Shown in pieces: positions 1-64,000 of a stretch of DNA of 64,000 bases. The first letter of the stretch is position 1. The number at the start of each line of letters is the position of its first letter. A model generated the notes under the pieces. That model worked only from the letters and a program-made list of their open reading frames with translations, did not search any database and was not told the origin of the DNA. Both the position numbers and the translations under genes were made by a program. Source of the DNA: Mucilaginibacter gracilis (lineage in GTDB: Bacteria > Bacteroidota > Bacteroidia > Sphingobacteriales > Sphingobacteriaceae); contig NZ_RBKU01000001.1 of NCBI RefSeq assembly GCF_003633615.1, positions 2,232,001 through 2,296,000 of the forward strand, given 5' to 3'.

Positions 1-747
1 ATCCCTTATCTGGTTCCGGTAAAATGGGAGGATGGCTGGCCGGTACTGGGCTTAGACGGTAAAGTACCAGGCACCTTGGATTTGCCCGTTGGAAAAGGTT
101 TGATACCGGGTATAGTGGCATCTGATGACTTCAACCGTAAAAAGGGTGAGCGGCCTCTACCGCTGGTTTGGCAGTGGAACCATAACCCGGATGATGAACT
201 GTGGTCGGTTAGTAAAAGAAAAGGATATTTGCGCCTGGCCACTGGAAGGCTCGATAGCAACTTGCTGGTTGCCCGGAATTCTTTGACCCAGCGCACCATA
301 GGCCCGGTATGTGCAGGCAGTGTGCTGATCGATGTCTCGAGCCTTAAAGACGGTGATTTTGCCGGCCTGGGCTTGTTACAAAAGAACTATGGCCAAATTG
401 GTGTAAGGCTTGCCGGAGGCAATAGGTCTATCGTCATGATCAATGCTTCAACAGGTAAACCGGTTGAGGCGCAAACCATCCCGCTCACACAAAGCACGGT
501 TTATTTAAAGGCCGAATGTGACTTTGCTGATCGAAAAGACATCGCTTATTTTTATTATAGTTTGGACGGAAAAAGTTGGAATAAGCTAGGCACGCCGCTT
601 AAAATGGCTTATACAATCCCCCAGTTTATTGGCTACCGTTTTGCATTGTTTAATTACGCCACGAAGACGATTGGCGGCTGGGCTGATTTTGATTTCTTTC
701 ATATTACCGATACCATATCCGGCATAGATAACATGGAGCGCAAATAG
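1..747 (+). CDS. GH43-type glycoside hydrolase, C-terminal part (5' end outside window)
   Basis: The reading frame is open from base 1 and ends at a TAG codon. The 248 visible residues resemble the C-terminal concanavalin-A-like (beta-xylosidase C2) module that follows the five-bladed propeller in GH43 xylosidases/arabinofuranosidases. It begins in a linker-like stretch with VPVKWEDGWPVLG and continues in a beta-rich domain starting near SDDF, with a typical QWNHNPDD motif around residue 60 and ADFDFFHI near the end. The catalytic propeller would lie to the left of the window, so the activity is not visible here. Family assignment is from recognition of the module; the substrate is unknown. 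The gene is followed by an insertion sequence 37 bp after its stop, so any downstream operon partners have been separated. Confidence 0.7.
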   Translation: MPYLVPVKWEDGWPVLGLDGKVPGTLDLPVGKGLIPGIVASDDFNRKKGERPLPLVWQWNHNPDDELWSVSKRKGYLRLATGRLDSNLLVARNSLTQRTIGPVCAGSVLIDVSSLKDGDFAGLGLLQKNYGQIGVRLAGGNRSIVMINASTGKPVEAQTIPLTQSTVYLKAECDFADRKDIAYFYYSLDGKSWNKLGTPLKMAYTIPQFIGYRFALFNYATKTIGGWADFDFFHITDTISGIDNMERK

Positions 748-783
748 CAACTAAACTAACTTAGCACTCCAGTTAAAACAATA

Positions 784-1759
784 ACCCGTAGTGCATTATA
801 AAGAAAGTTGTTCATTTCGCCAATAAATGGTATATTGTATTGACTGACAATCAATTACAAACATGAACAACTTGATTCAAAATTACACTTTTATTTTAGA
901 AGAGTTTAGGAAACTGTCAATAAAAGAGGACTTTTATTACAAACCAGTAAGGCCAAGACTGTCTGATTTAGAGTTAATTACGTTAAATTTGACCGCTGAA
1001 TATTGTGGAATAGATTCTGAATATCAGTTATTTAGAAACCTGAAAGGTACCCCGCTTGATATCTTGATCGAACGAAGTGTTTACAATAAGAGAAAAAGAA
1101 AATTGTTCCCGCACATAAATGAGGTGAGAAAAAAGCTTGTTCAGAAACTGAACGCTGTCCAGGACTGTTTCATTGTCGATTCAATGCCTTTAGAGGTATG
1201 TAAAAATGCCCGTGCAGCAAGAAGTAAAATCTGCAAAGAACAGGAATACGCTTTTCCAAACCATGGTTTTTGTGCTGCGCAAAGTTCGAGGTATTATGGA
1301 TACAAACTGCATGCAGTTTGTTCAGTAGATGGTGTTTTTGAGAACTTTGACCTAAGCCCTGCTTCCGTACATGACATACATTACCTGAAAGATATACAAC
1401 AACAAATGACTGATTGCGTGCTACTTGGAGACAAAGGCTATTTGTCCGCAGAGGTACAGGTCAATCTTTTTGAATCTGTAAACATTAGATTGGAAACCCC
1501 GATGAGAAACAATCAAAAGAAATTCAAACCGTATCCATACCTATTCAAAAAATCAAGGAAAAGGATTGAAACGCTATTTTCGCAACTGTGCGATCAGTTT
1601 ATGATCAGAAGAAATTATGCCAAAACTTTTGAGGGGTTTAAGACAAGGACGTTAAGTAAAATAACTGCCCTGACCACCATTCAATACCTCAACAAATTTA
1701 TCTTTAAAAGGAACATGAATCACATTAAAATAAATTTAGTCTGATAATGCACTACGGGT
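784..1759 (+). mobile_element. Complete IS982-family insertion sequence (976 bp)
   Basis: The element is bounded by terminal inverted repeats whose outer 16 bases are identical (ACCCGTAGTGCATTAT at the left end, its reverse complement at the right end). It is flanked by a perfect 7-bp direct repeat AACAATA (777-783 and 1760-1766), which is the target-site duplication. It carries one full-length transposase gene. Intact ends, an intact gene and a perfect duplication suggest a fairly recent insertion. Confidence 0.93.
863..1744 (+). CDS. IS982-family transposase
   Basis: This 293-residue DDE transposase fills the IS982 element. It has an N-terminal helical region and a catalytic core with the expected acidic triad: Asp106 in IVDSMPLEVC, Asp190 in LLGDKGYLS and Glu236 in RKRIETLFSQL. 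The length is normal for IS982 (about 290-300 residues). The ATG lies 79 bp inside the left inverted repeat, and the stop codon lies within the right inverted repeat region. No frameshift or stop is visible, so the enzyme should be functional. It probably mobilizes only its own element. Confidence 0.93.
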   Translation: MNNLIQNYTFILEEFRKLSIKEDFYYKPVRPRLSDLELITLNLTAEYCGIDSEYQLFRNLKGTPLDILIERSVYNKRKRKLFPHINEVRKKLVQKLNAVQDCFIVDSMPLEVCKNARAARSKICKEQEYAFPNHGFCAAQSSRYYGYKLHAVCSVDGVFENFDLSPASVHDIHYLKDIQQQMTDCVLLGDKGYLSAEVQVNLFESVNIRLETPMRNNQKKFKPYPYLFKKSRKRIETLFSQLCDQFMIRRNYAKTFEGFKTRTLSKITALTTIQYLNKFIFKRNMNHIKINLV

Positions 1760-1810
1760 AACAATAATATATAGATAGAAGCGAAAAGTAAACGGATTAT
1801 TTTTTATTGC

Positions 1811-1829
1811 ACCCGTAGTATATCATAAA
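1811..1829 (+). repeat. Orphan IS982-like terminal repeat
   Basis: The 19 bases starting ACCCGTAGT match the outer end of the neighbouring IS982 element at 16 of 19 positions, in the same orientation as its left end. They lie 52 bp beyond its right end. No transposase gene or partner end follows before the next insertion sequence. It may be the remnant of a second, diverged copy. Confidence 0.5.
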
Positions 1830-1968
1830 TTGCTACAGATCAATCATTGTTATAACATGAAGATGAATTACAAGCAATGATTGTTATAGGTAACTTTTAG
1901 CTCCTATTAGCTATGTTTATCCCAAATTACGCATTGAAAAACAAAAGCCTCACAAATTAGAAATTAAA

Positions 1969-3555
1969 CCCTAACTCCGCTAATTTAGGTAGTCTATGTC
2001 AATAGATTTAAAGAGGTCTTTTGTCTTTTTTGTTATTTCGGATCTTACCCAGGTGTTTCGGATTTTAGTTTGGTAGATGCTTTTTGATATTTCTACTATG
2101 TCCTTTGGTGCATATTTTGAAAGTTTGTTTGCTGTTTTTAGTCGTGTATACAACCTGTAGTATGCGATCATGGCTATAAAATTTGCCATTAACCATCCTT
2201 CCAGCACATATCGGTTCTGCATGTAGGTTTTGTCTGCAAGCAGGAAGTGCTTGTAGGCGTCAAACATGACTTCTATTTCATTGCGCTGTTTGTAGGTTTC
2301 ATATAACATTTGTGCGGACACCGCTTCAGGCAGGTGATTCGTGAGTGTAAGTGTTCCAAAACGGTCAACCCGTTCAAAGAAATCAACTTCTTTATACTTA
2401 TCAGGATGTGTTTGAGTACGGGTAAGGAAATCAGCTTCTTCTTCTACTCTAAGGCGCTCGTCAAGGTAAGTAGTTAGCATCAGTCCTTCTTTTTCATATT
2501 CATAATACCAGACCACCCTCTTCTGATAGGTGAAATAATTCTTTATACCTTTTTTAAAATTGGCTTGCTGTAGCGGTTCATAATCTATGAGATTATTATT
2601 TCTGTATAGTGGGATAATGAAATGAATGGAGGCAGTTTTGAGGTCAGCGACGTTTTTCTTGCTGTAAAATCCCTTGTCGGCAATGAAAACCACATCTTTG
2701 ATATTTAGTTCGTCTACACATATCTTCATCGATGTAACGTCAGTAATATTCCCATTGATAAGTCTATAATACACCGGTTGTTGCATTTGTGCAGAAAAAA
2801 TGTACATCAGGCGTATTTGTGGATCATAGCTATGCTGTGGATTATAACCCATTGCGTTGACTGAAAGATGTTCTGAAAGGGATGGTATGTGCGTAGAATC
2901 AATCATTACAAATTTATCCTGCATAGCTTCCCTTACCCCTAATCTGCCTTTCATCCAGCCCAGCAATAGTTCTCTGTTTTCTCCTACATATTTCAATGCA
3001 GCTGTAATTGCTTTGTCATCAAGACCTTTTGTGACCCAGTTCAGAGAACAGTAGTCATGTGCATGTTGAAACGGCATACGCTTTATTGGGTGCTGATAAG
3101 CAAAACGCATCATTGCTACTGTCAATAATGTTTGACTAACAGGCTCTGGGAAGAGTGTAAGTAAACTGGGAAGATCCTCAGCAAGCAAAGACGTAAAGAG
3201 ATTATACAATCCGTATGTTTTGATATCTACTACCGGCAGGCTGTTGCCTTTATCTTTTATTAGTTTTTTATCCGACGGGACAAAGCCCTCCTTCTCGGTG
3301 ATTTTACCAAGAAGTTCCAGGGTTATTTTATCCGTCCGCTTTTTTTCAGAATTATAACGATACTCAACAGCGTACTTGTAAAATGTACCCTTGATAAGCC
3401 TGATCTCTGTTTTTGGCTCTTTAAATTTTTGAATCCAGGAAGGTAACGACATAGACAACCTAATTAGGTAGCCCAAAATAAACAAAAAAAGGAACAATCA
3501 AGCGTTGTTCCACTATATTTTTCAAAATAGACGGGGTAATTATGCGGAGTTAGGG
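1969..3555 (-). mobile_element. Complete IS1634-type (IS4 superfamily) insertion sequence, 1587 bp
   Basis: The ends carry the inverted repeat CCCTAACTCCGC, with further partial matching inward. They are flanked by a perfect 6-bp direct repeat ATTAAA at 1963-1968 and 3556-3561, the target-site duplication. The single transposase gene runs on the minus strand and its stop codon overlaps the left inverted repeat. Intact ends, an intact gene and the duplication indicate a complete element. Confidence 0.9.
1980..3452 (-). CDS. IS1634-type DDE transposase
   Basis: This is a transposase of about 490 residues from the IS4 superfamily. Visible catalytic motifs are Asp in FVMIDSTHI, Asp in VFIADKGFYSKK and the C-terminal signature YKQRNEIEVMFDAYK. 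The last fits the Y-(2)-R-(3)-E-(6)-K rule exactly. I place the start at the ATG encoding MSLPSWIQKF. An in-frame ATG 45 bp upstream would add 15 hydrophobic residues unlike the family. The stop codon is TAG, read through the left terminal repeat. The frame is uninterrupted, so the protein is probably active. Confidence 0.9.
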   Translation of the reverse strand: MSLPSWIQKFKEPKTEIRLIKGTFYKYAVEYRYNSEKKRTDKITLELLGKITEKEGFVPSDKKLIKDKGNSLPVVDIKTYGLYNLFTSLLAEDLPSLLTLFPEPVSQTLLTVAMMRFAYQHPIKRMPFQHAHDYCSLNWVTKGLDDKAITAALKYVGENRELLLGWMKGRLGVREAMQDKFVMIDSTHIPSLSEHLSVNAMGYNPQHSYDPQIRLMYIFSAQMQQPVYYRLINGNITDVTSMKICVDELNIKDVVFIADKGFYSKKNVADLKTASIHFIIPLYRNNNLIDYEPLQQANFKKGIKNYFTYQKRVVWYYEYEKEGLMLTTYLDERLRVEEEADFLTRTQTHPDKYKEVDFFERVDRFGTLTLTNHLPEAVSAQMLYETYKQRNEIEVMFDAYKHFLLADKTYMQNRYVLEGWLMANFIAMIAYYRLYTRLKTANKLSKYAPKDIVEISKSIYQTKIRNTWVRSEITKKTKDLFKSIDIDYLN

Positions 3556-3672
3556 ATTAAATGAGTTGTAAGGGTGCTATTTGCTACTGCGTAATTTGGG
3601 TTAATGAAATTTGGTTTTTCCAGCTTTTAGATGTCGGAATTTAATATAACGGAAGCGGGCTTAATGCCCACT

Positions 3673-4761
3673 TTAATTATTATTAGAGCGGCTAAATAAC
3701 TCTATTAACTTTTTATTTAATGCCACTCCCCTTAAGTCTTTGGCGATGATGACACCCTCCGGATCAATAAGTAAACTGCTCGGGATTCCTTTTATTCCAT
3801 AGTAAACGGGTAGCTCATCGTCCCATCCTTTTACATTAGACAATTGTATCCATGGCATTTTAAGAGTGGCTAATGAGGTTAGCCACCTTTTACGTACATC
3901 ATCTAGCGAAATGCTTACTACTGTAAAGTTATGGTCTTTAAAGGTGTTATACGCTTGTATAACATTGGGTATTTCCTCCCGGCAGGGATAGCACCAACTG
4001 GCCCAAAAATCAACTAATACGTATTTACCCTTAAAGGCAGAAAAATTAACAGCGGTGCCATTGGTGTCTTTTTCCGTAAAGTTTATCATCTTTTCGCCAA
4101 TAGCACTTCTTTTGAGGATAGCCAGCCGACTTGCAACGCGTTTGCCTGCTGATGTTGATTTTACCTGGGGGCTTAACATGTTATACATCTTCGCAACATC
4201 TTCGTAGTTACCCAGTCTGGAAAATTCAGTTACCAGGTTTAAACTGAAAGCGCTTTGTTTGTGGGTGGCAATATAGGCATTAGCAATAGTTTTTTTTTGT
4301 TTAGCAATACCTGCAATTTTTTCTTCCAGCTCCACTTCTTTATCCCCGGTTAATTTATGATATTGAAGGTTAAGAGATGCTTCCTCGTCATTTAAAGATT
4401 TCAATTTAAGGGCATAAGCTACAGCCTCATCATTTGTTTTAGAACCGGTTACTTTAAGCGCGTCCACAGAATCCCTGCTTCCGGTTATCGTTAAATCTCC
4501 CGGGTCTATAAAAATATAGATTGCCCGGCCCGGAAAAATCATCGTTATTTTTTGCGATTCGGTTACGGGCGCCTCCCAGGTAAATTTCCCATTAATAATT
4601 TTTTGCGTAACCGTTTTGTCAATATCGCCCTCGTAGTACTGGATAATTACCTGGTCGATCGCCCTTAACGCTTTGATGTCCCCTTTTAAGCGAACCTGAC
4701 TAAACAAACTTTCAGTAAAGCAAATTAATGCCGTAGTGACAATGATTAAATAATATTTCAT
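3673..4761 (-). CDS. TlpA-family thioredoxin-like lipoprotein/periplasmic protein (DUF4369-type)
   Basis: This 362-residue exported protein has an N-terminal signal peptide (MKYYLIIVTTALICFTESLFS), a DUF4369-like beta domain to about residue 110, a helical linker rich in Lys and Glu, and a C-terminal AhpC/TlpA thioredoxin fold. The redox site is WCYPC near residue 256 within VDFWASWCYPC; the cis-proline loop is KGIPSSLLID. It is the last and most separated gene (141 bp gap) of the SusCD locus. Family members reduce or exchange disulfides in exported proteins; the partner is unknown. Tyr-Pro between the two cysteines differs from Gly-Pro in its neighbours and could change the redox potential. 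Confidence 0.88.
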   Translation of the reverse strand: MKYYLIIVTTALICFTESLFSQVRLKGDIKALRAIDQVIIQYYEGDIDKTVTQKIINGKFTWEAPVTESQKITMIFPGRAIYIFIDPGDLTITGSRDSVDALKVTGSKTNDEAVAYALKLKSLNDEEASLNLQYHKLTGDKEVELEEKIAGIAKQKKTIANAYIATHKQSAFSLNLVTEFSRLGNYEDVAKMYNMLSPQVKSTSAGKRVASRLAILKRSAIGEKMINFTEKDTNGTAVNFSAFKGKYVLVDFWASWCYPCREEIPNVIQAYNTFKDHNFTVVSISLDDVRKRWLTSLATLKMPWIQLSNVKGWDDELPVYYGIKGIPSSLLIDPEGVIIAKDLRGVALNKKLIELFSRSNNN

Positions 4762-4902
4762 TTGGTTTCAATTGATATTTATAGGTGTTGGGGCGGTTAT
4801 ATCGTAAACAAAAGCATCAAGTAATCCTGATTGTAAATTCTGCTTTTCGCTGATATTAAAGTTTCGCTTTTTTAAAAAGGGGAGGGTTTATGGTAGATCC
4901 AA

Positions 4903-5838
4903 CTATTCTAATTGGATTAACCTTCGGATGGACTGTGCCGGAATGGTTGTTTTAATTACCATTTGCAAATTAACCTGTGGCCTATCTTGTGCATAAATAG
5001 AGTGCGTGGTAGAAACCATGCCCGCCATGTTACCCCTGTCATCCAAAATAGGACCGCCGCTTGATCCCTTCGCATAGTCGGCAGTTATCTCCATCCGGTC
5101 TCCCATTGCACCAATTTTATGGTTGGCTGTTTTACGTGCTACCACACCCTTGCTGTAATAATAAATATATTGCTCCGGATTGGTAAGCGTGTGAACGGTT
5201 TCGCCAACGGCAAGCTCCGTTCCCAAGGGTATGGGGCTTAGGTAAGCATTACCAGTATTGATTTTAAAAATTGCAGCATCCGCGTTTTTATTAAATGCTA
5301 AAATCTGTTGAATGGGGTAAACATCTCCTTTTAAGGTTACTACAAAGGTAACGCTATCATTAGCGGCAAGTGTTTCTTCTGGTTGAACAACGCCCATAAA
5401 AACATGCCAGTTGGATACACAAATACCATCTGCGGTAAGTGCCGAGGCCGTTGCGTATAACTGTGCCTTTTCAGGTTCTTTTTCGGTAGCTTTATAATAT
5501 TTATATATCATTAAAACACCATCCCTGCGGTCTTTTATAATCTGGGCGGCTGTCATTTCCTTTTGGCCGGGTTTAACCAACGACCGTATGGGGGCCTTAG
5601 AATCAGACGGCAATAAAAGTGCTTGTTTCCTCAGCGACGCCGATCCGGTAAACGGTGTTTTTGCCTGTGCCGCTTTAAGGTTTTTAAGCACATTACTCAT
5701 TAGTTCGTCATAATCAACATAAGTGTCGTTTTGCAGGCTTTGGGCATGCAAAGTAAAATGCGGCGAGCACAGTATTATAAAAAAGGCAACCACAACAGGT
5801 TTCTTTTTTTTGATTAGTAAATAAAACAGATTGACCAT
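4903..5838 (-). CDS. Exported trypsin-like serine protease (S1C/DegP-like core)
   Basis: This 311-residue protein has an N-terminal signal segment (VVVAFFIILCSPHFTLHA) and a trypsin-like protease domain. All three catalytic residues are visible: His in VSNWHVFMG (about residue 143), Asp in KNADAAIFKI (about 186) and Ser in AKGSSGGPILDD (about 260). No PDZ domain follows, unlike in DegP. The start lies 4 bp downstream of the stop of the preceding TlpA gene, so the two are almost certainly co-transcribed. Together with the S41 protease upstream it gives the locus two secreted proteases. The substrate is not evident. Confidence 0.88.
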   Translation of the reverse strand: MVNLFYLLIKKKKPVVVAFFIILCSPHFTLHAQSLQNDTYVDYDELMSNVLKNLKAAQAKTPFTGSASLRKQALLLPSDSKAPIRSLVKPGQKEMTAAQIIKDRRDGVLMIYKYYKATEKEPEKAQLYATASALTADGICVSNWHVFMGVVQPEETLAANDSVTFVVTLKGDVYPIQQILAFNKNADAAIFKINTGNAYLSPIPLGTELAVGETVHTLTNPEQYIYYYSKGVVARKTANHKIGAMGDRMEITADYAKGSSGGPILDDRGNMAGMVSTTHSIYAQDRPQVNLQMVIKTTIPAQSIRRLIQLE

Positions 5839-5842
5839 TGTA

Positions 5843-6961
5843 TTAAAGTATGGTTGCTAATTTTGCTTCAAGCTCTTCGCCACGCAGGTCTCTGGCAATT
5901 ATTTTTCCTGATGGATCCAGTAAAAAATTAGCTGGTATAGCGTTGATGTGGTATAGCTGAACTACGTAGCTTCTCCACCCTTCAAGGTCAGATACCTGCT
6001 CCCAGTTTAAGCCATCTTTACCGATAGCGGCCAACCATTTTTCCTTCGCTTTTTCGCCTCCGTCTAACGATACACCAAGCACAGTAAAGTTTTTAGTCTT
6101 ATATTTCTCAAATGCTTTAACCACATTGGGGTTCTCTCTACGGCAAGGCCCGCACCAGCTTGCCCAAAAATCTACCAGAACGTATTTACCTTTAAACGAC
6201 GCCAGGCTTATATCTTGATCTTTTGTGTTTTTCAAAACAAAATCAGGTGCTATGTTACCCACAGTTAAGGCTTTTGCCTTTCCAATTTTATTAAGATATG
6301 ACTGCCCTGCCGGCGAAGCTTTAAGCTCGGCACTGAAGCCGTTAAACAGCGTGTTGGCTTTTTCAGGATATTTATCAGGATCGACGGCGCTACGCAGCAA
6401 ATTTAAACTCACCAACGAATTAGGGTGACTTTCTATAAACCCCATCTGGATCTGTAATTTTGCTAAGGCCAGGCTCTCAAATGCCTGTTGTATTTGCGCT
6501 TGCTCCTGGCTGTTGCCCTCCGCTTTAGATAAGCCTGCGCTCATCTGAGCTTCTGTTTTCTTAAAGGGTGTTAACAAGGCAACCAAGTCCTGCTGGTCTT
6601 TATTTAAAGGGGTACCGCCAACCTTAGCTCTCAATAATGAATCGGGTGTGGTTATTTCAACAACACCGTTTTCCAAATAAACACCCACCTGATCGGGGCT
6701 TGGTCTGGAGTTTAATTTTTCGCCGTTTTGCCCCATCATAACAAAGGCCTTCATGGGGACAGATACGGTGCCTTTAATAATAAATTTACCACCAGGCTGA
6801 ACGGTAGCCGAGTCAAACTTCATTTGCCCTCTTTCCTGGTAAACCACATAAGCAGTGGCCGGGAATTTTACTTTACCTACGGTTCCGCTAATGGTGTATT
6901 GTTGCTGTGCGGCGGCGCTAAGGGGTAATGCTGCGAGCAGCGTTATTATTGCTTTTTTCAT
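5843..6961 (-). CDS. TlpA-family thioredoxin-like protein (DUF4369 plus AhpC/TSA)
   Basis: This 372-residue exported protein has a signal peptide (MKKAIITLLAALPLSAAA), an N-terminal DUF4369 domain ending near LLRAKVGGTPLN, a helical middle, and a C-terminal TlpA thioredoxin domain. The redox motif is WCGPC near residue 268 and the cis-Pro loop is NAIPANFLLD. It has exactly the same length as its upstream neighbour and is similar throughout, with shared blocks such as VDFWASWCGPC, LGVSLDGG and IIARDLRG. The pair therefore arose by tandem duplication. It belongs to the SusCD operon and probably keeps secreted or outer-membrane proteins in the right disulfide state. Confidence 0.9.
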   Translation of the reverse strand: MKKAIITLLAALPLSAAAQQQYTISGTVGKVKFPATAYVVYQERGQMKFDSATVQPGGKFIIKGTVSVPMKAFVMMGQNGEKLNSRPSPDQVGVYLENGVVEITTPDSLLRAKVGGTPLNKDQQDLVALLTPFKKTEAQMSAGLSKAEGNSQEQAQIQQAFESLALAKLQIQMGFIESHPNSLVSLNLLRSAVDPDKYPEKANTLFNGFSAELKASPAGQSYLNKIGKAKALTVGNIAPDFVLKNTKDQDISLASFKGKYVLVDFWASWCGPCRRENPNVVKAFEKYKTKNFTVLGVSLDGGEKAKEKWLAAIGKDGLNWEQVSDLEGWRSYVVQLYHINAIPANFLLDPSGKIIARDLRGEELEAKLATIL

Positions 6962-7034
6962 GTATTATGTTTTGTATAGGAGCCTTAAAAAATGTGTGCT
7001 GATATTAAAATACCAAACAGGCTATGATGAAATA

Positions 7035-8153
7035 TTATAAGAAAAGAGTTGTTAGTTTTTGATTAAGATCATCCCCGCGTAAGTCACGGGCAATAATTTT
7101 ACCTGTTGGATCAATTAAAAAATTAGCCGGTATGGTAGTTATTTTGTATAGATGGGCAATTGGGCTCTGCCATCCCTGCAATTCAGATACCTGCTCCCAC
7201 GGTAAACCATCTTTGGTAATTGCATCCATCCATAGCTGTTTAGCATTTTTTCCTCCATCCAACGACACGCCCAAAACGGTAAAGTTTTTGTTTTTGAACT
7301 GCTTAAAAGAGGCTAACAGGTTGGGGTTTTCGGCCCTGCAGGGGCCGCACCAGCTTGCCCAAAAATCTACCAACACGTATTTACCCTTAAAAGATGCCAG
7401 GGAAACATCCTCGCCTTTTGTATTTTTAATTGTAAAGTTTGGAGCCTGACTGCCCACCTCCACTGTTTTGGCCTCTGTAATTACATTTTTGTACGTTTGG
7501 CCGTTTGCAGAATTTTGTACATCTGCCGTTAAACTGTTAAAAAGCCTCCGGGCCTTAGCTATATCCTGGGCCGGATCTACAGTTGTAAGGAGCAGGTTTA
7601 AACTCACCAATGAATTAAGATGGCTTTTAATGAAATTCTCAATAGCTTCATTTTTTTCTTTTTGAAGGTTAGCGAATTCCGCCTTCAGTTTTTCCTGTTC
7701 ATTGGCATTACCTTCGGCCTTATCGTAGGCCGCAACCATATTTTTACCCTTTACTTTGTAAGGTTCCAGCAAACTAACCATTTGCTGCTGGTCATCATTA
7801 AGCATGGTGCCGCTCACTGAAGCATGTACTAATGAATCGGTGGCGTTAACAACGATAGTACCATTTTCCAGATACACCGCCACCTGGTCGGCACCGGCTA
7901 GGTCCTTAACCGGTACACCGGTATGGCTCAGTAAAACAAAGGCTTTCATTTTGTTGCTCTGGGTGCCCTTAAAAGTAAATTCGCCATTGATTAAAATAGC
8001 CGAGTCTTGCATTATCTTTTGGTTTACCTTATAATTAAGATAAGCTTTAGCCGGCGGACTAGCGTTTTTTAACTTAACCTTAACGGTGTAATTTTGCTGT
8101 GCTGCTACGGCGCAAGGTATTGCAACAAGCATTATAATAATTGATTTTATCAT
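7035..8153 (-). CDS. TlpA-family thioredoxin-like protein (tandem paralogue)
   Basis: This 372-residue protein has a signal peptide (MIKSIIIMLVAIPCAVAA), an N-terminal DUF4369 domain, a Lys/Glu-rich helical linker around residues 130-170, and a TlpA domain with WCGPC near residue 268 and TTIPANFLID as the cis-Pro loop. It is the sister copy of the next gene downstream. The start lies 17 bp after the stop of the preceding short TlpA gene, and 73 bp separate it from the next gene. A role in periplasmic thiol-disulfide exchange is inferred from the family; no specific client can be named. Confidence 0.9.
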   Translation of the reverse strand: MIKSIIIMLVAIPCAVAAQQNYTVKVKLKNASPPAKAYLNYKVNQKIMQDSAILINGEFTFKGTQSNKMKAFVLLSHTGVPVKDLAGADQVAVYLENGTIVVNATDSLVHASVSGTMLNDDQQQMVSLLEPYKVKGKNMVAAYDKAEGNANEQEKLKAEFANLQKEKNEAIENFIKSHLNSLVSLNLLLTTVDPAQDIAKARRLFNSLTADVQNSANGQTYKNVITEAKTVEVGSQAPNFTIKNTKGEDVSLASFKGKYVLVDFWASWCGPCRAENPNLLASFKQFKNKNFTVLGVSLDGGKNAKQLWMDAITKDGLPWEQVSELQGWQSPIAHLYKITTIPANFLIDPTGKIIARDLRGDDLNQKLTTLFL

Positions 8154-8170
8154 ATTAGGGTATATGTATT

Positions 8171-8752
8171 TTAAATTCCCTTAAGCTTGTTTAACTCTTG
8201 CTCAAGTTCTGGGTGCGATGGAAGGGGCATTTTGGGGTTTAAAACATTGCCTTTTTTATCCAGTAAAATAAACCGGGGAATGGTAGTAATACCAAATGCT
8301 TTTTCAAATCCTTCGTCTTTTACCATCCATTGAATGCCGCCCATTGATTGGAGTGCAGGGCCCTTCCACCTAAACACGCGGGTATCAATTGATATACTTA
8401 CAAAAACTATCTCTTTGTTTTTCATTTTATTTTCCAATAAAACCAAGTGCGGGTATTGTGCACGGCATGGGGCGCACCAGGAAGCCCATACATCAATAAG
8501 TACATATTTGCCTTTAAAGCTGCTAAGTTTAACATCGTGCCCGTTATACCCTGTGGTATCTCTGAATACAATATCGGGGCACTTATCACCTGCTTTAAGC
8601 CCTAAAGTGTCGGTAGCCGTTTTAACGTTGCCGCTGCTGTGTTGTAAGTTTTGTAAATGCGCATTTTTACCTTGCGAAGGTATATGATTTGTATACCCGT
8701 TAAACAGCAGGGCTGAAAAAGAAAGAGTAGTTATAGCTATTGTTTTTACCAT
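8171..8752 (-). CDS. Short TlpA/ResA-like thioredoxin
   Basis: This 193-residue exported thioredoxin-fold protein has no DUF4369 domain. A hydrophobic N-terminal segment (IAITTLSFSALLFNGY) is followed by a spacer and then by the TlpA domain. The redox motif WCAPC is near residue 93 in IDVWASWCAPCRAQ; the cis-Pro loop is TTIPRFILLD. It is the first of the TlpA genes after the S41 protease (72 bp gap). With the others it gives four thioredoxins with three different active-site dipeptides (Ala-Pro, Gly-Pro twice, Tyr-Pro) in one locus. Confidence 0.88.
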   Translation of the reverse strand: MVKTIAITTLSFSALLFNGYTNHIPSQGKNAHLQNLQHSSGNVKTATDTLGLKAGDKCPDIVFRDTTGYNGHDVKLSSFKGKYVLIDVWASWCAPCRAQYPHLVLLENKMKNKEIVFVSISIDTRVFRWKGPALQSMGGIQWMVKDEGFEKAFGITTIPRFILLDKKGNVLNPKMPLPSHPELEQELNKLKGI

Positions 8753-8824
8753 GTTGGTTTCGTTTGCTTTATTAATTATATTGAGTTACAGGCATTGTTT
8801 TTTAGTGATGATTTAAAGGGGCAA

Positions 8825-10966
8825 CTAGTTTGCCGTTTTACCCTCGGGATAATAGCTTGGCCCGTTTATACCGAAGAGTGCTTTATCCAAAAAGATGTAA
8901 TCTGTTAATATTTGGGCGCCTTCGGTTTTCATAAAGTCAAGGTCGTCCGTTTTAGCCTTTACCTCTCCTTTTTTTAACGCCGGTAGCCCTATTGCCACCC
9001 GTAACTTATTATCGCGATCCAACGCTTTTTTGGCATTAACATCACGGGTGTGTTTAAATGCCTGCGCATTTAATGAAATGGTTTTAGGCCCCTGGTTATC
9101 CTGATACGCCTTTACCTCGTTGCTATATGCTTGGTAGGCAGCAATAGTTTGACTACGCTTTTGGTACTGGCTGTTTAAAACAGGCACCACCTTATTTAAT
9201 AACCCTACCGGGATGTAATCAGTTTTGGATATGGTATCCCATGGCATAGCAGATGGTTCGTTATCTTCACCATATTTTGACGGTGCGATGAATGATGGCA
9301 GCTGGATATCCGGTACGACGCCCTTATGCTGGGTTGAACTACCATTAATCCGGTAAAATTTTCCAATGGTAACATTCAATTGTCCAAATTGATCTTGCTT
9401 GCCGGTATCAGCGTTTGTTTTGTTCTGGCCTGCTAGTTTTAGCGCTACCTTGTTCAAATCTACCGTGGTTTGCACACTCCCTTTTCCGTAGGTTTGCGAA
9501 CCTAAAATAAGGCCGCGGCCATAATCCTGTATCGCTCCCGAAAAGATCTCAGAAGCAGATGCACTGGTACGATCAACCAATACGGCAAGCGGACCATTAT
9601 AGTATATTGATGGATCGAAATCCTGATTTACCTGAATGTGCTGATCAACATCACGTACCTGAACAACAGGGCCCGATTTGATAAAAAGGCCCGTTAGGCT
9701 AACCGCTTCGTTTAATGATCCGCCGCCGTTACCGCGCAGGTCAATCATAATGCCATCAACGTTATGCTGTTTTAGGGTATCCAGCAATAGTTTCACATCT
9801 CTGGTTGTACTTTTGTAATTGCGGTCACCGGCTGTATAAGCCACATGGTCAAAATAAAAAGCCGGAATGGAGATGATACCAATTTTAACGTTTTTGCCCA
9901 TCGCTTTATAGGTGCGTATTTCCTGCTTTGCCGACTGGTCTTCCAAAATGATTTTATCCCGAACAACTTCAACGGTTAGAGGTTCATCAGACGCGCTTTT
10001 TCCCTTGGCCAGTACCTTAAGCTTCACAATCGTTCCTTTGGGCCCACGAATTAACGCTATGGCATTATCAAGCCTCCAGCCAGTAACATCCTGAAAATCG
10101 CCATCCTTACCCTGGGCTATGGCAATGATACGGTCTTCCGGATTAATTAGCTTTGTTTTATAGGCAGGCCCTCCGGGTGTTAAACTTTTAATGGTTACGT
10201 ATTCGTTACTTAATGCCAGTGTTGCGCCAATACCTTCCAGGGCTCGGGTTATACCCACATTAAACTGGGAAGCATTGAAGGGATTAAAGTAAGCAGCATG
10301 AGGATCAACCGAAGCTGTGAACGCGTTCATAAATAATTGAAAAACATCTTGGCTCGACGTTTTGGCCGATTGATCCAACAGATTTTGATACTTCTTTTTT
10401 AGTGTCTCCCTATTCTTTGCTATATCCGGGCTTGATAGCTGCAGTTCGAGCAAATCATATTTAACCCGTTGGTTCCACATCAAATTCATATCCGCCTCTG
10501 TTTTTATAAAAGGCAATTTTCTCCGGTCGGGCACATAGATATCGTTTTTAGTAAAATCATAATTGGCATCGAGTTGTGTAAGCGCGTATTTTAAACGTTC
10601 CTCATTCCTCATTTTAAAAACATTAAACATACCGAATACATGAGCCAGGTTGCCGCTTTGCAGGTCATCATCCAACAACGTTTTGTACTGATCAAAGGCT
10701 GCCACATCTACGGCCAATAAATAGCTATGATTTTCATCCAGACTTTTTAAATATCTGTCAAAAACCAAAACTGATAACGAATCGTTAATGGCTACCTTTT
10801 TATAGTTATTGGCAAGTATCATATTAACCACCAGCCGGCATACCGCGCTTTGATTTTTATCGGGGTGTATATCCCCGGGCGGATATGCCTTAGCTTTTGA
10901 AAAAGACAGGTTAACAAATGAGATGTACAAGTAAATTACGGCCCCCAGGCCCATTTTTTTTAACAT
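8825..10966 (-). CDS. Carboxy-terminal processing protease (S41, Prc/Tsp type)
   Basis: This 713-residue exported protease has an N-terminal signal region, the helical TSP N-terminal domain (about 45-210), a PDZ domain (about 230-320, starting near GIGATLAL), the S41 core and a C-terminal helical domain. The catalytic serine is in RTSASASEIFSGAI (about 469) and the general-base lysine in TYGKGSVQT (about 493), the Ser-Lys dyad of Tsp enzymes. Length and order match Prc/Tsp of Gram-negative bacteria. These enzymes cleave exported proteins from the C terminus. Its place between a SusCD pair and TlpA genes suggests a role in the locus rather than general envelope housekeeping, but this is inferred. 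Confidence 0.9.
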   Translation of the reverse strand: MLKKMGLGAVIYLYISFVNLSFSKAKAYPPGDIHPDKNQSAVCRLVVNMILANNYKKVAINDSLSVLVFDRYLKSLDENHSYLLAVDVAAFDQYKTLLDDDLQSGNLAHVFGMFNVFKMRNEERLKYALTQLDANYDFTKNDIYVPDRRKLPFIKTEADMNLMWNQRVKYDLLELQLSSPDIAKNRETLKKKYQNLLDQSAKTSSQDVFQLFMNAFTASVDPHAAYFNPFNASQFNVGITRALEGIGATLALSNEYVTIKSLTPGGPAYKTKLINPEDRIIAIAQGKDGDFQDVTGWRLDNAIALIRGPKGTIVKLKVLAKGKSASDEPLTVEVVRDKIILEDQSAKQEIRTYKAMGKNVKIGIISIPAFYFDHVAYTAGDRNYKSTTRDVKLLLDTLKQHNVDGIMIDLRGNGGGSLNEAVSLTGLFIKSGPVVQVRDVDQHIQVNQDFDPSIYYNGPLAVLVDRTSASASEIFSGAIQDYGRGLILGSQTYGKGSVQTTVDLNKVALKLAGQNKTNADTGKQDQFGQLNVTIGKFYRINGSSTQHKGVVPDIQLPSFIAPSKYGEDNEPSAMPWDTISKTDYIPVGLLNKVVPVLNSQYQKRSQTIAAYQAYSNEVKAYQDNQGPKTISLNAQAFKHTRDVNAKKALDRDNKLRVAIGLPALKKGEVKAKTDDLDFMKTEGAQILTDYIFLDKALFGINGPSYYPEGKTAN

Positions 10967-11001
10967 TTGGTATAAATTAATTTACGGAGAACCAGTTTGA
11001 A

Positions 11002-12018
11002 TTAATTACTCAGGAAAAACCGGACATAAGCCCTGCAAGAGTCGTTAGCCACAGGTGGTACACCGTATTGAGAGCCCGTGTAAGTGACAACTTTAATCCC
11101 CATAACGTACCATTGACTTTTTGCTAAAACAGCTTTATTAGGGAAACGGAGCGTTAAACTATCCTTGCTCAGTAAGGATCTGGCTGGTACGGTAACCAGG
11201 TCTTTGGTTAGGCTGCCTGTATTATCGGGCATCGGTATCCCGGTAAATCTCTCCTTGGCTATAGCCGCAGTTAACTCACTTTGTGTAAGTAAAGTTGCCT
11301 GCACACTAACATCGTGCGCAGGAAATACCTTATTTAGGCTTAGCTTAAACTTTAGCGAATCGGGCACACCAGTACTCGTATGTATAGTTTGCAGCGCACC
11401 ACTGCTCAGCCTGTTAAAGCTAACGCCATTAATAGTGCCGATGCTATACATTTTGGCTTTCAAGTCGCCTTTGGTAACAAATACTTTAAAAAAGAATACA
11501 GAGTATTTTAACTTGGAACCTTTTTTTGCCGCCAGGGTAACAGGTACCAGGTAAGCGGTACTATCGTTCAACTGGCTACCGTCTTTCAATAAAACATACA
11601 AGGAATCTTTAGCTTGGGCAGAACCGCCTGCTATTGGAAAGGTTCCGTTGTAAGAAACCTGGAATGCTCCTTGGGGTATTGTTGGATTTTTTTCCAGATA
11701 AACCTGATTGTACTGAGCAACTAATGACGGATCGACAACTGAGGTTACCGTATCGTTAGTTTTTGCCGCGCCGTTCAGCGATATGGGTACTCCCTTAAAA
11801 TACGGTGTAAAACTGTAATTTAAGCCATTTAGGGCCACTACATTGCTGCCCTCAATGTACGAAACCATTCCGCTGTCAAATTTGGCCTGTAGGGTATCCG
11901 CATCGCTCATGCCTTTATTGCATGAGGCTGCCCCTATTATACATAGCAAACCCAGCAACAACGCCCCTTGAAAGCTAAAAAACGACCGGAAGATATTGTG
12001 ATATATTTTTTGTAACAT
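11002..12018 (-). CDS. Surface lipoprotein downstream of SusD (DUF1735-like)
   Basis: This 338-residue predicted lipoprotein has a signal segment (GALLLGLLCIIGAASC) with lipobox GAASC, so the mature protein starts at that cysteine near residue 33. The rest is beta-rich and resembles the DUF1735/SGBP-like proteins encoded after susD. A paired pattern fits, with an N-terminal immunoglobulin-like module (to about residue 175) and a second one after MYSIGTINGVSFNRL. It lies 36 bp behind susD. Such proteins sit on the cell surface and help the SusCD complex capture its ligand. I do not recognise the ligand. Confidence 0.65.
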   Translation of the reverse strand: MLQKIYHNIFRSFFSFQGALLLGLLCIIGAASCNKGMSDADTLQAKFDSGMVSYIEGSNVVALNGLNYSFTPYFKGVPISLNGAAKTNDTVTSVVDPSLVAQYNQVYLEKNPTIPQGAFQVSYNGTFPIAGGSAQAKDSLYVLLKDGSQLNDSTAYLVPVTLAAKKGSKLKYSVFFFKVFVTKGDLKAKMYSIGTINGVSFNRLSSGALQTIHTSTGVPDSLKFKLSLNKVFPAHDVSVQATLLTQSELTAAIAKERFTGIPMPDNTGSLTKDLVTVPARSLLSKDSLTLRFPNKAVLAKSQWYVMGIKVVTYTGSQYGVPPVANDSCRAYVRFFLSN

Positions 12019-12054
12019 GATTTTATTTGTTTTATAGTTTAACAGTTATTCTCC

Positions 12055-13455
12055 TTATCTGGGATTTTGAACTATGTTAGGATTAGCTGCTAAAACCGTT
12101 GGGCTAAACGGTACCAGGTATAAGCCAGAGCCTGCAGGAAGTGTAGCTATAACTTTGCCTGAGTTATTGAGGCGTGTAATGTCCTTCTTTAGGGTGGCGT
12201 CTTTATTCAGCCTTTTCAAGTCGAACAAACGGAGTCCGCCGTGGTAAAACAGTTCACGTCTGCGTTCATCCAGTACATAACCTAAAATGTTAGCCGCTGT
12301 GTAGGTACGATTCTCTGCGGCGAAGGTTGAAGCTGTTAATCTGGCTTTCCTTAGTGTGGTAATAAGCGCTCCGGCAGCAGCAAAATTACCGCTGCGTGCC
12401 AAACATTCGGCCTTAATCAGCATTACCTCCGGTACACCAACACTGTTGTCAAAAAACATAGAATTTCCGCCGGAAACAGCATAAGTAGCAGGCGCAAATC
12501 TTGAAGCTGATGCAAACTTTTTAGAGTATCGTAAATCGGAGGTTGTTAATGTTGACGTTAATGTTGAACTAGGCATAATTGTGGCGGTGTAGAGCGTATA
12601 AAAGCCGATATCCAGGGTGACACGCCCTAACAGGATCTCCGGATTAGTTGTCAGATCAGGTAATTGAGATGGGGCCACATAACCGCTTATAGAGTAACTT
12701 TGTAGTGTACTTTGTGTTGCCAAAACAGAATCGGCATAGTTTGATGCCGAAACATAGTCACCCTCATACAGATAGGCCCTTGCCAGTAAGGCATAACCGG
12801 ATGCCTTTCCGGGATGGATAATATCGGTTCCCTTACTTTTTAAGTATGGATTTTTAACAGCCGTTTTTAGGTCGGCAATTACCTGGGCGTAAACATCTGC
12901 CACGCTTGCTCTTGGCAATAAGGTATAATTAGTGGCAGTAACTGTAAGCGGCACTCCGGGGTCTGTAGCCGATGTTGTAGCATCATACGCCGCTCCGTAA
13001 GCGTTTACTAACTGCAGGTAATACCATGCCCTGTTAATAAGAGCCTGTGAGATAACATTGCTTTTATTTTCCGGTGTATTATAATTATCGGCCGGGGCGT
13101 CGTTTACCCGGTCTAAAATGATATTCATTTGCAATATCCTCGAATAGGTTGAGTTATACATCACGTCTACATCAGATGGGTTCCAGATCAGGCTCTGCCA
13201 TAAAAAACTACGCTGGTAGTAATTGGTAGAAGCAGCCACTTGGGCGTCTGTGAGTGTAAGGTCGTCGCTCATTACATCTAACAAATAAAAATGGCATTTG
13301 CTTAACGAATCGCTATTGAGTATTTCCTGAAAATCCTGGATCTTAATAGGGTTAACGCTTGTAGAAGACGGCGCTATATCCAGGAATTTTTTGCAGGCTG
13401 ATAGTGACCATAGGCCATATATAGCCAAAACAAGTAATAGTGTTCTTTTATACAT
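12055..13455 (-). CDS. SusD/RagB-family nutrient-binding lipoprotein
   Basis: This 466-residue lipoprotein has signal peptide and lipobox LWSLSACKKFLDI, typical of SusD proteins. Family features include the N-terminal NPIKIQDFQEIL segment, TPR-like helices with SQALINRAWYYLQLVNAYG and GYALLARAYLYEGDY, and the C-terminal ILGYVLDERRRELFYHGGLRLFDLKR block near residue 410. It starts 11 bp after the susC stop. SusD proteins lie on the outer surface as the lid of the SusC transporter and bind the incoming ligand. The short length (usual range 480-600) is closer to the peptide- or unknown-ligand types than to starch-type SusD. Confidence 0.93.
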   Translation of the reverse strand: MYKRTLLLVLAIYGLWSLSACKKFLDIAPSSTSVNPIKIQDFQEILNSDSLSKCHFYLLDVMSDDLTLTDAQVAASTNYYQRSFLWQSLIWNPSDVDVMYNSTYSRILQMNIILDRVNDAPADNYNTPENKSNVISQALINRAWYYLQLVNAYGAAYDATTSATDPGVPLTVTATNYTLLPRASVADVYAQVIADLKTAVKNPYLKSKGTDIIHPGKASGYALLARAYLYEGDYVSASNYADSVLATQSTLQSYSISGYVAPSQLPDLTTNPEILLGRVTLDIGFYTLYTATIMPSSTLTSTLTTSDLRYSKKFASASRFAPATYAVSGGNSMFFDNSVGVPEVMLIKAECLARSGNFAAAGALITTLRKARLTASTFAAENRTYTAANILGYVLDERRRELFYHGGLRLFDLKRLNKDATLKKDITRLNNSGKVIATLPAGSGLYLVPFSPTVLAANPNIVQNPR

Positions 13456-13466
13456 TGTTATATTGC

Positions 13467-16400
13467 TTAAAAATTCATACTTAGGTTACATGAATAGATC
13501 CTTGGCAGAGGGTTTCCTATTCTTCCATCTACGGCTACAGTTGCCGGATCTATGTTATACTTGTTACGTGCCCAATAGGTAAGGTTTTGTACCTGTAAGG
13601 TTACTACTAAAAAGCTTATACCATATTTTTGCAGATACCTGTTAGGTACATTACAGCCTACCATTATCTCTTGCAAGCGTATGTTATCGGCTGGCAATAT
13701 ACTGTTGCTTGAATAGCGGGTAACAAATTCCCTGTAGGTGTTGGCACCTGAGGCACTGATTTTGGGAACATCTGTAAAGTTTTCGTCCCCAGGCTTACGC
13801 CATCTGTCGGCCACAAGGCTGCTCGTTTCCGAATCATTGCCAGGATAAGGAAGGTAATACCTCATTACGTATCCCAAATTGAACGTAACGGCGGCACGGG
13901 CAAAAAACTGGTGTAATCTAAACTCCTGTATTAAACCACCTGTCCACGGGGCTTTGGTTACACCTTGCTTCACCAGTGATGAGGCAACCGTAGCGCTATC
14001 AAGTACCGAGGTAACTTTACCGTTTTTGTCATAAATCTGAGGATCGCCGCTTGAGTTTAGGCCTGCCCATTTGGGTGCCCATATGTTACTTATATCATAA
14101 CCATTCCTTAAAGCTATCGTGTAATCGCTGGTTGCTGTAAAATTAGTTACCGGCACACTGCGTGCAATGTTGGTATTATGTGCTCCGTTTATGGTAATGT
14201 TATAACTAAACTTATCACTTTTAAAAATAGCAGTATTAAAGAAAAACTCTACACCCTTGTTGGTGATGCTACTGTAGCTCACATGGTTAGAAAGGCCGGT
14301 AGTTGGATCGGTTAAAACATTGAGGTTGTTATTTAAACCGCTGGAAGTTTGATCGTAATAGCGCAGATCCAAAGTGTGCTTGTTATTATTGATACCGATT
14401 TTACCATGAACTTCAAAAGTTCGGTTTGCTGACGGGAGTATACTAAAATCACTATTAATTGCCTGACTGTAAGAGCCATCGGTAGGAATGTTTGTGCTTT
14501 GCATTAGCGACAAGCCTTGGTATGGGCTAATCTCCTGCAAAGTTGCATTAAATTCCAGGTCGCTTATGGTATTCGATTTGAAAAAGCTTTCCCGGCTAAT
14601 GTTGTAATTAAAGTTTCCGTTATATTGCGCGTCCCCTTCCGGTGATCTGTCATAATTTAGACGGAAGTTCAATAACTTTTTTCTCAAAAACACCGCAAAA
14701 CCACCACTAAGGTATCTTGCTGTTGTAGTAGTATTATTAGCAGCACTGTTTGAGTTTGTTGCTGTTAAATCACCTTTAGTAGTTTGCGTATTATAGGCTC
14801 CGTATGCAACTATAGCACTATCTGCAAAAGCAAGTGTTAATTTTTGATATAAATTTTTTGAACTCTGCCCTTCCTGCTGTGTAGGCGAAGTGCCGCTTAC
14901 CCAAATGGTATAGTTATTAAAATAGGTTTGTAAATACCTTGTGTTTTTATATTGTGCAGGCAGATCGGGCATGATAATGCCTGTAGTTCCTACAGATAAG
15001 AAAACATCTTTCAAAAATCCGTTCCAGTTTTTAACCACACGACCCGTAACATCGCTTTTATAGGATGACTGTACAGAATAAATAGCAGCCTGCCCATATA
15101 AAGGGTTTAAATTGGCTATATACGAACCATTAGCTCTTATCCTATCAGAAAACCTATACTCAAGCACCACATTGCCGTTCAGGTTGCGGTTTATAGTGGT
15201 ATCGCCTCCTTGTGGTTGTGTTAATGAATAAGGGTAGGCGCTAGATGAAGCCCCTGAAAAGAGTGAGTAAAAATTGGTTATTGTACTTTGTGTTGAAGGG
15301 TTTGTAGGTAGGTAAACCGGTGTGCTTGTATTGGTGTTGGCGTTATAGCCAAACAATGTCATGTTTGAAGGGCTGTTTGTAGATACGCTTGAAGCTGCTC
15401 CTCCTAAACTAATGTTAAAGGTATGTTTGCCAAGAGATTTATAATAAGACAGGCCCGACCTTATATTAGTGTTATCATAAATTGAATTGGTTGACTTTAG
15501 GATATTCCCGTAAGGAACATAAAAAATTACTCCATTATTGGTTAATTGCCCATAGGTATCTACCAACTGCCTTGCATAGCTCGACTCGCCATCGTACAGG
15601 TTTCTGGTACCATTATCTTTATGGGTGTAAATTACAGACGAGGCCCATGATAATCCTGGCAATAAATTCCAGTTCATGCTGAAATTGGATTGTTTGTTTA
15701 TTACCGAAGAAGTAAGATCATTGAGTCTGGCGTCTTCCAAAAGATTAACCCCGTAATTTTTGTACCCACGGGATACGATTTGTTGATTTGCCGAGGCTGA
15801 AAGCTTAGTGTAATCATAAATATAATTTCCTTGCCCGTCTAACAGCATCTGGTAAGGATCAAGCCCTACGTTAGTTGGAGAAAAGGAATAGCCTGATTTG
15901 GTTTTTTCATCAGAGTAATTGATGAGCCACCGGATGTGGAGCTTGTTTTTTAAAAGATTAAAGTTGTTATTTAAGATAAACGAGTACGTTTTATTGTTAC
16001 CGCCCAGATCATTACCCTGCCCGCCGATATAATTACCAATGGCTGTAAACTTGTAAGCAAGTGTACCACCACTTACTGTTAAAGTGTGGTTTTGACTGTA
16101 GGAATCTTGCTGTAGCATATTTAACTGGCTTTCGTTATTCAGCCGCGAGAGCGAATCCCATTTGGTGTTAAATTTTGATGCGGTAATAGTGCCCAGCTTT
16201 TTTTGACTGAGTAACTGCTTGGCAGGCGAAAGGCCAAACGGTGTGGCACCGTAGCTGTTGTTTAAAATAGAATCAACATCACGAAGGTAATTTAAATACG
16301 TGCGGGAATCTGACAGTTTTAATTTGTCTCTGTTAAATTTAGGCGCCGGCGAATAATAAAAGCTGGCTGAATAATTCACCAGTAATTTTCCGGCTTTAGC

Positions 16401-17531
16401 AGGTTTCGACCTGATTAGGATAGCTCCGCCAGCGGCCCTTGATCCCCATTTAACTAATTCCTTCGGGTCTTTAATTACCTCGATAGATTCAACGTTTGTC
16501 ATGGGGTAATTGGCGGGAAAACCATCCTGCGGAAAACCATCAATAACTACGAGCATATTGGAGACATTGCTTCCAAAATTGTTTGCCCCACGTATTTCGG
16601 GCACCAAGGCGTTAGTAACCGTTGTAGTGGTATTAATATGATATAAAGTAGAAATAGAGGCAGGGATATTTGTACCCCTTAGTAAGATATTAATAATATT
16701 CTGCCCTTCAGTTTGGCCTTTATAAACCAAAAAATCCTCAACAGAAAAACGGATGAATGTAAGCACAGTGTTTCCTAAATAACTGTGTACATAAGCATCC
16801 ACACTGGTAACGGTTTTAGAGCTGGAGTTAACCACCTGTAAACTTAACCCGGGGATAGTTCCTTGCAAAACCTGGGAAAGATTCATGTAGCTCCGGTTTT
16901 CAAGATTTATAAATTTGGTGGGGTTTTCCTTTACGTCGTTGGATTGGATATTAACCTCTGCCAAATCAAAGGTTTGACTTGCACCTTTTTCCAGCATGAT
17001 ATCCAGGTATGAGGTATCAGAATAGCTTATACTCTTTTTTGCAAAGCCAGGAGCTGCTACAGTAATAGTGCCCGAGTTAGTGCCAAGTATTTTAAACTCG
17101 CCGTTAATATTTGTTTGTGTTACACTGCCTAATTTGAGCTCGCGTATGGTAACGTCTTTTATCGGCAGTTGGTTGCCATCTACCACCCGGCCCTTGAGCG
17201 GTACAATCGCCTTTTTTTCGGGCGTAACCTTTGGCTGTTCTTTTTTAACCAATATGGTTTGAGCAATTACCTTATAGGTTAGTGGCTGGCCCTTAAAGGC
17301 TTGATTCAATGCTTCCTGAATGGTGCCGTTATCAATATTAACGGTTACTTTGGGTATGCCCTTAATATCCTGACTATCATATAAAAAAGTAAGCTTTGAT
17401 TGTTGCTCAATTGATTTGAATATCTTTTGAACTTCAACATTCTTCTCGTGAATAGTGATTTGACTATAACCTTTGGCGTATACCAAAACAGAAATTATGG
17501 TAATAATTATAGCTCTAAAATTAATACGCAT
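13467..17531 (-). CDS. SusC/RagA TonB-dependent transporter with STN signalling domain
   Basis: This 1354-residue outer-membrane transporter has a signal peptide, then an STN domain (about 25-100, ITIHEKNVEVQKIFKSIEQQ), a carboxypeptidase-regulatory-like beta domain (about 110-185), the plug (about 200-380, with WGSRAAGGAILIRSKPAK) and a 22-strand barrel ending in the terminal Phe of LSMNF. STN domains pass ligand signals to a FecR anti-sigma factor, and fecR and sigma genes lie directly upstream, so ligand-dependent induction is expected. The plug is longer than usual and has a Thr/Asn-rich loop around residue 300. A 350-bp leader separates it from fecR; a possible antisense RNA is encoded there. 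Confidence 0.93.
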   Translation of the reverse strand: MRINFRAIIITIISVLVYAKGYSQITIHEKNVEVQKIFKSIEQQSKLTFLYDSQDIKGIPKVTVNIDNGTIQEALNQAFKGQPLTYKVIAQTILVKKEQPKVTPEKKAIVPLKGRVVDGNQLPIKDVTIRELKLGSVTQTNINGEFKILGTNSGTITVAAPGFAKKSISYSDTSYLDIMLEKGASQTFDLAEVNIQSNDVKENPTKFINLENRSYMNLSQVLQGTIPGLSLQVVNSSSKTVTSVDAYVHSYLGNTVLTFIRFSVEDFLVYKGQTEGQNIINILLRGTNIPASISTLYHINTTTTVTNALVPEIRGANNFGSNVSNMLVVIDGFPQDGFPANYPMTNVESIEVIKDPKELVKWGSRAAGGAILIRSKPAKAGKLLVNYSASFYYSPAPKFNRDKLKLSDSRTYLNYLRDVDSILNNSYGATPFGLSPAKQLLSQKKLGTITASKFNTKWDSLSRLNNESQLNMLQQDSYSQNHTLTVSGGTLAYKFTAIGNYIGGQGNDLGGNNKTYSFILNNNFNLLKNKLHIRWLINYSDEKTKSGYSFSPTNVGLDPYQMLLDGQGNYIYDYTKLSASANQQIVSRGYKNYGVNLLEDARLNDLTSSVINKQSNFSMNWNLLPGLSWASSVIYTHKDNGTRNLYDGESSYARQLVDTYGQLTNNGVIFYVPYGNILKSTNSIYDNTNIRSGLSYYKSLGKHTFNISLGGAASSVSTNSPSNMTLFGYNANTNTSTPVYLPTNPSTQSTITNFYSLFSGASSSAYPYSLTQPQGGDTTINRNLNGNVVLEYRFSDRIRANGSYIANLNPLYGQAAIYSVQSSYKSDVTGRVVKNWNGFLKDVFLSVGTTGIIMPDLPAQYKNTRYLQTYFNNYTIWVSGTSPTQQEGQSSKNLYQKLTLAFADSAIVAYGAYNTQTTKGDLTATNSNSAANNTTTTARYLSGGFAVFLRKKLLNFRLNYDRSPEGDAQYNGNFNYNISRESFFKSNTISDLEFNATLQEISPYQGLSLMQSTNIPTDGSYSQAINSDFSILPSANRTFEVHGKIGINNNKHTLDLRYYDQTSSGLNNNLNVLTDPTTGLSNHVSYSSITNKGVEFFFNTAIFKSDKFSYNITINGAHNTNIARSVPVTNFTATSDYTIALRNGYDISNIWAPKWAGLNSSGDPQIYDKNGKVTSVLDSATVASSLVKQGVTKAPWTGGLIQEFRLHQFFARAAVTFNLGYVMRYYLPYPGNDSETSSLVADRWRKPGDENFTDVPKISASGANTYREFVTRYSSNSILPADNIRLQEIMVGCNVPNRYLQKYGISFLVVTLQVQNLTYWARNKYNIDPATVAVDGRIGNPLPRIYSCNLSMNF

Positions 17532-17657
17532 AATATTCCTCCGTTTTAAGTTTAAAATTTAAAAGTGAGTTTATGGACTGATACGACACAGAAAATGTTT
17601 TTTTTGCCAGTAAATGCAATACCCCTGGCAAGGGTTTAGATAAACCATTTAAATACA

Positions 17658-17665
17658 TACTTTTG
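17658..17665 (+). promoter_or_regulatory. Plus-strand -7 box TACTTTTG upstream of susC
   Basis: The octamer fits the Bacteroidota -7 consensus TAnnTTTG exactly. A TTTA at about 17635-17638 lies near the expected -33 distance but is a weak match. It points away from susC and into a hairpin terminator about 70-100 bp further on. Transcription would begin around 17671. Confidence 0.45.
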
Positions 17666-17670
17666 TAGTG

Positions 17671-17766
17671 TTAGGTTGAACGTTAATACTCGATTGTTAA
17701 ACAGCTTTTTTAATGGTTAACCTTGGCATTGACCGGGTAAGTGCGCTAACACTTCCCGGTTTTTTT
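17671..17766 (+). ncRNA. Candidate cis-antisense small RNA of the susC leader
   Basis: A plus-strand TAnnTTTG box and an intrinsic terminator enclose about 95 bases, in the gap between the minus-strand susC and fecR genes. The transcript would be antisense to the 5' leader of susC if the latter is transcribed through from fecR or from a promoter in the gap. The architecture is like the DonS-type antisense RNAs that repress susC-like genes in Bacteroides fragilis. No transcript evidence is available here; both start and function are inferred. Confidence 0.4.
17732..17766 (+). terminator. Intrinsic terminator, plus strand
   Basis: ACCGGG and AAGTG pair with CACTT and CCCGGT (11 bp with one bulged T, loop CGCTAA), followed by a run of T on the plus strand. 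On the minus strand the run lies before the hairpin, so it cannot serve fecR as a normal terminator. It therefore points to a plus-strand transcript in this gap. Confidence 0.65.
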
Positions 17767-17881
17767 ATGGTAAACCGTTTGATTGTGATCTGCATGATCT
17801 TTACTTGAGGGTAAATTGTTTTTTCATTTTTTGAGTTTTTGAGTTAATAATTCTATTAATTGGGTTGTTGTACTTTTTTAC

Positions 17882-19072
17882 TTAGTTTTTAACGATGATC
17901 TTCCGCCCCTCAATGCTAAAATGCACATTGAAATAAGAGATCATTTGCAAAAATTCTGAGGCTTTAACATCGCGTTTAATCTTTCCGGAAAATTGTCTCT
18001 GCGGAACTTTTCCTTCATATTCAATATCCACATCGTACCATCTGGCGGCCTGGCGCATAATGGTTTCAATGCTGGCATCATTAATCTGGAACATGCCGTT
18101 TTTCCAGGCTACTATCCGTTCAATATCCGCATCCTTAACAATAATGAACCCCGATGATTTATAGATAGCTTGCTGCCCTGGTTGAAGAGTTGCAGTAATA
18201 CCATTGTTTAGTTGTTTAATTTTAACCGATCCTTCAAGTAAGGTTGTTTTAGCATCGGGCTCATCCGTGTAGTTGTTGATGTTGAAATGCGTACCCAAAA
18301 CTTCAACCTCCTGGTTGCCCGATTTAACAAAGAAAGGCTTGGCTTTATTTTTAGCCACTTCAAAATATACCTCTCCTGTAATTTCTACATGCCGTTCCTT
18401 CCCGGTAAACGCGGTAGGGAAACTGATTGAAGAAACCGAATTGAGCCATACCTTAGTGCCATCGGCTAATACAACCTGGTATTGGCCGCCTTTTGGCGTA
18501 GTAATGGTGTTGTAAGACAGAGCCGCGGCGGTTTCAATCTCTGCTGATTTTGAAGCATCATAATTTACCTCGCCGTCGTGGGTCTTATTAATCGCTATGC
18601 CACCCTGGCTAGCTAATTTTCCATTTTTAGCATCATTCAGAATGATGATTGATCCATTGCTTAGCGTTAGCACCGCCTTATTACCGCCGGGAGTAAAGTC
18701 GGCCTTTGCAATTTGCCTGGCCGTTTGCTTATAAACTAATAAATAGGTACCTGTAGTTATAAATATCAATATCGCCGCGGCAACGGCATATCTAAGCCAT
18801 GTTTTTTTGCGTTGTAGCTTTGGAGCTGCTTCTTTTGTTTCCGCATCGGCTATACCGGCCTGAATCTGTTGCAACATTTTTTCCCTTTTACCCAGCATAA
18901 AAGGGTTTTTTTGAGGAACAAAAGCTTGGTAGGCTTCTTCCATCAGTTGTAGCAACTCCTCATCCGAATTTGCTTCACTGATCAAAAGCATTAGCTCCTT
19001 CCGCTCTGTAGCAGTAGCCGTTTTGTCAAAATATTTTTTAAATAAATCAGTTATACGGTTGTTTTTTGTCAT
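17882..19072 (-). CDS. FecR-family anti-sigma factor
   Basis: This 396-residue inner-membrane protein has a cytoplasmic N-terminal anti-sigma region (to about 90), one membrane helix (YAVAAAILIFITTGTYLL, about 93-112), a periplasmic FecR domain (about 190-290, with VWLNSVSSISFPTAF and EVYFEVAKN) and the C-terminal DUF4974 domain that contacts the STN domain of the partner SusC. It lies between the ECF sigma gene and susC, the usual order in Bacteroidota. It is expected to hold the sigma factor inactive until SusC is occupied by ligand. Confidence 0.93.
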   Translation of the reverse strand: MTKNNRITDLFKKYFDKTATATERKELMLLISEANSDEELLQLMEEAYQAFVPQKNPFMLGKREKMLQQIQAGIADAETKEAAPKLQRKKTWLRYAVAAAILIFITTGTYLLVYKQTARQIAKADFTPGGNKAVLTLSNGSIIILNDAKNGKLASQGGIAINKTHDGEVNYDASKSAEIETAAALSYNTITTPKGGQYQVVLADGTKVWLNSVSSISFPTAFTGKERHVEITGEVYFEVAKNKAKPFFVKSGNQEVEVLGTHFNINNYTDEPDAKTTLLEGSVKIKQLNNGITATLQPGQQAIYKSSGFIIVKDADIERIVAWKNGMFQINDASIETIMRQAARWYDVDIEYEGKVPQRQFSGKIKRDVKASEFLQMISYFNVHFSIEGRKIIVKN

Positions 19073-19159
19073 TGTATCATGATAGCACTTTAAATTGATG
19101 CTATTTTAATACTAAAGACACATTGATATGCAAAAGGGGGTAATAGAATTATGTTTTTT

Positions 19160-19792
19160 TTATAAAAAAAGCAATGGAGTAGATAAAATCATGATAATAA
19201 TGGCATCTTTTTTAATATTAACATCATTTTTAATAAAACGGAGTGCCAGTTTAATGTGTTTTTTTACTGTTTGTGGAGAAATATTCAAAAGTTTGGCTAT
19301 TTCATCGTGCTTTAGGCGTTCTTCTCTGCTTAGCCTGTAAATTTTTTGCTGTTGGGGGGGGAGTTTGTTAATCGCATGATCGATAAGTACCCGGTATTCT
19401 TCAGTTACAGCAGAATTATCAGTGGTATAAATCTCTTCTTCGATGTGTTTTAGCCATTCGGATTGCCGCACTTTATCATTAGCTTTTTTCCGAAGGTGAT
19501 TTAAGGTTTGGTTTTTGCAAAGAATAAATAAGTAATAACTAAAATTGTCGAGTTCAATAAGCGTCTCCTTTTTGAGCCAAATTTTTATAAAAACATCTTG
19601 TACAATTTCTTCAGTTACCTCAATTGATTCCGTAAGGTTATTTACGTATTCACCAAGTTGCTTATAATAGGCATCAAAAAGTTCGGTAAAAGCACGCTGT
19701 TCCCCTTTTGCAACCAATGCAAGTAATTGCGCTTCGTTTTTTACAGGAGTTAGGGCCACTTTTTTTAAAACATTAAAGTTAATAAAATGCAC
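19160..19792 (-). CDS. ECF-type RNA polymerase sigma factor (Bacteroidota SusC/FecR-associated)
   Basis: This 210-residue sigma-70 factor has region 2 around residues 35-100 (DAYYKQLGEYVNNL, VQDVFIKIW) and region 4 around 130-185 (LPPQQQKIYRLSREE, ISPQTVKKHIKLALRF). The C terminus carries a hydrophobic tail (DAIIIMILSTPLLFL), common in sigma factors of this Bacteroidota group. It is the first gene of the locus. A start at MHFINFN is used; a start a few codons later is possible. No TAnnTTTG box is evident in front of it, so it may be expressed at a low level or from a non-consensus promoter. Confidence 0.92.
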   Translation of the reverse strand: MHFINFNVLKKVALTPVKNEAQLLALVAKGEQRAFTELFDAYYKQLGEYVNNLTESIEVTEEIVQDVFIKIWLKKETLIELDNFSYYLFILCKNQTLNHLRKKANDKVRQSEWLKHIEEEIYTTDNSAVTEEYRVLIDHAINKLPPQQQKIYRLSREERLKHDEIAKLLNISPQTVKKHIKLALRFIKNDVNIKKDAIIIMILSTPLLFL

Positions 19793-19851
19793 GCGGTTTT
19801 GTAGAAAATACTAATCTATTTTCTTGTTCTATTAAAAACCGAGCCCAACTA

Positions 19852-19914
19852 AATCTCGGAATTTGGATGCGTGGTGTGAGCAGTACCAAATCCGACAAGA
19901 AATACTTCGAGATT
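19852..19914. repeat. Nested inverted repeat upstream of the sigma gene
   Basis: AATCTCG (19852-19858) pairs with CGAGATT (19908-19914). Inside it TCGGAATTTGG (19856-19866) pairs with CCAAATCCGA (19886-19895) with one bulged base. It is followed by the short direct repeat TTGGTGCA / TTGGTGCC. It could be a folded RNA leader or a relic of a mobile element end. Confidence 0.4.
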
Positions 19915-20150
19915 GGTGCATTGGTGCCACCATACTTAACGAGTAAGATAATTTAATCTTGTGTAGTGTTTATAAATTTATAATTAATTGTTAATCAATT
20001 CAATTGACTAGAAATTTTTTGTGATGTTTCGATATTGAAATTCGTCAAAAGTTAAATTTGAAGCTACGTTGCCTCTGAAAGTACAGGATTTTTATTCCCC
20101 GATGATTGCTATAAACCCAGGAACCTTTGGTACTTTAATTTCTATACTAT

Positions 20151-20192
20151 AAAAAACGGCATCTGGTTTTATTTCCAGATAGGTCTTTTTTT
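20151..20192. terminator. Terminator-like hairpin with A and T tracts on both sides
   Basis: ATCTGG (20161-20166) and CCAGAT (20175-20180) form a stem with loop TTTTATTT. An upstream A run and a downstream T run extend the pairing with mismatches, so it could work on either strand. No gene ends right beside it. Confidence 0.4.
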
Positions 20193-20464
20193 GGGCAAAT
20201 AACAATCCCCAATAATAAATTATAGCCTGTAGAGGTAGGCATATAGCTATTTTCTTTTGTTGTTTAGGCTAATTGATAATTTGAAAGCACTTTTCATTTT
20301 TGAGCAGCTAAGTATTCCTAACACCTTTTATTGGTTGAAGATAGCTCAGTAAGCTCCAATATATAAACAATGGTTTTATCGTTTTTTGTGCCTACAAGTT
20401 AAATATGCTAAACATTAGCTATACCCAAGCACCTCATTCTATTTTTTTGCTTTAATATTTGTTT

Positions 20465-20498
20465 ATTAAAAAACCCTGGTCGCTATTGGCCAGGGTTT
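20465..20498 (-). terminator. Intrinsic terminator of the small membrane protein gene
   Basis: AAACCCTGG (20471-20479) pairs with CCAGGGTTT (20490-20498). On the minus strand it is followed by a T-rich tract, and it lies 34 bp after the stop of the 51-residue membrane protein gene. Confidence 0.75.
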
Positions 20499-20531
20499 AT
20501 CTTATCAAAATAATTAATGCTTACTTGTAGC

Positions 20532-20687
20532 CTAAACAATGGTTGGCCTTCTTATAAATCCTAATATCAGCGATATTACAGCTATCACCAACAGCACGTG
20601 AATTAACCCGGTGGCCGAATACATAAATACGCCGAGAGCCCAACCAATAATGAGGATGACGGCAATAATATACAATAATGAGTTCAT
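20532..20687 (-). CDS. Small lmo0937-family membrane protein
   Basis: This 51-residue protein starts MNSLLYIIAVILIIGWALG and has two membrane helices (about residues 3-21 and 26-44) with a short loop GVFMYSATGLIH, ending in Arg-Arg. It matches the short lmo0937-type family that is common, often stress-linked, in Bacteroidota. I place the start at the Met before NSLLY; an in-frame ATG 33 bp upstream would add an unlike extension. It has its own terminator and is monocistronic. The function is unknown. Confidence 0.8.
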   Translation of the reverse strand: MNSLLYIIAVILIIGWALGVFMYSATGLIHVLLVIAVISLILGFIRRPTIV

Positions 20688-20811
20688 GGTAGTTTGTTTA
20701 AAAGTTAAAAAATAATACAATTTGTTTTTCTATATATAAAAAGTTAATAGAAAAGAAATTGTTTCAATTATTTTTAATTTTAAAGATAATACCAACTCTA
20801 ATTGCTATGCC

Positions 20812-22608
20812 TTATAGCTTCATCCACTTTTTACGTACCGCAAGCTGTTCAACTGTAGGGTTGGGTAACTCTTCTACTACATACTTAACCTGTGGGTTGT
20901 TGTTTAAAACAATTTTAAATGTCATGGGCTGGCCATCACGTAAAAGGGAAATCTCAACGCTATCACCCGGTTTTTTGGTGGTAAGGTATTTATCAACGTC
21001 GGCCACGCTGTTGCCGTCAATTGTTATTATTTCGTCAAAAGCACTAAGGCCTGCCACCCATGCAGGGCTGTTACGTATAACAGCGGCCACCATATTATTG
21101 CCGTTTCCGGGCATGGTTTTAATGCCTAAATAAGCATTACTGTTTGCATTTAACTCATTTGTAACTTTATAACCAGCGTAGCCCAGGTAATGGCTGTAAT
21201 CAATACTGTCAACACCGTAAATATATTTTTTGTAAAAATCGTCAAGGTTTTTACCTGTAAAGTTTTCAAGCCCGGCCTTAAATTCCGTATCGGTATAACC
21301 TCGTTTTTTTACCTTATAAAAGTCATTATACATGTGCTTCATCACATCGTCAAGGCTTTTTTGTGCTTTGCTGTTGTTAATAATTTCCAAATCAAGCAAC
21401 ATCGCTATTACCGCGCCTTTGTTGTAGTATGACATGGTTGTATTAACCGAATTCTCGTTAGGCCGGTAATACTTAATCCAGGCATCAAAGCTCGCATCAA
21501 CAAGCGATTGTATTTTTGTGCCGGGTTGGTTATCAACCATGCTCATATCGGCAGCCATGATGGTCAAAAAGTCGCGGGTGGGGTACAAATTGGTACGCCG
21601 TACAATAACCGCCTGGTAATAAGTTGTAAAGCCCTCGGCAATCCACAAATCGGTTGTGTAGTTTTCGGCTTCGTAATTAAACGGGCCAAGGGCTATTGGC
21701 CGCAAACGCTTTACGTTCCATAAATGAAAATGCTCATGCGCCACCAATCCTAAAAAATTGTGATATATAGCTTCGTTGCTATAACCATTTCGCGTAGCTC
21801 CTAAAACGGTACTGCTCAGGTGTTCTAAACCACCGCTGCCTTTTAAGTAATTGTGTACTATAAATACATAGCGTTTATTAGGGTTTTCGCCATAAACTGC
21901 CGTTTCTTCTTCAATTATTTTGGTAAAGTCGTTCTTTAAGCGTTCTTTATCGTAGTTGCCGCCGCTGCACATTGCAATTTCATATTTTACACCGCCTGTT
22001 TCAAAGCCAAAAACATCCTGGTTACCAACCTGTATTGGCGAATCAAACAAAATATCATAATTGGGGGAGTGCAAAGTAAACTGATCGCCGTTTACAGCTG
22101 TAAGGCTTGTTGATACTGTTTTCCAACCCGCAAACGGAACAATATGTATGGTAGATGGCTCGTTCAACATCCCATCCGGATACATAAACAAACCCGATGT
22201 GGATAAAAATGCTGCCGAAACATCAACTAAGCTTGTACGTACAGATGCCTCAAAACAATAAACACTATATCTTAAGTTAACTACTGTTGCGTTGCCGTTT
22301 ACAATATGCCAGGTATTTTTATTGGTTTTATAGGCTTTAATTGGCTTACCATTTGCCTGGGCGGTAAAGCCTTCTACATTTTTGGCAAATTCTCTTACAA
22401 GGTATGAGCCGGGCGTCCACACGGGCATTTTAACATCAACTGTTTGCTGTTTTAGTCCGCTTATGGTCATTTCAATAGTCACGTAATGTGCCTGGGCTTC
22501 GGGGAAAGTAAGCTTATAGCTGATTAGGGGTGGTTTAACAACATCAGTTGCGTTCAAATTCATACTAAGCAGGGTTAGGTAAAAAGTTAGAAGTAAAATT
22601 TTTCTCAT
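20812..22608 (-). CDS. M61-family metallopeptidase with PDZ domain
   Basis: This 598-residue exported peptidase has a signal peptide (ILLLTFYLTLLSMNLNA), an N-terminal beta-sandwich typical of M61 (about 30-190), a catalytic zinc domain and a C-terminal PDZ domain (about 490-575). The zinc motif is HEHFH near residue 290 in LVAHEHFHLWNVKRLRP; the third ligand is in WIAEGFTTYY. M61 enzymes are glycyl aminopeptidases. A minus-strand -7 box lies 16-23 bp upstream, so the leader is very short. The gene is divergent from the marR-efflux operon. Confidence 0.92.
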   Translation of the reverse strand: MRKILLLTFYLTLLSMNLNATDVVKPPLISYKLTFPEAQAHYVTIEMTISGLKQQTVDVKMPVWTPGSYLVREFAKNVEGFTAQANGKPIKAYKTNKNTWHIVNGNATVVNLRYSVYCFEASVRTSLVDVSAAFLSTSGLFMYPDGMLNEPSTIHIVPFAGWKTVSTSLTAVNGDQFTLHSPNYDILFDSPIQVGNQDVFGFETGGVKYEIAMCSGGNYDKERLKNDFTKIIEEETAVYGENPNKRYVFIVHNYLKGSGGLEHLSSTVLGATRNGYSNEAIYHNFLGLVAHEHFHLWNVKRLRPIALGPFNYEAENYTTDLWIAEGFTTYYQAVIVRRTNLYPTRDFLTIMAADMSMVDNQPGTKIQSLVDASFDAWIKYYRPNENSVNTTMSYYNKGAVIAMLLDLEIINNSKAQKSLDDVMKHMYNDFYKVKKRGYTDTEFKAGLENFTGKNLDDFYKKYIYGVDSIDYSHYLGYAGYKVTNELNANSNAYLGIKTMPGNGNNMVAAVIRNSPAWVAGLSAFDEIITIDGNSVADVDKYLTTKKPGDSVEISLLRDGQPMTFKIVLNNNPQVKYVVEELPNPTVEQLAVRKKWMKL

Positions 22609-22623
22609 ACAACAACAAGTTTA

Positions 22624-22631
22624 CAAAAATA
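22624..22631 (-). promoter_or_regulatory. -7 box of the M61 peptidase gene (TATTTTTG on minus strand)
   Basis: The plus strand reads CAAAAATA, which is TATTTTTG on the minus strand and fits TAnnTTTG. The transcript would start about 8-10 bases before the ATG. Confidence 0.55.
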
Positions 22632-22691
22632 GAGAGAGATAAAAAACAGACTTATAAGTCATGTTAAAACTGTAATATGGTTGATACATAT

Positions 22692-22719
22692 AACTATTTC
22701 ATTTACAAACTAAATAGTT
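22692..22719. promoter_or_regulatory. Probable MarR operator
   Basis: AACTATTT (22692-22699) and AAATAGTT (22712-22719) are exact inverted repeats. The right half overlaps the -7 box of the marR operon. A regulator bound there would block its own promoter, the usual MarR design. Binding is inferred from position. Confidence 0.55.
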
Positions 22720-22722
22720 TTG
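22715..22722 (+). promoter_or_regulatory. -7 box of the marR-efflux operon (TAGTTTTG)
   Basis: The octamer fits TAnnTTTG and lies 23 bp before the TTG start of the MarR gene, giving a short leader. It overlaps the right half of the inverted repeat proposed as operator. Confidence 0.6.
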
Positions 22723-22744
22723 TGTTTAATTAAACAATATATAC

Positions 22745-23218
22745 TTGGACGAACCTATATCGCGCAGATTGATGCAACTGGCTAAAATATACCTCGGCGC
22801 TTTTTCAAAGCAGGTGGAGTATATGGATATTACCCGTTACCATTATATTTTATTGCTCATAGCGGAATACGAGGGCCAGCCAACTCAAAAAAAGTTGGCT
22901 CAAATTACGGGCAAAGACAAGTCGGCAATGGTAAGCATTGTTGATTTGCTGAGCACCAAAGGCTACGTGTACCGCGAAATTAACCCTTACGACAGGCGCG
23001 AGCAGTTAATTAAATTAACAGATAAGGCCCGGCAAGATATACCGGCTATAAAACAATCATTTGCGCTATTAAATAATAAAGCAACAGAAGGCATCAGCCC
23101 TCAAAAATTAGATATATTTAATGACGTATTAAACCAAATGGCTGTTAATTTAAAACCGCTTGATTCGTATCTCGTATCGTTCAGAAAAAAAATAAAGAAA
23201 ACCAATACTAAACAATAA
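22745..23218 (+). CDS. MarR-family transcriptional regulator
   Basis: This 157-residue winged-helix protein starts with TTG (reads DEPISRRLMQLAKIY after the initiator). The DNA-binding helices are in PTQKKLAQITGKDKSAMVSIVDLL (about 53-76) and the wing in GYVYREINPYDRREQLIKL. The next gene starts 2 bp after its stop, so it is translationally linked to the efflux genes it probably represses. The promoter carries a matching inverted repeat. MarR proteins are released from DNA by small phenolic or other toxic compounds; the inducer here is unknown. Confidence 0.92.
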   Translation: MDEPISRRLMQLAKIYLGAFSKQVEYMDITRYHYILLLIAEYEGQPTQKKLAQITGKDKSAMVSIVDLLSTKGYVYREINPYDRREQLIKLTDKARQDIPAIKQSFALLNNKATEGISPQKLDIFNDVLNQMAVNLKPLDSYLVSFRKKIKKTNTKQ

Positions 23219-23220
23219 TC

Positions 23221-24294
23221 ATGAAGCTTAAGTATATTATTTATCCCCTATTAATTTTATTGATCGGATATTTGTTTTACAACAAACTTTGGGGTGCCAG
23301 GGCAAAAGAGGCCAATGCACAAACCGCTCCGGGCAAAAAAGGGAAAAAGCCAGCAATACCGGTTAACGTGATGATTGTAAAGGACACCGCCTTTAGCAAC
23401 GCCATTGACGTAACAGGCAGTATTGATGCTAACGAGCAAGTAGAGCTGCGCAGCGAAACCGCCGGTAATATTACCGGTATATATTTTAAAGAGGGTGGCC
23501 ATGTTGAAAAGGGCCAGTTGCTGGTTAAGGTGTATGATAAAGATTTGCAAGCCTCGCTAAAACAAATACAGGTACAAATATTGCTTGCCCAGCAAACCGA
23601 ATACCGCAACAAAGTATTGTACAGTAAAGAAGCGATAAGTAAAGAGGAGTACGATATATCGCTCACTTCGCTAAACTCGTACAAGGCGCAGGCCGATTTA
23701 GCTAAAGCTCAAATAGCAAAAACCGAAGTTAGGGCACCATTTTCCGGAACAATTGGGTTGCGTAATATTAGCCCTGGCGGTTATTTATCGCCGCAAGGCT
23801 CAATAGCCACCTTGGTAAATATCGATCCGGCTAAAATAACTTTCTCTATCCCTGAGCGCTACCAGGGCCTGGTACATGTTAACAGTAAAATTAATTTTAA
23901 TGTAGAAAGCTCGCGCGATGTGTTTACCGCTACGGTGTATGCCATTGAGCCAAATATTGATGTTAACTCGCGCTCTATTACCCTTAGGGCCAAAGCCGAA
24001 AATAAAAAGGGATTGTTGAAGGCCGGAGGTTTTGCTAAAATACACTTTACGTTAGATAACATACCTAAAACCATTATGATACCAACCGAGGTGGTAACAC
24101 CCGATATTAAAGGCAGCAACGTGTTTATAACGCAAAAAGGTGTAGCCGTACAACGCGCCATTAAAACAGATACCCGTACCGATGCTAAAATACAAGTGGT
24201 AAGCGGCCTAAAAGCCGGCGATAGCCTTATTGTTACCGGCATTATACAAATGCGCCCTAAGGTTGCAATTAAAATTATAAAAGTTATTAAGTAA
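23221..24294 (+). CDS. RND efflux periplasmic adaptor (membrane fusion protein)
   Basis: This 357-residue adaptor has an N-terminal membrane anchor (YIIYPLLILLIGYLFY), then biotinyl-lipoyl halves (EQVELRSETAGNITGIYF and VRAPFSGTIGLRNISPGG), a helical hairpin between them (about 115-160), a beta-barrel domain and a membrane-proximal domain. It links the inner-membrane pump encoded next to the TolC-type channel. It has 6 bp to the pump gene. The hairpin is short, as usual for Bacteroidota adaptors. It is the second gene of the marR operon. Confidence 0.93.
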   Translation: MKLKYIIYPLLILLIGYLFYNKLWGARAKEANAQTAPGKKGKKPAIPVNVMIVKDTAFSNAIDVTGSIDANEQVELRSETAGNITGIYFKEGGHVEKGQLLVKVYDKDLQASLKQIQVQILLAQQTEYRNKVLYSKEAISKEEYDISLTSLNSYKAQADLAKAQIAKTEVRAPFSGTIGLRNISPGGYLSPQGSIATLVNIDPAKITFSIPERYQGLVHVNSKINFNVESSRDVFTATVYAIEPNIDVNSRSITLRAKAENKKGLLKAGGFAKIHFTLDNIPKTIMIPTEVVTPDIKGSNVFITQKGVAVQRAIKTDTRTDAKIQVVSGLKAGDSLIVTGIIQMRPKVAIKIIKVIK

Positions 24295-24300
24295 AAACTT

Positions 24301-27300
24301 ATGAGTTTATCCTCTGTCAGTATAAAAAGGCCGGTTTTGGCCACCGTATTATCCATCGTTATTGTAGTATTCGGGATAATAGGCTATAACTTTTTGGGGG
24401 TTCGCGATTTCCCTTCTGTCGATCCGCCTATCATCACCGTAACCACAAGTTACTCGGGCGCCAACTCAGATGTTATCGAATCGCAAATCACGGAGCCGCT
24501 CGAAAAAGTAATTAATGGTATTCCCGGTATTCGTAATATATCGTCAACAAGTTCGGTAGGTTCAAGCAACATCACGGTTGAGTTTAACCTTGATGCCGAT
24601 TTGGAAACTGCCGCTAACGACGTGCGCGATAAAGTTGGCCAGGCACAGCGCCAGCTACCCCAGGATATTGATGCGCCGCCGGTTGTAACCAAGGCCGATG
24701 CTAATTCCGATCAAATTATCACCTTAACAGTAGGTAGTAATACCCGTAATATTTTGCAAATTGACGATTACGCCGAAAACGTATTGCAACAAGCCTTGCA
24801 AACCATACCCGGTGTTAGTGCCGTTAACGTGCAGGGCCAGCGCCAATACGCCATGCGTTTATGGATAGACCCTAATAAGCTAACATCATACGGTTTAGCG
24901 GCAAGCGATATTAGCGCCGCGCTGGCGAAAGAAAACGTGGAGCTACCAGCCGGTAAAATTGAAGGCAATACTACCGAGTTAACCATACGCGCCCTGGGCA
25001 AGCTGGTTACCGAAAAAGATTTTAACAACCTGATAATACGTGCCGATAGTGCCCACGTTGTGCATTTGAGCGATGTTGGCTATGCGGTTTTAGGTGCGTC
25101 AAACGAAGAGACAGGCTTACGCGAATCGGGCATACCCGAGGTTGGTTTGGCCATTGTACCGCAGCCAGGTGCCAACTACGTGCAAATAGCTAAAGATTTT
25201 TACAAAAAGCTTGAACAGGTTAAAAAAGATTTACCGCCCGATATTAAGGTTGAAGTAGCGTTGGATAATACCAAATTCATCAACCAATCAATTACCGAGG
25301 TGGAAGAAACATTGGCTATATCTTTTGTGCTGGTGGTAATTATCATCTACCTCTTCTTCCGCGATTGGCTCATTGCATTCAGGCCGTTAATTGATATTCC
25401 GGTATCGCTTATAGGCACCTTCTTCATCATGTATGTTTTTGGCTTTTCCATTAACATATTAACCCTGCTGGGAATTGTGTTGGCAACCGGCCTTGTGGTG
25501 GATGATGGTATTGTGGTAACCGAGAATATTTATAAAAAGGTTGAAGCGGGCATGCCCATACGCAAAGCCGCGTTTGAAGGCTCGGCCGAAATATTTTTCG
25601 CCGTCATATCAACCTCGGTAACATTGGCAGCGGTATTTTTACCCATTGTATTTTTACCAGGCTTTACGGGCCGTTTATTCCGCGAATTTGCGGTTGTGGT
25701 AGCAGGGTCGGTATTAATATCGGCTTTTGTGTCGCTTTCGTTAACACCCATGCTTAACGTTAAACTGATACGTAAGGATCAAAAGAAATCGAAATTTTAC
25801 GAGAAAACCGAACCTTTCTTTGAAAACATGACCAATTCGTATACCGAATCGCTCAGCAAATTCATGAAATGGAAATGGGTTTCTATTGTAGTATTGGTTG
25901 CCTCCCTTTTTATCATCTGGTTAACTTACAAAGGCATACCATCGGAGTTGGCCCCCTTAGACGATCGTAGCTTACTTCGTTTATCTGTAACGGCTCCCGA
26001 AGGCACATCATACGAATATATGAGCCGTTATATGGACCGCCTATCTAAATTGATTGAAGATTCTATCCCCGAAAAAAAGGTAAATATATCATACGTTGCA
26101 CCGGGGCAAGGCAGCGCAGGCGCAGTTAATACCGGTTTTGGCAGGGTTGGCCTAGTAAACCCCGATGAACGAACCAGAACACAACAGCAACTTGCCGATT
26201 ACCTAACGCGCCAATTAGGCAAGTTACCTAACGCCCGTACCTTTGTTATTCAGGAGCAAACTATTAGCGGTGGGGGTAGCGGCGCAAAAACAGCATTACC
26301 GGTACAGTATGTAATACAGAACCAGGATTTTGAAAAGTTGCGCAAATTACTGCCTCAGTTTTTAGCCGAGGCTAATAAAAGCGCTGTATTTTCGGGAGTG
26401 GACGTAAACCTTAAATTTACCAAGCCACAACTATCTATAGTTACCGACCGCGACCGTGCCCGCGATTTAGGTATTGCCGTAAGCGATATTGCCCAAACGC
26501 TGCAACTTTACTATAGCGCCGGCCGATTGGATTATTTTTTAATTAGTGGTAAACAATACCAGGTTATTGCCCAGGTTGATCGTGCCAACCGCGATCAGCC
26601 GCTCGATCTTACTTCTGTTTATGTGCGTAATTCAAACGGTAAGTTGGTACAGTTGGATAACGTGGTTAAAATGACCGAAAACTCTACACCGCCGTCAATT
26701 TATCACTTCAACAGGTTTAAATCGGCAACCATATCCGCGGGTTTGGCACCTGGCTACACTATTGGCGATGGTATTGCCGAAATGCAGCGCATTGCCAAAG
26801 AGGTAATTAAAGATCCATCCTTCAGTTCTGATTTGGCCGGTCCTTCGCGCGATTATGCCGAAAGCTCATCAAATATCATCTACGCCTTCGCTTTTGCATT
26901 ATTGCTTATTTACCTGGTACTGGCAGCCCAGTTTGAAAGCTTTGTTGACCCGTTGGTGGTAATGCTAACCGTACCATTGGCTATTGCAGGTGCATTTTTA
27001 TCGTTATGGTTATTTAACCAAACCCTTAATATTTTTAGCGAAATAGGGATGATAACCCTGGTAGGCCTGGTAACTAAAAACGGTATCTTAATTGTTGAGT
27101 TTGCCAACCAGCGAATGGAGCATGGCCTCAAAAAATACGACGCCGTTATTGAAGCGGCCACATCCCGTTTAAGACCAATTTTAATGACGAGTTTGGCTGT
27201 AGTATTAGGTTCGGTACCAATAGCATTTGCCTTAGGTGCTGGCGCAAAAAGCCGTGTATCATTGGGTATTGTTATTATGGGGGGTATGTTATTCTCGCTG

Positions 27301-27435
27301 GTGCTTACGCTGTACGTTATACCAATGATGTATGTGTATTTGGCTCCCAATGTAAAACGCAACCCCGATGACGAACCGGAAGAAGAAACCGAAACCAAGC
27401 ACGAAGTAAAGCTTTTAGAAGAGCATACTTCATAA
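24301..27435 (+). CDS. RND efflux pump, HAE1/AcrB-type permease
   Basis: This 1044-residue inner-membrane pump has 12 predicted helices and two large periplasmic loops after helices 1 and 7. Family motifs include IKRPVLATVLSIVIVVFG at the N terminus, the proton-relay aspartate pair in ATGLVVDDGIVVTENIY (about residue 400), and RLRPILMTSLAVVLG in the second half. Length and layout match AcrB/MexB. With the adaptor and TolC it forms a tripartite pump exporting hydrophobic or amphiphilic drugs. The C-terminal cytoplasmic tail is acidic (PDDEPEEETET). Confidence 0.95.
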   Translation: MSLSSVSIKRPVLATVLSIVIVVFGIIGYNFLGVRDFPSVDPPIITVTTSYSGANSDVIESQITEPLEKVINGIPGIRNISSTSSVGSSNITVEFNLDADLETAANDVRDKVGQAQRQLPQDIDAPPVVTKADANSDQIITLTVGSNTRNILQIDDYAENVLQQALQTIPGVSAVNVQGQRQYAMRLWIDPNKLTSYGLAASDISAALAKENVELPAGKIEGNTTELTIRALGKLVTEKDFNNLIIRADSAHVVHLSDVGYAVLGASNEETGLRESGIPEVGLAIVPQPGANYVQIAKDFYKKLEQVKKDLPPDIKVEVALDNTKFINQSITEVEETLAISFVLVVIIIYLFFRDWLIAFRPLIDIPVSLIGTFFIMYVFGFSINILTLLGIVLATGLVVDDGIVVTENIYKKVEAGMPIRKAAFEGSAEIFFAVISTSVTLAAVFLPIVFLPGFTGRLFREFAVVVAGSVLISAFVSLSLTPMLNVKLIRKDQKKSKFYEKTEPFFENMTNSYTESLSKFMKWKWVSIVVLVASLFIIWLTYKGIPSELAPLDDRSLLRLSVTAPEGTSYEYMSRYMDRLSKLIEDSIPEKKVNISYVAPGQGSAGAVNTGFGRVGLVNPDERTRTQQQLADYLTRQLGKLPNARTFVIQEQTISGGGSGAKTALPVQYVIQNQDFEKLRKLLPQFLAEANKSAVFSGVDVNLKFTKPQLSIVTDRDRARDLGIAVSDIAQTLQLYYSAGRLDYFLISGKQYQVIAQVDRANRDQPLDLTSVYVRNSNGKLVQLDNVVKMTENSTPPSIYHFNRFKSATISAGLAPGYTIGDGIAEMQRIAKEVIKDPSFSSDLAGPSRDYAESSSNIIYAFAFALLLIYLVLAAQFESFVDPLVVMLTVPLAIAGAFLSLWLFNQTLNIFSEIGMITLVGLVTKNGILIVEFANQRMEHGLKKYDAVIEAATSRLRPILMTSLAVVLGSVPIAFALGAGAKSRVSLGIVIMGGMLFSLVLTLYVIPMMYVYLAPNVKRNPDDEPEEETETKHEVKLLEEHTS

Positions 27436-27446
27436 TTAAAACAACA

Positions 27447-28796
27447 ATGAGATTGATAAAAATATATTTGGTGTTTACTACCTGTGCTTTAATGGCGTTT
27501 GCTGCAAAAGCACAGGTTACAACCGTGCCTAAAGCTCCGTTGCTTACCTTAAAAGAAGCCATCGAGCTTGCGCTTAAAAACAATTATAACATTAAGCTAT
27601 CTGCCAACAATACCACCATTGCACAAAATAATGTTACACTTGGCAATGCCGGTATACTGCCCCAGTTAACAGGCGATGCCTCCACAACCAGCAGCGTGCA
27701 AGATAATAAGCAAACCAGGGTTGATGCCAACGGCAATTATACCGTTACGCAAACTAACGGGGTACATAACAATACACTTAACTATGGCCTTAACTTAAAC
27801 TGGACGCTTTTTGATGGCTTTGCCATGTTTGCCAACTTAGATCAGTTAAAGGCACTTAACCAGTTAACGCAGATAACCGCCCGCGATACCATACAAAGCA
27901 CCATTGCCGATGTGATAGACACCTATTATAACCTGGTAAACCAGGATGAGCAGGTTAAGGCATTAAAAGGCGCCATAGAAATATCCCGCACGCAGTTACG
28001 CTATGCAAACGATAAGTTTGAGGTAGGCCGGGCATCGCGCTTAGATGTTTTAAATGCCGAGGTTAATGTAAATACTGATACATCGAGCTTGCTTGCGCAA
28101 ATACAGCAATACAAATCAATCCAGATTAGGATGAACCAATTGATGGTGCGCGACCTGCGAACAGATTTTTCGGTTACGGATACGATTATAATTGATCAAA
28201 AAATAATGCTGGCCGATATTATTAACCAGGCCCAAACGGCCAATCCTACCATATTGGCATCGCAAATAAACCGCAGCCTTGCCGAAATTAATTTAAGGCA
28301 GGTTAAGGCAACCCGCTACCCTTCGCTTGGCTTTACAACCGGTTATGGTTTTACAAACAGCAAAACACCCGCCGGGTACCCGCTTAGGCAGCAAGACGTT
28401 AAAGGCTTAAACTACGGCCTTACCGCATCTATCAATATTTTTGATGGCTTTAATCAATCGCGTAAGGAACGTAACGCGCGGATACAAATTGATAATGCGG
28501 CCATCAATTTAACCAAAAGCAAACAAGCCATTGAAGCCCAAATTAATACCTTTTACATCAACTATATATCCGGGCTCGATCAGGTAAAGCTAAATCAATA
28601 CAATGTTGGGATAGCAAAACGCAATTTAGATATATCGCTCGAAAAATATAAGCTCGGCAATATCACGCCGTTGGAAATTAGAGAGGCGCAAAAAAACTAT
28701 CTCGACGCTCAATCAAGGTACTTTCAATCGCAATATCAGGCTAAATCGGCAGAAATTACTTTGAAGGAAATTACAAATAATATTAAGATTGAATAG
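27447..28796 (+). CDS. TolC-family outer-membrane efflux channel
   Basis: This 449-residue protein has a signal peptide (LIKIYLVFTTCALMAFAAKA) and two TolC-type repeats of long helices. Typical blocks are LTLKEAIELALKNNYNIKLS near residue 35, NWTLFDGF (about 115), FEVGRASRLDVLNAE and KYKLGNITPLEIREAQ. It starts 11 bp after the pump gene and completes the tripartite system. Three such protomers form the outer-membrane tunnel. Confidence 0.93.
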   Translation: MRLIKIYLVFTTCALMAFAAKAQVTTVPKAPLLTLKEAIELALKNNYNIKLSANNTTIAQNNVTLGNAGILPQLTGDASTTSSVQDNKQTRVDANGNYTVTQTNGVHNNTLNYGLNLNWTLFDGFAMFANLDQLKALNQLTQITARDTIQSTIADVIDTYYNLVNQDEQVKALKGAIEISRTQLRYANDKFEVGRASRLDVLNAEVNVNTDTSSLLAQIQQYKSIQIRMNQLMVRDLRTDFSVTDTIIIDQKIMLADIINQAQTANPTILASQINRSLAEINLRQVKATRYPSLGFTTGYGFTNSKTPAGYPLRQQDVKGLNYGLTASINIFDGFNQSRKERNARIQIDNAAINLTKSKQAIEAQINTFYINYISGLDQVKLNQYNVGIAKRNLDISLEKYKLGNITPLEIREAQKNYLDAQSRYFQSQYQAKSAEITLKEITNNIKIE

Positions 28797-28821
28797 TTTT
28801 CTCTTTTTTAATATAAAGCAG

Positions 28822-28829
28822 TATTTTTG
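28822..28829 (+). promoter_or_regulatory. -7 box TATTTTTG before the response regulator
   Basis: It fits TAnnTTTG and lies only 8 bp before the ATG, so the mRNA would be leaderless or nearly so. Confidence 0.5.
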
Positions 28830-28837
28830 AAAGACTA

Positions 28838-29218
28838 ATGGAACCCTACCGCTATAAACTATGCCTTCTTATCGATGATAATTTTATCGATAACTTTGTT
28901 ACGCGCAAAATTTTAGAAACCAGCTTTTTTGCCGAAACAATTGTGGTTATACAGTCTGCGGTGGAGGCAATTGCCCAGCTACAAGCCAAAGCAATTGAGC
29001 CCGATGTGATATTTTTGGATATCCGCATGCCATTAATGGATGGGTTTCAGTTTTTAAAAGAATACGATAGCCTAAACCACGGCGAAGGGAAAAGAGTGAA
29101 AATATTTATGCTTTCGTCATCTTTAGACCCTGGCGACTTTCAGCTATCAACTCAAAACAAGCATATTACCCAGTTTATACACAAGCCTATTACAAAAAAA
29201 GTACTGGAAGACCTTTAA
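28838..29218 (+). CDS. Single-domain response regulator (CheY-like receiver)
   Basis: This 126-residue protein is one receiver domain without an output domain. Key residues are the acidic pair in LLIDDN, the phospho-acceptor Asp in PDVIFLDIRMPLMDG (about residue 67), Ser in FMLSSSLDP and Lys in IHKPITKK. These proteins pass phosphate signals to other proteins by direct contact. No histidine kinase is nearby. It has its own promoter box and ends 1 bp before the kinase gene that follows, so the two are likely co-transcribed. Confidence 0.9.
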   Translation: MEPYRYKLCLLIDDNFIDNFVTRKILETSFFAETIVVIQSAVEAIAQLQAKAIEPDVIFLDIRMPLMDGFQFLKEYDSLNHGEGKRVKIFMLSSSLDPGDFQLSTQNKHITQFIHKPITKKVLEDL

Positions 29219-29219
29219 T

Positions 29220-30071
29220 ATGATAATTGTTGCTGATAGTGGTTCTTCAAAAACAGATTGGTTAATTGAGTCGCCCGGGGCCGAACCCGAAGAATATAAA
29301 ACGGCTGGCCTAAATCCATATTTTTTAAACGAAAAAGAAATCATCAAGGTTATCCAGTCGCAAGCTGGTGCCATTGTAAAAAGGTGGGCCGAGGTAACCG
29401 AAATTTATTTTTTTGGTGCAGGTTGCTCCAGTCCGGATAGGCGCGAAATTGTATCCAACGCATTGAGCCATATTTTCCCCAAAGCTTTTGTTAGTGTAGA
29501 TAGCGATTTGTTAGGCTCGGCCTATGCTACCTGCGGCCACGCCAAAGGCTTTTGTTGTGTACTGGGCACGGGCTCAAACATATCGTTTTTTGATGGCGAA
29601 AACATTTACGACGGCAAGCACGGCCTTGGTTATGTTTTAGGCGATGAAGGATCGGGCAATTGGTTTGGCAAGGTACTAATTACCGATTATTTATACGGCA
29701 ATATGCCTGCCGATATAAGCGACCTGTTTTACAATACTTACAAAATTGATAAAGATGTTGTTATAACTCACGTTTATCAAAAAGCAGCACCTAACTCGTA
29801 CCTGGCATCTTTTACCAAATTTTTAAGCGAAATAAAATCATCGGCCTATAGCCAGGATGTTATAAAGCGCGGTTTGCTGGAGTTTATTGACCAATGTATT
29901 AAAACCTACCCCGACTATAACGATTATAATTGCCACTTTGTGGGCTCTATCGCCTACTATTTCCGCAACGAATTAAAAACCCTTTGCGAAGAAAACGGAG
30001 TACATCTAGGCAAAATTATAAAGCGCCCCATAAACGAATTGCTGGCCTTTGTTAAAACACGCGATTTATAG
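29220..30071 (+). CDS. BadF/BadG-family sugar kinase (N-acetylglucosamine kinase-like)
   Basis: This 283-residue protein of the ASKHA fold starts with the phosphate-1 motif ADSGSSKTDWLIE. The second phosphate motif is CVLGTGSNISFFDG (about 112-125), followed by GYVLGDEGSGNWFGK. This pattern is that of the BadF/BadG/BcrA/BcrD ATPases in their single-domain form annotated as N-acetylglucosamine kinases in Bacteroidota. A role in amino-sugar or murein recycling is likely but the substrate is not proven. The start is the ATG overlapping the end of the response regulator region (spacing 1 bp). Confidence 0.85.
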   Translation: MIIVADSGSSKTDWLIESPGAEPEEYKTAGLNPYFLNEKEIIKVIQSQAGAIVKRWAEVTEIYFFGAGCSSPDRREIVSNALSHIFPKAFVSVDSDLLGSAYATCGHAKGFCCVLGTGSNISFFDGENIYDGKHGLGYVLGDEGSGNWFGKVLITDYLYGNMPADISDLFYNTYKIDKDVVITHVYQKAAPNSYLASFTKFLSEIKSSAYSQDVIKRGLLEFIDQCIKTYPDYNDYNCHFVGSIAYYFRNELKTLCEENGVHLGKIIKRPINELLAFVKTRDL

Positions 30072-30099
30072 TTCATTGGCCATTGGTTCATTGGTATTG
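30072..30099 (+). repeat. Short direct repeats of TTCATTGG between convergent genes
   Basis: TTCATTGG, CCATTGG and TTCATTGG follow one another directly after the kinase stop. Such short intergenic repeats occur in related genomes; no function is assigned. Confidence 0.4.
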
Positions 30100-30146
30100 T
30101 CCTGAAATAAACAATACTTTTATATACCCTACAAACGCCAGGCAAT

Positions 30147-31772
30147 TCAGTGTACTTTTCTGCGCCAGAAATGTTTAAGCACAATAAACAAAATGCATAG
30201 TAAAGCTATAAAACTTGCCGTTACCGGGATATAATCGCCATAGTGAACGTATAAGGTTACGTCCGAATTTAAGTTAATATCTTGCTTAATTGCTGTTTTT
30301 ACCCACCACCCACTTTGCTTTACAATATCGCCGCGTTGATTAATAAAAGCTGATATACCTGTATTGGCCGAGCGGCAAACCCAGCGCCGGGTTTCAATGG
30401 CCCTAAGTTTAGCGTAATCAAGGTGCTGGTCTTTTCCGGATGTGTTTTCCCACCAGCCATCGTTGGTAATAATGGCTATAAATTGCGCACCCTTTTTAAC
30501 ATAATCGGCTACGTAACCTCCCCATATCGATTCGTAGCAAATTACCGGCGCAACGCCAATACCGCTTTGCGAATAAAATACTGTTGGTTCTTTTTGGCTG
30601 CCGTAACTGCCTGTTGCACCACCCAAATGTTCAAATACCGGTTTTAAAAATGATAGTGCGTTCCCAAAAGGCAACGATTCGGCCCCCGGTACCAGTTTCG
30701 ATTTGTGGTAAAACTGTACTTCGGCAGAGTTTTCAATATTTACGGCAGCATTAAAAACATCGTAATACTGGTTGCTGCCAGGTAAGCGGCTTGCCGATGG
30801 CGTTAAATCGCTATCGTAAAGTTTGGTGGTTTCCATGCCGGTAAGCACGTTGCCGTTTTTGTACTTGGCTAAAAAGTGCTGAATTTGCAAAAAGTAAATG
30901 TTGCGGCGTATCTTATCTTCGTTAACCGCATTATCATCATAAACGGCAGTTTCGGGCCATATAAAAAACTCGGTATTGGGCTGCGCAACTGAATCGGATA
31001 AATGGATTAGGCTGTTCACCTGATCCATTGGCGGCACCGACGATATTTTTGCATAGGGATCTACATTGGGTTGCGCCACCACAATATTGGCTGGGTTGGT
31101 GTTTTCAACATAAGTATTATACCTATATAGCGAAAAACTTAAAGGCAAAATTATAATTGCTACCCAGATACTAATTTGCTGCAAACGCGCCTTGGCAGGT
31201 TGAGCCTCGCGCAAGCCAATGTATACTAAAAAAATAAAAATGTTTGATAGCCAAATCCATAGTGTGCCGCCGTAAACACCCGTGTATTCATACCATTGCA
31301 CCCATTGGTGGCTCACGGCAAAACCGTTACCCAGCGTCATCCAGGGGAATTTAAGGTCCCAGGTTTGGTGCAAATATTCGTAAGCCATCCACAGGCAAAC
31401 CAGTAGGGCCAGGCTTAAAGCCCGGTTAACCTGTACTCGCAAGCGGTAGTATAACCAACAGGCTGTAGCCATTAACAAGGGCCCTAACGAAAACGGTATC
31501 ATTGAGATGGGCACCGCCACAAATTCGCCAACAATTTTAAGCGAATTATAAACCCAGTAAATGCAAAGTGTGTTCCATACAAAAAAGCCTAAAAAAGTAA
31601 TCCTGAATATGAGAGCCCCCTTACGGGGCGAGTGCGATTTGATGATGCTTTCTATAGCCACCAGCATTGGCACCAGGCCGAAAAACAAAAAAAACGTAGT
31701 ATAATGCATTGGCGGCCAAGCCAACCAAAGTAACAAACCTGATAAAAGGGCTAACAGTATATTTTTTTTCAC
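30147..31772 (-). CDS. lnt: Apolipoprotein N-acyltransferase
   Basis: This 541-residue inner-membrane enzyme transfers a fatty acyl chain from phospholipid to the N-terminal cysteine of lipoproteins. The N-terminal part has about seven membrane helices, and the C-terminal half is the nitrilase-like domain with one further helix at the end (FIALLCILFIVLKHFW). The catalytic triad is visible: Glu in IWPETAVYDD (about 274), Lys in YHKSKLVPGAE (about 356) and Cys in PVICYESIWG (about 411). It is convergent with the sugar-kinase gene. Length and motifs match Lnt well. Confidence 0.93.
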   Translation of the reverse strand: MKKNILLALLSGLLLWLAWPPMHYTTFFLFFGLVPMLVAIESIIKSHSPRKGALIFRITFLGFFVWNTLCIYWVYNSLKIVGEFVAVPISMIPFSLGPLLMATACWLYYRLRVQVNRALSLALLVCLWMAYEYLHQTWDLKFPWMTLGNGFAVSHQWVQWYEYTGVYGGTLWIWLSNIFIFLVYIGLREAQPAKARLQQISIWVAIIILPLSFSLYRYNTYVENTNPANIVVAQPNVDPYAKISSVPPMDQVNSLIHLSDSVAQPNTEFFIWPETAVYDDNAVNEDKIRRNIYFLQIQHFLAKYKNGNVLTGMETTKLYDSDLTPSASRLPGSNQYYDVFNAAVNIENSAEVQFYHKSKLVPGAESLPFGNALSFLKPVFEHLGGATGSYGSQKEPTVFYSQSGIGVAPVICYESIWGGYVADYVKKGAQFIAIITNDGWWENTSGKDQHLDYAKLRAIETRRWVCRSANTGISAFINQRGDIVKQSGWWVKTAIKQDINLNSDVTLYVHYGDYIPVTASFIALLCILFIVLKHFWRRKVH

Positions 31773-32129
31773 TTTATGTTCTATTGTATATTATATCAAA
31801 GCGTGTTATAAATTGGCATCAATAAAATAGTGTAAGTTATTATTGTTTTTTATCGATGAGGTTAATGCCGTAAGGTGCATTAGCGTTATTGCCGGGCTTA
31901 AAGGCCTATGGCTCCATTAAATCCCTCGCCGCTTGTTTTAAACTGTGGCATCAAATAGAAATTGGAGTTTCGAAGGCTCATGAGTAAGGTATTGATGTGG
32001 TTTAAACCGTTAACTGTTTACTAACATAAACAGTGTAAAGATATGGAATTTGAATTTTTCATTGGGGGGATGTGTCAAAAAAAGAACTTTACTTTTAAGC
32101 TCAGCAAGGTGAGTGTTTTCTTTTTCAGA
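31773..32129. other. 357-bp intergenic region, nothing recognised
   Basis: It lies between the 5' end of lnt and the 3' end of the DoxX gene. I see no coding frame, clear promoter box or strong hairpin. It may hold the lnt promoter. Confidence 0.5.
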
Positions 32130-32537
32130 CTATTTTTTATCCACACTAAACCTGCCGGGGCCAACAAATAGCAGGCCCGCAAATACAACTGCATCTTCAA
32201 TGGCGTGCGAGGCATCCATTAAACCGCCTCCGGTGCCCAAATGCATTAGTGCAGCTATGGTAAGTTCAATTGCCAATAGCAGGCAAACCGGCCTAAAGGC
32301 CAAGCCTATTACCAACAAAAAGCCGCCAAAGGTTTCGGTACAGGCAGCCATAAATCCCCAAAAGGCAGGATAAAAATGAATACCTGCGTATTTTGTTGCC
32401 GAACCAATTTTAGACCATTCGTTTGGCCCGCCCAATAACTTGGGGTAGCCATGATAAATAAACATAATGCCCAGGCCAAGCCGCATAATAAGCAAACCGG
32501 TACTTTTATAACTCCCTAAATTTGATAACATTGCCAT
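32130..32537 (-). CDS. DoxX-family membrane protein
   Basis: This 135-residue inner-membrane protein has four helices. The DoxX/DoxD signature is visible in LLIMRLGLGIMFIYHGYPKLLGG at the N terminus and in TETFGGFLLVIGLAFRPVCLLLAIEL in the middle. Family members act with quinone or thiol redox proteins, but their biochemical role in Bacteroidota is not settled. It starts 1 bp after the stop of the LD-carboxypeptidase gene, so they share a transcript. Confidence 0.88.
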   Translation of the reverse strand: MAMLSNLGSYKSTGLLIMRLGLGIMFIYHGYPKLLGGPNEWSKIGSATKYAGIHFYPAFWGFMAACTETFGGFLLVIGLAFRPVCLLLAIELTIAALMHLGTGGGLMDASHAIEDAVVFAGLLFVGPGRFSVDKK

Positions 32538-32538
32538 G

Positions 32539-33438
32539 CTAAATGTATTTGATGTGTGCGTGATTTTGGTTTACCAACAAATTAACTGTTTTACCTAATA
32601 TTAAGGCCCGGTTATCGGGCAGGTGCCCTGCCGGGAAATCAAAACACACCGGGTAATTGTATTCACTAACTACAGCCATAATTATTTCGGGCACGGTTTG
32701 TCCAAATGGTATGTCGTTATCTTTAATTTCAGTAAAACCGCCTACCACTAAACCGGCCAGGTTTTTTAATCTACCGGCTCGTTTTAAGGTATACATCATC
32801 CTGTCAATGGCATATAAGTATTCGCCAACATCTTCAATAAAAAGTATCTTCCCTTGGTAATCAATATCCGATACGGAACCTGATACTGCCGCCAGTAAAC
32901 TTAAATTACCACCAATAAGCTGTCCGCTGGCTTCGCCGGGGCGGTTAACTGCGTGCGTTTTAAATTCGTAATCACCAGCTTCGCCAAACAGGGCCATCCG
33001 TAAAGTTTCTAACGATTTTTCCGACCCATCCTTAACATTAACAGGCATTTGCCCATGAATGGTTTGCACGCCGTAATTTGCCCATATATGCGTGTGCAAA
33101 ACTGTGATGTCGCTAAAGCCTACCACCCACTTTGGGTTTTGTGCAAATTTGGTAAAGTCAAGCTTGTCTATCATCCTAACGGTACCGTAGCCGCCGCGCG
33201 CGGCAATAATAGCTTTAATATCTTCGTCATCTAAAAAGCGCTGCATATCGCGGGCACGCAAATTATCGTCGCCGGCAAATTGGTGGTACGATGCATTTAT
33301 AGTTTCGCCTAAAACAACTTCAAGGCCCCACAATTCAAGCAGGGCAATGGCATCCGTCATGGGTGCCGGGAGTTTTTTTGCCGGGCAGGTAATGGCAACT
33401 TTATCGCCTTTTTTTAAATAGGGTGGGCTTATACTCAT
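32539..33438 (-). CDS. LD-carboxypeptidase (peptidase S66, LdcA-like)
   Basis: This 299-residue enzyme removes the terminal D-alanine from murein tetrapeptides during recycling. S66 motifs are AARGGYGTVRMIDKLD, the nucleophile Ser in VVGFSDITVLH (about residue 109), GGNLSLL, the catalytic Glu in LFIEDVGEYLYAIDRM (about 205) and the catalytic His in FPAGHLPDNRALILG (about 275). No signal peptide is seen, so it acts in the cytoplasm. It is first in a two-gene unit with the DoxX gene and diverges from metG. Confidence 0.92.
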   Translation of the reverse strand: MSISPPYLKKGDKVAITCPAKKLPAPMTDAIALLELWGLEVVLGETINASYHQFAGDDNLRARDMQRFLDDEDIKAIIAARGGYGTVRMIDKLDFTKFAQNPKWVVGFSDITVLHTHIWANYGVQTIHGQMPVNVKDGSEKSLETLRMALFGEAGDYEFKTHAVNRPGEASGQLIGGNLSLLAAVSGSVSDIDYQGKILFIEDVGEYLYAIDRMMYTLKRAGRLKNLAGLVVGGFTEIKDNDIPFGQTVPEIIMAVVSEYNYPVCFDFPAGHLPDNRALILGKTVNLLVNQNHAHIKYI

Positions 33439-33556
33439 TATTATTTAGTGGTACCGTGGGGGAAAAATATTCACCCCGTGCGATGATTTATTTAATATAC
33501 AGTGTTTTTTCTTTCGGTGTTCATTGTTTTCGGACTTCCCGACTACTCAAAATAAT

Positions 33557-33564
33557 TATCTTTG
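33557..33564 (+). promoter_or_regulatory. -7 box TATCTTTG of metG
   Basis: It fits TAnnTTTG and lies 28 bp before the TTG start of metG, giving a leader of roughly 20 bases. Confidence 0.6.
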
Positions 33565-33592
33565 CCAAATTATAAAATTACTGTTAAAATAA

Positions 33593-35659
33593 TTGGAAGC
33601 GAAAACTTATAAAAGATATACTGTTACTGCAGCATTGCCCTACGCTAACGGCCCCAAACACCTTGGCCATTTAGCTGGTGCCTACATACCTGCGGATTTA
33701 TATGTGCGTTACCTGCGCCTGCAAAAACGCGATGTTGTTTTTGTTTGCGGTAGCGACGAGCATGGCACCGCCATAGCCAACCAGGCTATGAAAGAGCATA
33801 CCACTCCGCGCCAAATTGTTGATAAATACCATGCGCTAATCAAAACTTCGTTTGAGCAAATTGGAATGTCGTTTGATATTTATCACAGAACGAGCGACCC
33901 GCTACACCACCAAACCGCACAAGACTTTTTTACCAACCTGAATGATAAGGGTATTTTTGTTGAAAAGGAAGAAGATCAATATTACGATGAACAGGCCGGT
34001 GCCTTTTTGGCCGACCGCTATATTATTGGAACCTGCCCCAATTGCGGTAACGAAAATGCCTACGGCGACCAATGCGAAAAATGCGGCACATCGCTTAGTC
34101 CGGAAGAGTTGATTAACCCACGTTCAACCTTGAGCGGTAACAAACCTGTTTTAAAGCCAACCAAACATTGGTATTTGCCATTGGATAAATACGAAGACTG
34201 GCTGAAGGAATGGATATTGAAAGGCCACGCTAAAGACTGGCGCGCTACCGTTTACGGCCAGTGCAAAAGCTGGATTGATGGTGGCCTGCACCCACGTGCC
34301 GTAACCCGCGATTTGGATTGGGGTATTAAAGTACCCGTACAAGGTGCCGACGGCAAGGTTTTATATGTTTGGTTTGATGCGCCAATAGGCTATATATCGG
34401 CAACCAAACAATGGGCCATTGATAACGATAAGGATTGGAAACTGTATTGGCAGGATAAGGAAAGCAAACTGGTACATTTTATTGGTAAGGATAATATTGT
34501 TTTCCATTGCATTGTGTTCCCGGTAATGCTACAGGCTCACGGCGATTTTGTGCTGCCCGATAATGTACCCGCCAACGAGTTTATGAACCTTGAGGGCGAT
34601 AAAATGAGTACCAGCCGAGGCTGGAGCGTTGAAATGCACGAGTACCTGGAAGATTTACCCGGCAAGGTTGACGAACTGCGCTATTACCTAACCGCCATTG
34701 CCCCCGAAACCAGCGACAGCGAATTTACCTGGAAAGATTACCAGGCACGCGTAAATAACGAGTTGGTAGCCATACTGGGTAACTTTGTAAACCGTGTGAT
34801 GATACTGATGCACAAATTTTACGATGGCAAGGTTGAAACCGAAACAGCTTCCATAAGCTTTACTGACGAAAACCTAAGCAACGAAATAGGCAAGTTTTAT
34901 GATGAATTGAAAGCTAATTTTGAAGGCTATAAATTTAGGCAGGCACAGCAAACCATGATGGAAATTGCCCGCCTGGGTAACCGCTACCTTACCGAGAAAG
35001 AGCCTTGGAAAAGCATCAAGACCAATCCCGAAGAGGCCAAAGCCGCGTTACATAATTGTTTGATATTGATTGGCCACCTGGCTACCTGCCTGCAACCTTT
35101 TTTACCGGGAGCGGCTAAAAAGATATTTTACATGTTGAATATACCTAAAACGGAAGTTGCTTTTGATGAGGAAATTGTTTTTGCTAATGGGCACCAATTA
35201 AACCCGTCATCGCTTTTATTTGAAAAAATAGAGGACGATTTAATAGCCCGCCAGATACAAAAACTGGTAGATAAAAAAGCCGCCATTGAAGGGCCGGCTG
35301 TTATTGTTGAGCAAGGGGTTATACCGGCAAAGGAAAATATTTCGTTCGACCAGTTTGCCGCTATGGACGTGCGCGTAGGCACCATACTCACAGCCGAAAA
35401 AGTTGCCAAAACAAAAAAACTGCTGAAACTAACAATAGATACCGGGATAGACCAACGCACAGTAGTATCGGGCATAGCCGAACATTTTGAACCCGAGGGG
35501 ATTATTGGCCAGCAGGTAAGCATATTGGTAAACCTGGAACCAAGGGAAATAAAGGGCATTATGTCGCAAGGGATGATACTAATGGCCGAAAATGCCGAAG
35601 GCAAGCTCAACTTTATTTCGCCCCTTAACTGGATGCCGAACGGATCGGTAGTGCGATAA
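33593..35659 (+). CDS. metG: Methionyl-tRNA synthetase
   Basis: This 688-residue class I synthetase charges tRNA-Met. It has the HIGH-like motif in GPKHLGHLAGAYI, a four-cysteine zinc knuckle in CPNCGNENAYGDQCEKC, the KMSKS loop as DKMSTSRGW (about residue 340), an anticodon-binding helical domain (about 380-560), and the C-terminal EMAP-II-type tRNA-binding OB domain (about 590-688, FAAMDVRVGTILTAEKV). The start is TTG; the homologous N terminus KRYTVTAALPYANGP follows within ten residues. It is a core gene just left of the island insertion site. Confidence 0.97.
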   Translation: MEAKTYKRYTVTAALPYANGPKHLGHLAGAYIPADLYVRYLRLQKRDVVFVCGSDEHGTAIANQAMKEHTTPRQIVDKYHALIKTSFEQIGMSFDIYHRTSDPLHHQTAQDFFTNLNDKGIFVEKEEDQYYDEQAGAFLADRYIIGTCPNCGNENAYGDQCEKCGTSLSPEELINPRSTLSGNKPVLKPTKHWYLPLDKYEDWLKEWILKGHAKDWRATVYGQCKSWIDGGLHPRAVTRDLDWGIKVPVQGADGKVLYVWFDAPIGYISATKQWAIDNDKDWKLYWQDKESKLVHFIGKDNIVFHCIVFPVMLQAHGDFVLPDNVPANEFMNLEGDKMSTSRGWSVEMHEYLEDLPGKVDELRYYLTAIAPETSDSEFTWKDYQARVNNELVAILGNFVNRVMILMHKFYDGKVETETASISFTDENLSNEIGKFYDELKANFEGYKFRQAQQTMMEIARLGNRYLTEKEPWKSIKTNPEEAKAALHNCLILIGHLATCLQPFLPGAAKKIFYMLNIPKTEVAFDEEIVFANGHQLNPSSLLFEKIEDDLIARQIQKLVDKKAAIEGPAVIVEQGVIPAKENISFDQFAAMDVRVGTILTAEKVAKTKKLLKLTIDTGIDQRTVVSGIAEHFEPEGIIGQQVSILVNLEPREIKGIMSQGMILMAENAEGKLNFISPLNWMPNGSVVR

Positions 35660-35671
35660 ATGGGCAGATGA

Positions 35672-35741
35672 GTAAATGTGCGTATGTGCAAATGAATTTG
35701 ATTTTAAAATTCACACATTCATCAATAATTCGCACATTTGC
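35672..35741. repeat. Imperfect inverted repeat between metG and tRNA-Arg
   Basis: GTAAATGTGCGTAT (35672-35685) pairs with ATTCGCACATTTGC (35728-35741) at 12 of 14 positions, with further partial pairing inside. It could act as a terminator of metG without a T run, or be a dispersed intergenic repeat. Confidence 0.45.
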
Positions 35742-35752
35742 AAAACAATAAA

Positions 35753-35824
35753 GGTCCCGTAGTTCAACGGATAGAATAGGAGTTTCCTAAACTCTAGATA
35801 TGAGTTCGATTCTCGTCGGGACCA
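35753..35824 (+). tRNA. tRNA-Arg, anticodon CCT
   Basis: The 72 bases fold as a full cloverleaf. The 7-bp acceptor GGTCCCG pairs with CGGGACC, the D arm is GTTC/GAAT, the anticodon stem GGAGT/ACTCT holds loop TTCCTAA with anticodon CCT, and the T arm ATGAG/CTCGT holds loop TTCGATT. The discriminator base is A; CCA is not encoded. It reads AGG codons. The integrase gene of the island lies 252 bp downstream in the same orientation, so its 3' end is the likely attachment site. Confidence 0.95.
35806..35824 (+). other. Presumed attachment site (attL side) at the tRNA-Arg 3' end
   Basis: The T arm and 3' acceptor strand of tRNA genes are the usual targets of island integrases. Here the integrase and a set of short inverted motifs follow at once. 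I did not find a second copy of this segment in the window, so the other end of the island should lie further right. Confidence 0.5.
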
Positions 35825-35848
35825 CATTTTACAATATCAAAACGAATC

Positions 35849-35888
35849 AAAACCCTGCAAATCACTGATTTACAGGGTTTTTTATTTT
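35849..35888 (+). terminator. Intrinsic terminator after tRNA-Arg
   Basis: AAACCCTG and AAATC pair with GATTT and CAGGGTTT, with one C/A mismatch, around a 3-base loop, followed by a T-rich tract. It ends the tRNA transcript and shields the island genes from read-through. Confidence 0.8.
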
Positions 35889-35914
35889 TATGTGATGTCA
35901 AAATATTCATTAAA

Positions 35915-35971
35915 ACTCACCATTCTGGTGAGTGATTCGGTGAGTCATTTTGAAAATCAGCGCGACTCACC
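35915..35971. repeat. Four copies of a GGTGAGT/ACTCACC motif upstream of the integrase
   Basis: The copies are ACTCACC (35915-35921), GGTGAGT (35927-35933), GGTGAGTC (35939-35946) and GACTCACC (35964-35971). They form two inverted pairs, one with a 5-base and one with a 17-base spacer. Their place between the att site and int is that of integrase or excisionase arm sites. Confidence 0.6.
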
Positions 35972-35996
35972 AAATCGACTTAACTTGTTGATTTGC

Positions 35997-36021
35997 AAGG
36001 TGTTCAATTAGTGAACATCTT
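35997..36021. repeat. 10-bp palindrome upstream of the integrase
   Basis: AAGGTGTTCA and TGAACATCTT are inverted copies with one mismatch and a 5-base spacer ATTAG. It lies 56 bp before the integrase ATG and could be a regulator or excisionase site. Confidence 0.45.
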
Positions 36022-36076
36022 GATTTAAAATGGCTGCAAACCGATATTTGTTTAACCATTTAGTGAGTAAAAAATC

Positions 36077-37306
36077 ATGAAAATCAACTTCAATGTGCTT
36101 TTCTATTTGAAAAGACCAAAAAATTATCAGTCCGGCGAGGTCCCCATTTATCTTCGGATCACTGTCGAAGGCAAGCGTTCAGAAGTGACCACCGGACGCA
36201 GTTGCGAGCCTGAAACGTGGAACGTTTATGCCGGCAGGGTCATGGGGAACAAGGAAGACGCGCGGGTCCTCAACGCTTACCTTGACAGTTTACAGTCCAA
36301 GATCAAGGATGCGCATTACCTCCTTTCGGAGACAAATGAACCCATTTGCGCTGAAAGCCTTCGGAATAAATTTTTAGGGAAAGCCGAAAAACCCAAGTTC
36401 CTGCTCCACGTGTTTGAGGAGCACAACCGGAAGGTCGAGGCCCTGTTAAATAATGGCTTTGAGTACAGCACCCTAAAAGGTTACAGAAGCTCTTTGAACC
36501 ATTTGAGGAAGTTCCTCAAACATAAGTTCAACATTAGTGACATTGAATTGAGCCGGGTGGACTACCAGTTCGTGACCGCTTATGAATTTTACCTACGCAC
36601 CCGTTGTAAGTGCAGCGCGACCACATGTGCCAAGTACCTGAAACACCTGAAAAAGATAACCAATGAATGTCTCGCTTATCGTTGGATAACACATGACCCC
36701 TTCGCACACTACCGGTCAAAAGCAAAGCCCACTGAAAAGACTTATCTCAACCAGGATGATCTCGATAAGATGATGAATAAGGATCTGCATTTGGAAAGGC
36801 TGGCCCAGGTCAGGGACATTTTCCTGTTTTGCTGCTATACCGGTTTGGCTTATATCGATATCCAAAAGCTTAAAAGATCAGAGATCGTGAGAGGTGTCGA
36901 TCATGAGCAATGGGTGTTTACCCAGCGGAAAAAGACAGGGACAGCGACCCGCATACCGATGTTACCCCCGGCACTGGCAATTATGGAAAGGTATAAAGAT
37001 CACCCCATTTGTGAAGATAAAGGCCTGGTATTACCTGTTTGCTCCAATCAAAAGATAAATGCTTATCTGAAAGAGGTAGCAACGATCTGTGGGGTTACCA
37101 AACCGGTAACATTTCATACCGCCCGCCACACGTTTGCGACAACGGTTACCTTATCTAATGGCGTACCTATTGAAAGCGTGAGCAAGATGCTGGGTCATAC
37201 CAATATCAAGACCACGCAGCATTATGCAAAGATCCTGGATCTTAAAGTGAGCGATGACATGGCGCAGTTAAAAAAGAAATATTATGAGAGATCAACTAAT
37301 GCTTGA
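36077..37306 (+). CDS. Tyrosine recombinase/integrase (Bacteroidota IntDOT-like)
   Basis: This 409-residue integrase has an N-terminal arm-binding domain (about 1-90, FYLKRPKNYQSGEVPIYLRI), a SAM-like core-binding domain (about 105-205) and the catalytic domain. Visible catalytic residues are Lys in QRKKTGTATRIPM, the HxxR box in FHTARHTFATT, His in LGHTNIKTTQHY and the nucleophile Tyr in the same motif (about residue 390). The position of the first catalytic Arg is Ala in CYTGLAYIDIQKL; IntDOT also lacks this Arg. Its place next to tRNA-Arg identifies it as the island integrase. Confidence 0.93.
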   Translation: MKINFNVLFYLKRPKNYQSGEVPIYLRITVEGKRSEVTTGRSCEPETWNVYAGRVMGNKEDARVLNAYLDSLQSKIKDAHYLLSETNEPICAESLRNKFLGKAEKPKFLLHVFEEHNRKVEALLNNGFEYSTLKGYRSSLNHLRKFLKHKFNISDIELSRVDYQFVTAYEFYLRTRCKCSATTCAKYLKHLKKITNECLAYRWITHDPFAHYRSKAKPTEKTYLNQDDLDKMMNKDLHLERLAQVRDIFLFCCYTGLAYIDIQKLKRSEIVRGVDHEQWVFTQRKKTGTATRIPMLPPALAIMERYKDHPICEDKGLVLPVCSNQKINAYLKEVATICGVTKPVTFHTARHTFATTVTLSNGVPIESVSKMLGHTNIKTTQHYAKILDLKVSDDMAQLKKKYYERSTNA

Positions 37307-37826
37307 TAAGATCATCGCTGATAAGATCTATCTGATCAGGGAACAGAAGGTCATGTTGGATCGGGACCTTGCGGAATTGTATGGTGTCGAAACCAAACGT
37401 CTGAAAGAACAGGTGAGGAGAAATATCGAACGATTCCCCGAACAATATATGTTCGAAATGAATGATCAGGAGTTTTCAGATTGGAGGTCGCATTTTGCGA
37501 CCTCCAATGAAGATAAACAAGGCCTTCGTTATGCGCCTTTCTGTTTTACCGAACATGGAATTCTACAACTCTCCAATGTGCTTAAAAGCCCAAAGGCCAT
37601 CAAAGTGAGCTTCTTGATCATTGATGTATTCGTTAAATTAAGGGATACACTGTCCAATCAAACAGAGCTTTGGCTGCAGATCGAAAAGATAAAAGGCAAG
37701 TTAGGGAGCCAGGACAAAAACATTGAACTGATCTTCCAGTACTTAGATGAGTTATCTTCAAAAATAATTGTTTCCAATAAGTCATCTCCAAGAAAAGGAA
37801 TTGGTTATAAACCCGAGAATTTATAA
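37284..37826 (+). CDS. ORF6N-domain DNA-binding protein
   Basis: This 180-residue protein has an N-terminal ORF6N domain (about 5-125), with IYLIREQKVMLDRDLAELYGVETKRLKEQVRRN and FCFTEHGILQLSNVLKS as typical blocks, and a C-terminal coiled segment. ORF6N proteins come from phages and mobile elements and bind DNA; their exact role is unclear. The gene overlaps the end of the integrase gene by 23 bp in another frame. A second ATG in frame, at 37299, overlaps the integrase stop, so translation is probably coupled. It ends before a strong terminator hairpin. Confidence 0.88.
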   Translation: MRDQLMLDKIIADKIYLIREQKVMLDRDLAELYGVETKRLKEQVRRNIERFPEQYMFEMNDQEFSDWRSHFATSNEDKQGLRYAPFCFTEHGILQLSNVLKSPKAIKVSFLIIDVFVKLRDTLSNQTELWLQIEKIKGKLGSQDKNIELIFQYLDELSSKIIVSNKSSPRKGIGYKPENL

Positions 37827-37871
37827 TCGCCCCAATCCTATAACAATATCAAAAATAAAAATTGTTGTTGG

Positions 37872-37926
37872 GGTGTGGGAATGTGGTAAACTCGATAGAG
37901 TTTTCCATATTTCCACACCTTTTTAT
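37872..37926 (+). terminator. Long hairpin terminator after the int-ORF6N unit
   Basis: GGTGTGGGAATGTGG and TAAACTC pair with GAGTTT and TCCATATTTCCACACC at 19 of 22 positions around the loop GATA, and a T run follows. It closes the integrase operon. Confidence 0.75.
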
Positions 37927-38025
37927 GCGTGGGGGGAGGCAAACGGCAACGACCAGCCGGAATTGCTGTTTGCGCGGCCAGCGAGGCTGGTGCTGTAAGC
38001 ATGGAGGCACCTGCCGCAGCGCGGC
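37927..38025. other. GC-rich, strongly self-complementary block
   Basis: After the AT-rich terminator the base composition changes sharply. GCAAACGGCAA pairs with TTGCTGTTTGC (one wobble), and ACCAGCC pairs with GGCTGGT in an overlapping alternative fold. It touches the end of the HEPN gene. It could be a structured RNA, an origin-type element or a leftover repeat; I cannot tell which. Confidence 0.4.
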
Positions 38026-39498
38026 CTAATTGCCATTTTTCACAAACCCGTCAAAAACAGCCTGCGCTGTATTTAAAAACAGTTCCACTTTAGGCACCAA
38101 TTGCTTTACATCCTCTTCTTCCACCATGTAAATTGTTCGATAACGTGCTTCGGCATACGCTTCCTGTAAGAGCTTGAACAAGCGTTGACCTTCATCGCTG
38201 CCTAATTCAAAAATATCCTGTAGTGCATCGGTAAACAGTAAGGTCGTTCTCAGCATCCTGGACAAATTATGGGCCGATATACGATAACCCATCAATACAC
38301 GGATCAGTCCGATCAAGGTACTTTCGGCAGCTTGATGCAGTAGGAAGATACCCAAGGTATAATTTTCCTCTTCAATATAACGCTTCGCGCCCTGAAAGAA
38401 TGCTTTCCCTTGGGTGCCCCATCTTTCCCAGTCCACTTTTGCCCGATTGACAAAAACTTCTTTGGTAACAGGCTGGTATTCCGGAAGTGAAAATTCAGGC
38501 GCCCGGTAAACTTCGATACCGCTGCTCATGATATTGTTCCAGAAGCGCCTGCCATTATTTAACCCTTGTCTCGCGACGCTGACCTTATGTACAATGGTGA
38601 TCAGCGATACCAATTGCCTGCACAGGTCCTCGACCTTATTGGCTGCCACGTGTTCAGCAATGCTATGCTTGTCATCGATCAAGATCAGCAGATAATAGGT
38701 AAAAGGCGTAGGGTGTATACCCAATAAGGTGATCGACTTCACTGATGTCATCCGCTCGGTGATCAAAGTGATCACTTCATTCAGTCTCAATTGCTCCGCT
38801 GCCGATAACGTGGGAGCTATCGCTTTGATCGTCACTTGGGGAACCTCAGGATTGGCCGCTATTGTTTTAGGAGACTGACGTTTCTTCAATTTTGATCTGA
38901 TATGAATTAACCAAGCGGCGTCGTACAGTTTCAGCAGTTTCTCATAAACAGGGATAAACTCATGCGCCCTGATCTCTTCTTCATTCGTTTTAATACTTAG
39001 CGCGAAGCTTAGCCATTCTCCAAGATGATCCCTGTACGCGGGCAGGCTGTAATGTTTGAATACCTTTTTGATGGCTTTGTAAGGGTTTAATAACTCTTTA
39101 TGGGAAAGGCTTGCAGGTTGCTCGTCCCAATCCGCTTTTTCTTCCGTTAACGCTTCATCGGTCAACGGCTCCGACCGGGGCCAATGGTGTTCATGGTTCA
39201 ACAATAACAGATAAGCCGCTTCCAATAGTTTAAGATTGACCTCATGTGTAAACAACAAACTTCCTGGTCCAAAGCGTTTATGTGCATAGTATTTCTCCGA
39301 GATCACAAAATCCCGCCATTCTTTCAATAACCGCCGGTGCCCGTCAAGATCGCTCACGCTAAAAAAATCCTCCAAAACATCAATGGGGTGCTGCACTTCA
39401 TCATAGCGTAGCAGTTTGGGATAATGCTCCCATGGGGTATAAGGTCCGATATACATCATTTTACGATTATCACCGCTCACCATTGACCGGCAACACAA
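38026..39498 (-). CDS. HEPN-domain protein with tandem N-terminal modules and degenerate nucleotidyltransferase-like centre
   Basis: The 490-residue frame has two related modules: HPIDVLEDFFSVSDLDGHRR near residue 38 and NPYKAIKKVFKHYSLPAYRD near 137. Each is followed by a Leu-rich helix (LKLLEAAYLL / EKLLKLYDAAWL). A central part (about 240-330, SVKSITLLGIHPTPF...LLILID) has the shape of an MNT nucleotidyltransferase but lacks the GS and DxD residues. The C-terminal HEPN domain (about 375-485) has YTLGIFLLHQAAEST and AEARYRTIYM but no R-x(4-6)-H pair. The start may instead be the ATG at 39459 (MMYIGPYTP). It is divergent from an XRE gene. Function unknown; a role in a conflict system is inferred. 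Confidence 0.7.
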   Translation of the reverse strand: MCCRSMVSGDNRKMMYIGPYTPWEHYPKLLRYDEVQHPIDVLEDFFSVSDLDGHRRLLKEWRDFVISEKYYAHKRFGPGSLLFTHEVNLKLLEAAYLLLLNHEHHWPRSEPLTDEALTEEKADWDEQPASLSHKELLNPYKAIKKVFKHYSLPAYRDHLGEWLSFALSIKTNEEEIRAHEFIPVYEKLLKLYDAAWLIHIRSKLKKRQSPKTIAANPEVPQVTIKAIAPTLSAAEQLRLNEVITLITERMTSVKSITLLGIHPTPFTYYLLILIDDKHSIAEHVAANKVEDLCRQLVSLITIVHKVSVARQGLNNGRRFWNNIMSSGIEVYRAPEFSLPEYQPVTKEVFVNRAKVDWERWGTQGKAFFQGAKRYIEEENYTLGIFLLHQAAESTLIGLIRVLMGYRISAHNLSRMLRTTLLFTDALQDIFELGSDEGQRLFKLLQEAYAEARYRTIYMVEEEDVKQLVPKVELFLNTAQAVFDGFVKNGN

Positions 39499-39584
39499 AA
39501 GAATAGGCCAAATGTTCCGTACCGAACCACACCGAGGTGTATTTTACAATTCGTCTGTTGTTTCGTACATTTACATTAATCGAT

Positions 39585-39592
39585 TACCTTTG
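39585..39592 (+). promoter_or_regulatory. -7 box TACCTTTG of the XRE gene
   Basis: It fits TAnnTTTG and ends only 4 bp before the ATG, so transcription would start at or very near the start codon and give a leaderless mRNA. Confidence 0.5.
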
Positions 39593-39596
39593 AACT

Positions 39597-39986
39597 ATGG
39601 CAGAACCTAAATTACATATCGGAAGAAAGATCAGTCGCATTAGGGAATTGCGAGGCATGAAGCAAGAGGCACTGGCCCAACTTATGGGCGTTAGCCAGCA
39701 AGCCATTTCTAAAATTGAGCAAAGCGATGAAGTTGAAGACTTGGCTCTTGAAAAAATCGCGCAAGCTCTCGGTGTAACTGCCGAAGGAATAAAGAATTTC
39801 AATGAGGAAGCGGTTTTCAATATTATTGGAAATAACTACCATGATAATTCAAGTTCTGTTCAATACCAATGTACTTTCAATCCAATCGATAAGCTCATAG
39901 AGGTTTACGAAGAAAATAAAAAGCTTTATGAGCAACTTCTAAAAAGCGAGCGCGAAAAAGTTGACATTCTTAAGAACTCAAAATAA
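39597..39986 (+). CDS. XRE-family helix-turn-helix regulator
   Basis: This 129-residue protein has a Cro/C1-type HTH domain at residues 8-65 (ISRIRELRGMKQEALAQLMG, VSQQAISKIEQ) and a C-terminal coiled segment rich in Lys and Glu (LIEVYEENKKLYEQLLKSEREK) for dimer formation. It is divergent from the HEPN gene and convergent with the alpha-2-macroglobulin gene. It may repress the HEPN gene or act as a general island regulator. No direct evidence for its target. Confidence 0.9.
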   Translation: MAEPKLHIGRKISRIRELRGMKQEALAQLMGVSQQAISKIEQSDEVEDLALEKIAQALGVTAEGIKNFNEEAVFNIIGNNYHDNSSSVQYQCTFNPIDKLIEVYEENKKLYEQLLKSEREKVDILKNSK

Positions 39987-40080
39987 CACGGATAGTCTTT
40001 GGCTTCAATTATTAGAAATACAAAATTATAGATTTCTAAGTTTCTATGTTAAATTGAACGCTCCAAAATCAAACCAACGC

Positions 40081-43000
40081 CTATTTACTATCTGCCCTGA
40101 TCTTTTCCGTACCACTATACGCGGTAACCGCAGGGCTGTACATACACTGTATTCTTGCCGGTCCGCTCGTGAATTCCCCATCGTGGGCTACAACCATTTC
40201 GTAGCTCAGCTCAGTAATTCCTTTAGGCAGGGATTCCGTAAACAGATCTGATCCATAGTCTTTAACTGATTGATAATAGCTAAATCCGTTCCCATATCTA
40301 TATCCGCTGTTATTTTCTTTTGGCTCAAAGGCGGCTGCCCGTGGATCGCTGATATGAACAAATTTCAACCTTGACGCAGTTTCGATCACCAGTCTCACCT
40401 TAACAGCATCGCCGGCTTTTAATGCCGTTCTTGCAGTCAATATTACCCAGCCTTTGTCCTTATCGTAACTGTAAAAAGTTTTACTGATCTTGACGGCCTT
40501 GTTCAGCGTATCGAGCCGGTCGGGCGTTGCAAAATAGTACCAGGTCAACGCACCGCCCGCACCTGTCCCCTGCTGCTGTAAGGTAAGCGATGCAGGTTGT
40601 TGTTTTATGGCGGTGAAAGAAGCAGGAATGCCGTTGAGTAAGCCATCCGATACCGCTAAGTTCCGTCCCGCTATCGACGCTGAAAAAGCTTTACTTTCCC
40701 CGAAAACACTTCCTTTTTCCTGTTGCAGCAGGTCTATCGCCGCTGCCGTTCCTTTTGTGGTTTCCCAATGCTCATCCTGCTTTGTCGTTAAGAACCATTT
40801 GACTATTCCCGAGGGTATATTGGCATATTTCCCGCTCAACTTGAAGGCTTCCGATAGGATGGCCACCGTTTCCTCACGCGAACTGCCCATTTCTTCTGCA
40901 TCTGCGATATCTTTCCACCTGATCCCGTTTACTTCATCATTGATGGCCAACTGGCTGATATTTTCAAGCTGATCAACTGCTTTTTTATACAAAGCGTTTT
41001 CCGGTTGCGTAAATCGCAGTGTATTGATAATCAGTAAGGCCTGCTGCTCAATGCTGCGGCTATTCACATTACGCCAACCACTGTCTAATAGCAGGTTGAT
41101 CTTTTGAACCAGCGGGCCAGGCAGATCATGCCGCTTACGCCAATAAGACAATGCGTACAACTGGAAAAAATCATACGTCCTCATTGATGCTGTCGATAGC
41201 GTCGCCTGGTTGTATACACATAACTGGTTTATGAATTCCTGTTGGCGGTTTGCAACCTGCGGGACAGGGCGCCAACCCTGTTGCCATAATTGACCGAAGC
41301 CCGCCAAAACATAAGCTGAAATGTAATCGCTGCTTTTTCCGCCATCAAACCAGGCAAGGCCGCCATCGGGCTGCTGTAACTTGAATAAGCGCTCCAGATG
41401 CACATTGATATGGCTCTTGGTAACCGAGGTATCCAGCAGGTAGAATAGTTGTTTTTGTTGGAGAGCGGCATGGTTGCCAATGTGAAGCCAGGGCATGGCC
41501 TGCTCCGCCAGTTCGTCCGGTAGTTCATCACTTGCGGGTTTTTGCTTTTCGATAAAACCTTTTGCCTTTCTAAACGCCTGCTGCGCATTGGTATCTCTTT
41601 GCATCAAGCGCAGCGCCGTTGCATGCGCCCTTAACTTATTAAAGGTTTGTTCCGCGCAGTCGTACGAATAATTGGCCAGCCAGGGCAGCGCATATATCAA
41701 TGCAGCCTGTGGCTTTTGGTTAATAGATATACCTATGCCATACAGCTCAGCATTAGCCGGCATTTTAACCGGTGCCAGGTTTATGGACGCATTGTTATTA
41801 AATTGAACGGATTGGCTTTGCCTGATAAATACCTTTGATGATAATACCGGTAGGATATGCTCTTCGGCATCGGCTGTTTTTTCGCCTGTTGCGGTAATAA
41901 TGATTTTAAGTGGATTGAGCTGCCCGGCGGGAACTTGCAGAAAAAAAGAAACCGCGCCCGAGCTCTTTTTATCCAGGCTGAATGCCTGAGTACTCGCAGC
42001 CGTTAACACGGCCGTCAGGTCCTGCCCGGTGACAGCATCCTCTATTTTACAACTTGCCCTGCCCGTAACGGCCAAGGTATCCAGGTTGCTGATCCGGCTT
42101 TGGAGCCGTATTCTATCGCCCTGGTATAACAGGCGTGGCATATTTGGCTGTACCATTAAGTTCAGCTGGGTTTGCAGCGTGCGTTCGAGGTAAGTAAATT
42201 GCGCGTCGCGGGTGTGGGCCAGCATCTTCCATTTCCATTCGGTGGCGGTTTCGGGCATGGTAAAACTGAAGGTATAAAAGCCATCGGCACCGGCATGTAC
42301 CTGAGGAAAGAAGAATGCGGTTTCGTTAAAGTTTTTTCGCACCTTAACGACCGGCTCTTCAGGTTCGGGGAACACGATAGGTCCTTTCGTGCTAATGACG
42401 AGCACACCCTGCGCTGCTCTCGATCCATAGATGGCACTTGCATCGGCCCCCTTCAGCACTATAGCCTGCGTAATGGACGTTGCGTTGAATGTTTTCAGAT
42501 CGCCGGTAAAGATCTGTCCATCGAGTATGATAAGAGGCTGGCTATAATCCTGTAAGCTACTTATTCCGCGCACAGTAACGGAACTAACGCTACCCGTCAG
42601 ATCCATTCTCCGTTCCGTCCCGTAACCAACAGTGACCACGACTTCATTTAGACCACTGGCGTTGGTAATGCTGACACCTGCTAACCTTCCCTGCAAAGCA
42701 TACGCTGCTCCGGGAGTTCCTGTATAGCCAAATTGCAACGAGTTTTCGATATCCTGCGGCGCATCTTTAAATTCACCGGCTATACGGGACGCAACCAAAG
42801 AATAGTTCCAATCGGTATATAAATTAACCCGCCTTTGTTCGGTATTGGGTAATTCCCAAATCTGCTTTTCCAGTTTATCGAGTGATGCATCGTACAAAGT
42901 CGTCATTAGTTCGGCGGCAGTGTTTTCGTTTTTTGTTTTGATCGATAAGCTAAAGGTTTCCTGTGCTCCAGGTGCCATTACCTTACGGTAACGTTCAATA

Positions 43001-46000
43001 ATAATGCCCGGAGGCATCGCTACAGTGGCATATAAGTAAACACGATGTTGAAATTTGCGAACATCGTTATTCCTGACATAGATCCTGTTCAATAATATTT
43101 CGCCGATGGCATTAGGCGGAATACGGTAGTGCCAGGTCCTGAGGCCGGACCTTTCAGTGATAGGAGAATAGATATTTTCGACTTTCCTTTTTTTGTTATT
43201 TGAGGTGTAAAGCACCTGGTATATGGTATAATTATCATTTTTAGCCGTACTGTACCAGGTTAACAGGTCGCCCGGCTTTGCGCTGTTTACGGGCATATGG
43301 TCAATATCGTCTACCGGGCTTTCGCCGGTTTTACTATCAAATACTTTAAAACTGTAGAGCGACTGGCCGATGGTCCTGTCATTTTCTTTGTAGTTGGCGA
43401 TCATTTGATAAAATCCTGTTGTTAAGCGGTCCTTCGCCAATGTCAGTTTCTCATAGTTTGCCGTATTGATCACAGTATCCAATACCAATACCCGTTGGTC
43501 AATGCCGGGCACAGCCGATGCGAGGTCGGGGAACCAGTTGTTCCAATCCTTTTCGGGATAATACCATTGGTCAACAGCGTTATTTTCTGTTTTGGGTTGA
43601 TCGGGGTTATTTGTTCTGTATAGTTTGATATTTACTTTCCTGCCGATGGTGCCCTCAAAATCGGCCGTCGTACTGATATTCAATATCGGTAAAGCCTGCC
43701 TGTCATACGTTTTGGCGACTTGGATATTGATCTTAACAGGACGCGACGAGATATCCACGTTTTCTTTGAGTTCAGTACTTTCACCCGTTGCATCAACTGC
43801 TTTTGCATTCATGGTGTAATTATAATTCCAAACGATCGAATCGCTTAACGCGGTCTTTGCGAGCAGCGCATCCTTCACGGGTATAAGTAACTCACCCTTG
43901 TCGTCGGTAAAACCGGTTTTATGGATCAGCTCCGTGTTGACATAATTATTGTAAAGATCATTAAGACCGCCCTTTTTTGAAGGCATGCTGCCACTGCGGT
44001 CAATGGTATACTCGATCGGGATATGGCCGAGATCGGTGCCGCTGAGCGAACGCAATTTTAGCTTGATGATAAAGGGCGCACCCGGCAACAGCATCTTCTT
44101 TTGCTTTTCCATGCTGAGTTCAATAGTGGGCCTTTTATATTCTTCCACCTGAAATTCACCATTGTTGCGGTACTCCGTTTTTGCCTTGCCATCAATGCTC
44201 CATGATCCCGTTGCAGCTGTTTTTGGGAGCACGAACGTGCCCGCGAAACTGCCAAAGTCGTTTATCTTCAGCACCGCCGAATCTATTTGTTTATTGAAGG
44301 GGTCTTTTAACAAGATCTTGTCATTGGCGTCATTCAGCCATTTTTTCAAGCGCTTTTTGAAAAAGCCATCAACGTTTTTGCTGTTAAACAGGATGGTGCT
44401 GCCGTTGTCGGGATCTTTTGTCAGGAAGATAATTTTATAATGGACCGTTTGCCCCGGCCTGTAAATGGCCCTGTCGGTAAAAATGTTCATGCTGACCTTG
44501 TCATCAAAAAATTCATCGAGGTCATCATAGCTGTCTTTATCGTAAACATCGTCGCTCACTTCGTTTTCACGTACGGAAAAACTATACCCACTGGTATCTC
44601 GTTTATAAATAATATGGATGCTATCTGTAACATCACTACTTATTTTGATACACCCGTTTTGGGGAACAAGGCTGGTCACCAGTCCCTTGTTAGCTTCGAT
44701 CCCTTTTTTGAAACCTTGTATTTGCGCACCAGCAAGCGGGAATCCGGTTTTCCGGTCGAGGACGAATAGCTGCTCATCTGTGTTGACCGCCGTGATCTTG
44801 GTCACCTCAAAACCCATATTATTTAATGTGGCCCCTCCGGTTCTAATCGGTGCATTATTGAACAGCAATCTGTAGTGCCCTAATGGCAAGGCTCCTAACT
44901 CGAGGTAAACGGTATGTTTGTTATGATCGGGAGGCAGCGGCAGTTTAAAGCTCCCGGCCTGTTCGGTTTTACGCCCTAATAATTCGTCGGTAGCGATCAC
45001 TGTCCCTGATCCTGCATGTTCATCTGCTTTGATGCGAATGACACGGTAAAATAAGGTATCTGCGTTTTTGTACATGACTTTTAGTGGTATGGCCTCGTCC
45101 GGCAGATAAGGTCCTGTCATTTCAACACGCAGGCCCACTGCCTTGATCTGTTGTGCCATGGTGGCCAAAACCGTATTAAACACTGGGTATTGTTGCATCA
45201 GGCTGGCATTTTGTTCATAAAGAGAAAGCGCCATAGCGGGGAAGTTCCGGTACTTGGGATCGAAGGTTGGCCTGGGCTGATAAGCGTAACGATAGCTGTA
45301 CCTGTCGCTTAAGTTGGAGTACTTATTGCCATCCTCATTCCACATCAGGCAAAGCTGGTAAACCGCATGAGCCTTTGCCGCAGGATAAGGTGTCTTGATA
45401 AGGTCCTGCAGGTAATCGATGTAGATTCGGCGGATTAGCGTATCCGACGAAACAGATAAATAAATCGATTTCCGCGCAAGCGACTCAATAAAAGCGGCGG
45501 TTTCGGGTTCTGTTTTATGGAACGAAAGCCAACGCTGGTAAGCGGTCAACCGCTCATTCTTATTGCTGCGCCCGGCAGCAAGTGTATCAAGGCTCTTTCT
45601 GAAGGCTGGCGAAGGCAAAGACAGCCAATCGCCGAAAGGTGTCCATGGGGTGCCACTGTAATATCCTTTTATAGCCAGCAGATTTATCCGCTCCGAAAAA
45701 ACGATATCTTCGAATTTGGGATCGAAAAGGAATACATCAGGATTTGAGGATAACCAAAGTAATTGTTTTCCCTTTCCTTTAAAAACATGGTAGCTGAGTG
45801 CCGAGTCAAGGTCTTTGGCAACCACACTATCCCTTTGTCTGCGATCGAATGCCGCGTAATCTATTTTTAACGCCTTTGTACGGTACGCTGCATAATTAAA
45901 ACGGAGAGGCCGGCTATCAAAGCGACTGATCCGCTGCGCCCGCATCAGAAAGAGCAAAGCTCTCAATTCAGACGAAACGGAACCAGCCAATAATGTATCT

Positions 46001-46299
46001 ATAAAAGCGCTGTTGCGAAAATACAAGGTGTCCTCTGTTCGCTGATCACGTACTTGCATGAGGTCAAAAAGACTTCGGGCCAATAATATATTATTATTTG
46101 ATTTCACAGCCTGCTTCCGGATCAGCTCCAGTTCGCGCTGGGTTTGAACCAACATTGCTTTTTCTAAAATACCGCTCTCCAGCCTTTTTAGGTTAGCCAG
46201 GCTGAGAGAATCTGTTTGGGTTTGACAATAACCGGTTTTGAAAAAACATAACAAAAGGGTGATCGCCAAGAATTTTATGACATAACGGGATAGCTGCAT
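40081..46299 (-). CDS. Giant alpha-2-macroglobulin-family protein with inserted TonB-receptor plug-like domain
   Basis: This 2072-residue exported protein has a signal peptide (FLAITLLLCFFKTGYCQ) and a long helical N-terminal region. Macroglobulin domains follow (MNIFTDRAIYRPGQTVHYKI near 600), then the A2M domain (about 1318-1360, FTMPETATEWKWKMLAHT), the thioester domain with CAEQ near residue 1545 (NYSYDCAEQTFNKL), and a receptor-binding-like C terminus. At about 1200-1305 a SusC-type plug segment is inserted: LQGRLAGVSITNASG, DLTGSVSSVTVRG, IILDGQIF and ASAIYGSRAAQGVLVIST. Bacterial A2Ms trap proteases covalently. The plug insertion is unusual; its job is unknown. No partner penicillin-binding protein gene is adjacent. 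Confidence 0.88.
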   Translation of the reverse strand: MQLSRYVIKFLAITLLLCFFKTGYCQTQTDSLSLANLKRLESGILEKAMLVQTQRELELIRKQAVKSNNNILLARSLFDLMQVRDQRTEDTLYFRNSAFIDTLLAGSVSSELRALLFLMRAQRISRFDSRPLRFNYAAYRTKALKIDYAAFDRRQRDSVVAKDLDSALSYHVFKGKGKQLLWLSSNPDVFLFDPKFEDIVFSERINLLAIKGYYSGTPWTPFGDWLSLPSPAFRKSLDTLAAGRSNKNERLTAYQRWLSFHKTEPETAAFIESLARKSIYLSVSSDTLIRRIYIDYLQDLIKTPYPAAKAHAVYQLCLMWNEDGNKYSNLSDRYSYRYAYQPRPTFDPKYRNFPAMALSLYEQNASLMQQYPVFNTVLATMAQQIKAVGLRVEMTGPYLPDEAIPLKVMYKNADTLFYRVIRIKADEHAGSGTVIATDELLGRKTEQAGSFKLPLPPDHNKHTVYLELGALPLGHYRLLFNNAPIRTGGATLNNMGFEVTKITAVNTDEQLFVLDRKTGFPLAGAQIQGFKKGIEANKGLVTSLVPQNGCIKISSDVTDSIHIIYKRDTSGYSFSVRENEVSDDVYDKDSYDDLDEFFDDKVSMNIFTDRAIYRPGQTVHYKIIFLTKDPDNGSTILFNSKNVDGFFKKRLKKWLNDANDKILLKDPFNKQIDSAVLKINDFGSFAGTFVLPKTAATGSWSIDGKAKTEYRNNGEFQVEEYKRPTIELSMEKQKKMLLPGAPFIIKLKLRSLSGTDLGHIPIEYTIDRSGSMPSKKGGLNDLYNNYVNTELIHKTGFTDDKGELLIPVKDALLAKTALSDSIVWNYNYTMNAKAVDATGESTELKENVDISSRPVKINIQVAKTYDRQALPILNISTTADFEGTIGRKVNIKLYRTNNPDQPKTENNAVDQWYYPEKDWNNWFPDLASAVPGIDQRVLVLDTVINTANYEKLTLAKDRLTTGFYQMIANYKENDRTIGQSLYSFKVFDSKTGESPVDDIDHMPVNSAKPGDLLTWYSTAKNDNYTIYQVLYTSNNKKRKVENIYSPITERSGLRTWHYRIPPNAIGEILLNRIYVRNNDVRKFQHRVYLYATVAMPPGIIIERYRKVMAPGAQETFSLSIKTKNENTAAELMTTLYDASLDKLEKQIWELPNTEQRRVNLYTDWNYSLVASRIAGEFKDAPQDIENSLQFGYTGTPGAAYALQGRLAGVSITNASGLNEVVVTVGYGTERRMDLTGSVSSVTVRGISSLQDYSQPLIILDGQIFTGDLKTFNATSITQAIVLKGADASAIYGSRAAQGVLVISTKGPIVFPEPEEPVVKVRKNFNETAFFFPQVHAGADGFYTFSFTMPETATEWKWKMLAHTRDAQFTYLERTLQTQLNLMVQPNMPRLLYQGDRIRLQSRISNLDTLAVTGRASCKIEDAVTGQDLTAVLTAASTQAFSLDKKSSGAVSFFLQVPAGQLNPLKIIITATGEKTADAEEHILPVLSSKVFIRQSQSVQFNNNASINLAPVKMPANAELYGIGISINQKPQAALIYALPWLANYSYDCAEQTFNKLRAHATALRLMQRDTNAQQAFRKAKGFIEKQKPASDELPDELAEQAMPWLHIGNHAALQQKQLFYLLDTSVTKSHINVHLERLFKLQQPDGGLAWFDGGKSSDYISAYVLAGFGQLWQQGWRPVPQVANRQQEFINQLCVYNQATLSTASMRTYDFFQLYALSYWRKRHDLPGPLVQKINLLLDSGWRNVNSRSIEQQALLIINTLRFTQPENALYKKAVDQLENISQLAINDEVNGIRWKDIADAEEMGSSREETVAILSEAFKLSGKYANIPSGIVKWFLTTKQDEHWETTKGTAAAIDLLQQEKGSVFGESKAFSASIAGRNLAVSDGLLNGIPASFTAIKQQPASLTLQQQGTGAGGALTWYYFATPDRLDTLNKAVKISKTFYSYDKDKGWVILTARTALKAGDAVKVRLVIETASRLKFVHISDPRAAAFEPKENNSGYRYGNGFSYYQSVKDYGSDLFTESLPKGITELSYEMVVAHDGEFTSGPARIQCMYSPAVTAYSGTEKIRADSK

Positions 46300-46327
46300 A
46301 TTCCAGGTTTAGTGGTAGAATGCTAAT

Positions 46328-46372
46328 GATACCTGATTTCCATAACCGATGCGGAAATTTATTTCAGGTATC
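46328..46372. repeat. 9-bp perfect inverted repeat upstream of the A2M gene
   Basis: GATACCTGA (46328-46336) and TCAGGTATC (46364-46372) are exact inverted copies with 27 bases between. No T run follows on either strand, so an operator is more likely than a terminator. It lies 29-73 bp before the A2M start. Confidence 0.45.
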
Positions 46373-46433
46373 AATTACAGTTTGAATATACAATTATCCT
46401 TTTCCTCAGACAATCTGAAAAAAGAATTAAATA

Positions 46434-46868
46434 CTACCTGATCATTTTATTGAGCAGCATGTACCCCAATATTAAGGCCATTATCCCTAGCACCCCAAGG
46501 ATCAACCTGGTCAACATGATCCCATAATATTCCGCATTCCTGACCTGTTCGGGAAATAGCGTCAACCTGAAAACTCGCTCTACAGGTTTAGGCCCTTTGG
46601 CAATCGTCTGATTAATTACTTGTAACCCATTGGTCAACGCCTGATTAACACTACTGATGTCAGGCTTAGGTGCATCCACCTTAATATTACTAAACTTGGT
46701 ATTAAAGCTTTCGATCAACAATTCCGTTTGTTGCTGGTATGCATTAATGATCTTGTCCTTTTCTTGTTGTTTTTCTATAAACTCCTGCACCTGCTTATTG
46801 TGTTCAAATATCTCCTTTAACATCTCTGTTAAAGTGATCTCATCCATTTGCATTTCCTGATTACTCAT
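46434..46868 (-). CDS. Mobilization-cassette membrane protein of unknown function
   Basis: This 144-residue protein has an N-terminal coiled coil (about 8-55, LKEIFEHNKQVQEFIEKQQEKD), a middle part, and one C-terminal membrane helix (LTRLILGVLGIMALILGYMLL, about 117-138). The start overlaps the relaxase stop by 4 bp (ATGA), so translation is coupled. In Bacteroidota mobilization cassettes a small coiled-coil protein with a membrane anchor often follows the relaxase. It could tether the relaxosome to the membrane. I do not recognise a named family. Confidence 0.75.
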   Translation of the reverse strand: MSNQEMQMDEITLTEMLKEIFEHNKQVQEFIEKQQEKDKIINAYQQQTELLIESFNTKFSNIKVDAPKPDISSVNQALTNGLQVINQTIAKGPKPVERVFRLTLFPEQVRNAEYYGIMLTRLILGVLGIMALILGYMLLNKMIR

Positions 46869-47692
46869 ATTCTTACTCCTTTCGATGGTTTAATTGTTTG
46901 TTCTTTTTCCCTCACCGGCTGCGCCTGTTTTTGTTGCTGCTGTTGTTTCAACTTCCTCTCAATATCCAGTAAAGCATAACCAACCTGGCTACCTTTGAAC
47001 CGTACCTGTTGGACATCAGTAAAAGCGATACCCCGGCCCAATTCAACTTCATAACCTTGCTGTTCCATATATCGCTTGACATCAGTAACAGATCCACATT
47101 GCTGGACCGCTTGTGATAAGTGCCGCTTTAATGTTTCCTTCCGTTGATCGACCCGCTGGCTTTGTGCAACCCGTCGTTCCGGTCTTAAAAACTTATTAGG
47201 GCTTAACACTTTCGTCAACCCATATTCGAGTTCCATTGCCCGGCAATAGGCAGCTATCCTTTTGTAGCTATTGCTATCGCTGGCGGTCTTGCCATCATAA
47301 CCGATGCGGTTGGCTACCACATGTAAATGCTCATGGCCGGTGTCACGATGAGCGATCACCACATACTGGTTGTTGTGAAACCCAAAGTCTTTGGCTAATC
47401 GTTCTACCATATCAGCTTTATCCTGTGCGTTCAATTTACCGGCATCAGCATGAGCAAAGCTGACCGATATGTGAAATACCGGTTTACTGACTTTAGGATT
47501 CAGCTTACTTACTTCGATAAACTCCCTTGTCAATTGCAAACGGTCTCCGAAGCATTGGTTATGAGCAATGACTTCGACCTGCTTTTGCCTGGCAGTTATT
47601 TGCTGCTCTTCTTTGGTTCCCTGCAATCGCCCCTGAAACAAATAGTTCAGGCATCCCCGGAAACTCTTACCGGTTCCTATTTTTCCGACCAT
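46865..47692 (-). CDS. Relaxase/mobilization nuclease (MobA/VirD2-like, MOBP type)
   Basis: This 275-residue relaxase nicks the transfer origin and stays bound to the DNA end. The N-terminal tyrosine motif is FRGCLNYLFQG (Tyr about residue 17), and the histidine triad with its acidic partner is AHRDTGHEHLHVVANRIGYDG (about 110-130). The C-terminal part is short and basic, ending in Gln-rich QQQQKQAQ; no helicase or primase domain is attached. It overlaps mobC by 16 bp and its downstream partner by 4 bp, so all three are one unit. The element therefore can probably be mobilized with help from another conjugation system. Confidence 0.92.
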   Translation of the reverse strand: MVGKIGTGKSFRGCLNYLFQGRLQGTKEEQQITARQKQVEVIAHNQCFGDRLQLTREFIEVSKLNPKVSKPVFHISVSFAHADAGKLNAQDKADMVERLAKDFGFHNNQYVVIAHRDTGHEHLHVVANRIGYDGKTASDSNSYKRIAAYCRAMELEYGLTKVLSPNKFLRPERRVAQSQRVDQRKETLKRHLSQAVQQCGSVTDVKRYMEQQGYEVELGRGIAFTDVQQVRFKGSQVGYALLDIERKLKQQQQQKQAQPVREKEQTIKPSKGVRI

Positions 47693-47916
47693 GATACATA
47701 CTTTTTGATTTCCTGAACAATTTGTTGCAAGCCTCGAACCTCCTGATTTAATAGGGCTCTTTCTACAGGGTCCAGATCATCACCCCGGTTCCTTTTCTTG
47801 GCGATCTGGTTCAAATTCGCAGCGGTATGATTTAGCGTCCCGATCAGTTGTAAAACAGATTTCGGCAGGCTTTTAACTTTCATATTTATCCGACCATTTA
47901 AACCCAAGTCGCGCAA
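47677..47916 (-). CDS. mobC: MobC-like relaxosome protein, N-terminally truncated
   Basis: The 79 residues match the C-terminal part of MobC proteins, with LGLNGRINMKVKSLPKSVL, LNHTAANLNQIAKKRN and AELNQ-like RALLNQEVRGL. Family members of 110-140 residues carry an extra N-terminal ribbon-helix-helix region, which is missing. The frame is blocked by a TAG nine codons before the TTG start, and homology stops at an A7 tract (plus strand 47915-47921). An ATG start at 47883 is also possible. Whether the shortened protein still supports nicking is open. Confidence 0.75.
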   Translation of the reverse strand: MRDLGLNGRINMKVKSLPKSVLQLIGTLNHTAANLNQIAKKRNRGDDLDPVERALLNQEVRGLQQIVQEIKKYVSWSEK

Positions 47917-47924
47917 AAAAAGCG

Positions 47925-48020
47925 GATGGTGGGCTTTCTACATCGTTATATGGAGGTTTGTCAACGGCCCTCTATGGCGGCTTATCTACGGCAATTGGAG
48001 GGGGGCTATCAACCGCAGTC
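47925..48020 (+). repeat. Four 24-bp tandem repeats encoding GGLSTA
   Basis: Units at 47925, 47949, 47973 and 47997 translate as DGGLSTSL, YGGLSTAL, YGGLSTAI and GGGLSTAV. Across the four units the codons for Gly-Gly-Leu-Ser-Thr differ almost only at synonymous positions (for example GGT, GGA, GGC, GGG), which points to selection at the protein level. They begin next to the point where MobC homology ends. Confidence 0.8.
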
Positions 48021-48155
48021 GGAAATGGCTATAGAAGTAATATTCCGCCTTGGCCTTTTTTTTTAATGGAATTGGATAAAAGGGGCTTTAGAGTTCAGGC
48101 AGCTTTACTGAGGAGACACCTTCCGTCCTTTCTTTTCCCAGAAAATTATTTTTAA
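47958..48155 (+). CDS. Small GGLSTA-repeat protein, start uncertain or lost
   Basis: The frame from 47877 to the TAA at 48155 is open. The only usual start codon before the end of the repeats is TTG at 47958, inside the second unit, so the true 5' end may be missing. After the Gly-rich repeats come GNGYRSN, IPPWPFFLMELDKRGFRVQ and a Leu/Arg-rich helix. The part from IPPWP on looks like a folded helical piece. It is divergent from mobC and partly overlaps its upstream region. I know no function; synonymous change between repeats argues that it is or was a real protein. Confidence 0.4.
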   Translation: MSTALYGGLSTAIGGGLSTAVGNGYRSNIPPWPFFLMELDKRGFRVQAALLRRHLPSFLFPENYF

Positions 48156-48276
48156 ACAATAATTAAAATGACGATCTATCTAATTAATAAATGGATTTTT
48201 TGATGATTGGCCGAAGACAGTCGCTTAAAATAATTTTCGGAGTTACACTCTAATAACAAATTCTTATTAAACTCGA

Positions 48277-50088
48277 TTAGAATAATCCCATCTGACCTCT
48301 GTCGTCAATTTCAAGATTGTCTGGATTGGTGATCTCGAATTCTATCATTTTAATTGGTTCTTTGTCAGGGCTTTGTGGCAGTAGTTGGTATAATACAATT
48401 TTAATTTGTTCGGTGAATGGCTCAGTTCTAATGGAGTCTCTATCTAAATCTCCATTTGCAACGTGATTAACGATTTTTGCTGCTTCCTGAAAGGTTTGTT
48501 TGACTAATGTATCGTCCCAAAGTACTTTCAGCAAATTGTCACAGTATTTAACCATATCTTTTGAGTTTGGCCTTGGTAAAGAACTATAATCGTTTAGCGC
48601 CAAACAACGGAATACAAAAAGTAAATGATACCTCGCTGGTTTAAACGTGGGAGGGATTGCTCCAACTCGAAATAAATAATCAAGCTTGTAATATGAATAT
48701 GCTGAAACATAATACATCTCCAATTTGTGTTCAAGATTAAATATATCGGTGCCTACTGACTTTAAAAGCGCTTTATAGTTCCGTGTTGTTCTGTGAGGAA
48801 CCTCCAAAAAAACCGAAGCAAATGCGCGAACTAACGTGGTCATATTGATGATTCTAACCTTTTCAACGGTCTCGTCTGAATTATATTGACGTGATCTTCT
48901 TTCATAATACAAACGTTTTGATCCCTCATATGTAGGAAAGTACGTTTCGAGTTTTTTAGGAAAGTCGGCTAAAGCAAACAATTGTTCTTGTGTCACTTCA
49001 GTCTGACGATTAGTGGCCTTTATAATAGAATTTCGCACCTCAACGTCCTCCGTAGCAACGATTCTAACAGGAACAAGTACATCCGCATTTAGGTACGCGC
49101 GTGATTCATACAAAACAAAACTTGTTTGACACCCGTTTACAATTTGATAATCTTCCAAAACGAATTTGTTCCCTGTTGGGGTTATCCGTCGTGCGATAAT
49201 TGTAACACCATTATTTAAAAGAGGGAAATAAATTTTAGAAATCGGATCTTCGAGAGTTTCTTTAATTTCTTTATTGACAGCATTCCATTCTTGCCAATGT
49301 CTAACATTGTCGTAAAACAATGATGTAATAACTTCCTCGTTACTGTTTTGAATCAGTTTCAGATATTCAATAGAACTTAGTAAGCCAATATAAGCCTGTT
49401 CAATATTTGGTAATTCAGGTAAAGCAGTTTTCTGAGGGAAATTAATCTCAGTTGATATCGCGTTTTTGGATTCACGAAAAAGTTTTTGGATACGTTCCGC
49501 ATCTACAAATTCTAATTCAACCCGCCGGAATAAAGTCAATCCCCGCAAGTCATCTAACGCCGCGTTCCTTCTTGCCACTAAATTAGCATCAATAACCCAC
49601 TTCCCAGTCGTTGAATAATAGAGAAAACATTGAGGATTACCTTTCTTAAATTTGCTGCTTCTGTTAAATATCTCGCTAACTATCTTATATTTTACCTTAA
49701 GGTCTTTGTTCTGTGGGAGAGCGGGTTCAGTAGAAAGAAAGTCTAATACTCCAAAACTGAATTGTCCAATTTTTGCAGTTTCAAAGCTACTTGACCTTTC
49801 CGCCTGATTAAATATTAAAGTAACATCAAGATATCCATTTGTTTCAGCAAGATCTTCGATTTCAACATAATCAGTCACCAAACAACCGTTGACGATGATT
49901 GATATCGTATCAATGCCACCATCTCCGCCAGCGCCTATATGAATATCTTCAGTTGAAAATGTTTCAGTATAATGGTTGGACGTAACCAAATATCCGGTAA
50001 AATGTTCAAATGCTGTCTCTTCTGGAAGAGACACAAGATCGTTCTGTTTAACAAACTCTTCAAGCAACGATTTTGTGATCCTGTCCAT
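48277..50088 (-). CDS. AIPR-family (abortive infection phage resistance) protein
   Basis: This 603-residue protein matches the AIPR family. The N-terminal half (about 1-230) has GAGGDGGIDTISIIVNG and a restriction-endonuclease-like feel (VEIEDLAETNGYLDVTLIF). The AIPR core (about 255-420) shows FYDNVRHWQEWN, LLNNGVTIIARR and DYQIVNGCQTSFVLYES. The family was named from abortive-infection proteins that stop phage growth. The gene stands alone in this island between the mobilization cassette and the MoxR system, both on the same strand. Function is inferred from family and place. Confidence 0.87.
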   Translation of the reverse strand: MDRITKSLLEEFVKQNDLVSLPEETAFEHFTGYLVTSNHYTETFSTEDIHIGAGGDGGIDTISIIVNGCLVTDYVEIEDLAETNGYLDVTLIFNQAERSSSFETAKIGQFSFGVLDFLSTEPALPQNKDLKVKYKIVSEIFNRSSKFKKGNPQCFLYYSTTGKWVIDANLVARRNAALDDLRGLTLFRRVELEFVDAERIQKLFRESKNAISTEINFPQKTALPELPNIEQAYIGLLSSIEYLKLIQNSNEEVITSLFYDNVRHWQEWNAVNKEIKETLEDPISKIYFPLLNNGVTIIARRITPTGNKFVLEDYQIVNGCQTSFVLYESRAYLNADVLVPVRIVATEDVEVRNSIIKATNRQTEVTQEQLFALADFPKKLETYFPTYEGSKRLYYERRSRQYNSDETVEKVRIINMTTLVRAFASVFLEVPHRTTRNYKALLKSVGTDIFNLEHKLEMYYVSAYSYYKLDYLFRVGAIPPTFKPARYHLLFVFRCLALNDYSSLPRPNSKDMVKYCDNLLKVLWDDTLVKQTFQEAAKIVNHVANGDLDRDSIRTEPFTEQIKIVLYQLLPQSPDKEPIKMIEFEITNPDNLEIDDRGQMGLF

Positions 50089-50282
50089 TGGTTCTATAAT
50101 TACTTAACTAAGATATTATTTTTTGATGATAGAATACTCTATATCCTAGAATTAATCCCCAAATAACGATAGCACTTTCCATAATAGTAAATCATCCGGC
50201 CAGATTATTTTCTCGTTCTCTTAGACTAGGGTAATAATGATCCTTAAATCCAAACTTGGTGATTATTTCCCCTGAGGTAGTT

Positions 50283-53009
50283 TTAAACATCGCCAAGGCG
50301 ATACACCGAAACTCGCCCATCATATTCCAGAAAGGCGCAATGATGCCGTTTAGGTATCGCCACGATCGCGATGATCGTATTTTCAGTATCGATCAGACCT
50401 TCGGGCGTAGGATTTTCTTTGCTGATGTCAAATACGCCGGCGCGTTTTCCCCCTGCAACGACCAAACGGTTATCGGTCATCAGCCGGATGTCCTGACCTT
50501 CAATATCCTGCCCAAAGAAACCAGAAGCGACACCTATCCCTTTCAAAGTCGGGGTTACCAGTACGGAACCCTCTGTGGTCAGCAACGCGATCTTTAACGC
50601 GGTATGCGGCCCTGTAACGGTCGATTTCAGGATCTGGGCACCGATGCTCAACGCCTCGGTTTGTCCTTCCGGGCTGATCCGCAATAAAATTTCCCCTTTG
50701 GCGTAATAAAAATGACCTTTGCGCCAAACCATCGCCGAAGGGTCAAAGCCATTTTGCCCGGGATTCACCCGCTCATCCATCATGCCGATATCGATCGTAC
50801 GCAATAATGCACCCGTTCTGTTGAAATGGCTGAGTTGCAGACCATGGATGGTAAAATGCAATACACTTACCCCGTTCTCCACGTTGAGGCAGCATCCAAG
50901 GGCAGCTTCCGGCAAAAAATCGAGCGTTTGTAAAACTGCTTCCCGCTCAAAATAGGAATAAGCCCCGAGTTGCTGGTTAGTATGCGTGCTGATCTTTTCT
51001 CCAACGATCAATACCTGGTCGGATAAGGCAGGGTCGGCAAGCAGGGCCAAAGGCGAGTCATTATATCCCACCTTAAACAGGTATTGATAAGTTTGTTTTC
51101 CTTCCCAGTTGCCCCTGAAATAATGTAAGTCTCCTTGTTGCTGCCCGATCGCCATGAGCTGATCATGGTACGTCATGATGGCGTACCAATTGGTATTGTT
51201 CCGTAACTGGATATAGTCCGGCTTGGTATAGACCGGCGGCAATTGCAGGCGATGCTGGATAAAACGATTGGTATCCGCGTTCAGCAAACGGTCTTCTGGC
51301 AAAAAACTGCTCATCATCTTCAAGCCACTGGTATCACCCGATTCAACCTGTTGGTGAATGATCTCATAAGCGATGCCCAGCGAGGTTTCATTCAGCTGCG
51401 CTTCTGGGTAACGCCGGTTCATCTCTGCCAGCACGGTCAGGAAAGATGTCTTTTTGAGCCGGGGTACATGCTGGGCATAGACCTGCCTGACCTCCTGTGC
51501 CAGCTGCCCATGCTCATCATCATGGCGTAGCTCCAGATAGGCGCTTAAGCAAGCTTCGGGCTGCCCGGTATCCGCCCAGCCTTCCAATAAGAGGGATTCA
51601 GCTTCTTTCTTTTGCTTTAATTTATCCAGGGTCAGGACCGCTGCTTTTTGATAATCTTTAGCCTGCCTGAATTCGGTCACTTTTTCCCGGTAACAAGCTT
51701 CAGCTTTTTCCTCCCGGCCGATCATCAGGTAAAGATCACCTGCTTTTTCGAGGTTGTTCAGTTGGAGATAAATCGGAATGGCCTCTTCGAGCAAGCCTCC
51801 TTTTTCCAGGCATTCGGCAGCCATACGCTCGTTCTTCAGGTGATCCCGGTATAAGGCCGCGGCCTCCCGGTACATTTTCCCTTGCTGCAACACATTGGCC
51901 GCGGTATAAAAGTCGCCCAGCAAATGCGCATGGATATAGGCAGCCCGTTTAAAATTCCCCTGCTCGACGGCTTCATTAGCTGTTTTGATATAGCGGGCCC
52001 GTAACTGGGCGTTGTAATTGCTCAGGTCCCAGCCGTCCACCCTGCGACCACCACCCAGGTTGCGCAAATTAAATTGCGTCTGACGCCGGGTCAGTTTACC
52101 CGATTGCGGAGCGCTCCCGCGGTTCAAATAAGGGCTGCTGAGCGGAATAGCATATTGTAACGCCTCATCGCTATTTTTATCAAACAGGTCCATTAAACGC
52201 TTGAGTTCGGTATCGCGCTGTTTTTCGATATCAGCCAGTTTTTGCCCGACCCATTGCTCGATCTTGTGCAACAACCCGCCAGAGGAACCGGAACGGGGGA
52301 AAGCTCCAGAGAAGAACCAAGATAGTGGCGCAAAAATGATTTTGCCGATCAGCGCCAGCAGAAGTAACATATACAGGCCCAGCTGGGCGAGCCAGTTCGT
52401 TGCCTGTTTACCATATTTTTGTAAGGCGGTTTCGTCCGGATCGGCAGAAGGGATCTGGTCAAGCGATTTACTTCCGACATCCTCTTTGATCGCTTCCATT
52501 ACGCTTTCCGGCTCGTCTTCAACCTTCAGCCCGATCTGCTGTAAGACAGGCGCCGGGGTCAAACCCGGGTGCGCGAAACTCCAGTCCGACGGTCTGGGTG
52601 CAGATAAATGAACAAAGTCGGTTAATTTCACTTCGTCTTTGGATTCAAAGCCCACCAGCCCGATATTGGGGTGAAAGACCTGGATATCCCATAAAAGTAA
52701 AGCCTTGAGCTCATCAGCACCGGTTACGGGCCAAAGGTCTGCCTGTACGGGTAAATAAAGCTTATCTGTCATGCGTCCATAAGGGTAACGAACCAAAGCC
52801 GCGGGCGGCTGCTGCGTTCCGAAGATGACGAACAGGCCGGACCCGCTATCGTCATGAATACCCTGTGGGAGGACATAACAACGCAGACCATTGAGATCGA
52901 CCTTCCAGGTATCCAGTTCCCGGAACCAGCCCGCAGGCGAAGCCCCTTGCAAGAATGCACCGGCCAGCGGCCGTTTGCTGTGTTCGTTATAGCGAAGTTT
53001 GAGCTGCAT
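50283..53009 (-). CDS. bpX6-type protein: N-terminal bpX domain, membrane helix, TPR-like repeats, C-terminal beta-propeller
   Basis: This 908-residue protein is the last gene of the MoxR-vWA-propeller locus. The N-terminal domain (about 1-150, PLAGAFLQGASPAGWFRELDTW) resembles bpX6. One membrane segment lies near 210-235 (LGLYMLLLLALIGKIIFAPL). Helical TPR-like repeats cover about 345-540 (FKRAAYIHAHLLGDFYTAAN, NNLEKAGDLYLMIGREEKA). The rest is a beta-propeller with repeating loops up to YDGRVSVYRLGD. It starts 1 bp after the vWA gene stop. Such proteins are thought to be the scaffold or sensor of the ternary system. Confidence 0.75.
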   Translation of the reverse strand: MQLKLRYNEHSKRPLAGAFLQGASPAGWFRELDTWKVDLNGLRCYVLPQGIHDDSGSGLFVIFGTQQPPAALVRYPYGRMTDKLYLPVQADLWPVTGADELKALLLWDIQVFHPNIGLVGFESKDEVKLTDFVHLSAPRPSDWSFAHPGLTPAPVLQQIGLKVEDEPESVMEAIKEDVGSKSLDQIPSADPDETALQKYGKQATNWLAQLGLYMLLLLALIGKIIFAPLSWFFSGAFPRSGSSGGLLHKIEQWVGQKLADIEKQRDTELKRLMDLFDKNSDEALQYAIPLSSPYLNRGSAPQSGKLTRRQTQFNLRNLGGGRRVDGWDLSNYNAQLRARYIKTANEAVEQGNFKRAAYIHAHLLGDFYTAANVLQQGKMYREAAALYRDHLKNERMAAECLEKGGLLEEAIPIYLQLNNLEKAGDLYLMIGREEKAEACYREKVTEFRQAKDYQKAAVLTLDKLKQKKEAESLLLEGWADTGQPEACLSAYLELRHDDEHGQLAQEVRQVYAQHVPRLKKTSFLTVLAEMNRRYPEAQLNETSLGIAYEIIHQQVESGDTSGLKMMSSFLPEDRLLNADTNRFIQHRLQLPPVYTKPDYIQLRNNTNWYAIMTYHDQLMAIGQQQGDLHYFRGNWEGKQTYQYLFKVGYNDSPLALLADPALSDQVLIVGEKISTHTNQQLGAYSYFEREAVLQTLDFLPEAALGCCLNVENGVSVLHFTIHGLQLSHFNRTGALLRTIDIGMMDERVNPGQNGFDPSAMVWRKGHFYYAKGEILLRISPEGQTEALSIGAQILKSTVTGPHTALKIALLTTEGSVLVTPTLKGIGVASGFFGQDIEGQDIRLMTDNRLVVAGGKRAGVFDISKENPTPEGLIDTENTIIAIVAIPKRHHCAFLEYDGRVSVYRLGDV

Positions 53010-53010
53010 C

Positions 53011-55377
53011 TTATTTCAATTGCCGGATAAAAGGTTCGATATAGGTGTGGTAAAAATCCGCGGCCAGCATCACATTGCTTTGACGGTTGCCGGTAAAATA
53101 CGACGAACCGGTGATCTTACCATCGGCGCTCCAGCAGGCGGTCGTCTTTTCGATCACCAGGATGATACTGCTCTCCGGGATATCCGCATCCGAGCTTTTT
53201 AAATGCAAAAAGCCCCTGGAGTCCAGTACGGCCTCGCTGCCATCCGCCCAGCTAAATTTAGTGAATTTGATATAAGGAAGGTGTGCTACCTCGATATTTT
53301 CCTGTTTGACAGGTTTAACTGTTTCAAGGGAGTTCAGGCTATTGTCCTTCAGACTGATATTGCGACCGTGCTGGTCGAGCCGGATCTCGCGCTGATCGAT
53401 ATACAGTCTGCCAGACGTGTTCACATAAATATTTTTGGCAGAATTGATCACACTGTAGCCGTTATTGATCAGTTTCTTGATCTGGTTAAGCACCTGGAAA
53501 TGTGGAATCGACGGTAAGGCTTTGAACAGTTTCCTATCCATAGCCGTCGGCATACTCTGCCCGGTCAGCGGGTCCACGGAGACAACGTCGGCCACGCGTG
53601 CGATATGGAACAAGCCGTTATCAAACTTGACCTCTTCGGCTTTAATGTTATTCAGTTCATGGATCATCAGGTTAGGATTTTCCAAATCCACCTGATAGAT
53701 TCTGAGATAAGCCCCGGGCAGGTTTCTGACCAAAATGAATAGGTAGGTTTTGACCTGTCCCCAGTAGTAATCTCCGGCATCAAGCTGATCGACGAGTTCC
53801 CTGGCGCCCTGGTCTTTCTCTGTCCAGCATAATACCCGCCGGTCCTGGGTAATGATCGCTGTTTGCCCTGTGCTCATTTTAAAAGTGTTGTCATGCTTCA
53901 GCTTGATCTTGGATGAAGGGAATAGCAGCGGGAAGTCCGTTTCGGAAAGCATGGCCGGTAAGCCGGATAGGTTATAGTTGCGCTGCGCGGGCCGTTTTCG
54001 GTTAAAGAGCGTTTCCTCCAGATCGATCAGGGCCGTGGCCGCCAGTTTATAGCGTTTGCCCCGGGTCTCGTATAAAGCGATATGCCCGTCCCGATTGACC
54101 TCGACCAGGTAGTCCAGTTGTTCCTTGACCTGGGCAAAGGCGGTCATAAAAGCGGGATCTTCCCGATAATGCGGCCCGGTGATCAGGATATATTTTGCCT
54201 TGGCAGTAACGGTATCTGATACCAGTTTTTTGAGCTGCGCCCCACAGTTAAGCGCAGGGTCCAATTGTTCTAACGTCGTTAAAATACCTTCCTTGGTATG
54301 CAGTTCCATCGGCAGGGAAACTTTACCCCCCAAAGCCCAGGCATCCAAAGGATCCCGTTTGCGCCCTTCGCTAAAAGCCAGCGCTGCCGCCAGGCCAAAT
54401 ACCCGGGGCATGCCCCACATCTTAAGGGTAGTATCTAATAAAATATGCCATTCCTGGTTCGCCTGATCGGGTAATTCTTCACGCTGCAGGAACAAAGCTT
54501 CGTTATTGGCAAGCCTGGCAGTAAGCAGCAGGTCGTCCTGTGCCAGTTCACTCAATAATAATTTATCAAAATGCCCCCGGTTGCTGATATCGGAAACGCC
54601 GCCGATAGACTGGTCACTGCTACCGCTCAGGTGCATTGGGATATTCAGTGCCGCGCTGATCTGGTGCGCCAAACGCGCCAAACCGGCCGTCTTCAGATCG
54701 GCGGTTAAAGTCGCCATCAGGTCGTCGGGTGCCGGAGCCGGCAAGGGGATAGCTGCTTTTACGGGGATATTCGTGATCCCGGTCCGCAGTTTCATTTCCA
54801 GCGTAGCCGTATCTTTAAATTGTTCCAGTGCGAAGGCCAGCGGCATCAGATCGGTTTGCAGTGCAGTAAATCCAAAATCAAGACTTCGGTTAAAAATAAG
54901 CTCATCCAGCGAACCGCCGCGGAATGTTTTCAGAATGCTCTTGAGCGGTTTACCGTCTTGTTTGTTTGAGTTTTCCAGCACCGCCTGGCACAAGGTCACG
55001 CGTTTGATGCCTGAGCGGCATTCAAAAGGAAGGCCGTTGATTAACTTCATCAGCTCGAGTGCCTGTCGGATCATTTGCTTGGCGACCATATGCTCGGTCT
55101 CCTGGTAATCAGATCGGTATCCGAGCCTTTGCAGATATGATCCCGGTTCAAATAAGGTTTCGGAATTGTCCTTACAAGCGCAAAGCAGCAGCAGCACCGT
55201 TCCGATGGTGATCTCGGCGGAAATCTCGAGTGAATCTAAAATAAAGACTAGGTCCTCCCGGTAACAGATCGTGCCGCCGTTGGCAAACTCCAGGACATCC
55301 CCTCCTTCGGCCCATTTCCAAAAGTAACCGTTCATCCCCTGGAAATAACGGATGGTTTTGATTTCATGCTCAGTCAT
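53011..55377 (-). CDS. vWA and beta-propeller protein of the MoxR ternary system
   Basis: This 788-residue protein has an N-terminal bpX-type domain (about 1-180, GYFWKWAEGGDVLEFANGG), a central vWA-like domain (about 260-440, EWHILLDTTLKMWGM, KAKYILITGPHYRED), and a C-terminal propeller-like part. The MIDAS motif is reduced to DTT instead of DxSxS, so metal binding may be weak. It overlaps the bpX2-like gene by 8 bp. In this family the vWA protein is the partner moved by the MoxR ATPase. Assignment rests on gene order and fold-like motifs. Confidence 0.7.
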   Translation of the reverse strand: MTEHEIKTIRYFQGMNGYFWKWAEGGDVLEFANGGTICYREDLVFILDSLEISAEITIGTVLLLLCACKDNSETLFEPGSYLQRLGYRSDYQETEHMVAKQMIRQALELMKLINGLPFECRSGIKRVTLCQAVLENSNKQDGKPLKSILKTFRGGSLDELIFNRSLDFGFTALQTDLMPLAFALEQFKDTATLEMKLRTGITNIPVKAAIPLPAPAPDDLMATLTADLKTAGLARLAHQISAALNIPMHLSGSSDQSIGGVSDISNRGHFDKLLLSELAQDDLLLTARLANNEALFLQREELPDQANQEWHILLDTTLKMWGMPRVFGLAAALAFSEGRKRDPLDAWALGGKVSLPMELHTKEGILTTLEQLDPALNCGAQLKKLVSDTVTAKAKYILITGPHYREDPAFMTAFAQVKEQLDYLVEVNRDGHIALYETRGKRYKLAATALIDLEETLFNRKRPAQRNYNLSGLPAMLSETDFPLLFPSSKIKLKHDNTFKMSTGQTAIITQDRRVLCWTEKDQGARELVDQLDAGDYYWGQVKTYLFILVRNLPGAYLRIYQVDLENPNLMIHELNNIKAEEVKFDNGLFHIARVADVVSVDPLTGQSMPTAMDRKLFKALPSIPHFQVLNQIKKLINNGYSVINSAKNIYVNTSGRLYIDQREIRLDQHGRNISLKDNSLNSLETVKPVKQENIEVAHLPYIKFTKFSWADGSEAVLDSRGFLHLKSSDADIPESSIILVIEKTTACWSADGKITGSSYFTGNRQSNVMLAADFYHTYIEPFIRQLK

Positions 55378-56095
55378 GGCCCGTTTCCGTTAGACGCACC
55401 GCGCTGCGGCGTGCGGGTTGAAAATGAGCGATCGGGATGGCCTGCCAGTTACCATCAGGCTCAAACAGCATCAATGTTTCTTTTGGCGCCTCGGCGAGTG
55501 CGCCTAATACAGGCGGGTCGAGGTCGTAACCACTTGGCAAAAGCATTTGGTCCCGGGGCCAAAAAGTCTTGCCGGGTAATTGCGGCAAAGGGCGTCCGAT
55601 CACTAACACTTCACCTTTTCCTGAAACAGCGAAACTTAACGTTTGCAATCGTGTGCCTGCCGCGGTTTCCGCATAGGCTTTCCAGCTCTTCAGGTCCGTC
55701 ATCAAGGCAAAGACCTCCTGCACAACGGCTGAACGGGACAAACGGATCGTGACCGGAAGGAACAATTTCCCGGGCATTGCCGATACCGGGAGCTCGATCG
55801 GGACGAAGGCCTTGATCGGTTGCCAGTCCAATTTAGGGAGTTTACCGGTCGGCGTTTTCTGTTGGTCAGGAAACAATCGCTCCACCGGATCGGCGGTATA
55901 GCGGTGCAAAACAGGTAAGGAAGCGATGCGTTTATCCGGTGTGCCGCCCACAGCGATACCCCGGAGCCAGATCAGATCCCCATCGGTAGCGGCTTTTAAG
56001 CCGGGGATGCCACGCAGACCGCCCAGCGTATCGCCGTATTTATTTTCCAATACCAGGATCTTTTCCATTAGGCGGTATGCATTATCTTTTTCCAA
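55370..56095 (-). CDS. bpX2-like protein of the MoxR ternary system
   Basis: This 241-residue protein starts MEKDNAYRLMEKILVLE and contains DGDLIWLRGIAVGG (about 38-51) and RLSRSAVVQEVFALMTDLKSW, which resemble the bpX2 domain of MoxR-vWA-propeller loci. It has no signal peptide, membrane helix or catalytic motif that I can see. It overlaps the MoxR gene by 28 bp and the vWA gene by 8 bp, so translation is coupled with both. It is probably an adaptor; no biochemical role is known. Confidence 0.65.
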   Translation of the reverse strand: MEKDNAYRLMEKILVLENKYGDTLGGLRGIPGLKAATDGDLIWLRGIAVGGTPDKRIASLPVLHRYTADPVERLFPDQQKTPTGKLPKLDWQPIKAFVPIELPVSAMPGKLFLPVTIRLSRSAVVQEVFALMTDLKSWKAYAETAAGTRLQTLSFAVSGKGEVLVIGRPLPQLPGKTFWPRDQMLLPSGYDLDPPVLGALAEAPKETLMLFEPDGNWQAIPIAHFQPARRSAVRLTETGHD

Positions 56096-57219
56096 AGCTC
56101 ATCGATGGGCTTTTGTACATAATTTCGTTGCTCTTCATTGCCGATCCAGCCACAGCGGCTGTTCAGGTGGGCAAGCCGGTCCTTGATGACCGATCGCTCT
56201 GCCATGGAGATCTCTTCCTGCCATTGCTGGCTGAGTTGCTCCACTTCGTTATAGATCTCGTCCGGGTTAGGAACAGAGCTGAGGGAGGCCCTGGGGTGAC
56301 TGGCTTCTTCTTTAGCGCTCAGGTCCACGACGGCGCTCACGATATTGCAGATGATCTCGCGCTGTTCTTCCGTATCCCAGATATGGCGCAGGACCCACAG
56401 GTCTGATGCGATGGCTTTCTCCCGTTTGCAGATCAACGCGCTGGCGGCGATCAGCCTTTGCAGTTTGACCGCGCGGCGGTCGGATACTGCGAGGCCAGAA
56501 TTGCGGAGTTTTTGAATGAGTTCAATATAGTCCTTGCGGATACCGCTCAGGTCGACCAAAGAGGTTTGTCCCTGCAATTGCCGGATATCTTCGGTAGCTA
56601 TACTTGGCTTATCGCCGGCAGCCTTTTGTTCCAGCATCCAGCCGGCGTCAAGTAAAGCATTCAGTTGTTGCGGGTCGACGTTATCGCAGCGGACCCGGAT
56701 CAAAAAGCGGTCGAACAAGGCTTGAAGGGCCTCGTCCTCGGGTAAATGGTTGCTGGCACCGATCACCATCAGGGCAGGCAACTGTCGGGTTTCCCTGCCG
56801 CGGCGGAAGATCTTTTCGTTCAGGACCATGAGCAAACTATTCAGGATCGCGCTATTCGCGTTGAGTAATTCGTCCAGGAAGATCAGCGAAGCCTCTGGCA
56901 ACATCCCTTCCGTATTGGTCACGAGTTCTCCATCCCGCAATTTACGGATATCGAACGGGCCGAATAGTTCATTGGGCTCGGTAAATCGTGTCAGCAGGTA
57001 TTCGAAGGTTTTGCCATCGAGTAATTTGGAGAGTTCCCTTACGGTCGCACTCTTTGCGGTGCCCGGAGGGCCCAACAGAAACAGGTTCTCCCTACCCACC
57101 AGGCAAATGCCCATCAGGTCGATGATCTCGTCTTTGCCGACAAATAATTCTTTCAGGTGCCGCAGAACGGCCTGGAGTTTGTCGACGGTCGCAAATTCTT
57201 GGGTAGTATTTTTAGTCAT
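56068..57219 (-). CDS. MoxR-family AAA+ ATPase
   Basis: This 383-residue ATPase has Walker A in LLGPPGTAKSATVREL (about residue 53), Walker B in ASLIFLDELLNANSAILNSLL (about 110), sensor 1 in VIGASNHLPEDEALQALFDRF and the following DRF/IRV arginine region. A C-terminal helical domain follows (about 240-383). MoxR proteins act with vWA partners as remodelling machines that load metal or change partner complexes. Overlaps with the genes on both sides (8 and 28 bp) show one tightly coupled operon. It is the energy-using core of the ternary system. Confidence 0.93.
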   Translation of the reverse strand: MTKNTTQEFATVDKLQAVLRHLKELFVGKDEIIDLMGICLVGRENLFLLGPPGTAKSATVRELSKLLDGKTFEYLLTRFTEPNELFGPFDIRKLRDGELVTNTEGMLPEASLIFLDELLNANSAILNSLLMVLNEKIFRRGRETRQLPALMVIGASNHLPEDEALQALFDRFLIRVRCDNVDPQQLNALLDAGWMLEQKAAGDKPSIATEDIRQLQGQTSLVDLSGIRKDYIELIQKLRNSGLAVSDRRAVKLQRLIAASALICKREKAIASDLWVLRHIWDTEEQREIICNIVSAVVDLSAKEEASHPRASLSSVPNPDEIYNEVEQLSQQWQEEISMAERSVIKDRLAHLNSRCGWIGNEEQRNYVQKPIDELWKKIMHTA

Positions 57220-57844
57220 GTTTAGTTAATTCATTGAATTCAAGCCCCGGCCAGAATTGTTCCTGGTACAGGCCCATCGTTTCTGTCAGCGCCACTTGTT
57301 CCCGCTCACCGAGGCGGGTCAGATCCCGGTGTGCGATAATGCGGTCAAGATAAATGGTTTTCAAGGCGGCGTTGTTTAAAATAGGTTGCGTATCGGCGAT
57401 GGTTTGGATATTCAGTCCCACCGAGGACAATGGCCAGGCCGCGGCTGTTTCTTTCAGTCTTTGAACAAGCGGGTCGTCCGGCGAGATCCCGCTGCTAAAT
57501 TTGAACAGCGGCCCGAGGTGGCGGAAGAGCAGATCGACAGACCACATCGCCGAGTCATCCAGCGTTCCGGTATAAGGTTGTAAATAGTTTTCCATGAGCT
57601 CTGCTTCCAGTTCCCGTAACAACACGAACTGGATGGAGCGGTACAGGTATTGTGCCGCCCAAAGCGCGGCATCTTTGTTCAGCCCAGGTAATTCAGCGGG
57701 CATCTCCAGACGTTCGGTCCGGTCGAGCTCAGCGATCAGCCGTGCCGAAGCCTCCAGGTCAGCGGCGTTAAAGTCGGCTAACGCGCGGGCAACGGTTACC
57801 CGGCCTTCGCTGAATAAACTGTTTAAAAATTCGCTGAATTGCAT
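57212..57844 (-). CDS. bpX4-like protein, first gene of the MoxR ternary operon
   Basis: This 210-residue, mainly helical protein has GLNKDAALWAAQYLYRSIQFVLLRELE (about 53-80), a pattern I associate with bpX4 domains of MoxR-vWA-propeller systems, and an acidic middle part. It has no catalytic motif. It overlaps the MoxR gene by 8 bp. As the first gene it sets the reading of the unit. The family assignment is moderate; the role is likely structural. Confidence 0.55.
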   Translation of the reverse strand: MQFSEFLNSLFSEGRVTVARALADFNAADLEASARLIAELDRTERLEMPAELPGLNKDAALWAAQYLYRSIQFVLLRELEAELMENYLQPYTGTLDDSAMWSVDLLFRHLGPLFKFSSGISPDDPLVQRLKETAAAWPLSSVGLNIQTIADTQPILNNAALKTIYLDRIIAHRDLTRLGEREQVALTETMGLYQEQFWPGLEFNELTKHD

Positions 57845-58041
57845 GATCCTTAAAATAAACGAATAATATTGGCTTTAGCAAAAACATGGGTACCTAAATG
57901 CAGGCTCAGTAATTTCTAATTGCTATGTTTCTCTAATATTGTTGGTAATGAAACTATTTAACTAAATATTAAAACAGTCTCATTTCTAAAAAAAAGCGTC
58001 AATATGCAAGATCATTAAGTGCGCGTTAAACCGTCGGGCAT

Positions 58042-58076
58042 AAAAAAGACCGCCTCATAAACTTTATGAGGCGGTC
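58042..58076 (-). terminator. Intrinsic terminator of the HD-Pnk gene
   Basis: GACCGCCTCATAAA pairs fully with TTTATGAGGCGGTC around a very short loop. On the minus strand a run of six T follows. It lies 10 bp after the stop of the minus-strand gene. Confidence 0.9.
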
Positions 58077-58085
58077 GAGCAGCTC

Positions 58086-59192
58086 TTAACTTACATGGTA
58101 GCTTAATTCATGCGCTTCCCACAGCGCAGGTATTTCCAGTTTATGAGTTAACCGGTCTAAAACCGCTGCAGGTACTCTGGCATCACGACTTTTATTTTGT
58201 CCATGGAGGTTTTCATAGGGTACTTCAACATAGGTGATCTTCACCTTTGCTTTATAGGTGGTGAACAGATCAATCAGTTGCATTCGCATTTGGCTGGTGG
58301 TATTGGTTGCGTTCCAGATGAAAGATTCTTGTTTGCGCAGATAAACCCTCGCCTGTTCTTTTGCTTCCTGTATCACTTGCCCGTTACCTGTTTTATCTGT
58401 TGGAGATATACCCCGTTCGACACGCATATGATCTAACGAAATGACCAGCCAATCCGGATAATGTTTTTTAATAAAAGTATCTTTGCCCGCACCGGGTAAA
58501 CCACTCATCAAAATTACTTCAAACGCAGGCTCATCAAACGGAACATAATCCAGATAAGCATCATCATGTTGCATATAATACATTTGTGCATGCCCCGAAG
58601 TAAACGCCCGTGCTTTACCCCAACAATCATTTTCTTGACAAAACGCTTCAAAGCAGTCGATGCGATAAAGCATTTCCTCCTGATCGTCACAAACGCGGCC
58701 CAACATATCGGCACGAGCCAGCAGAGCTAACCATTGGGTATTGACTTCCATACTGGCTTTTACTAAGGCCTTCAATGGGTCTGGCTTTTCAAACAACCAT
58801 ATGGGTAAACCATGATGGCGTACCAAACCAACGATCTGTTCGCGAATGACGAAAGGCGCAGGCTCATTTATGTAAAGCAATTGCCTTGCAAACTGAGCAC
58901 CTTTACGGGCATGACCGTTTGATGTAATGCTGCCATCAGTCTCAAAAACCGTAGTGCTATATTTTTCAACGTCATGTAATAAAGCGGCTGCCCATAATAT
59001 TTCCTGATCATCTTCGGACAAAACCTGAAAAGCCGGTTCTACTTTCAATGCCGCCAGTACCATTTGCGTATGTATAGCCACGTTGCCTTCGGCGTGATAG
59101 CGTGGGTCTTGCTGAACTTCGTTCATACGTTTTATCCAGTCAAATCGCTGTTCAAGATATGTCCAATCTTTGTGTTCACTAAAGGTCCACAT
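58086..59192 (-). CDS. HD-Pnk: HD phosphoesterase fused to polynucleotide 5'-kinase
   Basis: This 368-residue enzyme has an N-terminal HD domain (about 35-190) with HTQMV, LLHDVEKYST (about 73) and RHHGLP as metal-binding motifs. The C-terminal P-loop kinase domain has GLPGAGKDTFIKKHYP (about 234) and SLDHMRVE. The same order is known in Runella slithyformis HD-Pnk, which removes 2',3'-cyclic phosphate and adds a 5' phosphate to RNA ends. It overlaps the ligase gene by 14 bp, so end healing and sealing are made together. It likely repairs RNA cut by ribotoxins. Confidence 0.88.
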   Translation of the reverse strand: MWTFSEHKDWTYLEQRFDWIKRMNEVQQDPRYHAEGNVAIHTQMVLAALKVEPAFQVLSEDDQEILWAAALLHDVEKYSTTVFETDGSITSNGHARKGAQFARQLLYINEPAPFVIREQIVGLVRHHGLPIWLFEKPDPLKALVKASMEVNTQWLALLARADMLGRVCDDQEEMLYRIDCFEAFCQENDCWGKARAFTSGHAQMYYMQHDDAYLDYVPFDEPAFEVILMSGLPGAGKDTFIKKHYPDWLVISLDHMRVERGISPTDKTGNGQVIQEAKEQARVYLRKQESFIWNATNTTSQMRMQLIDLFTTYKAKVKITYVEVPYENLHGQNKSRDARVPAAVLDRLTHKLEIPALWEAHELSYHVS

Positions 59193-59886
59193 AATTCCTC
59201 CTTTCGTTAATTAATGGTGCACGTTTCCAGTTGCGAGTCCAGTGTTCATCGGTTTTAACATGCCCCTTTCGTACATATTTAAATACGTTTTGAGCAAAAG
59301 CATCAACAGCATAACTGTCGGCATTACGACTAACAATACCCTCCATGGTAGTTGCTTTTTGATCATAGACATCATAAGGATCAAACGCACCCGTACCGTT
59401 TACCAATGTCAGCATTTCGGCTTCAAACCGCTGTTGATCTTTCGGCGTCGCTTCGGTTTTAGCGATTGGAACAGTAGGCAGATCAAGCATATTGGCATAA
59501 AACTGAGTTTCCTCCCAGCTCAACCATTGGTCGTGCTCTCGTATGCCGAACACATAAAAATGATGCTCCAGTTTACGATATTCTATAGAATGTATCGCAT
59601 ACAGATTCTCTCCGAAGATCTCCAGATCGCCTAGGTCATGTTTAACCATCTGCCAGAATCGCCTGAGACTTTCAGTCCATGGTGATATAGTTGGCGCCGC
59701 ATGCGAGCGCGCAAAAACGCCAAGTTTAGACAGGCAATTATTTTCGCCGTCCAGTTTTTCTGTATGTATTAAGTTTGGGATGCGTTGTAGATGCTCCCAA
59801 TAGTCGTGCGCTATACGGTCGTCGCTGGTTGTGCCCGGCGAAAACGGATAATGATAGGTACGACCATATTTTTGTGATAAAGCCAT
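59179..59886 (-). CDS. ATP-dependent RNA ligase
   Basis: This 235-residue nucleotidyltransferase has motif I EKLDGENN (Lys about residue 43), motif Ia ARSHAAPT, motif III LEIFGENLYAIHSI, motif IV MEGIVSRN and motif V VFKYVRKGH, all in the right order. This is the Rnl-type RNA ligase fold without further domains. It is the first gene of a two-gene cassette with HD-Pnk. Together they can heal and seal broken tRNA or other RNA. The possible promoter (CAAATGTA on the plus strand) lies about 120 bp upstream. Confidence 0.9.
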   Translation of the reverse strand: MALSQKYGRTYHYPFSPGTTSDDRIAHDYWEHLQRIPNLIHTEKLDGENNCLSKLGVFARSHAAPTISPWTESLRRFWQMVKHDLGDLEIFGENLYAIHSIEYRKLEHHFYVFGIREHDQWLSWEETQFYANMLDLPTVPIAKTEATPKDQQRFEAEMLTLVNGTGAFDPYDVYDQKATTMEGIVSRNADSYAVDAFAQNVFKYVRKGHVKTDEHWTRNWKRAPLINERRNYVDL

Positions 59887-60262
59887 GTTTTCAAGATTAA
59901 AATTAGAAAATAAAAAGTCGCTTCCTTCCCCGGGATGGGAAAGATCATAAATGATTTATGCGCGGACTATTACATGGCTCAAAACTTAAAGCGTTTTTTG
60001 TGATACAAATGTAAGAAACTAAATCTGAATACATTAATGGTTGCTAAAGATTGCTTATAGCACTCAAACCTCAACTATTTTATGCTGCTAATGGAATGTG
60101 GTGATTATCCAAGATAAAGAAATGTAATTCGATTCGTAAATTGAAGATTAATCTCAAAGCAATGTATGTTCTTTATTTCCTGAATTCTCTCGCGTTAAAT
60201 AGATTTATCGTATTTCAAGTAAATTCTATCTATTTTAGTTTACTATTAAACTCCTTGTCACC
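59887..60262. other. 376-bp divergent intergenic region
   Basis: It separates the RNA ligase (minus) and SWIM (plus) genes. It holds a likely minus-strand -7 box at 60006-60013. No gene or strong hairpin is seen, and no TAnnTTTG box is clear for the SWIM gene (closest TATTTTAG near 60230). Confidence 0.5.
60006..60013 (-). promoter_or_regulatory. -7 box of the RNA ligase-HD-Pnk operon (TACATTTG on minus strand)
   Basis: The plus strand reads CAAATGTA, the reverse complement of TACATTTG, which fits TAnnTTTG. The leader would be about 110 bases. Confidence 0.45.
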
Positions 60263-61603
60263 ATGTCAGACACTATTACCTATCAGTACAATAAATCATC
60301 TGCTTTGAACAAAGCAAACTCTTTAGATGAGTTGTTTTTGGCAAAATACAGTGAGGTTCAAAAGAAAAATTCGTCCTGTTTTTTTTGGGGTCGCCTGACT
60401 GACCCATATACTACTGCGCGATGCCTGCTGGCCTTATCTAACGTGGTGCAGTCTAGTTTCAGTTTATCTCCTTTTCAGCTTGCCTTGTTAAAGGACCCTA
60501 TTGTTACAGCTGGTAACGAGAAAATCAGGTTCGAGGGATTTTCGCATTGTGCTGGTGTATACGCGCGGGTAGATGTTTTAGGGGACGGGCACGATGGTGA
60601 ATTCCTGGAAAACGGCACTACGAATGTAGATTTCAACCAACCGATGCTTTCAGCCTTGAGCGGTATTCGCAAAAACGAAAACGTTTTACTTTCTATCGGT
60701 CAGAAAGAGGTAGGCCTGCATCGCGAAAATGAAAAGGTAATCGAACGTAAAGTACCGCTTCCAGTAAAATGGATCAAGGGTTTAACTTCAGTGCAGATGT
60801 TCCTTTCAGAGTCTGAGAAAGTACACTCGTTCAACCGGCTTCAGGCTTTGCAGTTATTTAAATCAATACCAGCCGGTAAACCTAAGACCGATTACTATTT
60901 ACTGGTTCGGGGGGGCAAGCCGATATTTTCTCCAGTCAAATCTAATGATGCTATAACAATTGGCGGCATACACCGGTTAAAACTGATTGAACCCCTGCTG
61001 GCTATGGCGGATGAGTTGAGAGTTTTCCCGCATACCACTATGCAGGCAACGACCTGGCAGGTTTATATCGGGGCGATAAGATTCACCTTGTCTTTATCCA
61101 GGGATGCCTGGCGCGGATTTTCGGGTGAAGGGGCAGCGTTGGAATCTTTGATTGAAGATGTGCCGGACCAATGGGTAGAACTGGTAGACAACTACAGTTA
61201 TGCCAACCAGGAATTTAATGCGACCCTACTCGCCGTAAATGAAGGTTTAGATTTGAAAAAAGTAGAAAATATAACCGGGAGGCTATCGGCTATCGGGCTA
61301 CTGGGCTATGATCTGGACGAAAATAATTTTTTCTACAGAAGGCTTCCGTTCAAGCTAAGCAGGATTATGAGCCTTAATCCAAGACTAAAGGATGCCGAGA
61401 AACTGCTGGCGGAGGGTAAAGTAAAAATTATTGCAAAACATGATAATAAAGTAGAAGCACAGGTGGAAGGTAGCGGCGTAAAACATATCGTTATACTTAA
61501 CGGAGATAAGGAGCAGTGCACGTGTACCTGGTTCAGTAAAAACCAGGGAGAGCGCGGTGTCTGCAAGCATATTTTAGCAGTTAAAAAACTTATACTTAAC
61601 TAG
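60263..61603 (+). CDS. SWIM zinc-finger protein
   Basis: This 446-residue protein ends in a SWIM finger, with CTCTWFSKNQGERGVCKHILAVKKL giving CxCx(n)CxH at about 416-440. The rest is mixed alpha/beta without a known enzyme motif. SWIM proteins of this length are encoded next to MoxR ATPase, vWA and DUF5682-like proteins (as in the E. coli yeh cluster), where they may bind nucleic acid. The next gene starts 6 bp after its stop. Its promoter is not clear. It is likely the first gene of a second MoxR-type system. Confidence 0.85.
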   Translation: MSDTITYQYNKSSALNKANSLDELFLAKYSEVQKKNSSCFFWGRLTDPYTTARCLLALSNVVQSSFSLSPFQLALLKDPIVTAGNEKIRFEGFSHCAGVYARVDVLGDGHDGEFLENGTTNVDFNQPMLSALSGIRKNENVLLSIGQKEVGLHRENEKVIERKVPLPVKWIKGLTSVQMFLSESEKVHSFNRLQALQLFKSIPAGKPKTDYYLLVRGGKPIFSPVKSNDAITIGGIHRLKLIEPLLAMADELRVFPHTTMQATTWQVYIGAIRFTLSLSRDAWRGFSGEGAALESLIEDVPDQWVELVDNYSYANQEFNATLLAVNEGLDLKKVENITGRLSAIGLLGYDLDENNFFYRRLPFKLSRIMSLNPRLKDAEKLLAEGKVKIIAKHDNKVEAQVEGSGVKHIVILNGDKEQCTCTWFSKNQGERGVCKHILAVKKLILN

Positions 61604-61609
61604 ACTGCC

Positions 61610-64000
61610 ATGACCGTCACCGAAGAGTTTGCGAGTATCGTTGCGAAGGAAGCCGAAGTCATTCCATTTTTGAAGGGGTTGGACAAAGCGCAAAAAAAAG
61701 AATTGGGGCCATCCCTCAAAAAGCTCCAGAAGCACTATTCGGAGTTTGTACAGCAGGGAACAAGCTCGTCTTATTCTTCCAGGGGATCGCAAGCTCAAAA
61801 TTTGATTCTAAGCACTGCCGCATTTATTTGTTTCAACCAAAAAGATTTTGAGCAAAGTGTTTCCTATGGGATCATTAACCGCGAGAAACTTACACCAATT
61901 TTACCCTGGTTTTGTCCGGACTGGTTCAATACTTATGTAGACAAGCTATCCCAGCAGGAGTTTGTGCCCTTTGATTACAACTGGTATCTGGATCTGATCG
62001 ATCAGGGCTATTTGCAGCTTAACCGGCAAATGGTCGCGAAAATCTTACCGGAGCTTATTTTCGTAAGAAAAGAAAAGACCTGGAAATTTGAGTACCACCC
62101 CGAAAATCTTTTAAAAAGAGAATCGACCTTAAAAGAACATCTCTGGTATTTATTTGAATTTGAAACCAACTTACACGCCGCTGAAAACTACAAGCAATTC
62201 GAGGACAACTCCGCTCCAGGTAGATGGATGAATGCGCTGAAACTTTACACTAACCAAGGAAAGATCAGCAGGGAGAGGCTGTTAAATGAAAGTATTTTAT
62301 GTGCAACAAAGAACTTTAACCAATCAGCATCGAATTGGTTTATGGATTTTTTTATGTTTCTGGAACCTTCCAAAGGTGAACTGCTGCACTTCCAAAACGA
62401 ACTGTTAAACACTTTTAATTCCGCCAATAGCAAACCTTATAACGTTGTTTTGAAATTATTTAAGGATTTGGTGGTTGATCCGGAATTTGCAATCTTACCA
62501 TTCCTTGACCATGTACCTTTGGTACTGACGGCTGAATCTAAAACAGCGGTTTCCTCAGCTCTGATGGTTTTAGATAAGCTGGCCAAAAAGTATCCTGACC
62601 AGCAGGAGCAAATCTGTGTGATTGCCTGCCAGGCTTTTATACACCAGGACAATAACTTGCAGCTCAGAGCGGCTAAGCTGCTTCAGAAATATGGCGACAC
62701 CAATTCTGAAACGCTTAAAGAAGCGCTTCAGGCTTATTATGAGAGCCTGTTTTCAGAAGCGCGCCACATCTTATCCGATTTTTCAAAGGAGTATATAAGC
62801 AGCGATGCTTTAATTGAAGATCAGCTACCGGAAGCAGCTACAGCTCTGGTGGAAATAAAGTTGCCTGAAAACTTTGACGAATTCGTCTTCTTAGCCAGCC
62901 AGTCATTTGATCAAAACGAAACGTATCATTTTGACTTGTTACCTGCGAGTATCCTGAAATTTCAAGATCAGATGACAGCGGGTAATATCCTCAAGTTAAT
63001 GCCCGCCTTCCAACGGGCTTATAAAATAATCACCAGTGATTGGGCCAGCACAATGGGTTACCTAGATAGCATGCTGGCGAAGTTTTTCACAAGCTATGGC
63101 CAGCTCCTGGTTAGCCTTAACCCTGTAGCCGCTGAGCCCATTCGCTTAATGCATCAATCTTTTGTCAAATCAGAGGAAGAAAAAAAGGCTAAATGGAATA
63201 GCTATCAAATAAGGCTCGGAAGCATTAAGGCATGGGAGATTTATACACATTCTACAGGATACAAACCACATAAGCATATCTTGCTCAATGCTTTTTTTAT
63301 GCTGGAGAGAAATAAAAGTCTGCCCTTACTGTCTACGCCAACGCATGAACCTTGCCGGGTCTCAACAATCGCATTAATTGAGCGCCTCAGTCTTTATCAG
63401 AAAGCTAATGTTATTCCAGGTGACATGGACTTTCAGGTCGCGATAGCGCGTTGTTTTACGATTGATCAGGCAGAGGCCCTCAAAATTGCAAATGCTAAAC
63501 TTCACGGTGAATATCGGGAATTGGTAGGAGTAGTCTTTGGCGAAGAACAGTCACCGAAAGACGGCTCCAAGCTTAAATCTGCCTGGCTGGTGGCTGGCGT
63601 AGTAAGAAATTCAGGTAATTTGACGAAATGGGCTAGCTATACCAGTTTAACGGATGCTTACCTTACCGGTGATTTCGCATGGAATTCATTAGTGGAGAAT
63701 TACATCTCACAGCAATATGATTATAACCTGCGCAAAAACATTGATGTACATGCTAAAAGAAAAATCATCAGGATCGACTTTGGTGACAAACAAAAAAAAA
63801 CATCAGTTTTTAAAACGGCGTTAATTAAGATCCTTCAGATCCCTGCTAAAAAAGAAACAGATTTGTCTATCTATGATTATACTGAACTCAAATTTGACTA
63901 CATCTCGGCTGAGCACAATGACATCAAACGCCTGCTTTACCTTAATCCAAATCAGCCGCAAATTCTGCTCGCTCACATCATTAACAAAGGGTTAAAATAT
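61610..64000 (+). CDS. Large DUF6493-like protein, 3' end outside window
   Basis: The frame from ATG (MTVTEEFASIVAKEAE) is open for 797 codons to the window edge. The protein is mainly helical with many Leu/Glu repeats, consistent with HEAT-like or other alpha-solenoid repeats (for example LIEDQLPEAATALVEIKLP near 400). The C-terminal visible part contains WKNSYQ-like and TGYKPHKHILLNAFFMLER blocks. I recognise it as probably the DUF6493 family found after SWIM genes in Bacteroidota. No catalytic motif is seen. The 6-bp gap to the SWIM gene suggests one operon. Confidence 0.6.
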   Translation, partial: MTVTEEFASIVAKEAEVIPFLKGLDKAQKKELGPSLKKLQKHYSEFVQQGTSSSYSSRGSQAQNLILSTAAFICFNQKDFEQSVSYGIINREKLTPILPWFCPDWFNTYVDKLSQQEFVPFDYNWYLDLIDQGYLQLNRQMVAKILPELIFVRKEKTWKFEYHPENLLKRESTLKEHLWYLFEFETNLHAAENYKQFEDNSAPGRWMNALKLYTNQGKISRERLLNESILCATKNFNQSASNWFMDFFMFLEPSKGELLHFQNELLNTFNSANSKPYNVVLKLFKDLVVDPEFAILPFLDHVPLVLTAESKTAVSSALMVLDKLAKKYPDQQEQICVIACQAFIHQDNNLQLRAAKLLQKYGDTNSETLKEALQAYYESLFSEARHILSDFSKEYISSDALIEDQLPEAATALVEIKLPENFDEFVFLASQSFDQNETYHFDLLPASILKFQDQMTAGNILKLMPAFQRAYKIITSDWASTMGYLDSMLAKFFTSYGQLLVSLNPVAAEPIRLMHQSFVKSEEEKKAKWNSYQIRLGSIKAWEIYTHSTGYKPHKHILLNAFFMLERNKSLPLLSTPTHEPCRVSTIALIERLSLYQKANVIPGDMDFQVAIARCFTIDQAEALKIANAKLHGEYRELVGVVFGEEQSPKDGSKLKSAWLVAGVVRNSGNLTKWASYTSLTDAYLTGDFAWNSLVENYISQQYDYNLRKNIDVHAKRKIIRIDFGDKQKKTSVFKTALIKILQIPAKKETDLSIYDYTELKFDYISAEHNDIKRLLYLNPNQPQILLAHIINKGLKY

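Follow-up and report, generated by a model that had tools for sequence, protein, structure and literature searches.

Identity and gene order of the operon

The window, i.e. the whole stretch of 64,000 nucleotides analysed here, carries a five-gene operon on the minus strand (57844 to 50283), which a sequence-only reading had described as a complete MoxR-vWA-beta-propeller conflict system. To which family does this operon belong, and what might it respond to?

Across the operon, six Pfam models (bpX4, bpMoxR, bpX2, bpX0, bpX1 and bpX3) scored above cut-off (Table 1), and the proteins match the bpX and bpMoxR families, not unrelated ones. The genes overlap or abut each other. The bpX4 and bpMoxR genes share 8 bp, the bpMoxR and bpX2 genes 28 bp when translation is taken from the TTG at 56095 (less from a later start), and the bpX2 and vWA genes again 8 bp; a 1-bp gap separates the latter from the bpX3 gene. 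Coordinates, strand and the overlaps of 8, 28 and 8 bp are hence as read before. Completeness holds for bpX0 to bpX4 plus bpMoxR; neither bpX5 nor bpX6 was matched among the ten window proteins scanned with Pfam (46865-61603), and an FtsH AAA+ gene was likewise not found among these ten.

Table 1. Genes of the operon and of its neighbourhood in the window.
Feature	Position	Strand	Matches and remarks
Relaxase	46865-47692		
AbiU-like abortive-infection protein, adjoining the operon	48277-50088		PADLOC AbiU 2.3e-132
bpX3 + hydrophobic helix + TPR-like solenoid + C-terminal propeller	50283..53009	-	Pfam PF19919 1.4e-48
bpX0 + vWA-like part + propeller-like beta region + bpX1	53011..55377	-	PF19915 4.3e-35, PF19917 1.3e-29
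bpX2 protein	55370..56095	-	Pfam PF19918 3.9e-64
bpMoxR AAA+ ATPase	56068..57219	-	Pfam PF20030 5.1e-105, AAA_5, AAA_lid_8; Walker A GPPGTAKS
bpX4 protein, operon gene 1	57212..57844	-	Pfam PF19920 1.1e-62
HD domain + P-loop polynucleotide-kinase-like protein	58086..59192	-	AAA_33 7.6e-21, HD 3.1e-7
RNA ligase	59179..59886	-	Pfam PF09414 2e-30; 14 bp overlap with kinase gene
SWIM zinc-finger protein	60263..61603	+	Pfam SWIM 3.8e-4 (barely above cut-off); PADLOC SWIM_XIII 7.9e-59
DUF6493-DUF7824-DUF7825 protein	61610..64000, past window end	+	PF20103 3.9e-86 (full gene); continued in L007 1611-4517

The Pfam profiles, the gene order and the P-loop variant all agree with the assignment and, judged by its sequence, the operon belongs to the beta-propeller MoxR-vWA ternary systems predicted by Kaur et al. 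(2020, eLife, PMC7159879), i.e. to an already known kind. According to the text on these systems, they share with the operon a GXXXTAKS MoxR, a divergent vWA (predicted only, in the operon) fused to a propeller, a third TPR-propeller protein with a transmembrane segment, and extra conserved genes of unknown fold; they were called enigmatic because no effector was visible. Band7-like domains are mentioned there for VMAP systems. The five genes were complete and ordered in 77 of 94 other loci, counting as complete also loci with the third gene split into at least two ORFs, one of which is L006, the interrupted second copy; the remaining 17 held subsets in the same order. The operon order is kept in other genomes, beyond what chance would produce.

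Domain make-up of the proteins

The Walker A motif of the ATPase, which represents the GXXXTAKS variant described for MoxR of this class (PMC7159879), and an FLDE motif were invariant in all 11 aligned proteins, including that of the window; the MoxR ATPase is intact, as had been read. Its nearest solved chains (6e-51) and its nearest NCBIfam model (1.2e-49) are RavA, with 169.7 bits and a cut-off of 681, which was not reached.

In the AF2 model of the 53011..55377 protein (pLDDT 86.5, pTM 0.49), a vWA-like part (residues 307-450, approximately) with alternating strands and helices precedes a propeller-like beta region starting at about residue 485; the position expected for the MIDAS holds an Asp that is invariant. 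Propeller matches were obtained by Foldseek and VIA, residues 485-630 or so being best covered. Among 79 aligned proteins, the window protein included, the reduced MIDAS is well conserved (D315 in 79, T/S317 in 77, K/R319 in 74), and a second Asp near residue 401 is not. In canonical MIDAS motifs, Ser is found at the place of K/R319. No Pfam vWA profile matched this protein, comparing profiles with a single CoxE-type vWA protein gave no match, and a PDB sequence search yielded no vWA. The fold search with the whole model led to propellers and, as a single faint hit, to an integrin row (Z 8.0, rmsd 21.6), which covers both the vWA-like and the propeller part and is too weak to rely on. The predicted topology suggests that residues 307-450 may form a vWA domain. 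Of the vWA-propeller protein with reduced MIDAS proposed earlier, motif and propeller were recovered, and the vWA is a prediction from topology.

The bpX3 protein comprises a helix (residues 210-228), a TPR-like solenoid (333-588) and a C-terminal propeller (598-904) with propeller matches by Foldseek. Its AF2 model (pLDDT 83.3, pTM 0.43) is of low confidence at the helix region, and the TPR was read from this model (GEMI5 TPR match 2.1e-4, below cut-off). The Kyte-Doolittle maximum, 2.15 in a 19-residue window, lies at residue 210. For the window copy, a TPR-propeller protein with a membrane anchor is indicated by hydropathy (anchor), the model (TPR) and Foldseek (propeller). This anchor is not universal: the stretch reaches 1.6 in 20 of 45 aligned bpX3 proteins, window included, and in 8 of 45 such a stretch is located elsewhere, downstream. 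A complex at the inner membrane, as suggested before, is plausible for the window copy only. Median identity to the window protein is 19.8% for the propeller, 41.1% for the TPR and 37.3% for the bpX3 domain. These values depend on models and alignments, and a propeller that has diverged is also difficult to align. In this clade the propeller is more variable than the N-terminal domain, differing from the description in the text of PMC7159879.

Distribution and genomic neighbourhood

The operon is patchily distributed (10 of 395 genomes of the phylum, threshold >320 bits; 5 of 100 of the genus). In phages, bpX2 found no match at E 1e-3; four plasmid records matched MoxR at E 1e-40, one of them (Hymenobacter) with >60% identity. 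No RNA-repair gene name occurs across the 31-kb surroundings of this plasmid copy; a RES-domain gene is located about 13 kb from it. The GC content of the operon is 52.1% vs 41.2% in window positions 1-40000, 44.0% in the ligase/kinase pair and 36.8% in the AbiU-like gene. The two copies in the genome of the window share 90% identity in MoxR and 57-66% in the partner proteins. The operon in the window is intact and was probably acquired horizontally.

The HD-kinase gene lies 241 bp upstream of bpX4 and is co-directional with it; its product resembles NCBIfam bacter_Pnkp (3.7e-9, far under cut-off). Within about 20 kb of bpX4, the HD-kinase-RNA ligase pair (HDpnk-RNAlig) is accompanied by SWIM-DUF6493 and by genes for PrfH (TIGR03072 3.2e-72, above cut-off), an RtcB-family protein (above the Pfam cut-off, below those of NF007153 and TIGR03073 of NCBIfam), NrtR, an NMNAT-Nudix-like protein (named after NCBIfam matches below cut-off), NAMPT, PRS (TIGR01251 cut-off exceeded in L007 and L107 but not in L074) and KptA. 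NAMPT here denotes Pfam NAMPT_N plus NAPRTase, and two such proteins are named nicotinate phosphoribosyltransferase by NCBIfam. This RNA-repair and NAD neighbourhood, which recurs in a minority of genomes, is a point absent from the sequence-only reading.

Labels in the compared loci denote phmmer resemblance to proteins of the window, L007 or L154. Ligase and HD-kinase were paired in all ten further loci of the genus and also in its member G439, and the ligase was present in 3 of 5 bpX genomes vs 12 of 100 overall within the genus (P 0.012). In G439, HDpnk-RNAlig-vWA-DUF5682-MoxR-DUF5691-SWIM-PrfH-RtcB follows 3.5 kb past bpX3, with four other genes between. In all three Niastella genomes (domain scans of G492, partly G493), bpX is followed by SWIM-DUF5691-MoxR-DUF5682-vWA and then by NrtR, NMNAT-like, NAMPT and KptA. 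In L074, L107 and L121, genes for NrtR, NAMPT, PRS or KptA lie beside bpX, mostly co-directional; in L107, bpX is located between NrtR and PRS inside a co-directional NrtR-to-NAMPT run.

At least one of six markers was present within 30 kb of bpX in 18 of 76 genomes among the matches listed (80 loci minus L075, L103, L130 and L129), and one of the four repair/NAD families alone in 12 of 76. Near other MoxR genes (68 anchor rows at <=60.7 bits among the matches listed; five MoxR rows scoring 164-186 bits and a fragment belong to neither anchor set), no marker was found in 60 genomes, i.e. zero for each family. Within 30 kb of bpX, DUF6493 occurred at 5 of 25 places (expected 0.25; 5 within 20 kb), NAMPT at 5 of 46 (0.44; 3), DUF5691 at 4 of 47 (0.40; 3), KptA at 4 of 62 (0.57; 2, P 0.057) and RtcB at 5 of 128 among the matches listed (1.18; 3). 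The KptA excess is clearer at 30 kb than at 20 kb. The rows kept were 25 of 27 for DUF6493, 47 of 48 for DUF5691, 62 of 65 for KptA, 46 of 46 for NAMPT and 128 of about 150 listed for RtcB, in which 22 N-terminal fragment rows were merged; 13 further KptA rows from genomes outside the 76 were excluded, and one KptA search took 53 hand-picked genomes, further marker searches all 76. The P-values assume independence and are optimistic; owing to relatedness among the marker-positive genomes (3 Niastella, 9 Flavobacterium), about eight groups are left after collapsing. In Chitinophaga, one genome only had a marker near bpX, and none of the six was found near bpX in L041-L045 and nine Hymenobacter genomes of the set, or in the 19.5-kb stretch of the second copy in the genome of the window.

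The PF09414 RNA ligase was rejected as a general partner (1 of 54 places, expected 0.43; 54 of 98 rows kept, the 44 at <=54 bits being mostly long ORFs or fragments, none near bpX by eye). Apparent links to DUF6493 in L141 (G527) and to NAMPT or KptA in G497, G540 and G496 were dropped, as the genes lie on different contigs.

Possible function and competing explanations

With a probability that we put slightly below even, bpX acts as a membrane-tethered, ATP-driven remodeller which answers an attack on RNA or NAD, beside an island for RNA repair and NAD salvage. The bpMoxR ATPase would form a ring that remodels or disassembles a target, which the vWA-like bpX0/bpX1 protein may present to it through the altered MIDAS. 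The bpX3 protein could tether the complex to the membrane in the window copy, its fast-changing propeller possibly recognising a ligand, and bpX2 and bpX4 might form a constant scaffold. The trigger or client would most likely stem from an attack on RNA, ribosomes or NAD, and the damage might be mended by the ligases, the kinase, PrfH-RtcB, KptA and the enzymes of NAD salvage encoded nearby. Genomic islands also gather unrelated genes, which counts against repair genes as partners.

It is quite possible, at somewhat below even chances, that bpX is only cargo landing beside RNA-repair islands at a hotspot, with no joint function. Consistent with this, the repair island of G452 lacks bpX, 9 of 12 carriers in the genus have RNAlig-HDpnk without it, its GC content is unlike that of the ligase/kinase pair and AbiU, and, among the matches listed, all six markers are missing from the 30 kb around bpX in 58 of 76 genomes. 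However, the associated genes turn up repeatedly, with varying order and strand and in different families, bpX sits inside a co-directional run in L107, and the other MoxR loci lack markers among the matches listed. Compatible with a hotspot is a stand-alone system against phages or plasmids, with the N-terminal part of bpX3 as membrane effector and the neighbourhood merely a defence island. This is possible, though less likely than not. It accords with the prediction in the text of Kaur et al. (PMC7159879), the adjacent AbiU-like gene, the relaxase gene, the patchy occurrence and the GC content, but at E 0.01 no PADLOC model matched any of the five genes, the N-terminal domain of bpX3 is not the most variable part in the clade, and fewer than half of the bpX3 proteins have a clear hydrophobic segment. 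A role in biological conflict is a published prediction; experiments on the bpX ternary system were not found in a search limited to open-access papers.

A housekeeping-like chaperone of the RavA-ViaA style, assembling membrane or metal-cofactor complexes and having no tie to conflict or damage, appears improbable. RavA-ViaA combines a MoxR AAA+ with a vWA partner, as is predicted for bpX, the ATPase matches RavA best in both NCBIfam and PDB, and interaction of RavA-ViaA with the inner membrane is described (PMC9489729). The five-gene operon with propellers and the score far below the RavA cut-off set bpX apart, and the patchy presence, the copy on the Hymenobacter plasmid, the foreign GC content and the faster divergence of the partner proteins argue against a chaperone.

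For the remodeller answering damage to RNA or NAD, the recurrent RNA-repair, NAD-salvage and SWIM neighbours, commoner than near other MoxR genes, are a testable handle on the trigger. They point to stresses beyond plain phage challenge, such as RNases, ribotoxins and NADases; because RNA-repair and NAD-salvage genes recur as neighbours in a minority of genomes, a phage or plasmid challenge may be an incomplete assay. Kaur et al. name no RNA-repair link in the main text of PMC7159879: a single mention of "RNA repair" stands in its reference list, while RNA ligase, SWIM and RtcB are absent from it. PrfH with an RtcB-family gene, as in the island beside the operon, is known from RtcB2-PrfH ribosome repair (PMC9223846), the abstract of which includes no MoxR-vWA part.

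The neighbourhood also links a second MoxR-vWA set, SWIM-DUF5691-MoxR-DUF5682-vWA(CoxE), to the same islands, where it recurs beside RNA ligase, KptA, NAMPT and bpX. This set is apparently undescribed so far; in the open-access literature searched, no mention of DUF5682, DUF5691, DUF6493, DUF7824 or bpMoxR was found. It is conceivable, if unlikely, that at least these two builds are interchangeable AAA+ modules of RNA-repair and NAD-replenishing islands, which would strip or unlock damaged RNA-protein complexes (e.g. stalled ribosomes or tRNA complexes) for RtcB-PrfH, RNA ligase-kinase and KptA. Like bpX with its predicted vWA, the second set has a MoxR and a vWA protein, but its MoxR proteins reach bpMoxR scores of 23.1 and 19.8 (cut-off 27), and its vWA is of the CoxE type with no propeller match, whereas the bpX operon encodes propellers.

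Layout, copies and origin of the bpX operon

The five genes of the operon overlap successively by 8, 28 and 8 bp, and the final gene abuts after a 1-bp gap. Their products match the Pfam families bpX4, bpMoxR, bpX2, bpX0 plus bpX1, and bpX3, each above the curated cut-off. The sequence-only reading had proposed a MoxR-vWA-beta-propeller ternary system with these overlaps, and coordinates and profile matches bear this out: the flanking proteins are bpX families, not unrelated ones. The family assignment is thus correct, and the kind of system is already known. Beside the window operon, 94 loci were listed from a contig scan (best 80 kept) and from phylum and genus samples. The expected conservation of gene order was found in these loci, with all five genes in order in 77 and a subset in the same order in 17; several incomplete loci are on short contigs or have ORFs that were missed in ORF picking. 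In several loci the third gene is split into two ORFs.

The GC content of the operon is 52.1% versus 41.2% in window positions 1-40000, bpX2 has relatives in 5 of the 100 congeneric genomes sampled, and bpMoxR scored above 320 bits in 10 of 395 genomes sampled across the phylum. Because of this deviation and patchy occurrence, the operon looks horizontally acquired. The host genome (one contig, 6.66 Mb) carries a second copy, whose MoxR is 90% and whose remaining proteins are 57-66% identical to those of the window operon. Its bpX3 gene is broken at a T9 run, perhaps by a sequencing error, by decay of the gene or as a switch driven by slippage. Just downstream lies a transposase gene (DUF772, DDE_Tnp). 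On a 245-kb plasmid of Hymenobacter yonginensis (NZ_CP115397.1), a bpX-type MoxR (64% identical) has four flanking genes of fitting sizes; a site-specific integrase and a RES-domain gene lie about 8 and about 13 kb away, respectively.

Coordinates of the bpX operons, neighbouring genes and additional ORFs (L007, continuation of the window beyond its end; other L-numbers, bpX loci)
Feature	Position	Strand	Remark
bpX operon	window 57844 to 50283	minus	five genes
AIPR-family gene	window 48277-50088	minus	AbiU abortive-infection model, 2.3e-132; 194 bp downstream of bpX operon; GC 36.8%
MobA/VirD2-type relaxase gene and small upstream partner ORF	window 46434-47692	minus	perhaps a mobilisable-element remnant
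Second bpX operon, same genome	L006 6085-13672; G000:C1 about 4678084-4685671
NAMPT gene of the island	L007 13589-16271		split by ISAs1-type insertion sequence
Further occurrence of the 373-aa ISAs1-family transposase of that insertion	L007 10615-11736
845-aa protein, without Pfam match	L007 4565-7102		relatives in three Niastella islands (L142, L144, L146)
Extra ORF in bpX operon, 193 aa	L041 10394-10975		between bpX4 and MoxR
Extra ORF in bpX operon, 1185 aa	L073 3465-7022		between bpX2 and vWA gene
Conserved protein, about 747 aa, no confident Pfam family	L141 789-3029		near bpX4; with relatives, 6 loci, Flavobacteriaceae

Domain architecture of the products

The ATPase had been read as intact, in agreement with its Walker A (GPPGTAKS) and FLDE motifs, which are invariant in all 11 aligned proteins (window included); the nearest solved structures are RavA chains. 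In the model of the second protein (pLDDT 86.5, pTM 0.49), the bpX0 part is helical, strands and helices alternate at about 307-450, and a beta-rich stretch, matched to propellers by Foldseek and VIA-align, starts at about 485. Of the supposed vWA-propeller architecture, the propeller and the bpX0/bpX1 assignments stand. The vWA fold is read from the model topology of residues 307-450, while Pfam, a profile comparison with one CoxE-type vWA protein and PDB sequences gave no support. The MIDAS-like motif is indeed reduced, and this holds throughout the 79 aligned second proteins (window included): Asp315 (79/79), Thr/Ser317 (77/79) and Lys/Arg319 (74/79) are kept, and no second Asp is conserved.

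The model of the third protein (pLDDT 83.3, pTM 0.43) comprises the bpX3 domain, a helix of low confidence (195-225), a TPR-like solenoid (333-588) and a propeller (598-904). Propellers lead its Foldseek list, with the longer protein raptor at the top. The suggested membrane anchor is supported by hydropathy at 210-228 in the window protein, but the same threshold is reached at this site in only 20 of 45 aligned relatives (window included). Propeller (19.8%) and linker (20.1%) have diverged most in median identity to the window protein, compared to bpX3 domain (37.3%), TPR part (41.1%) and the intervening coil (52.7%).

RNA-repair and NAD genes beside bpX operons

The main new point on the bpX operon is its neighbourhood of RNA-repair and NAD genes. 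A co-directional gene pair for HD/P-loop kinase and RNA ligase lies 241 bp upstream of bpX4. SWIM and DUF6493-DUF7824-DUF7825 proteins follow in the window and its continuation, as do PrfH, an RtcB-family ligase, NrtR, an NMNAT-Nudix-like protein (matches below cut-off), NAMPT, PRPP synthetase and KptA/Tpt1. Within the genus, G439 carries HDpnk-RNAlig-vWA-DUF5682-MoxR-DUF5691-SWIM-PrfH-RtcB on the opposite strand from 3.5 kb beyond bpX3, with four genes intervening, and G470 has a SWIM-DUF5691-MoxR-DUF5682-vWA set (DUF names by resemblance) one gene upstream of bpX4. Three Niastella genomes carry SWIM-DUF5691-MoxR-DUF5682-vWA after bpX; next come NrtR, an NMNAT-like gene, NAMPT and KptA, and ADP-ribose hydrolases are interspersed. 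In locus L074, the genes ahead of bpX4 encode NrtR, a PRS-like protein, NAMPT, KptA and a phosphoesterase (co-directional save one opposite gene), L107 has NrtR on one side of bpX and PRS-NAMPT on the other, and in L121 NrtR-NAMPT-NADAR-ADP-ribosylglycohydrolase follow bpX. A relaxase-like gene is also found near bpX4 in L121. In Flavobacterium and relatives, an RNase_T-type exonuclease is encoded near bpX4 in 14 loci, a weak ATP-grasp match in 10, Band_7 in 8, a phosphoesterase in 7, and an RLIG1-type RNA ligase and an endonuclease-V-like protein in 5 each, counted as loci in an all-against-all clustering with one member per cluster scanned; PF09414 ligases lie in loci L039 and L112 of this group.

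Marker positions were compared to that of bpMoxR in 76 bpX genomes, with 68 other MoxR places among the matches listed as control. Within 30 kb of bpX were DUF6493 at 5 of 25 places (expected 0.25), NAMPT at 5 of 46 (0.44), KptA at 4 of 62 (0.57), DUF5691 at 4 of 47 (0.40) and, among the matches listed, RtcB at 5 of 128 (1.18); the PF09414 RNA ligase was not enriched (1 of 54, expected 0.43). The respective counts within 20 kb were 5, 3, 2, 3, 3 and 1. Near the control places among the matches listed, each marker was found 0 times at 20 and 30 kb (0 of 60 genomes with any marker). At least one marker lies near bpX in 18 of 76 genomes (12 with NAMPT, KptA, RtcB and RNA ligase alone). In 100 genomes of the genus, relatives of the window's RNA ligase occur in 12, bpX in 5 and both in 3 (hypergeometric P 0.012, independence assumed); the two are close together in the window's genome and G439, and about 390 kb apart in G470.

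Possible role of the bpX system

In Midasin and RavA-ViaA, MoxR-vWA pairs are described to work as ATP-driven remodellers or chaperones (PMC7159879); the bpX adaptor differs from these in its altered MIDAS motif and its propeller. In the window copy, the third protein may act as membrane tether, and its fast-changing propeller might be a sensing surface. Because of the neighbouring genes, the trigger or client of the machine could arise when RNA, ribosomes or NAD are damaged. RtcB2-PrfH is reported to shield E. coli ATCC25922 against a ribosome-cutting colicin (PMC9223846), and KptA to consume NAD, which links RNA repair to NAD (PMC9503650); bpX is tied to both only by gene neighbourhood.

A response to RNA or NAD damage is our leading, modestly supported guess. 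It is weakened because 58 of the 76 bpX genomes have none of the six markers near bpX, the 18 positive ones, with 9 Flavobacterium and 3 Niastella among them, represent about 8 taxonomic groups, and the RNA ligase is not enriched. That a hotspot effect places bpX beside repair islands is a serious possibility. The island of G452 lacks bpX, and in G400, without a bpX2 match, a DUF5691-type MoxR-vWA set adjoins the same ligase-kinase pair; bpX is therefore an optional module at repair islands, where two MoxR-vWA builds occupy similar positions. Phage defence is a close rival to the damage response, though a somewhat doubtful one; Kaur et al. (2020) describe the class as enigmatic, with a predicted function in conflicts close to the membrane (PMC7159879). 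In the accessible main text of that paper, 'RNA repair' occurs once, in the references, and RNA ligase, SWIM and RtcB nowhere. In the open-access literature, no paper was found that links bpX to RNA repair, whether on MoxR-vWA-beta-propeller systems, on MoxR with RNA repair or on the DUF names; a 2024 paper on ternary systems deals, in its accessible part, with VMAP-type loci (PMC10907252).
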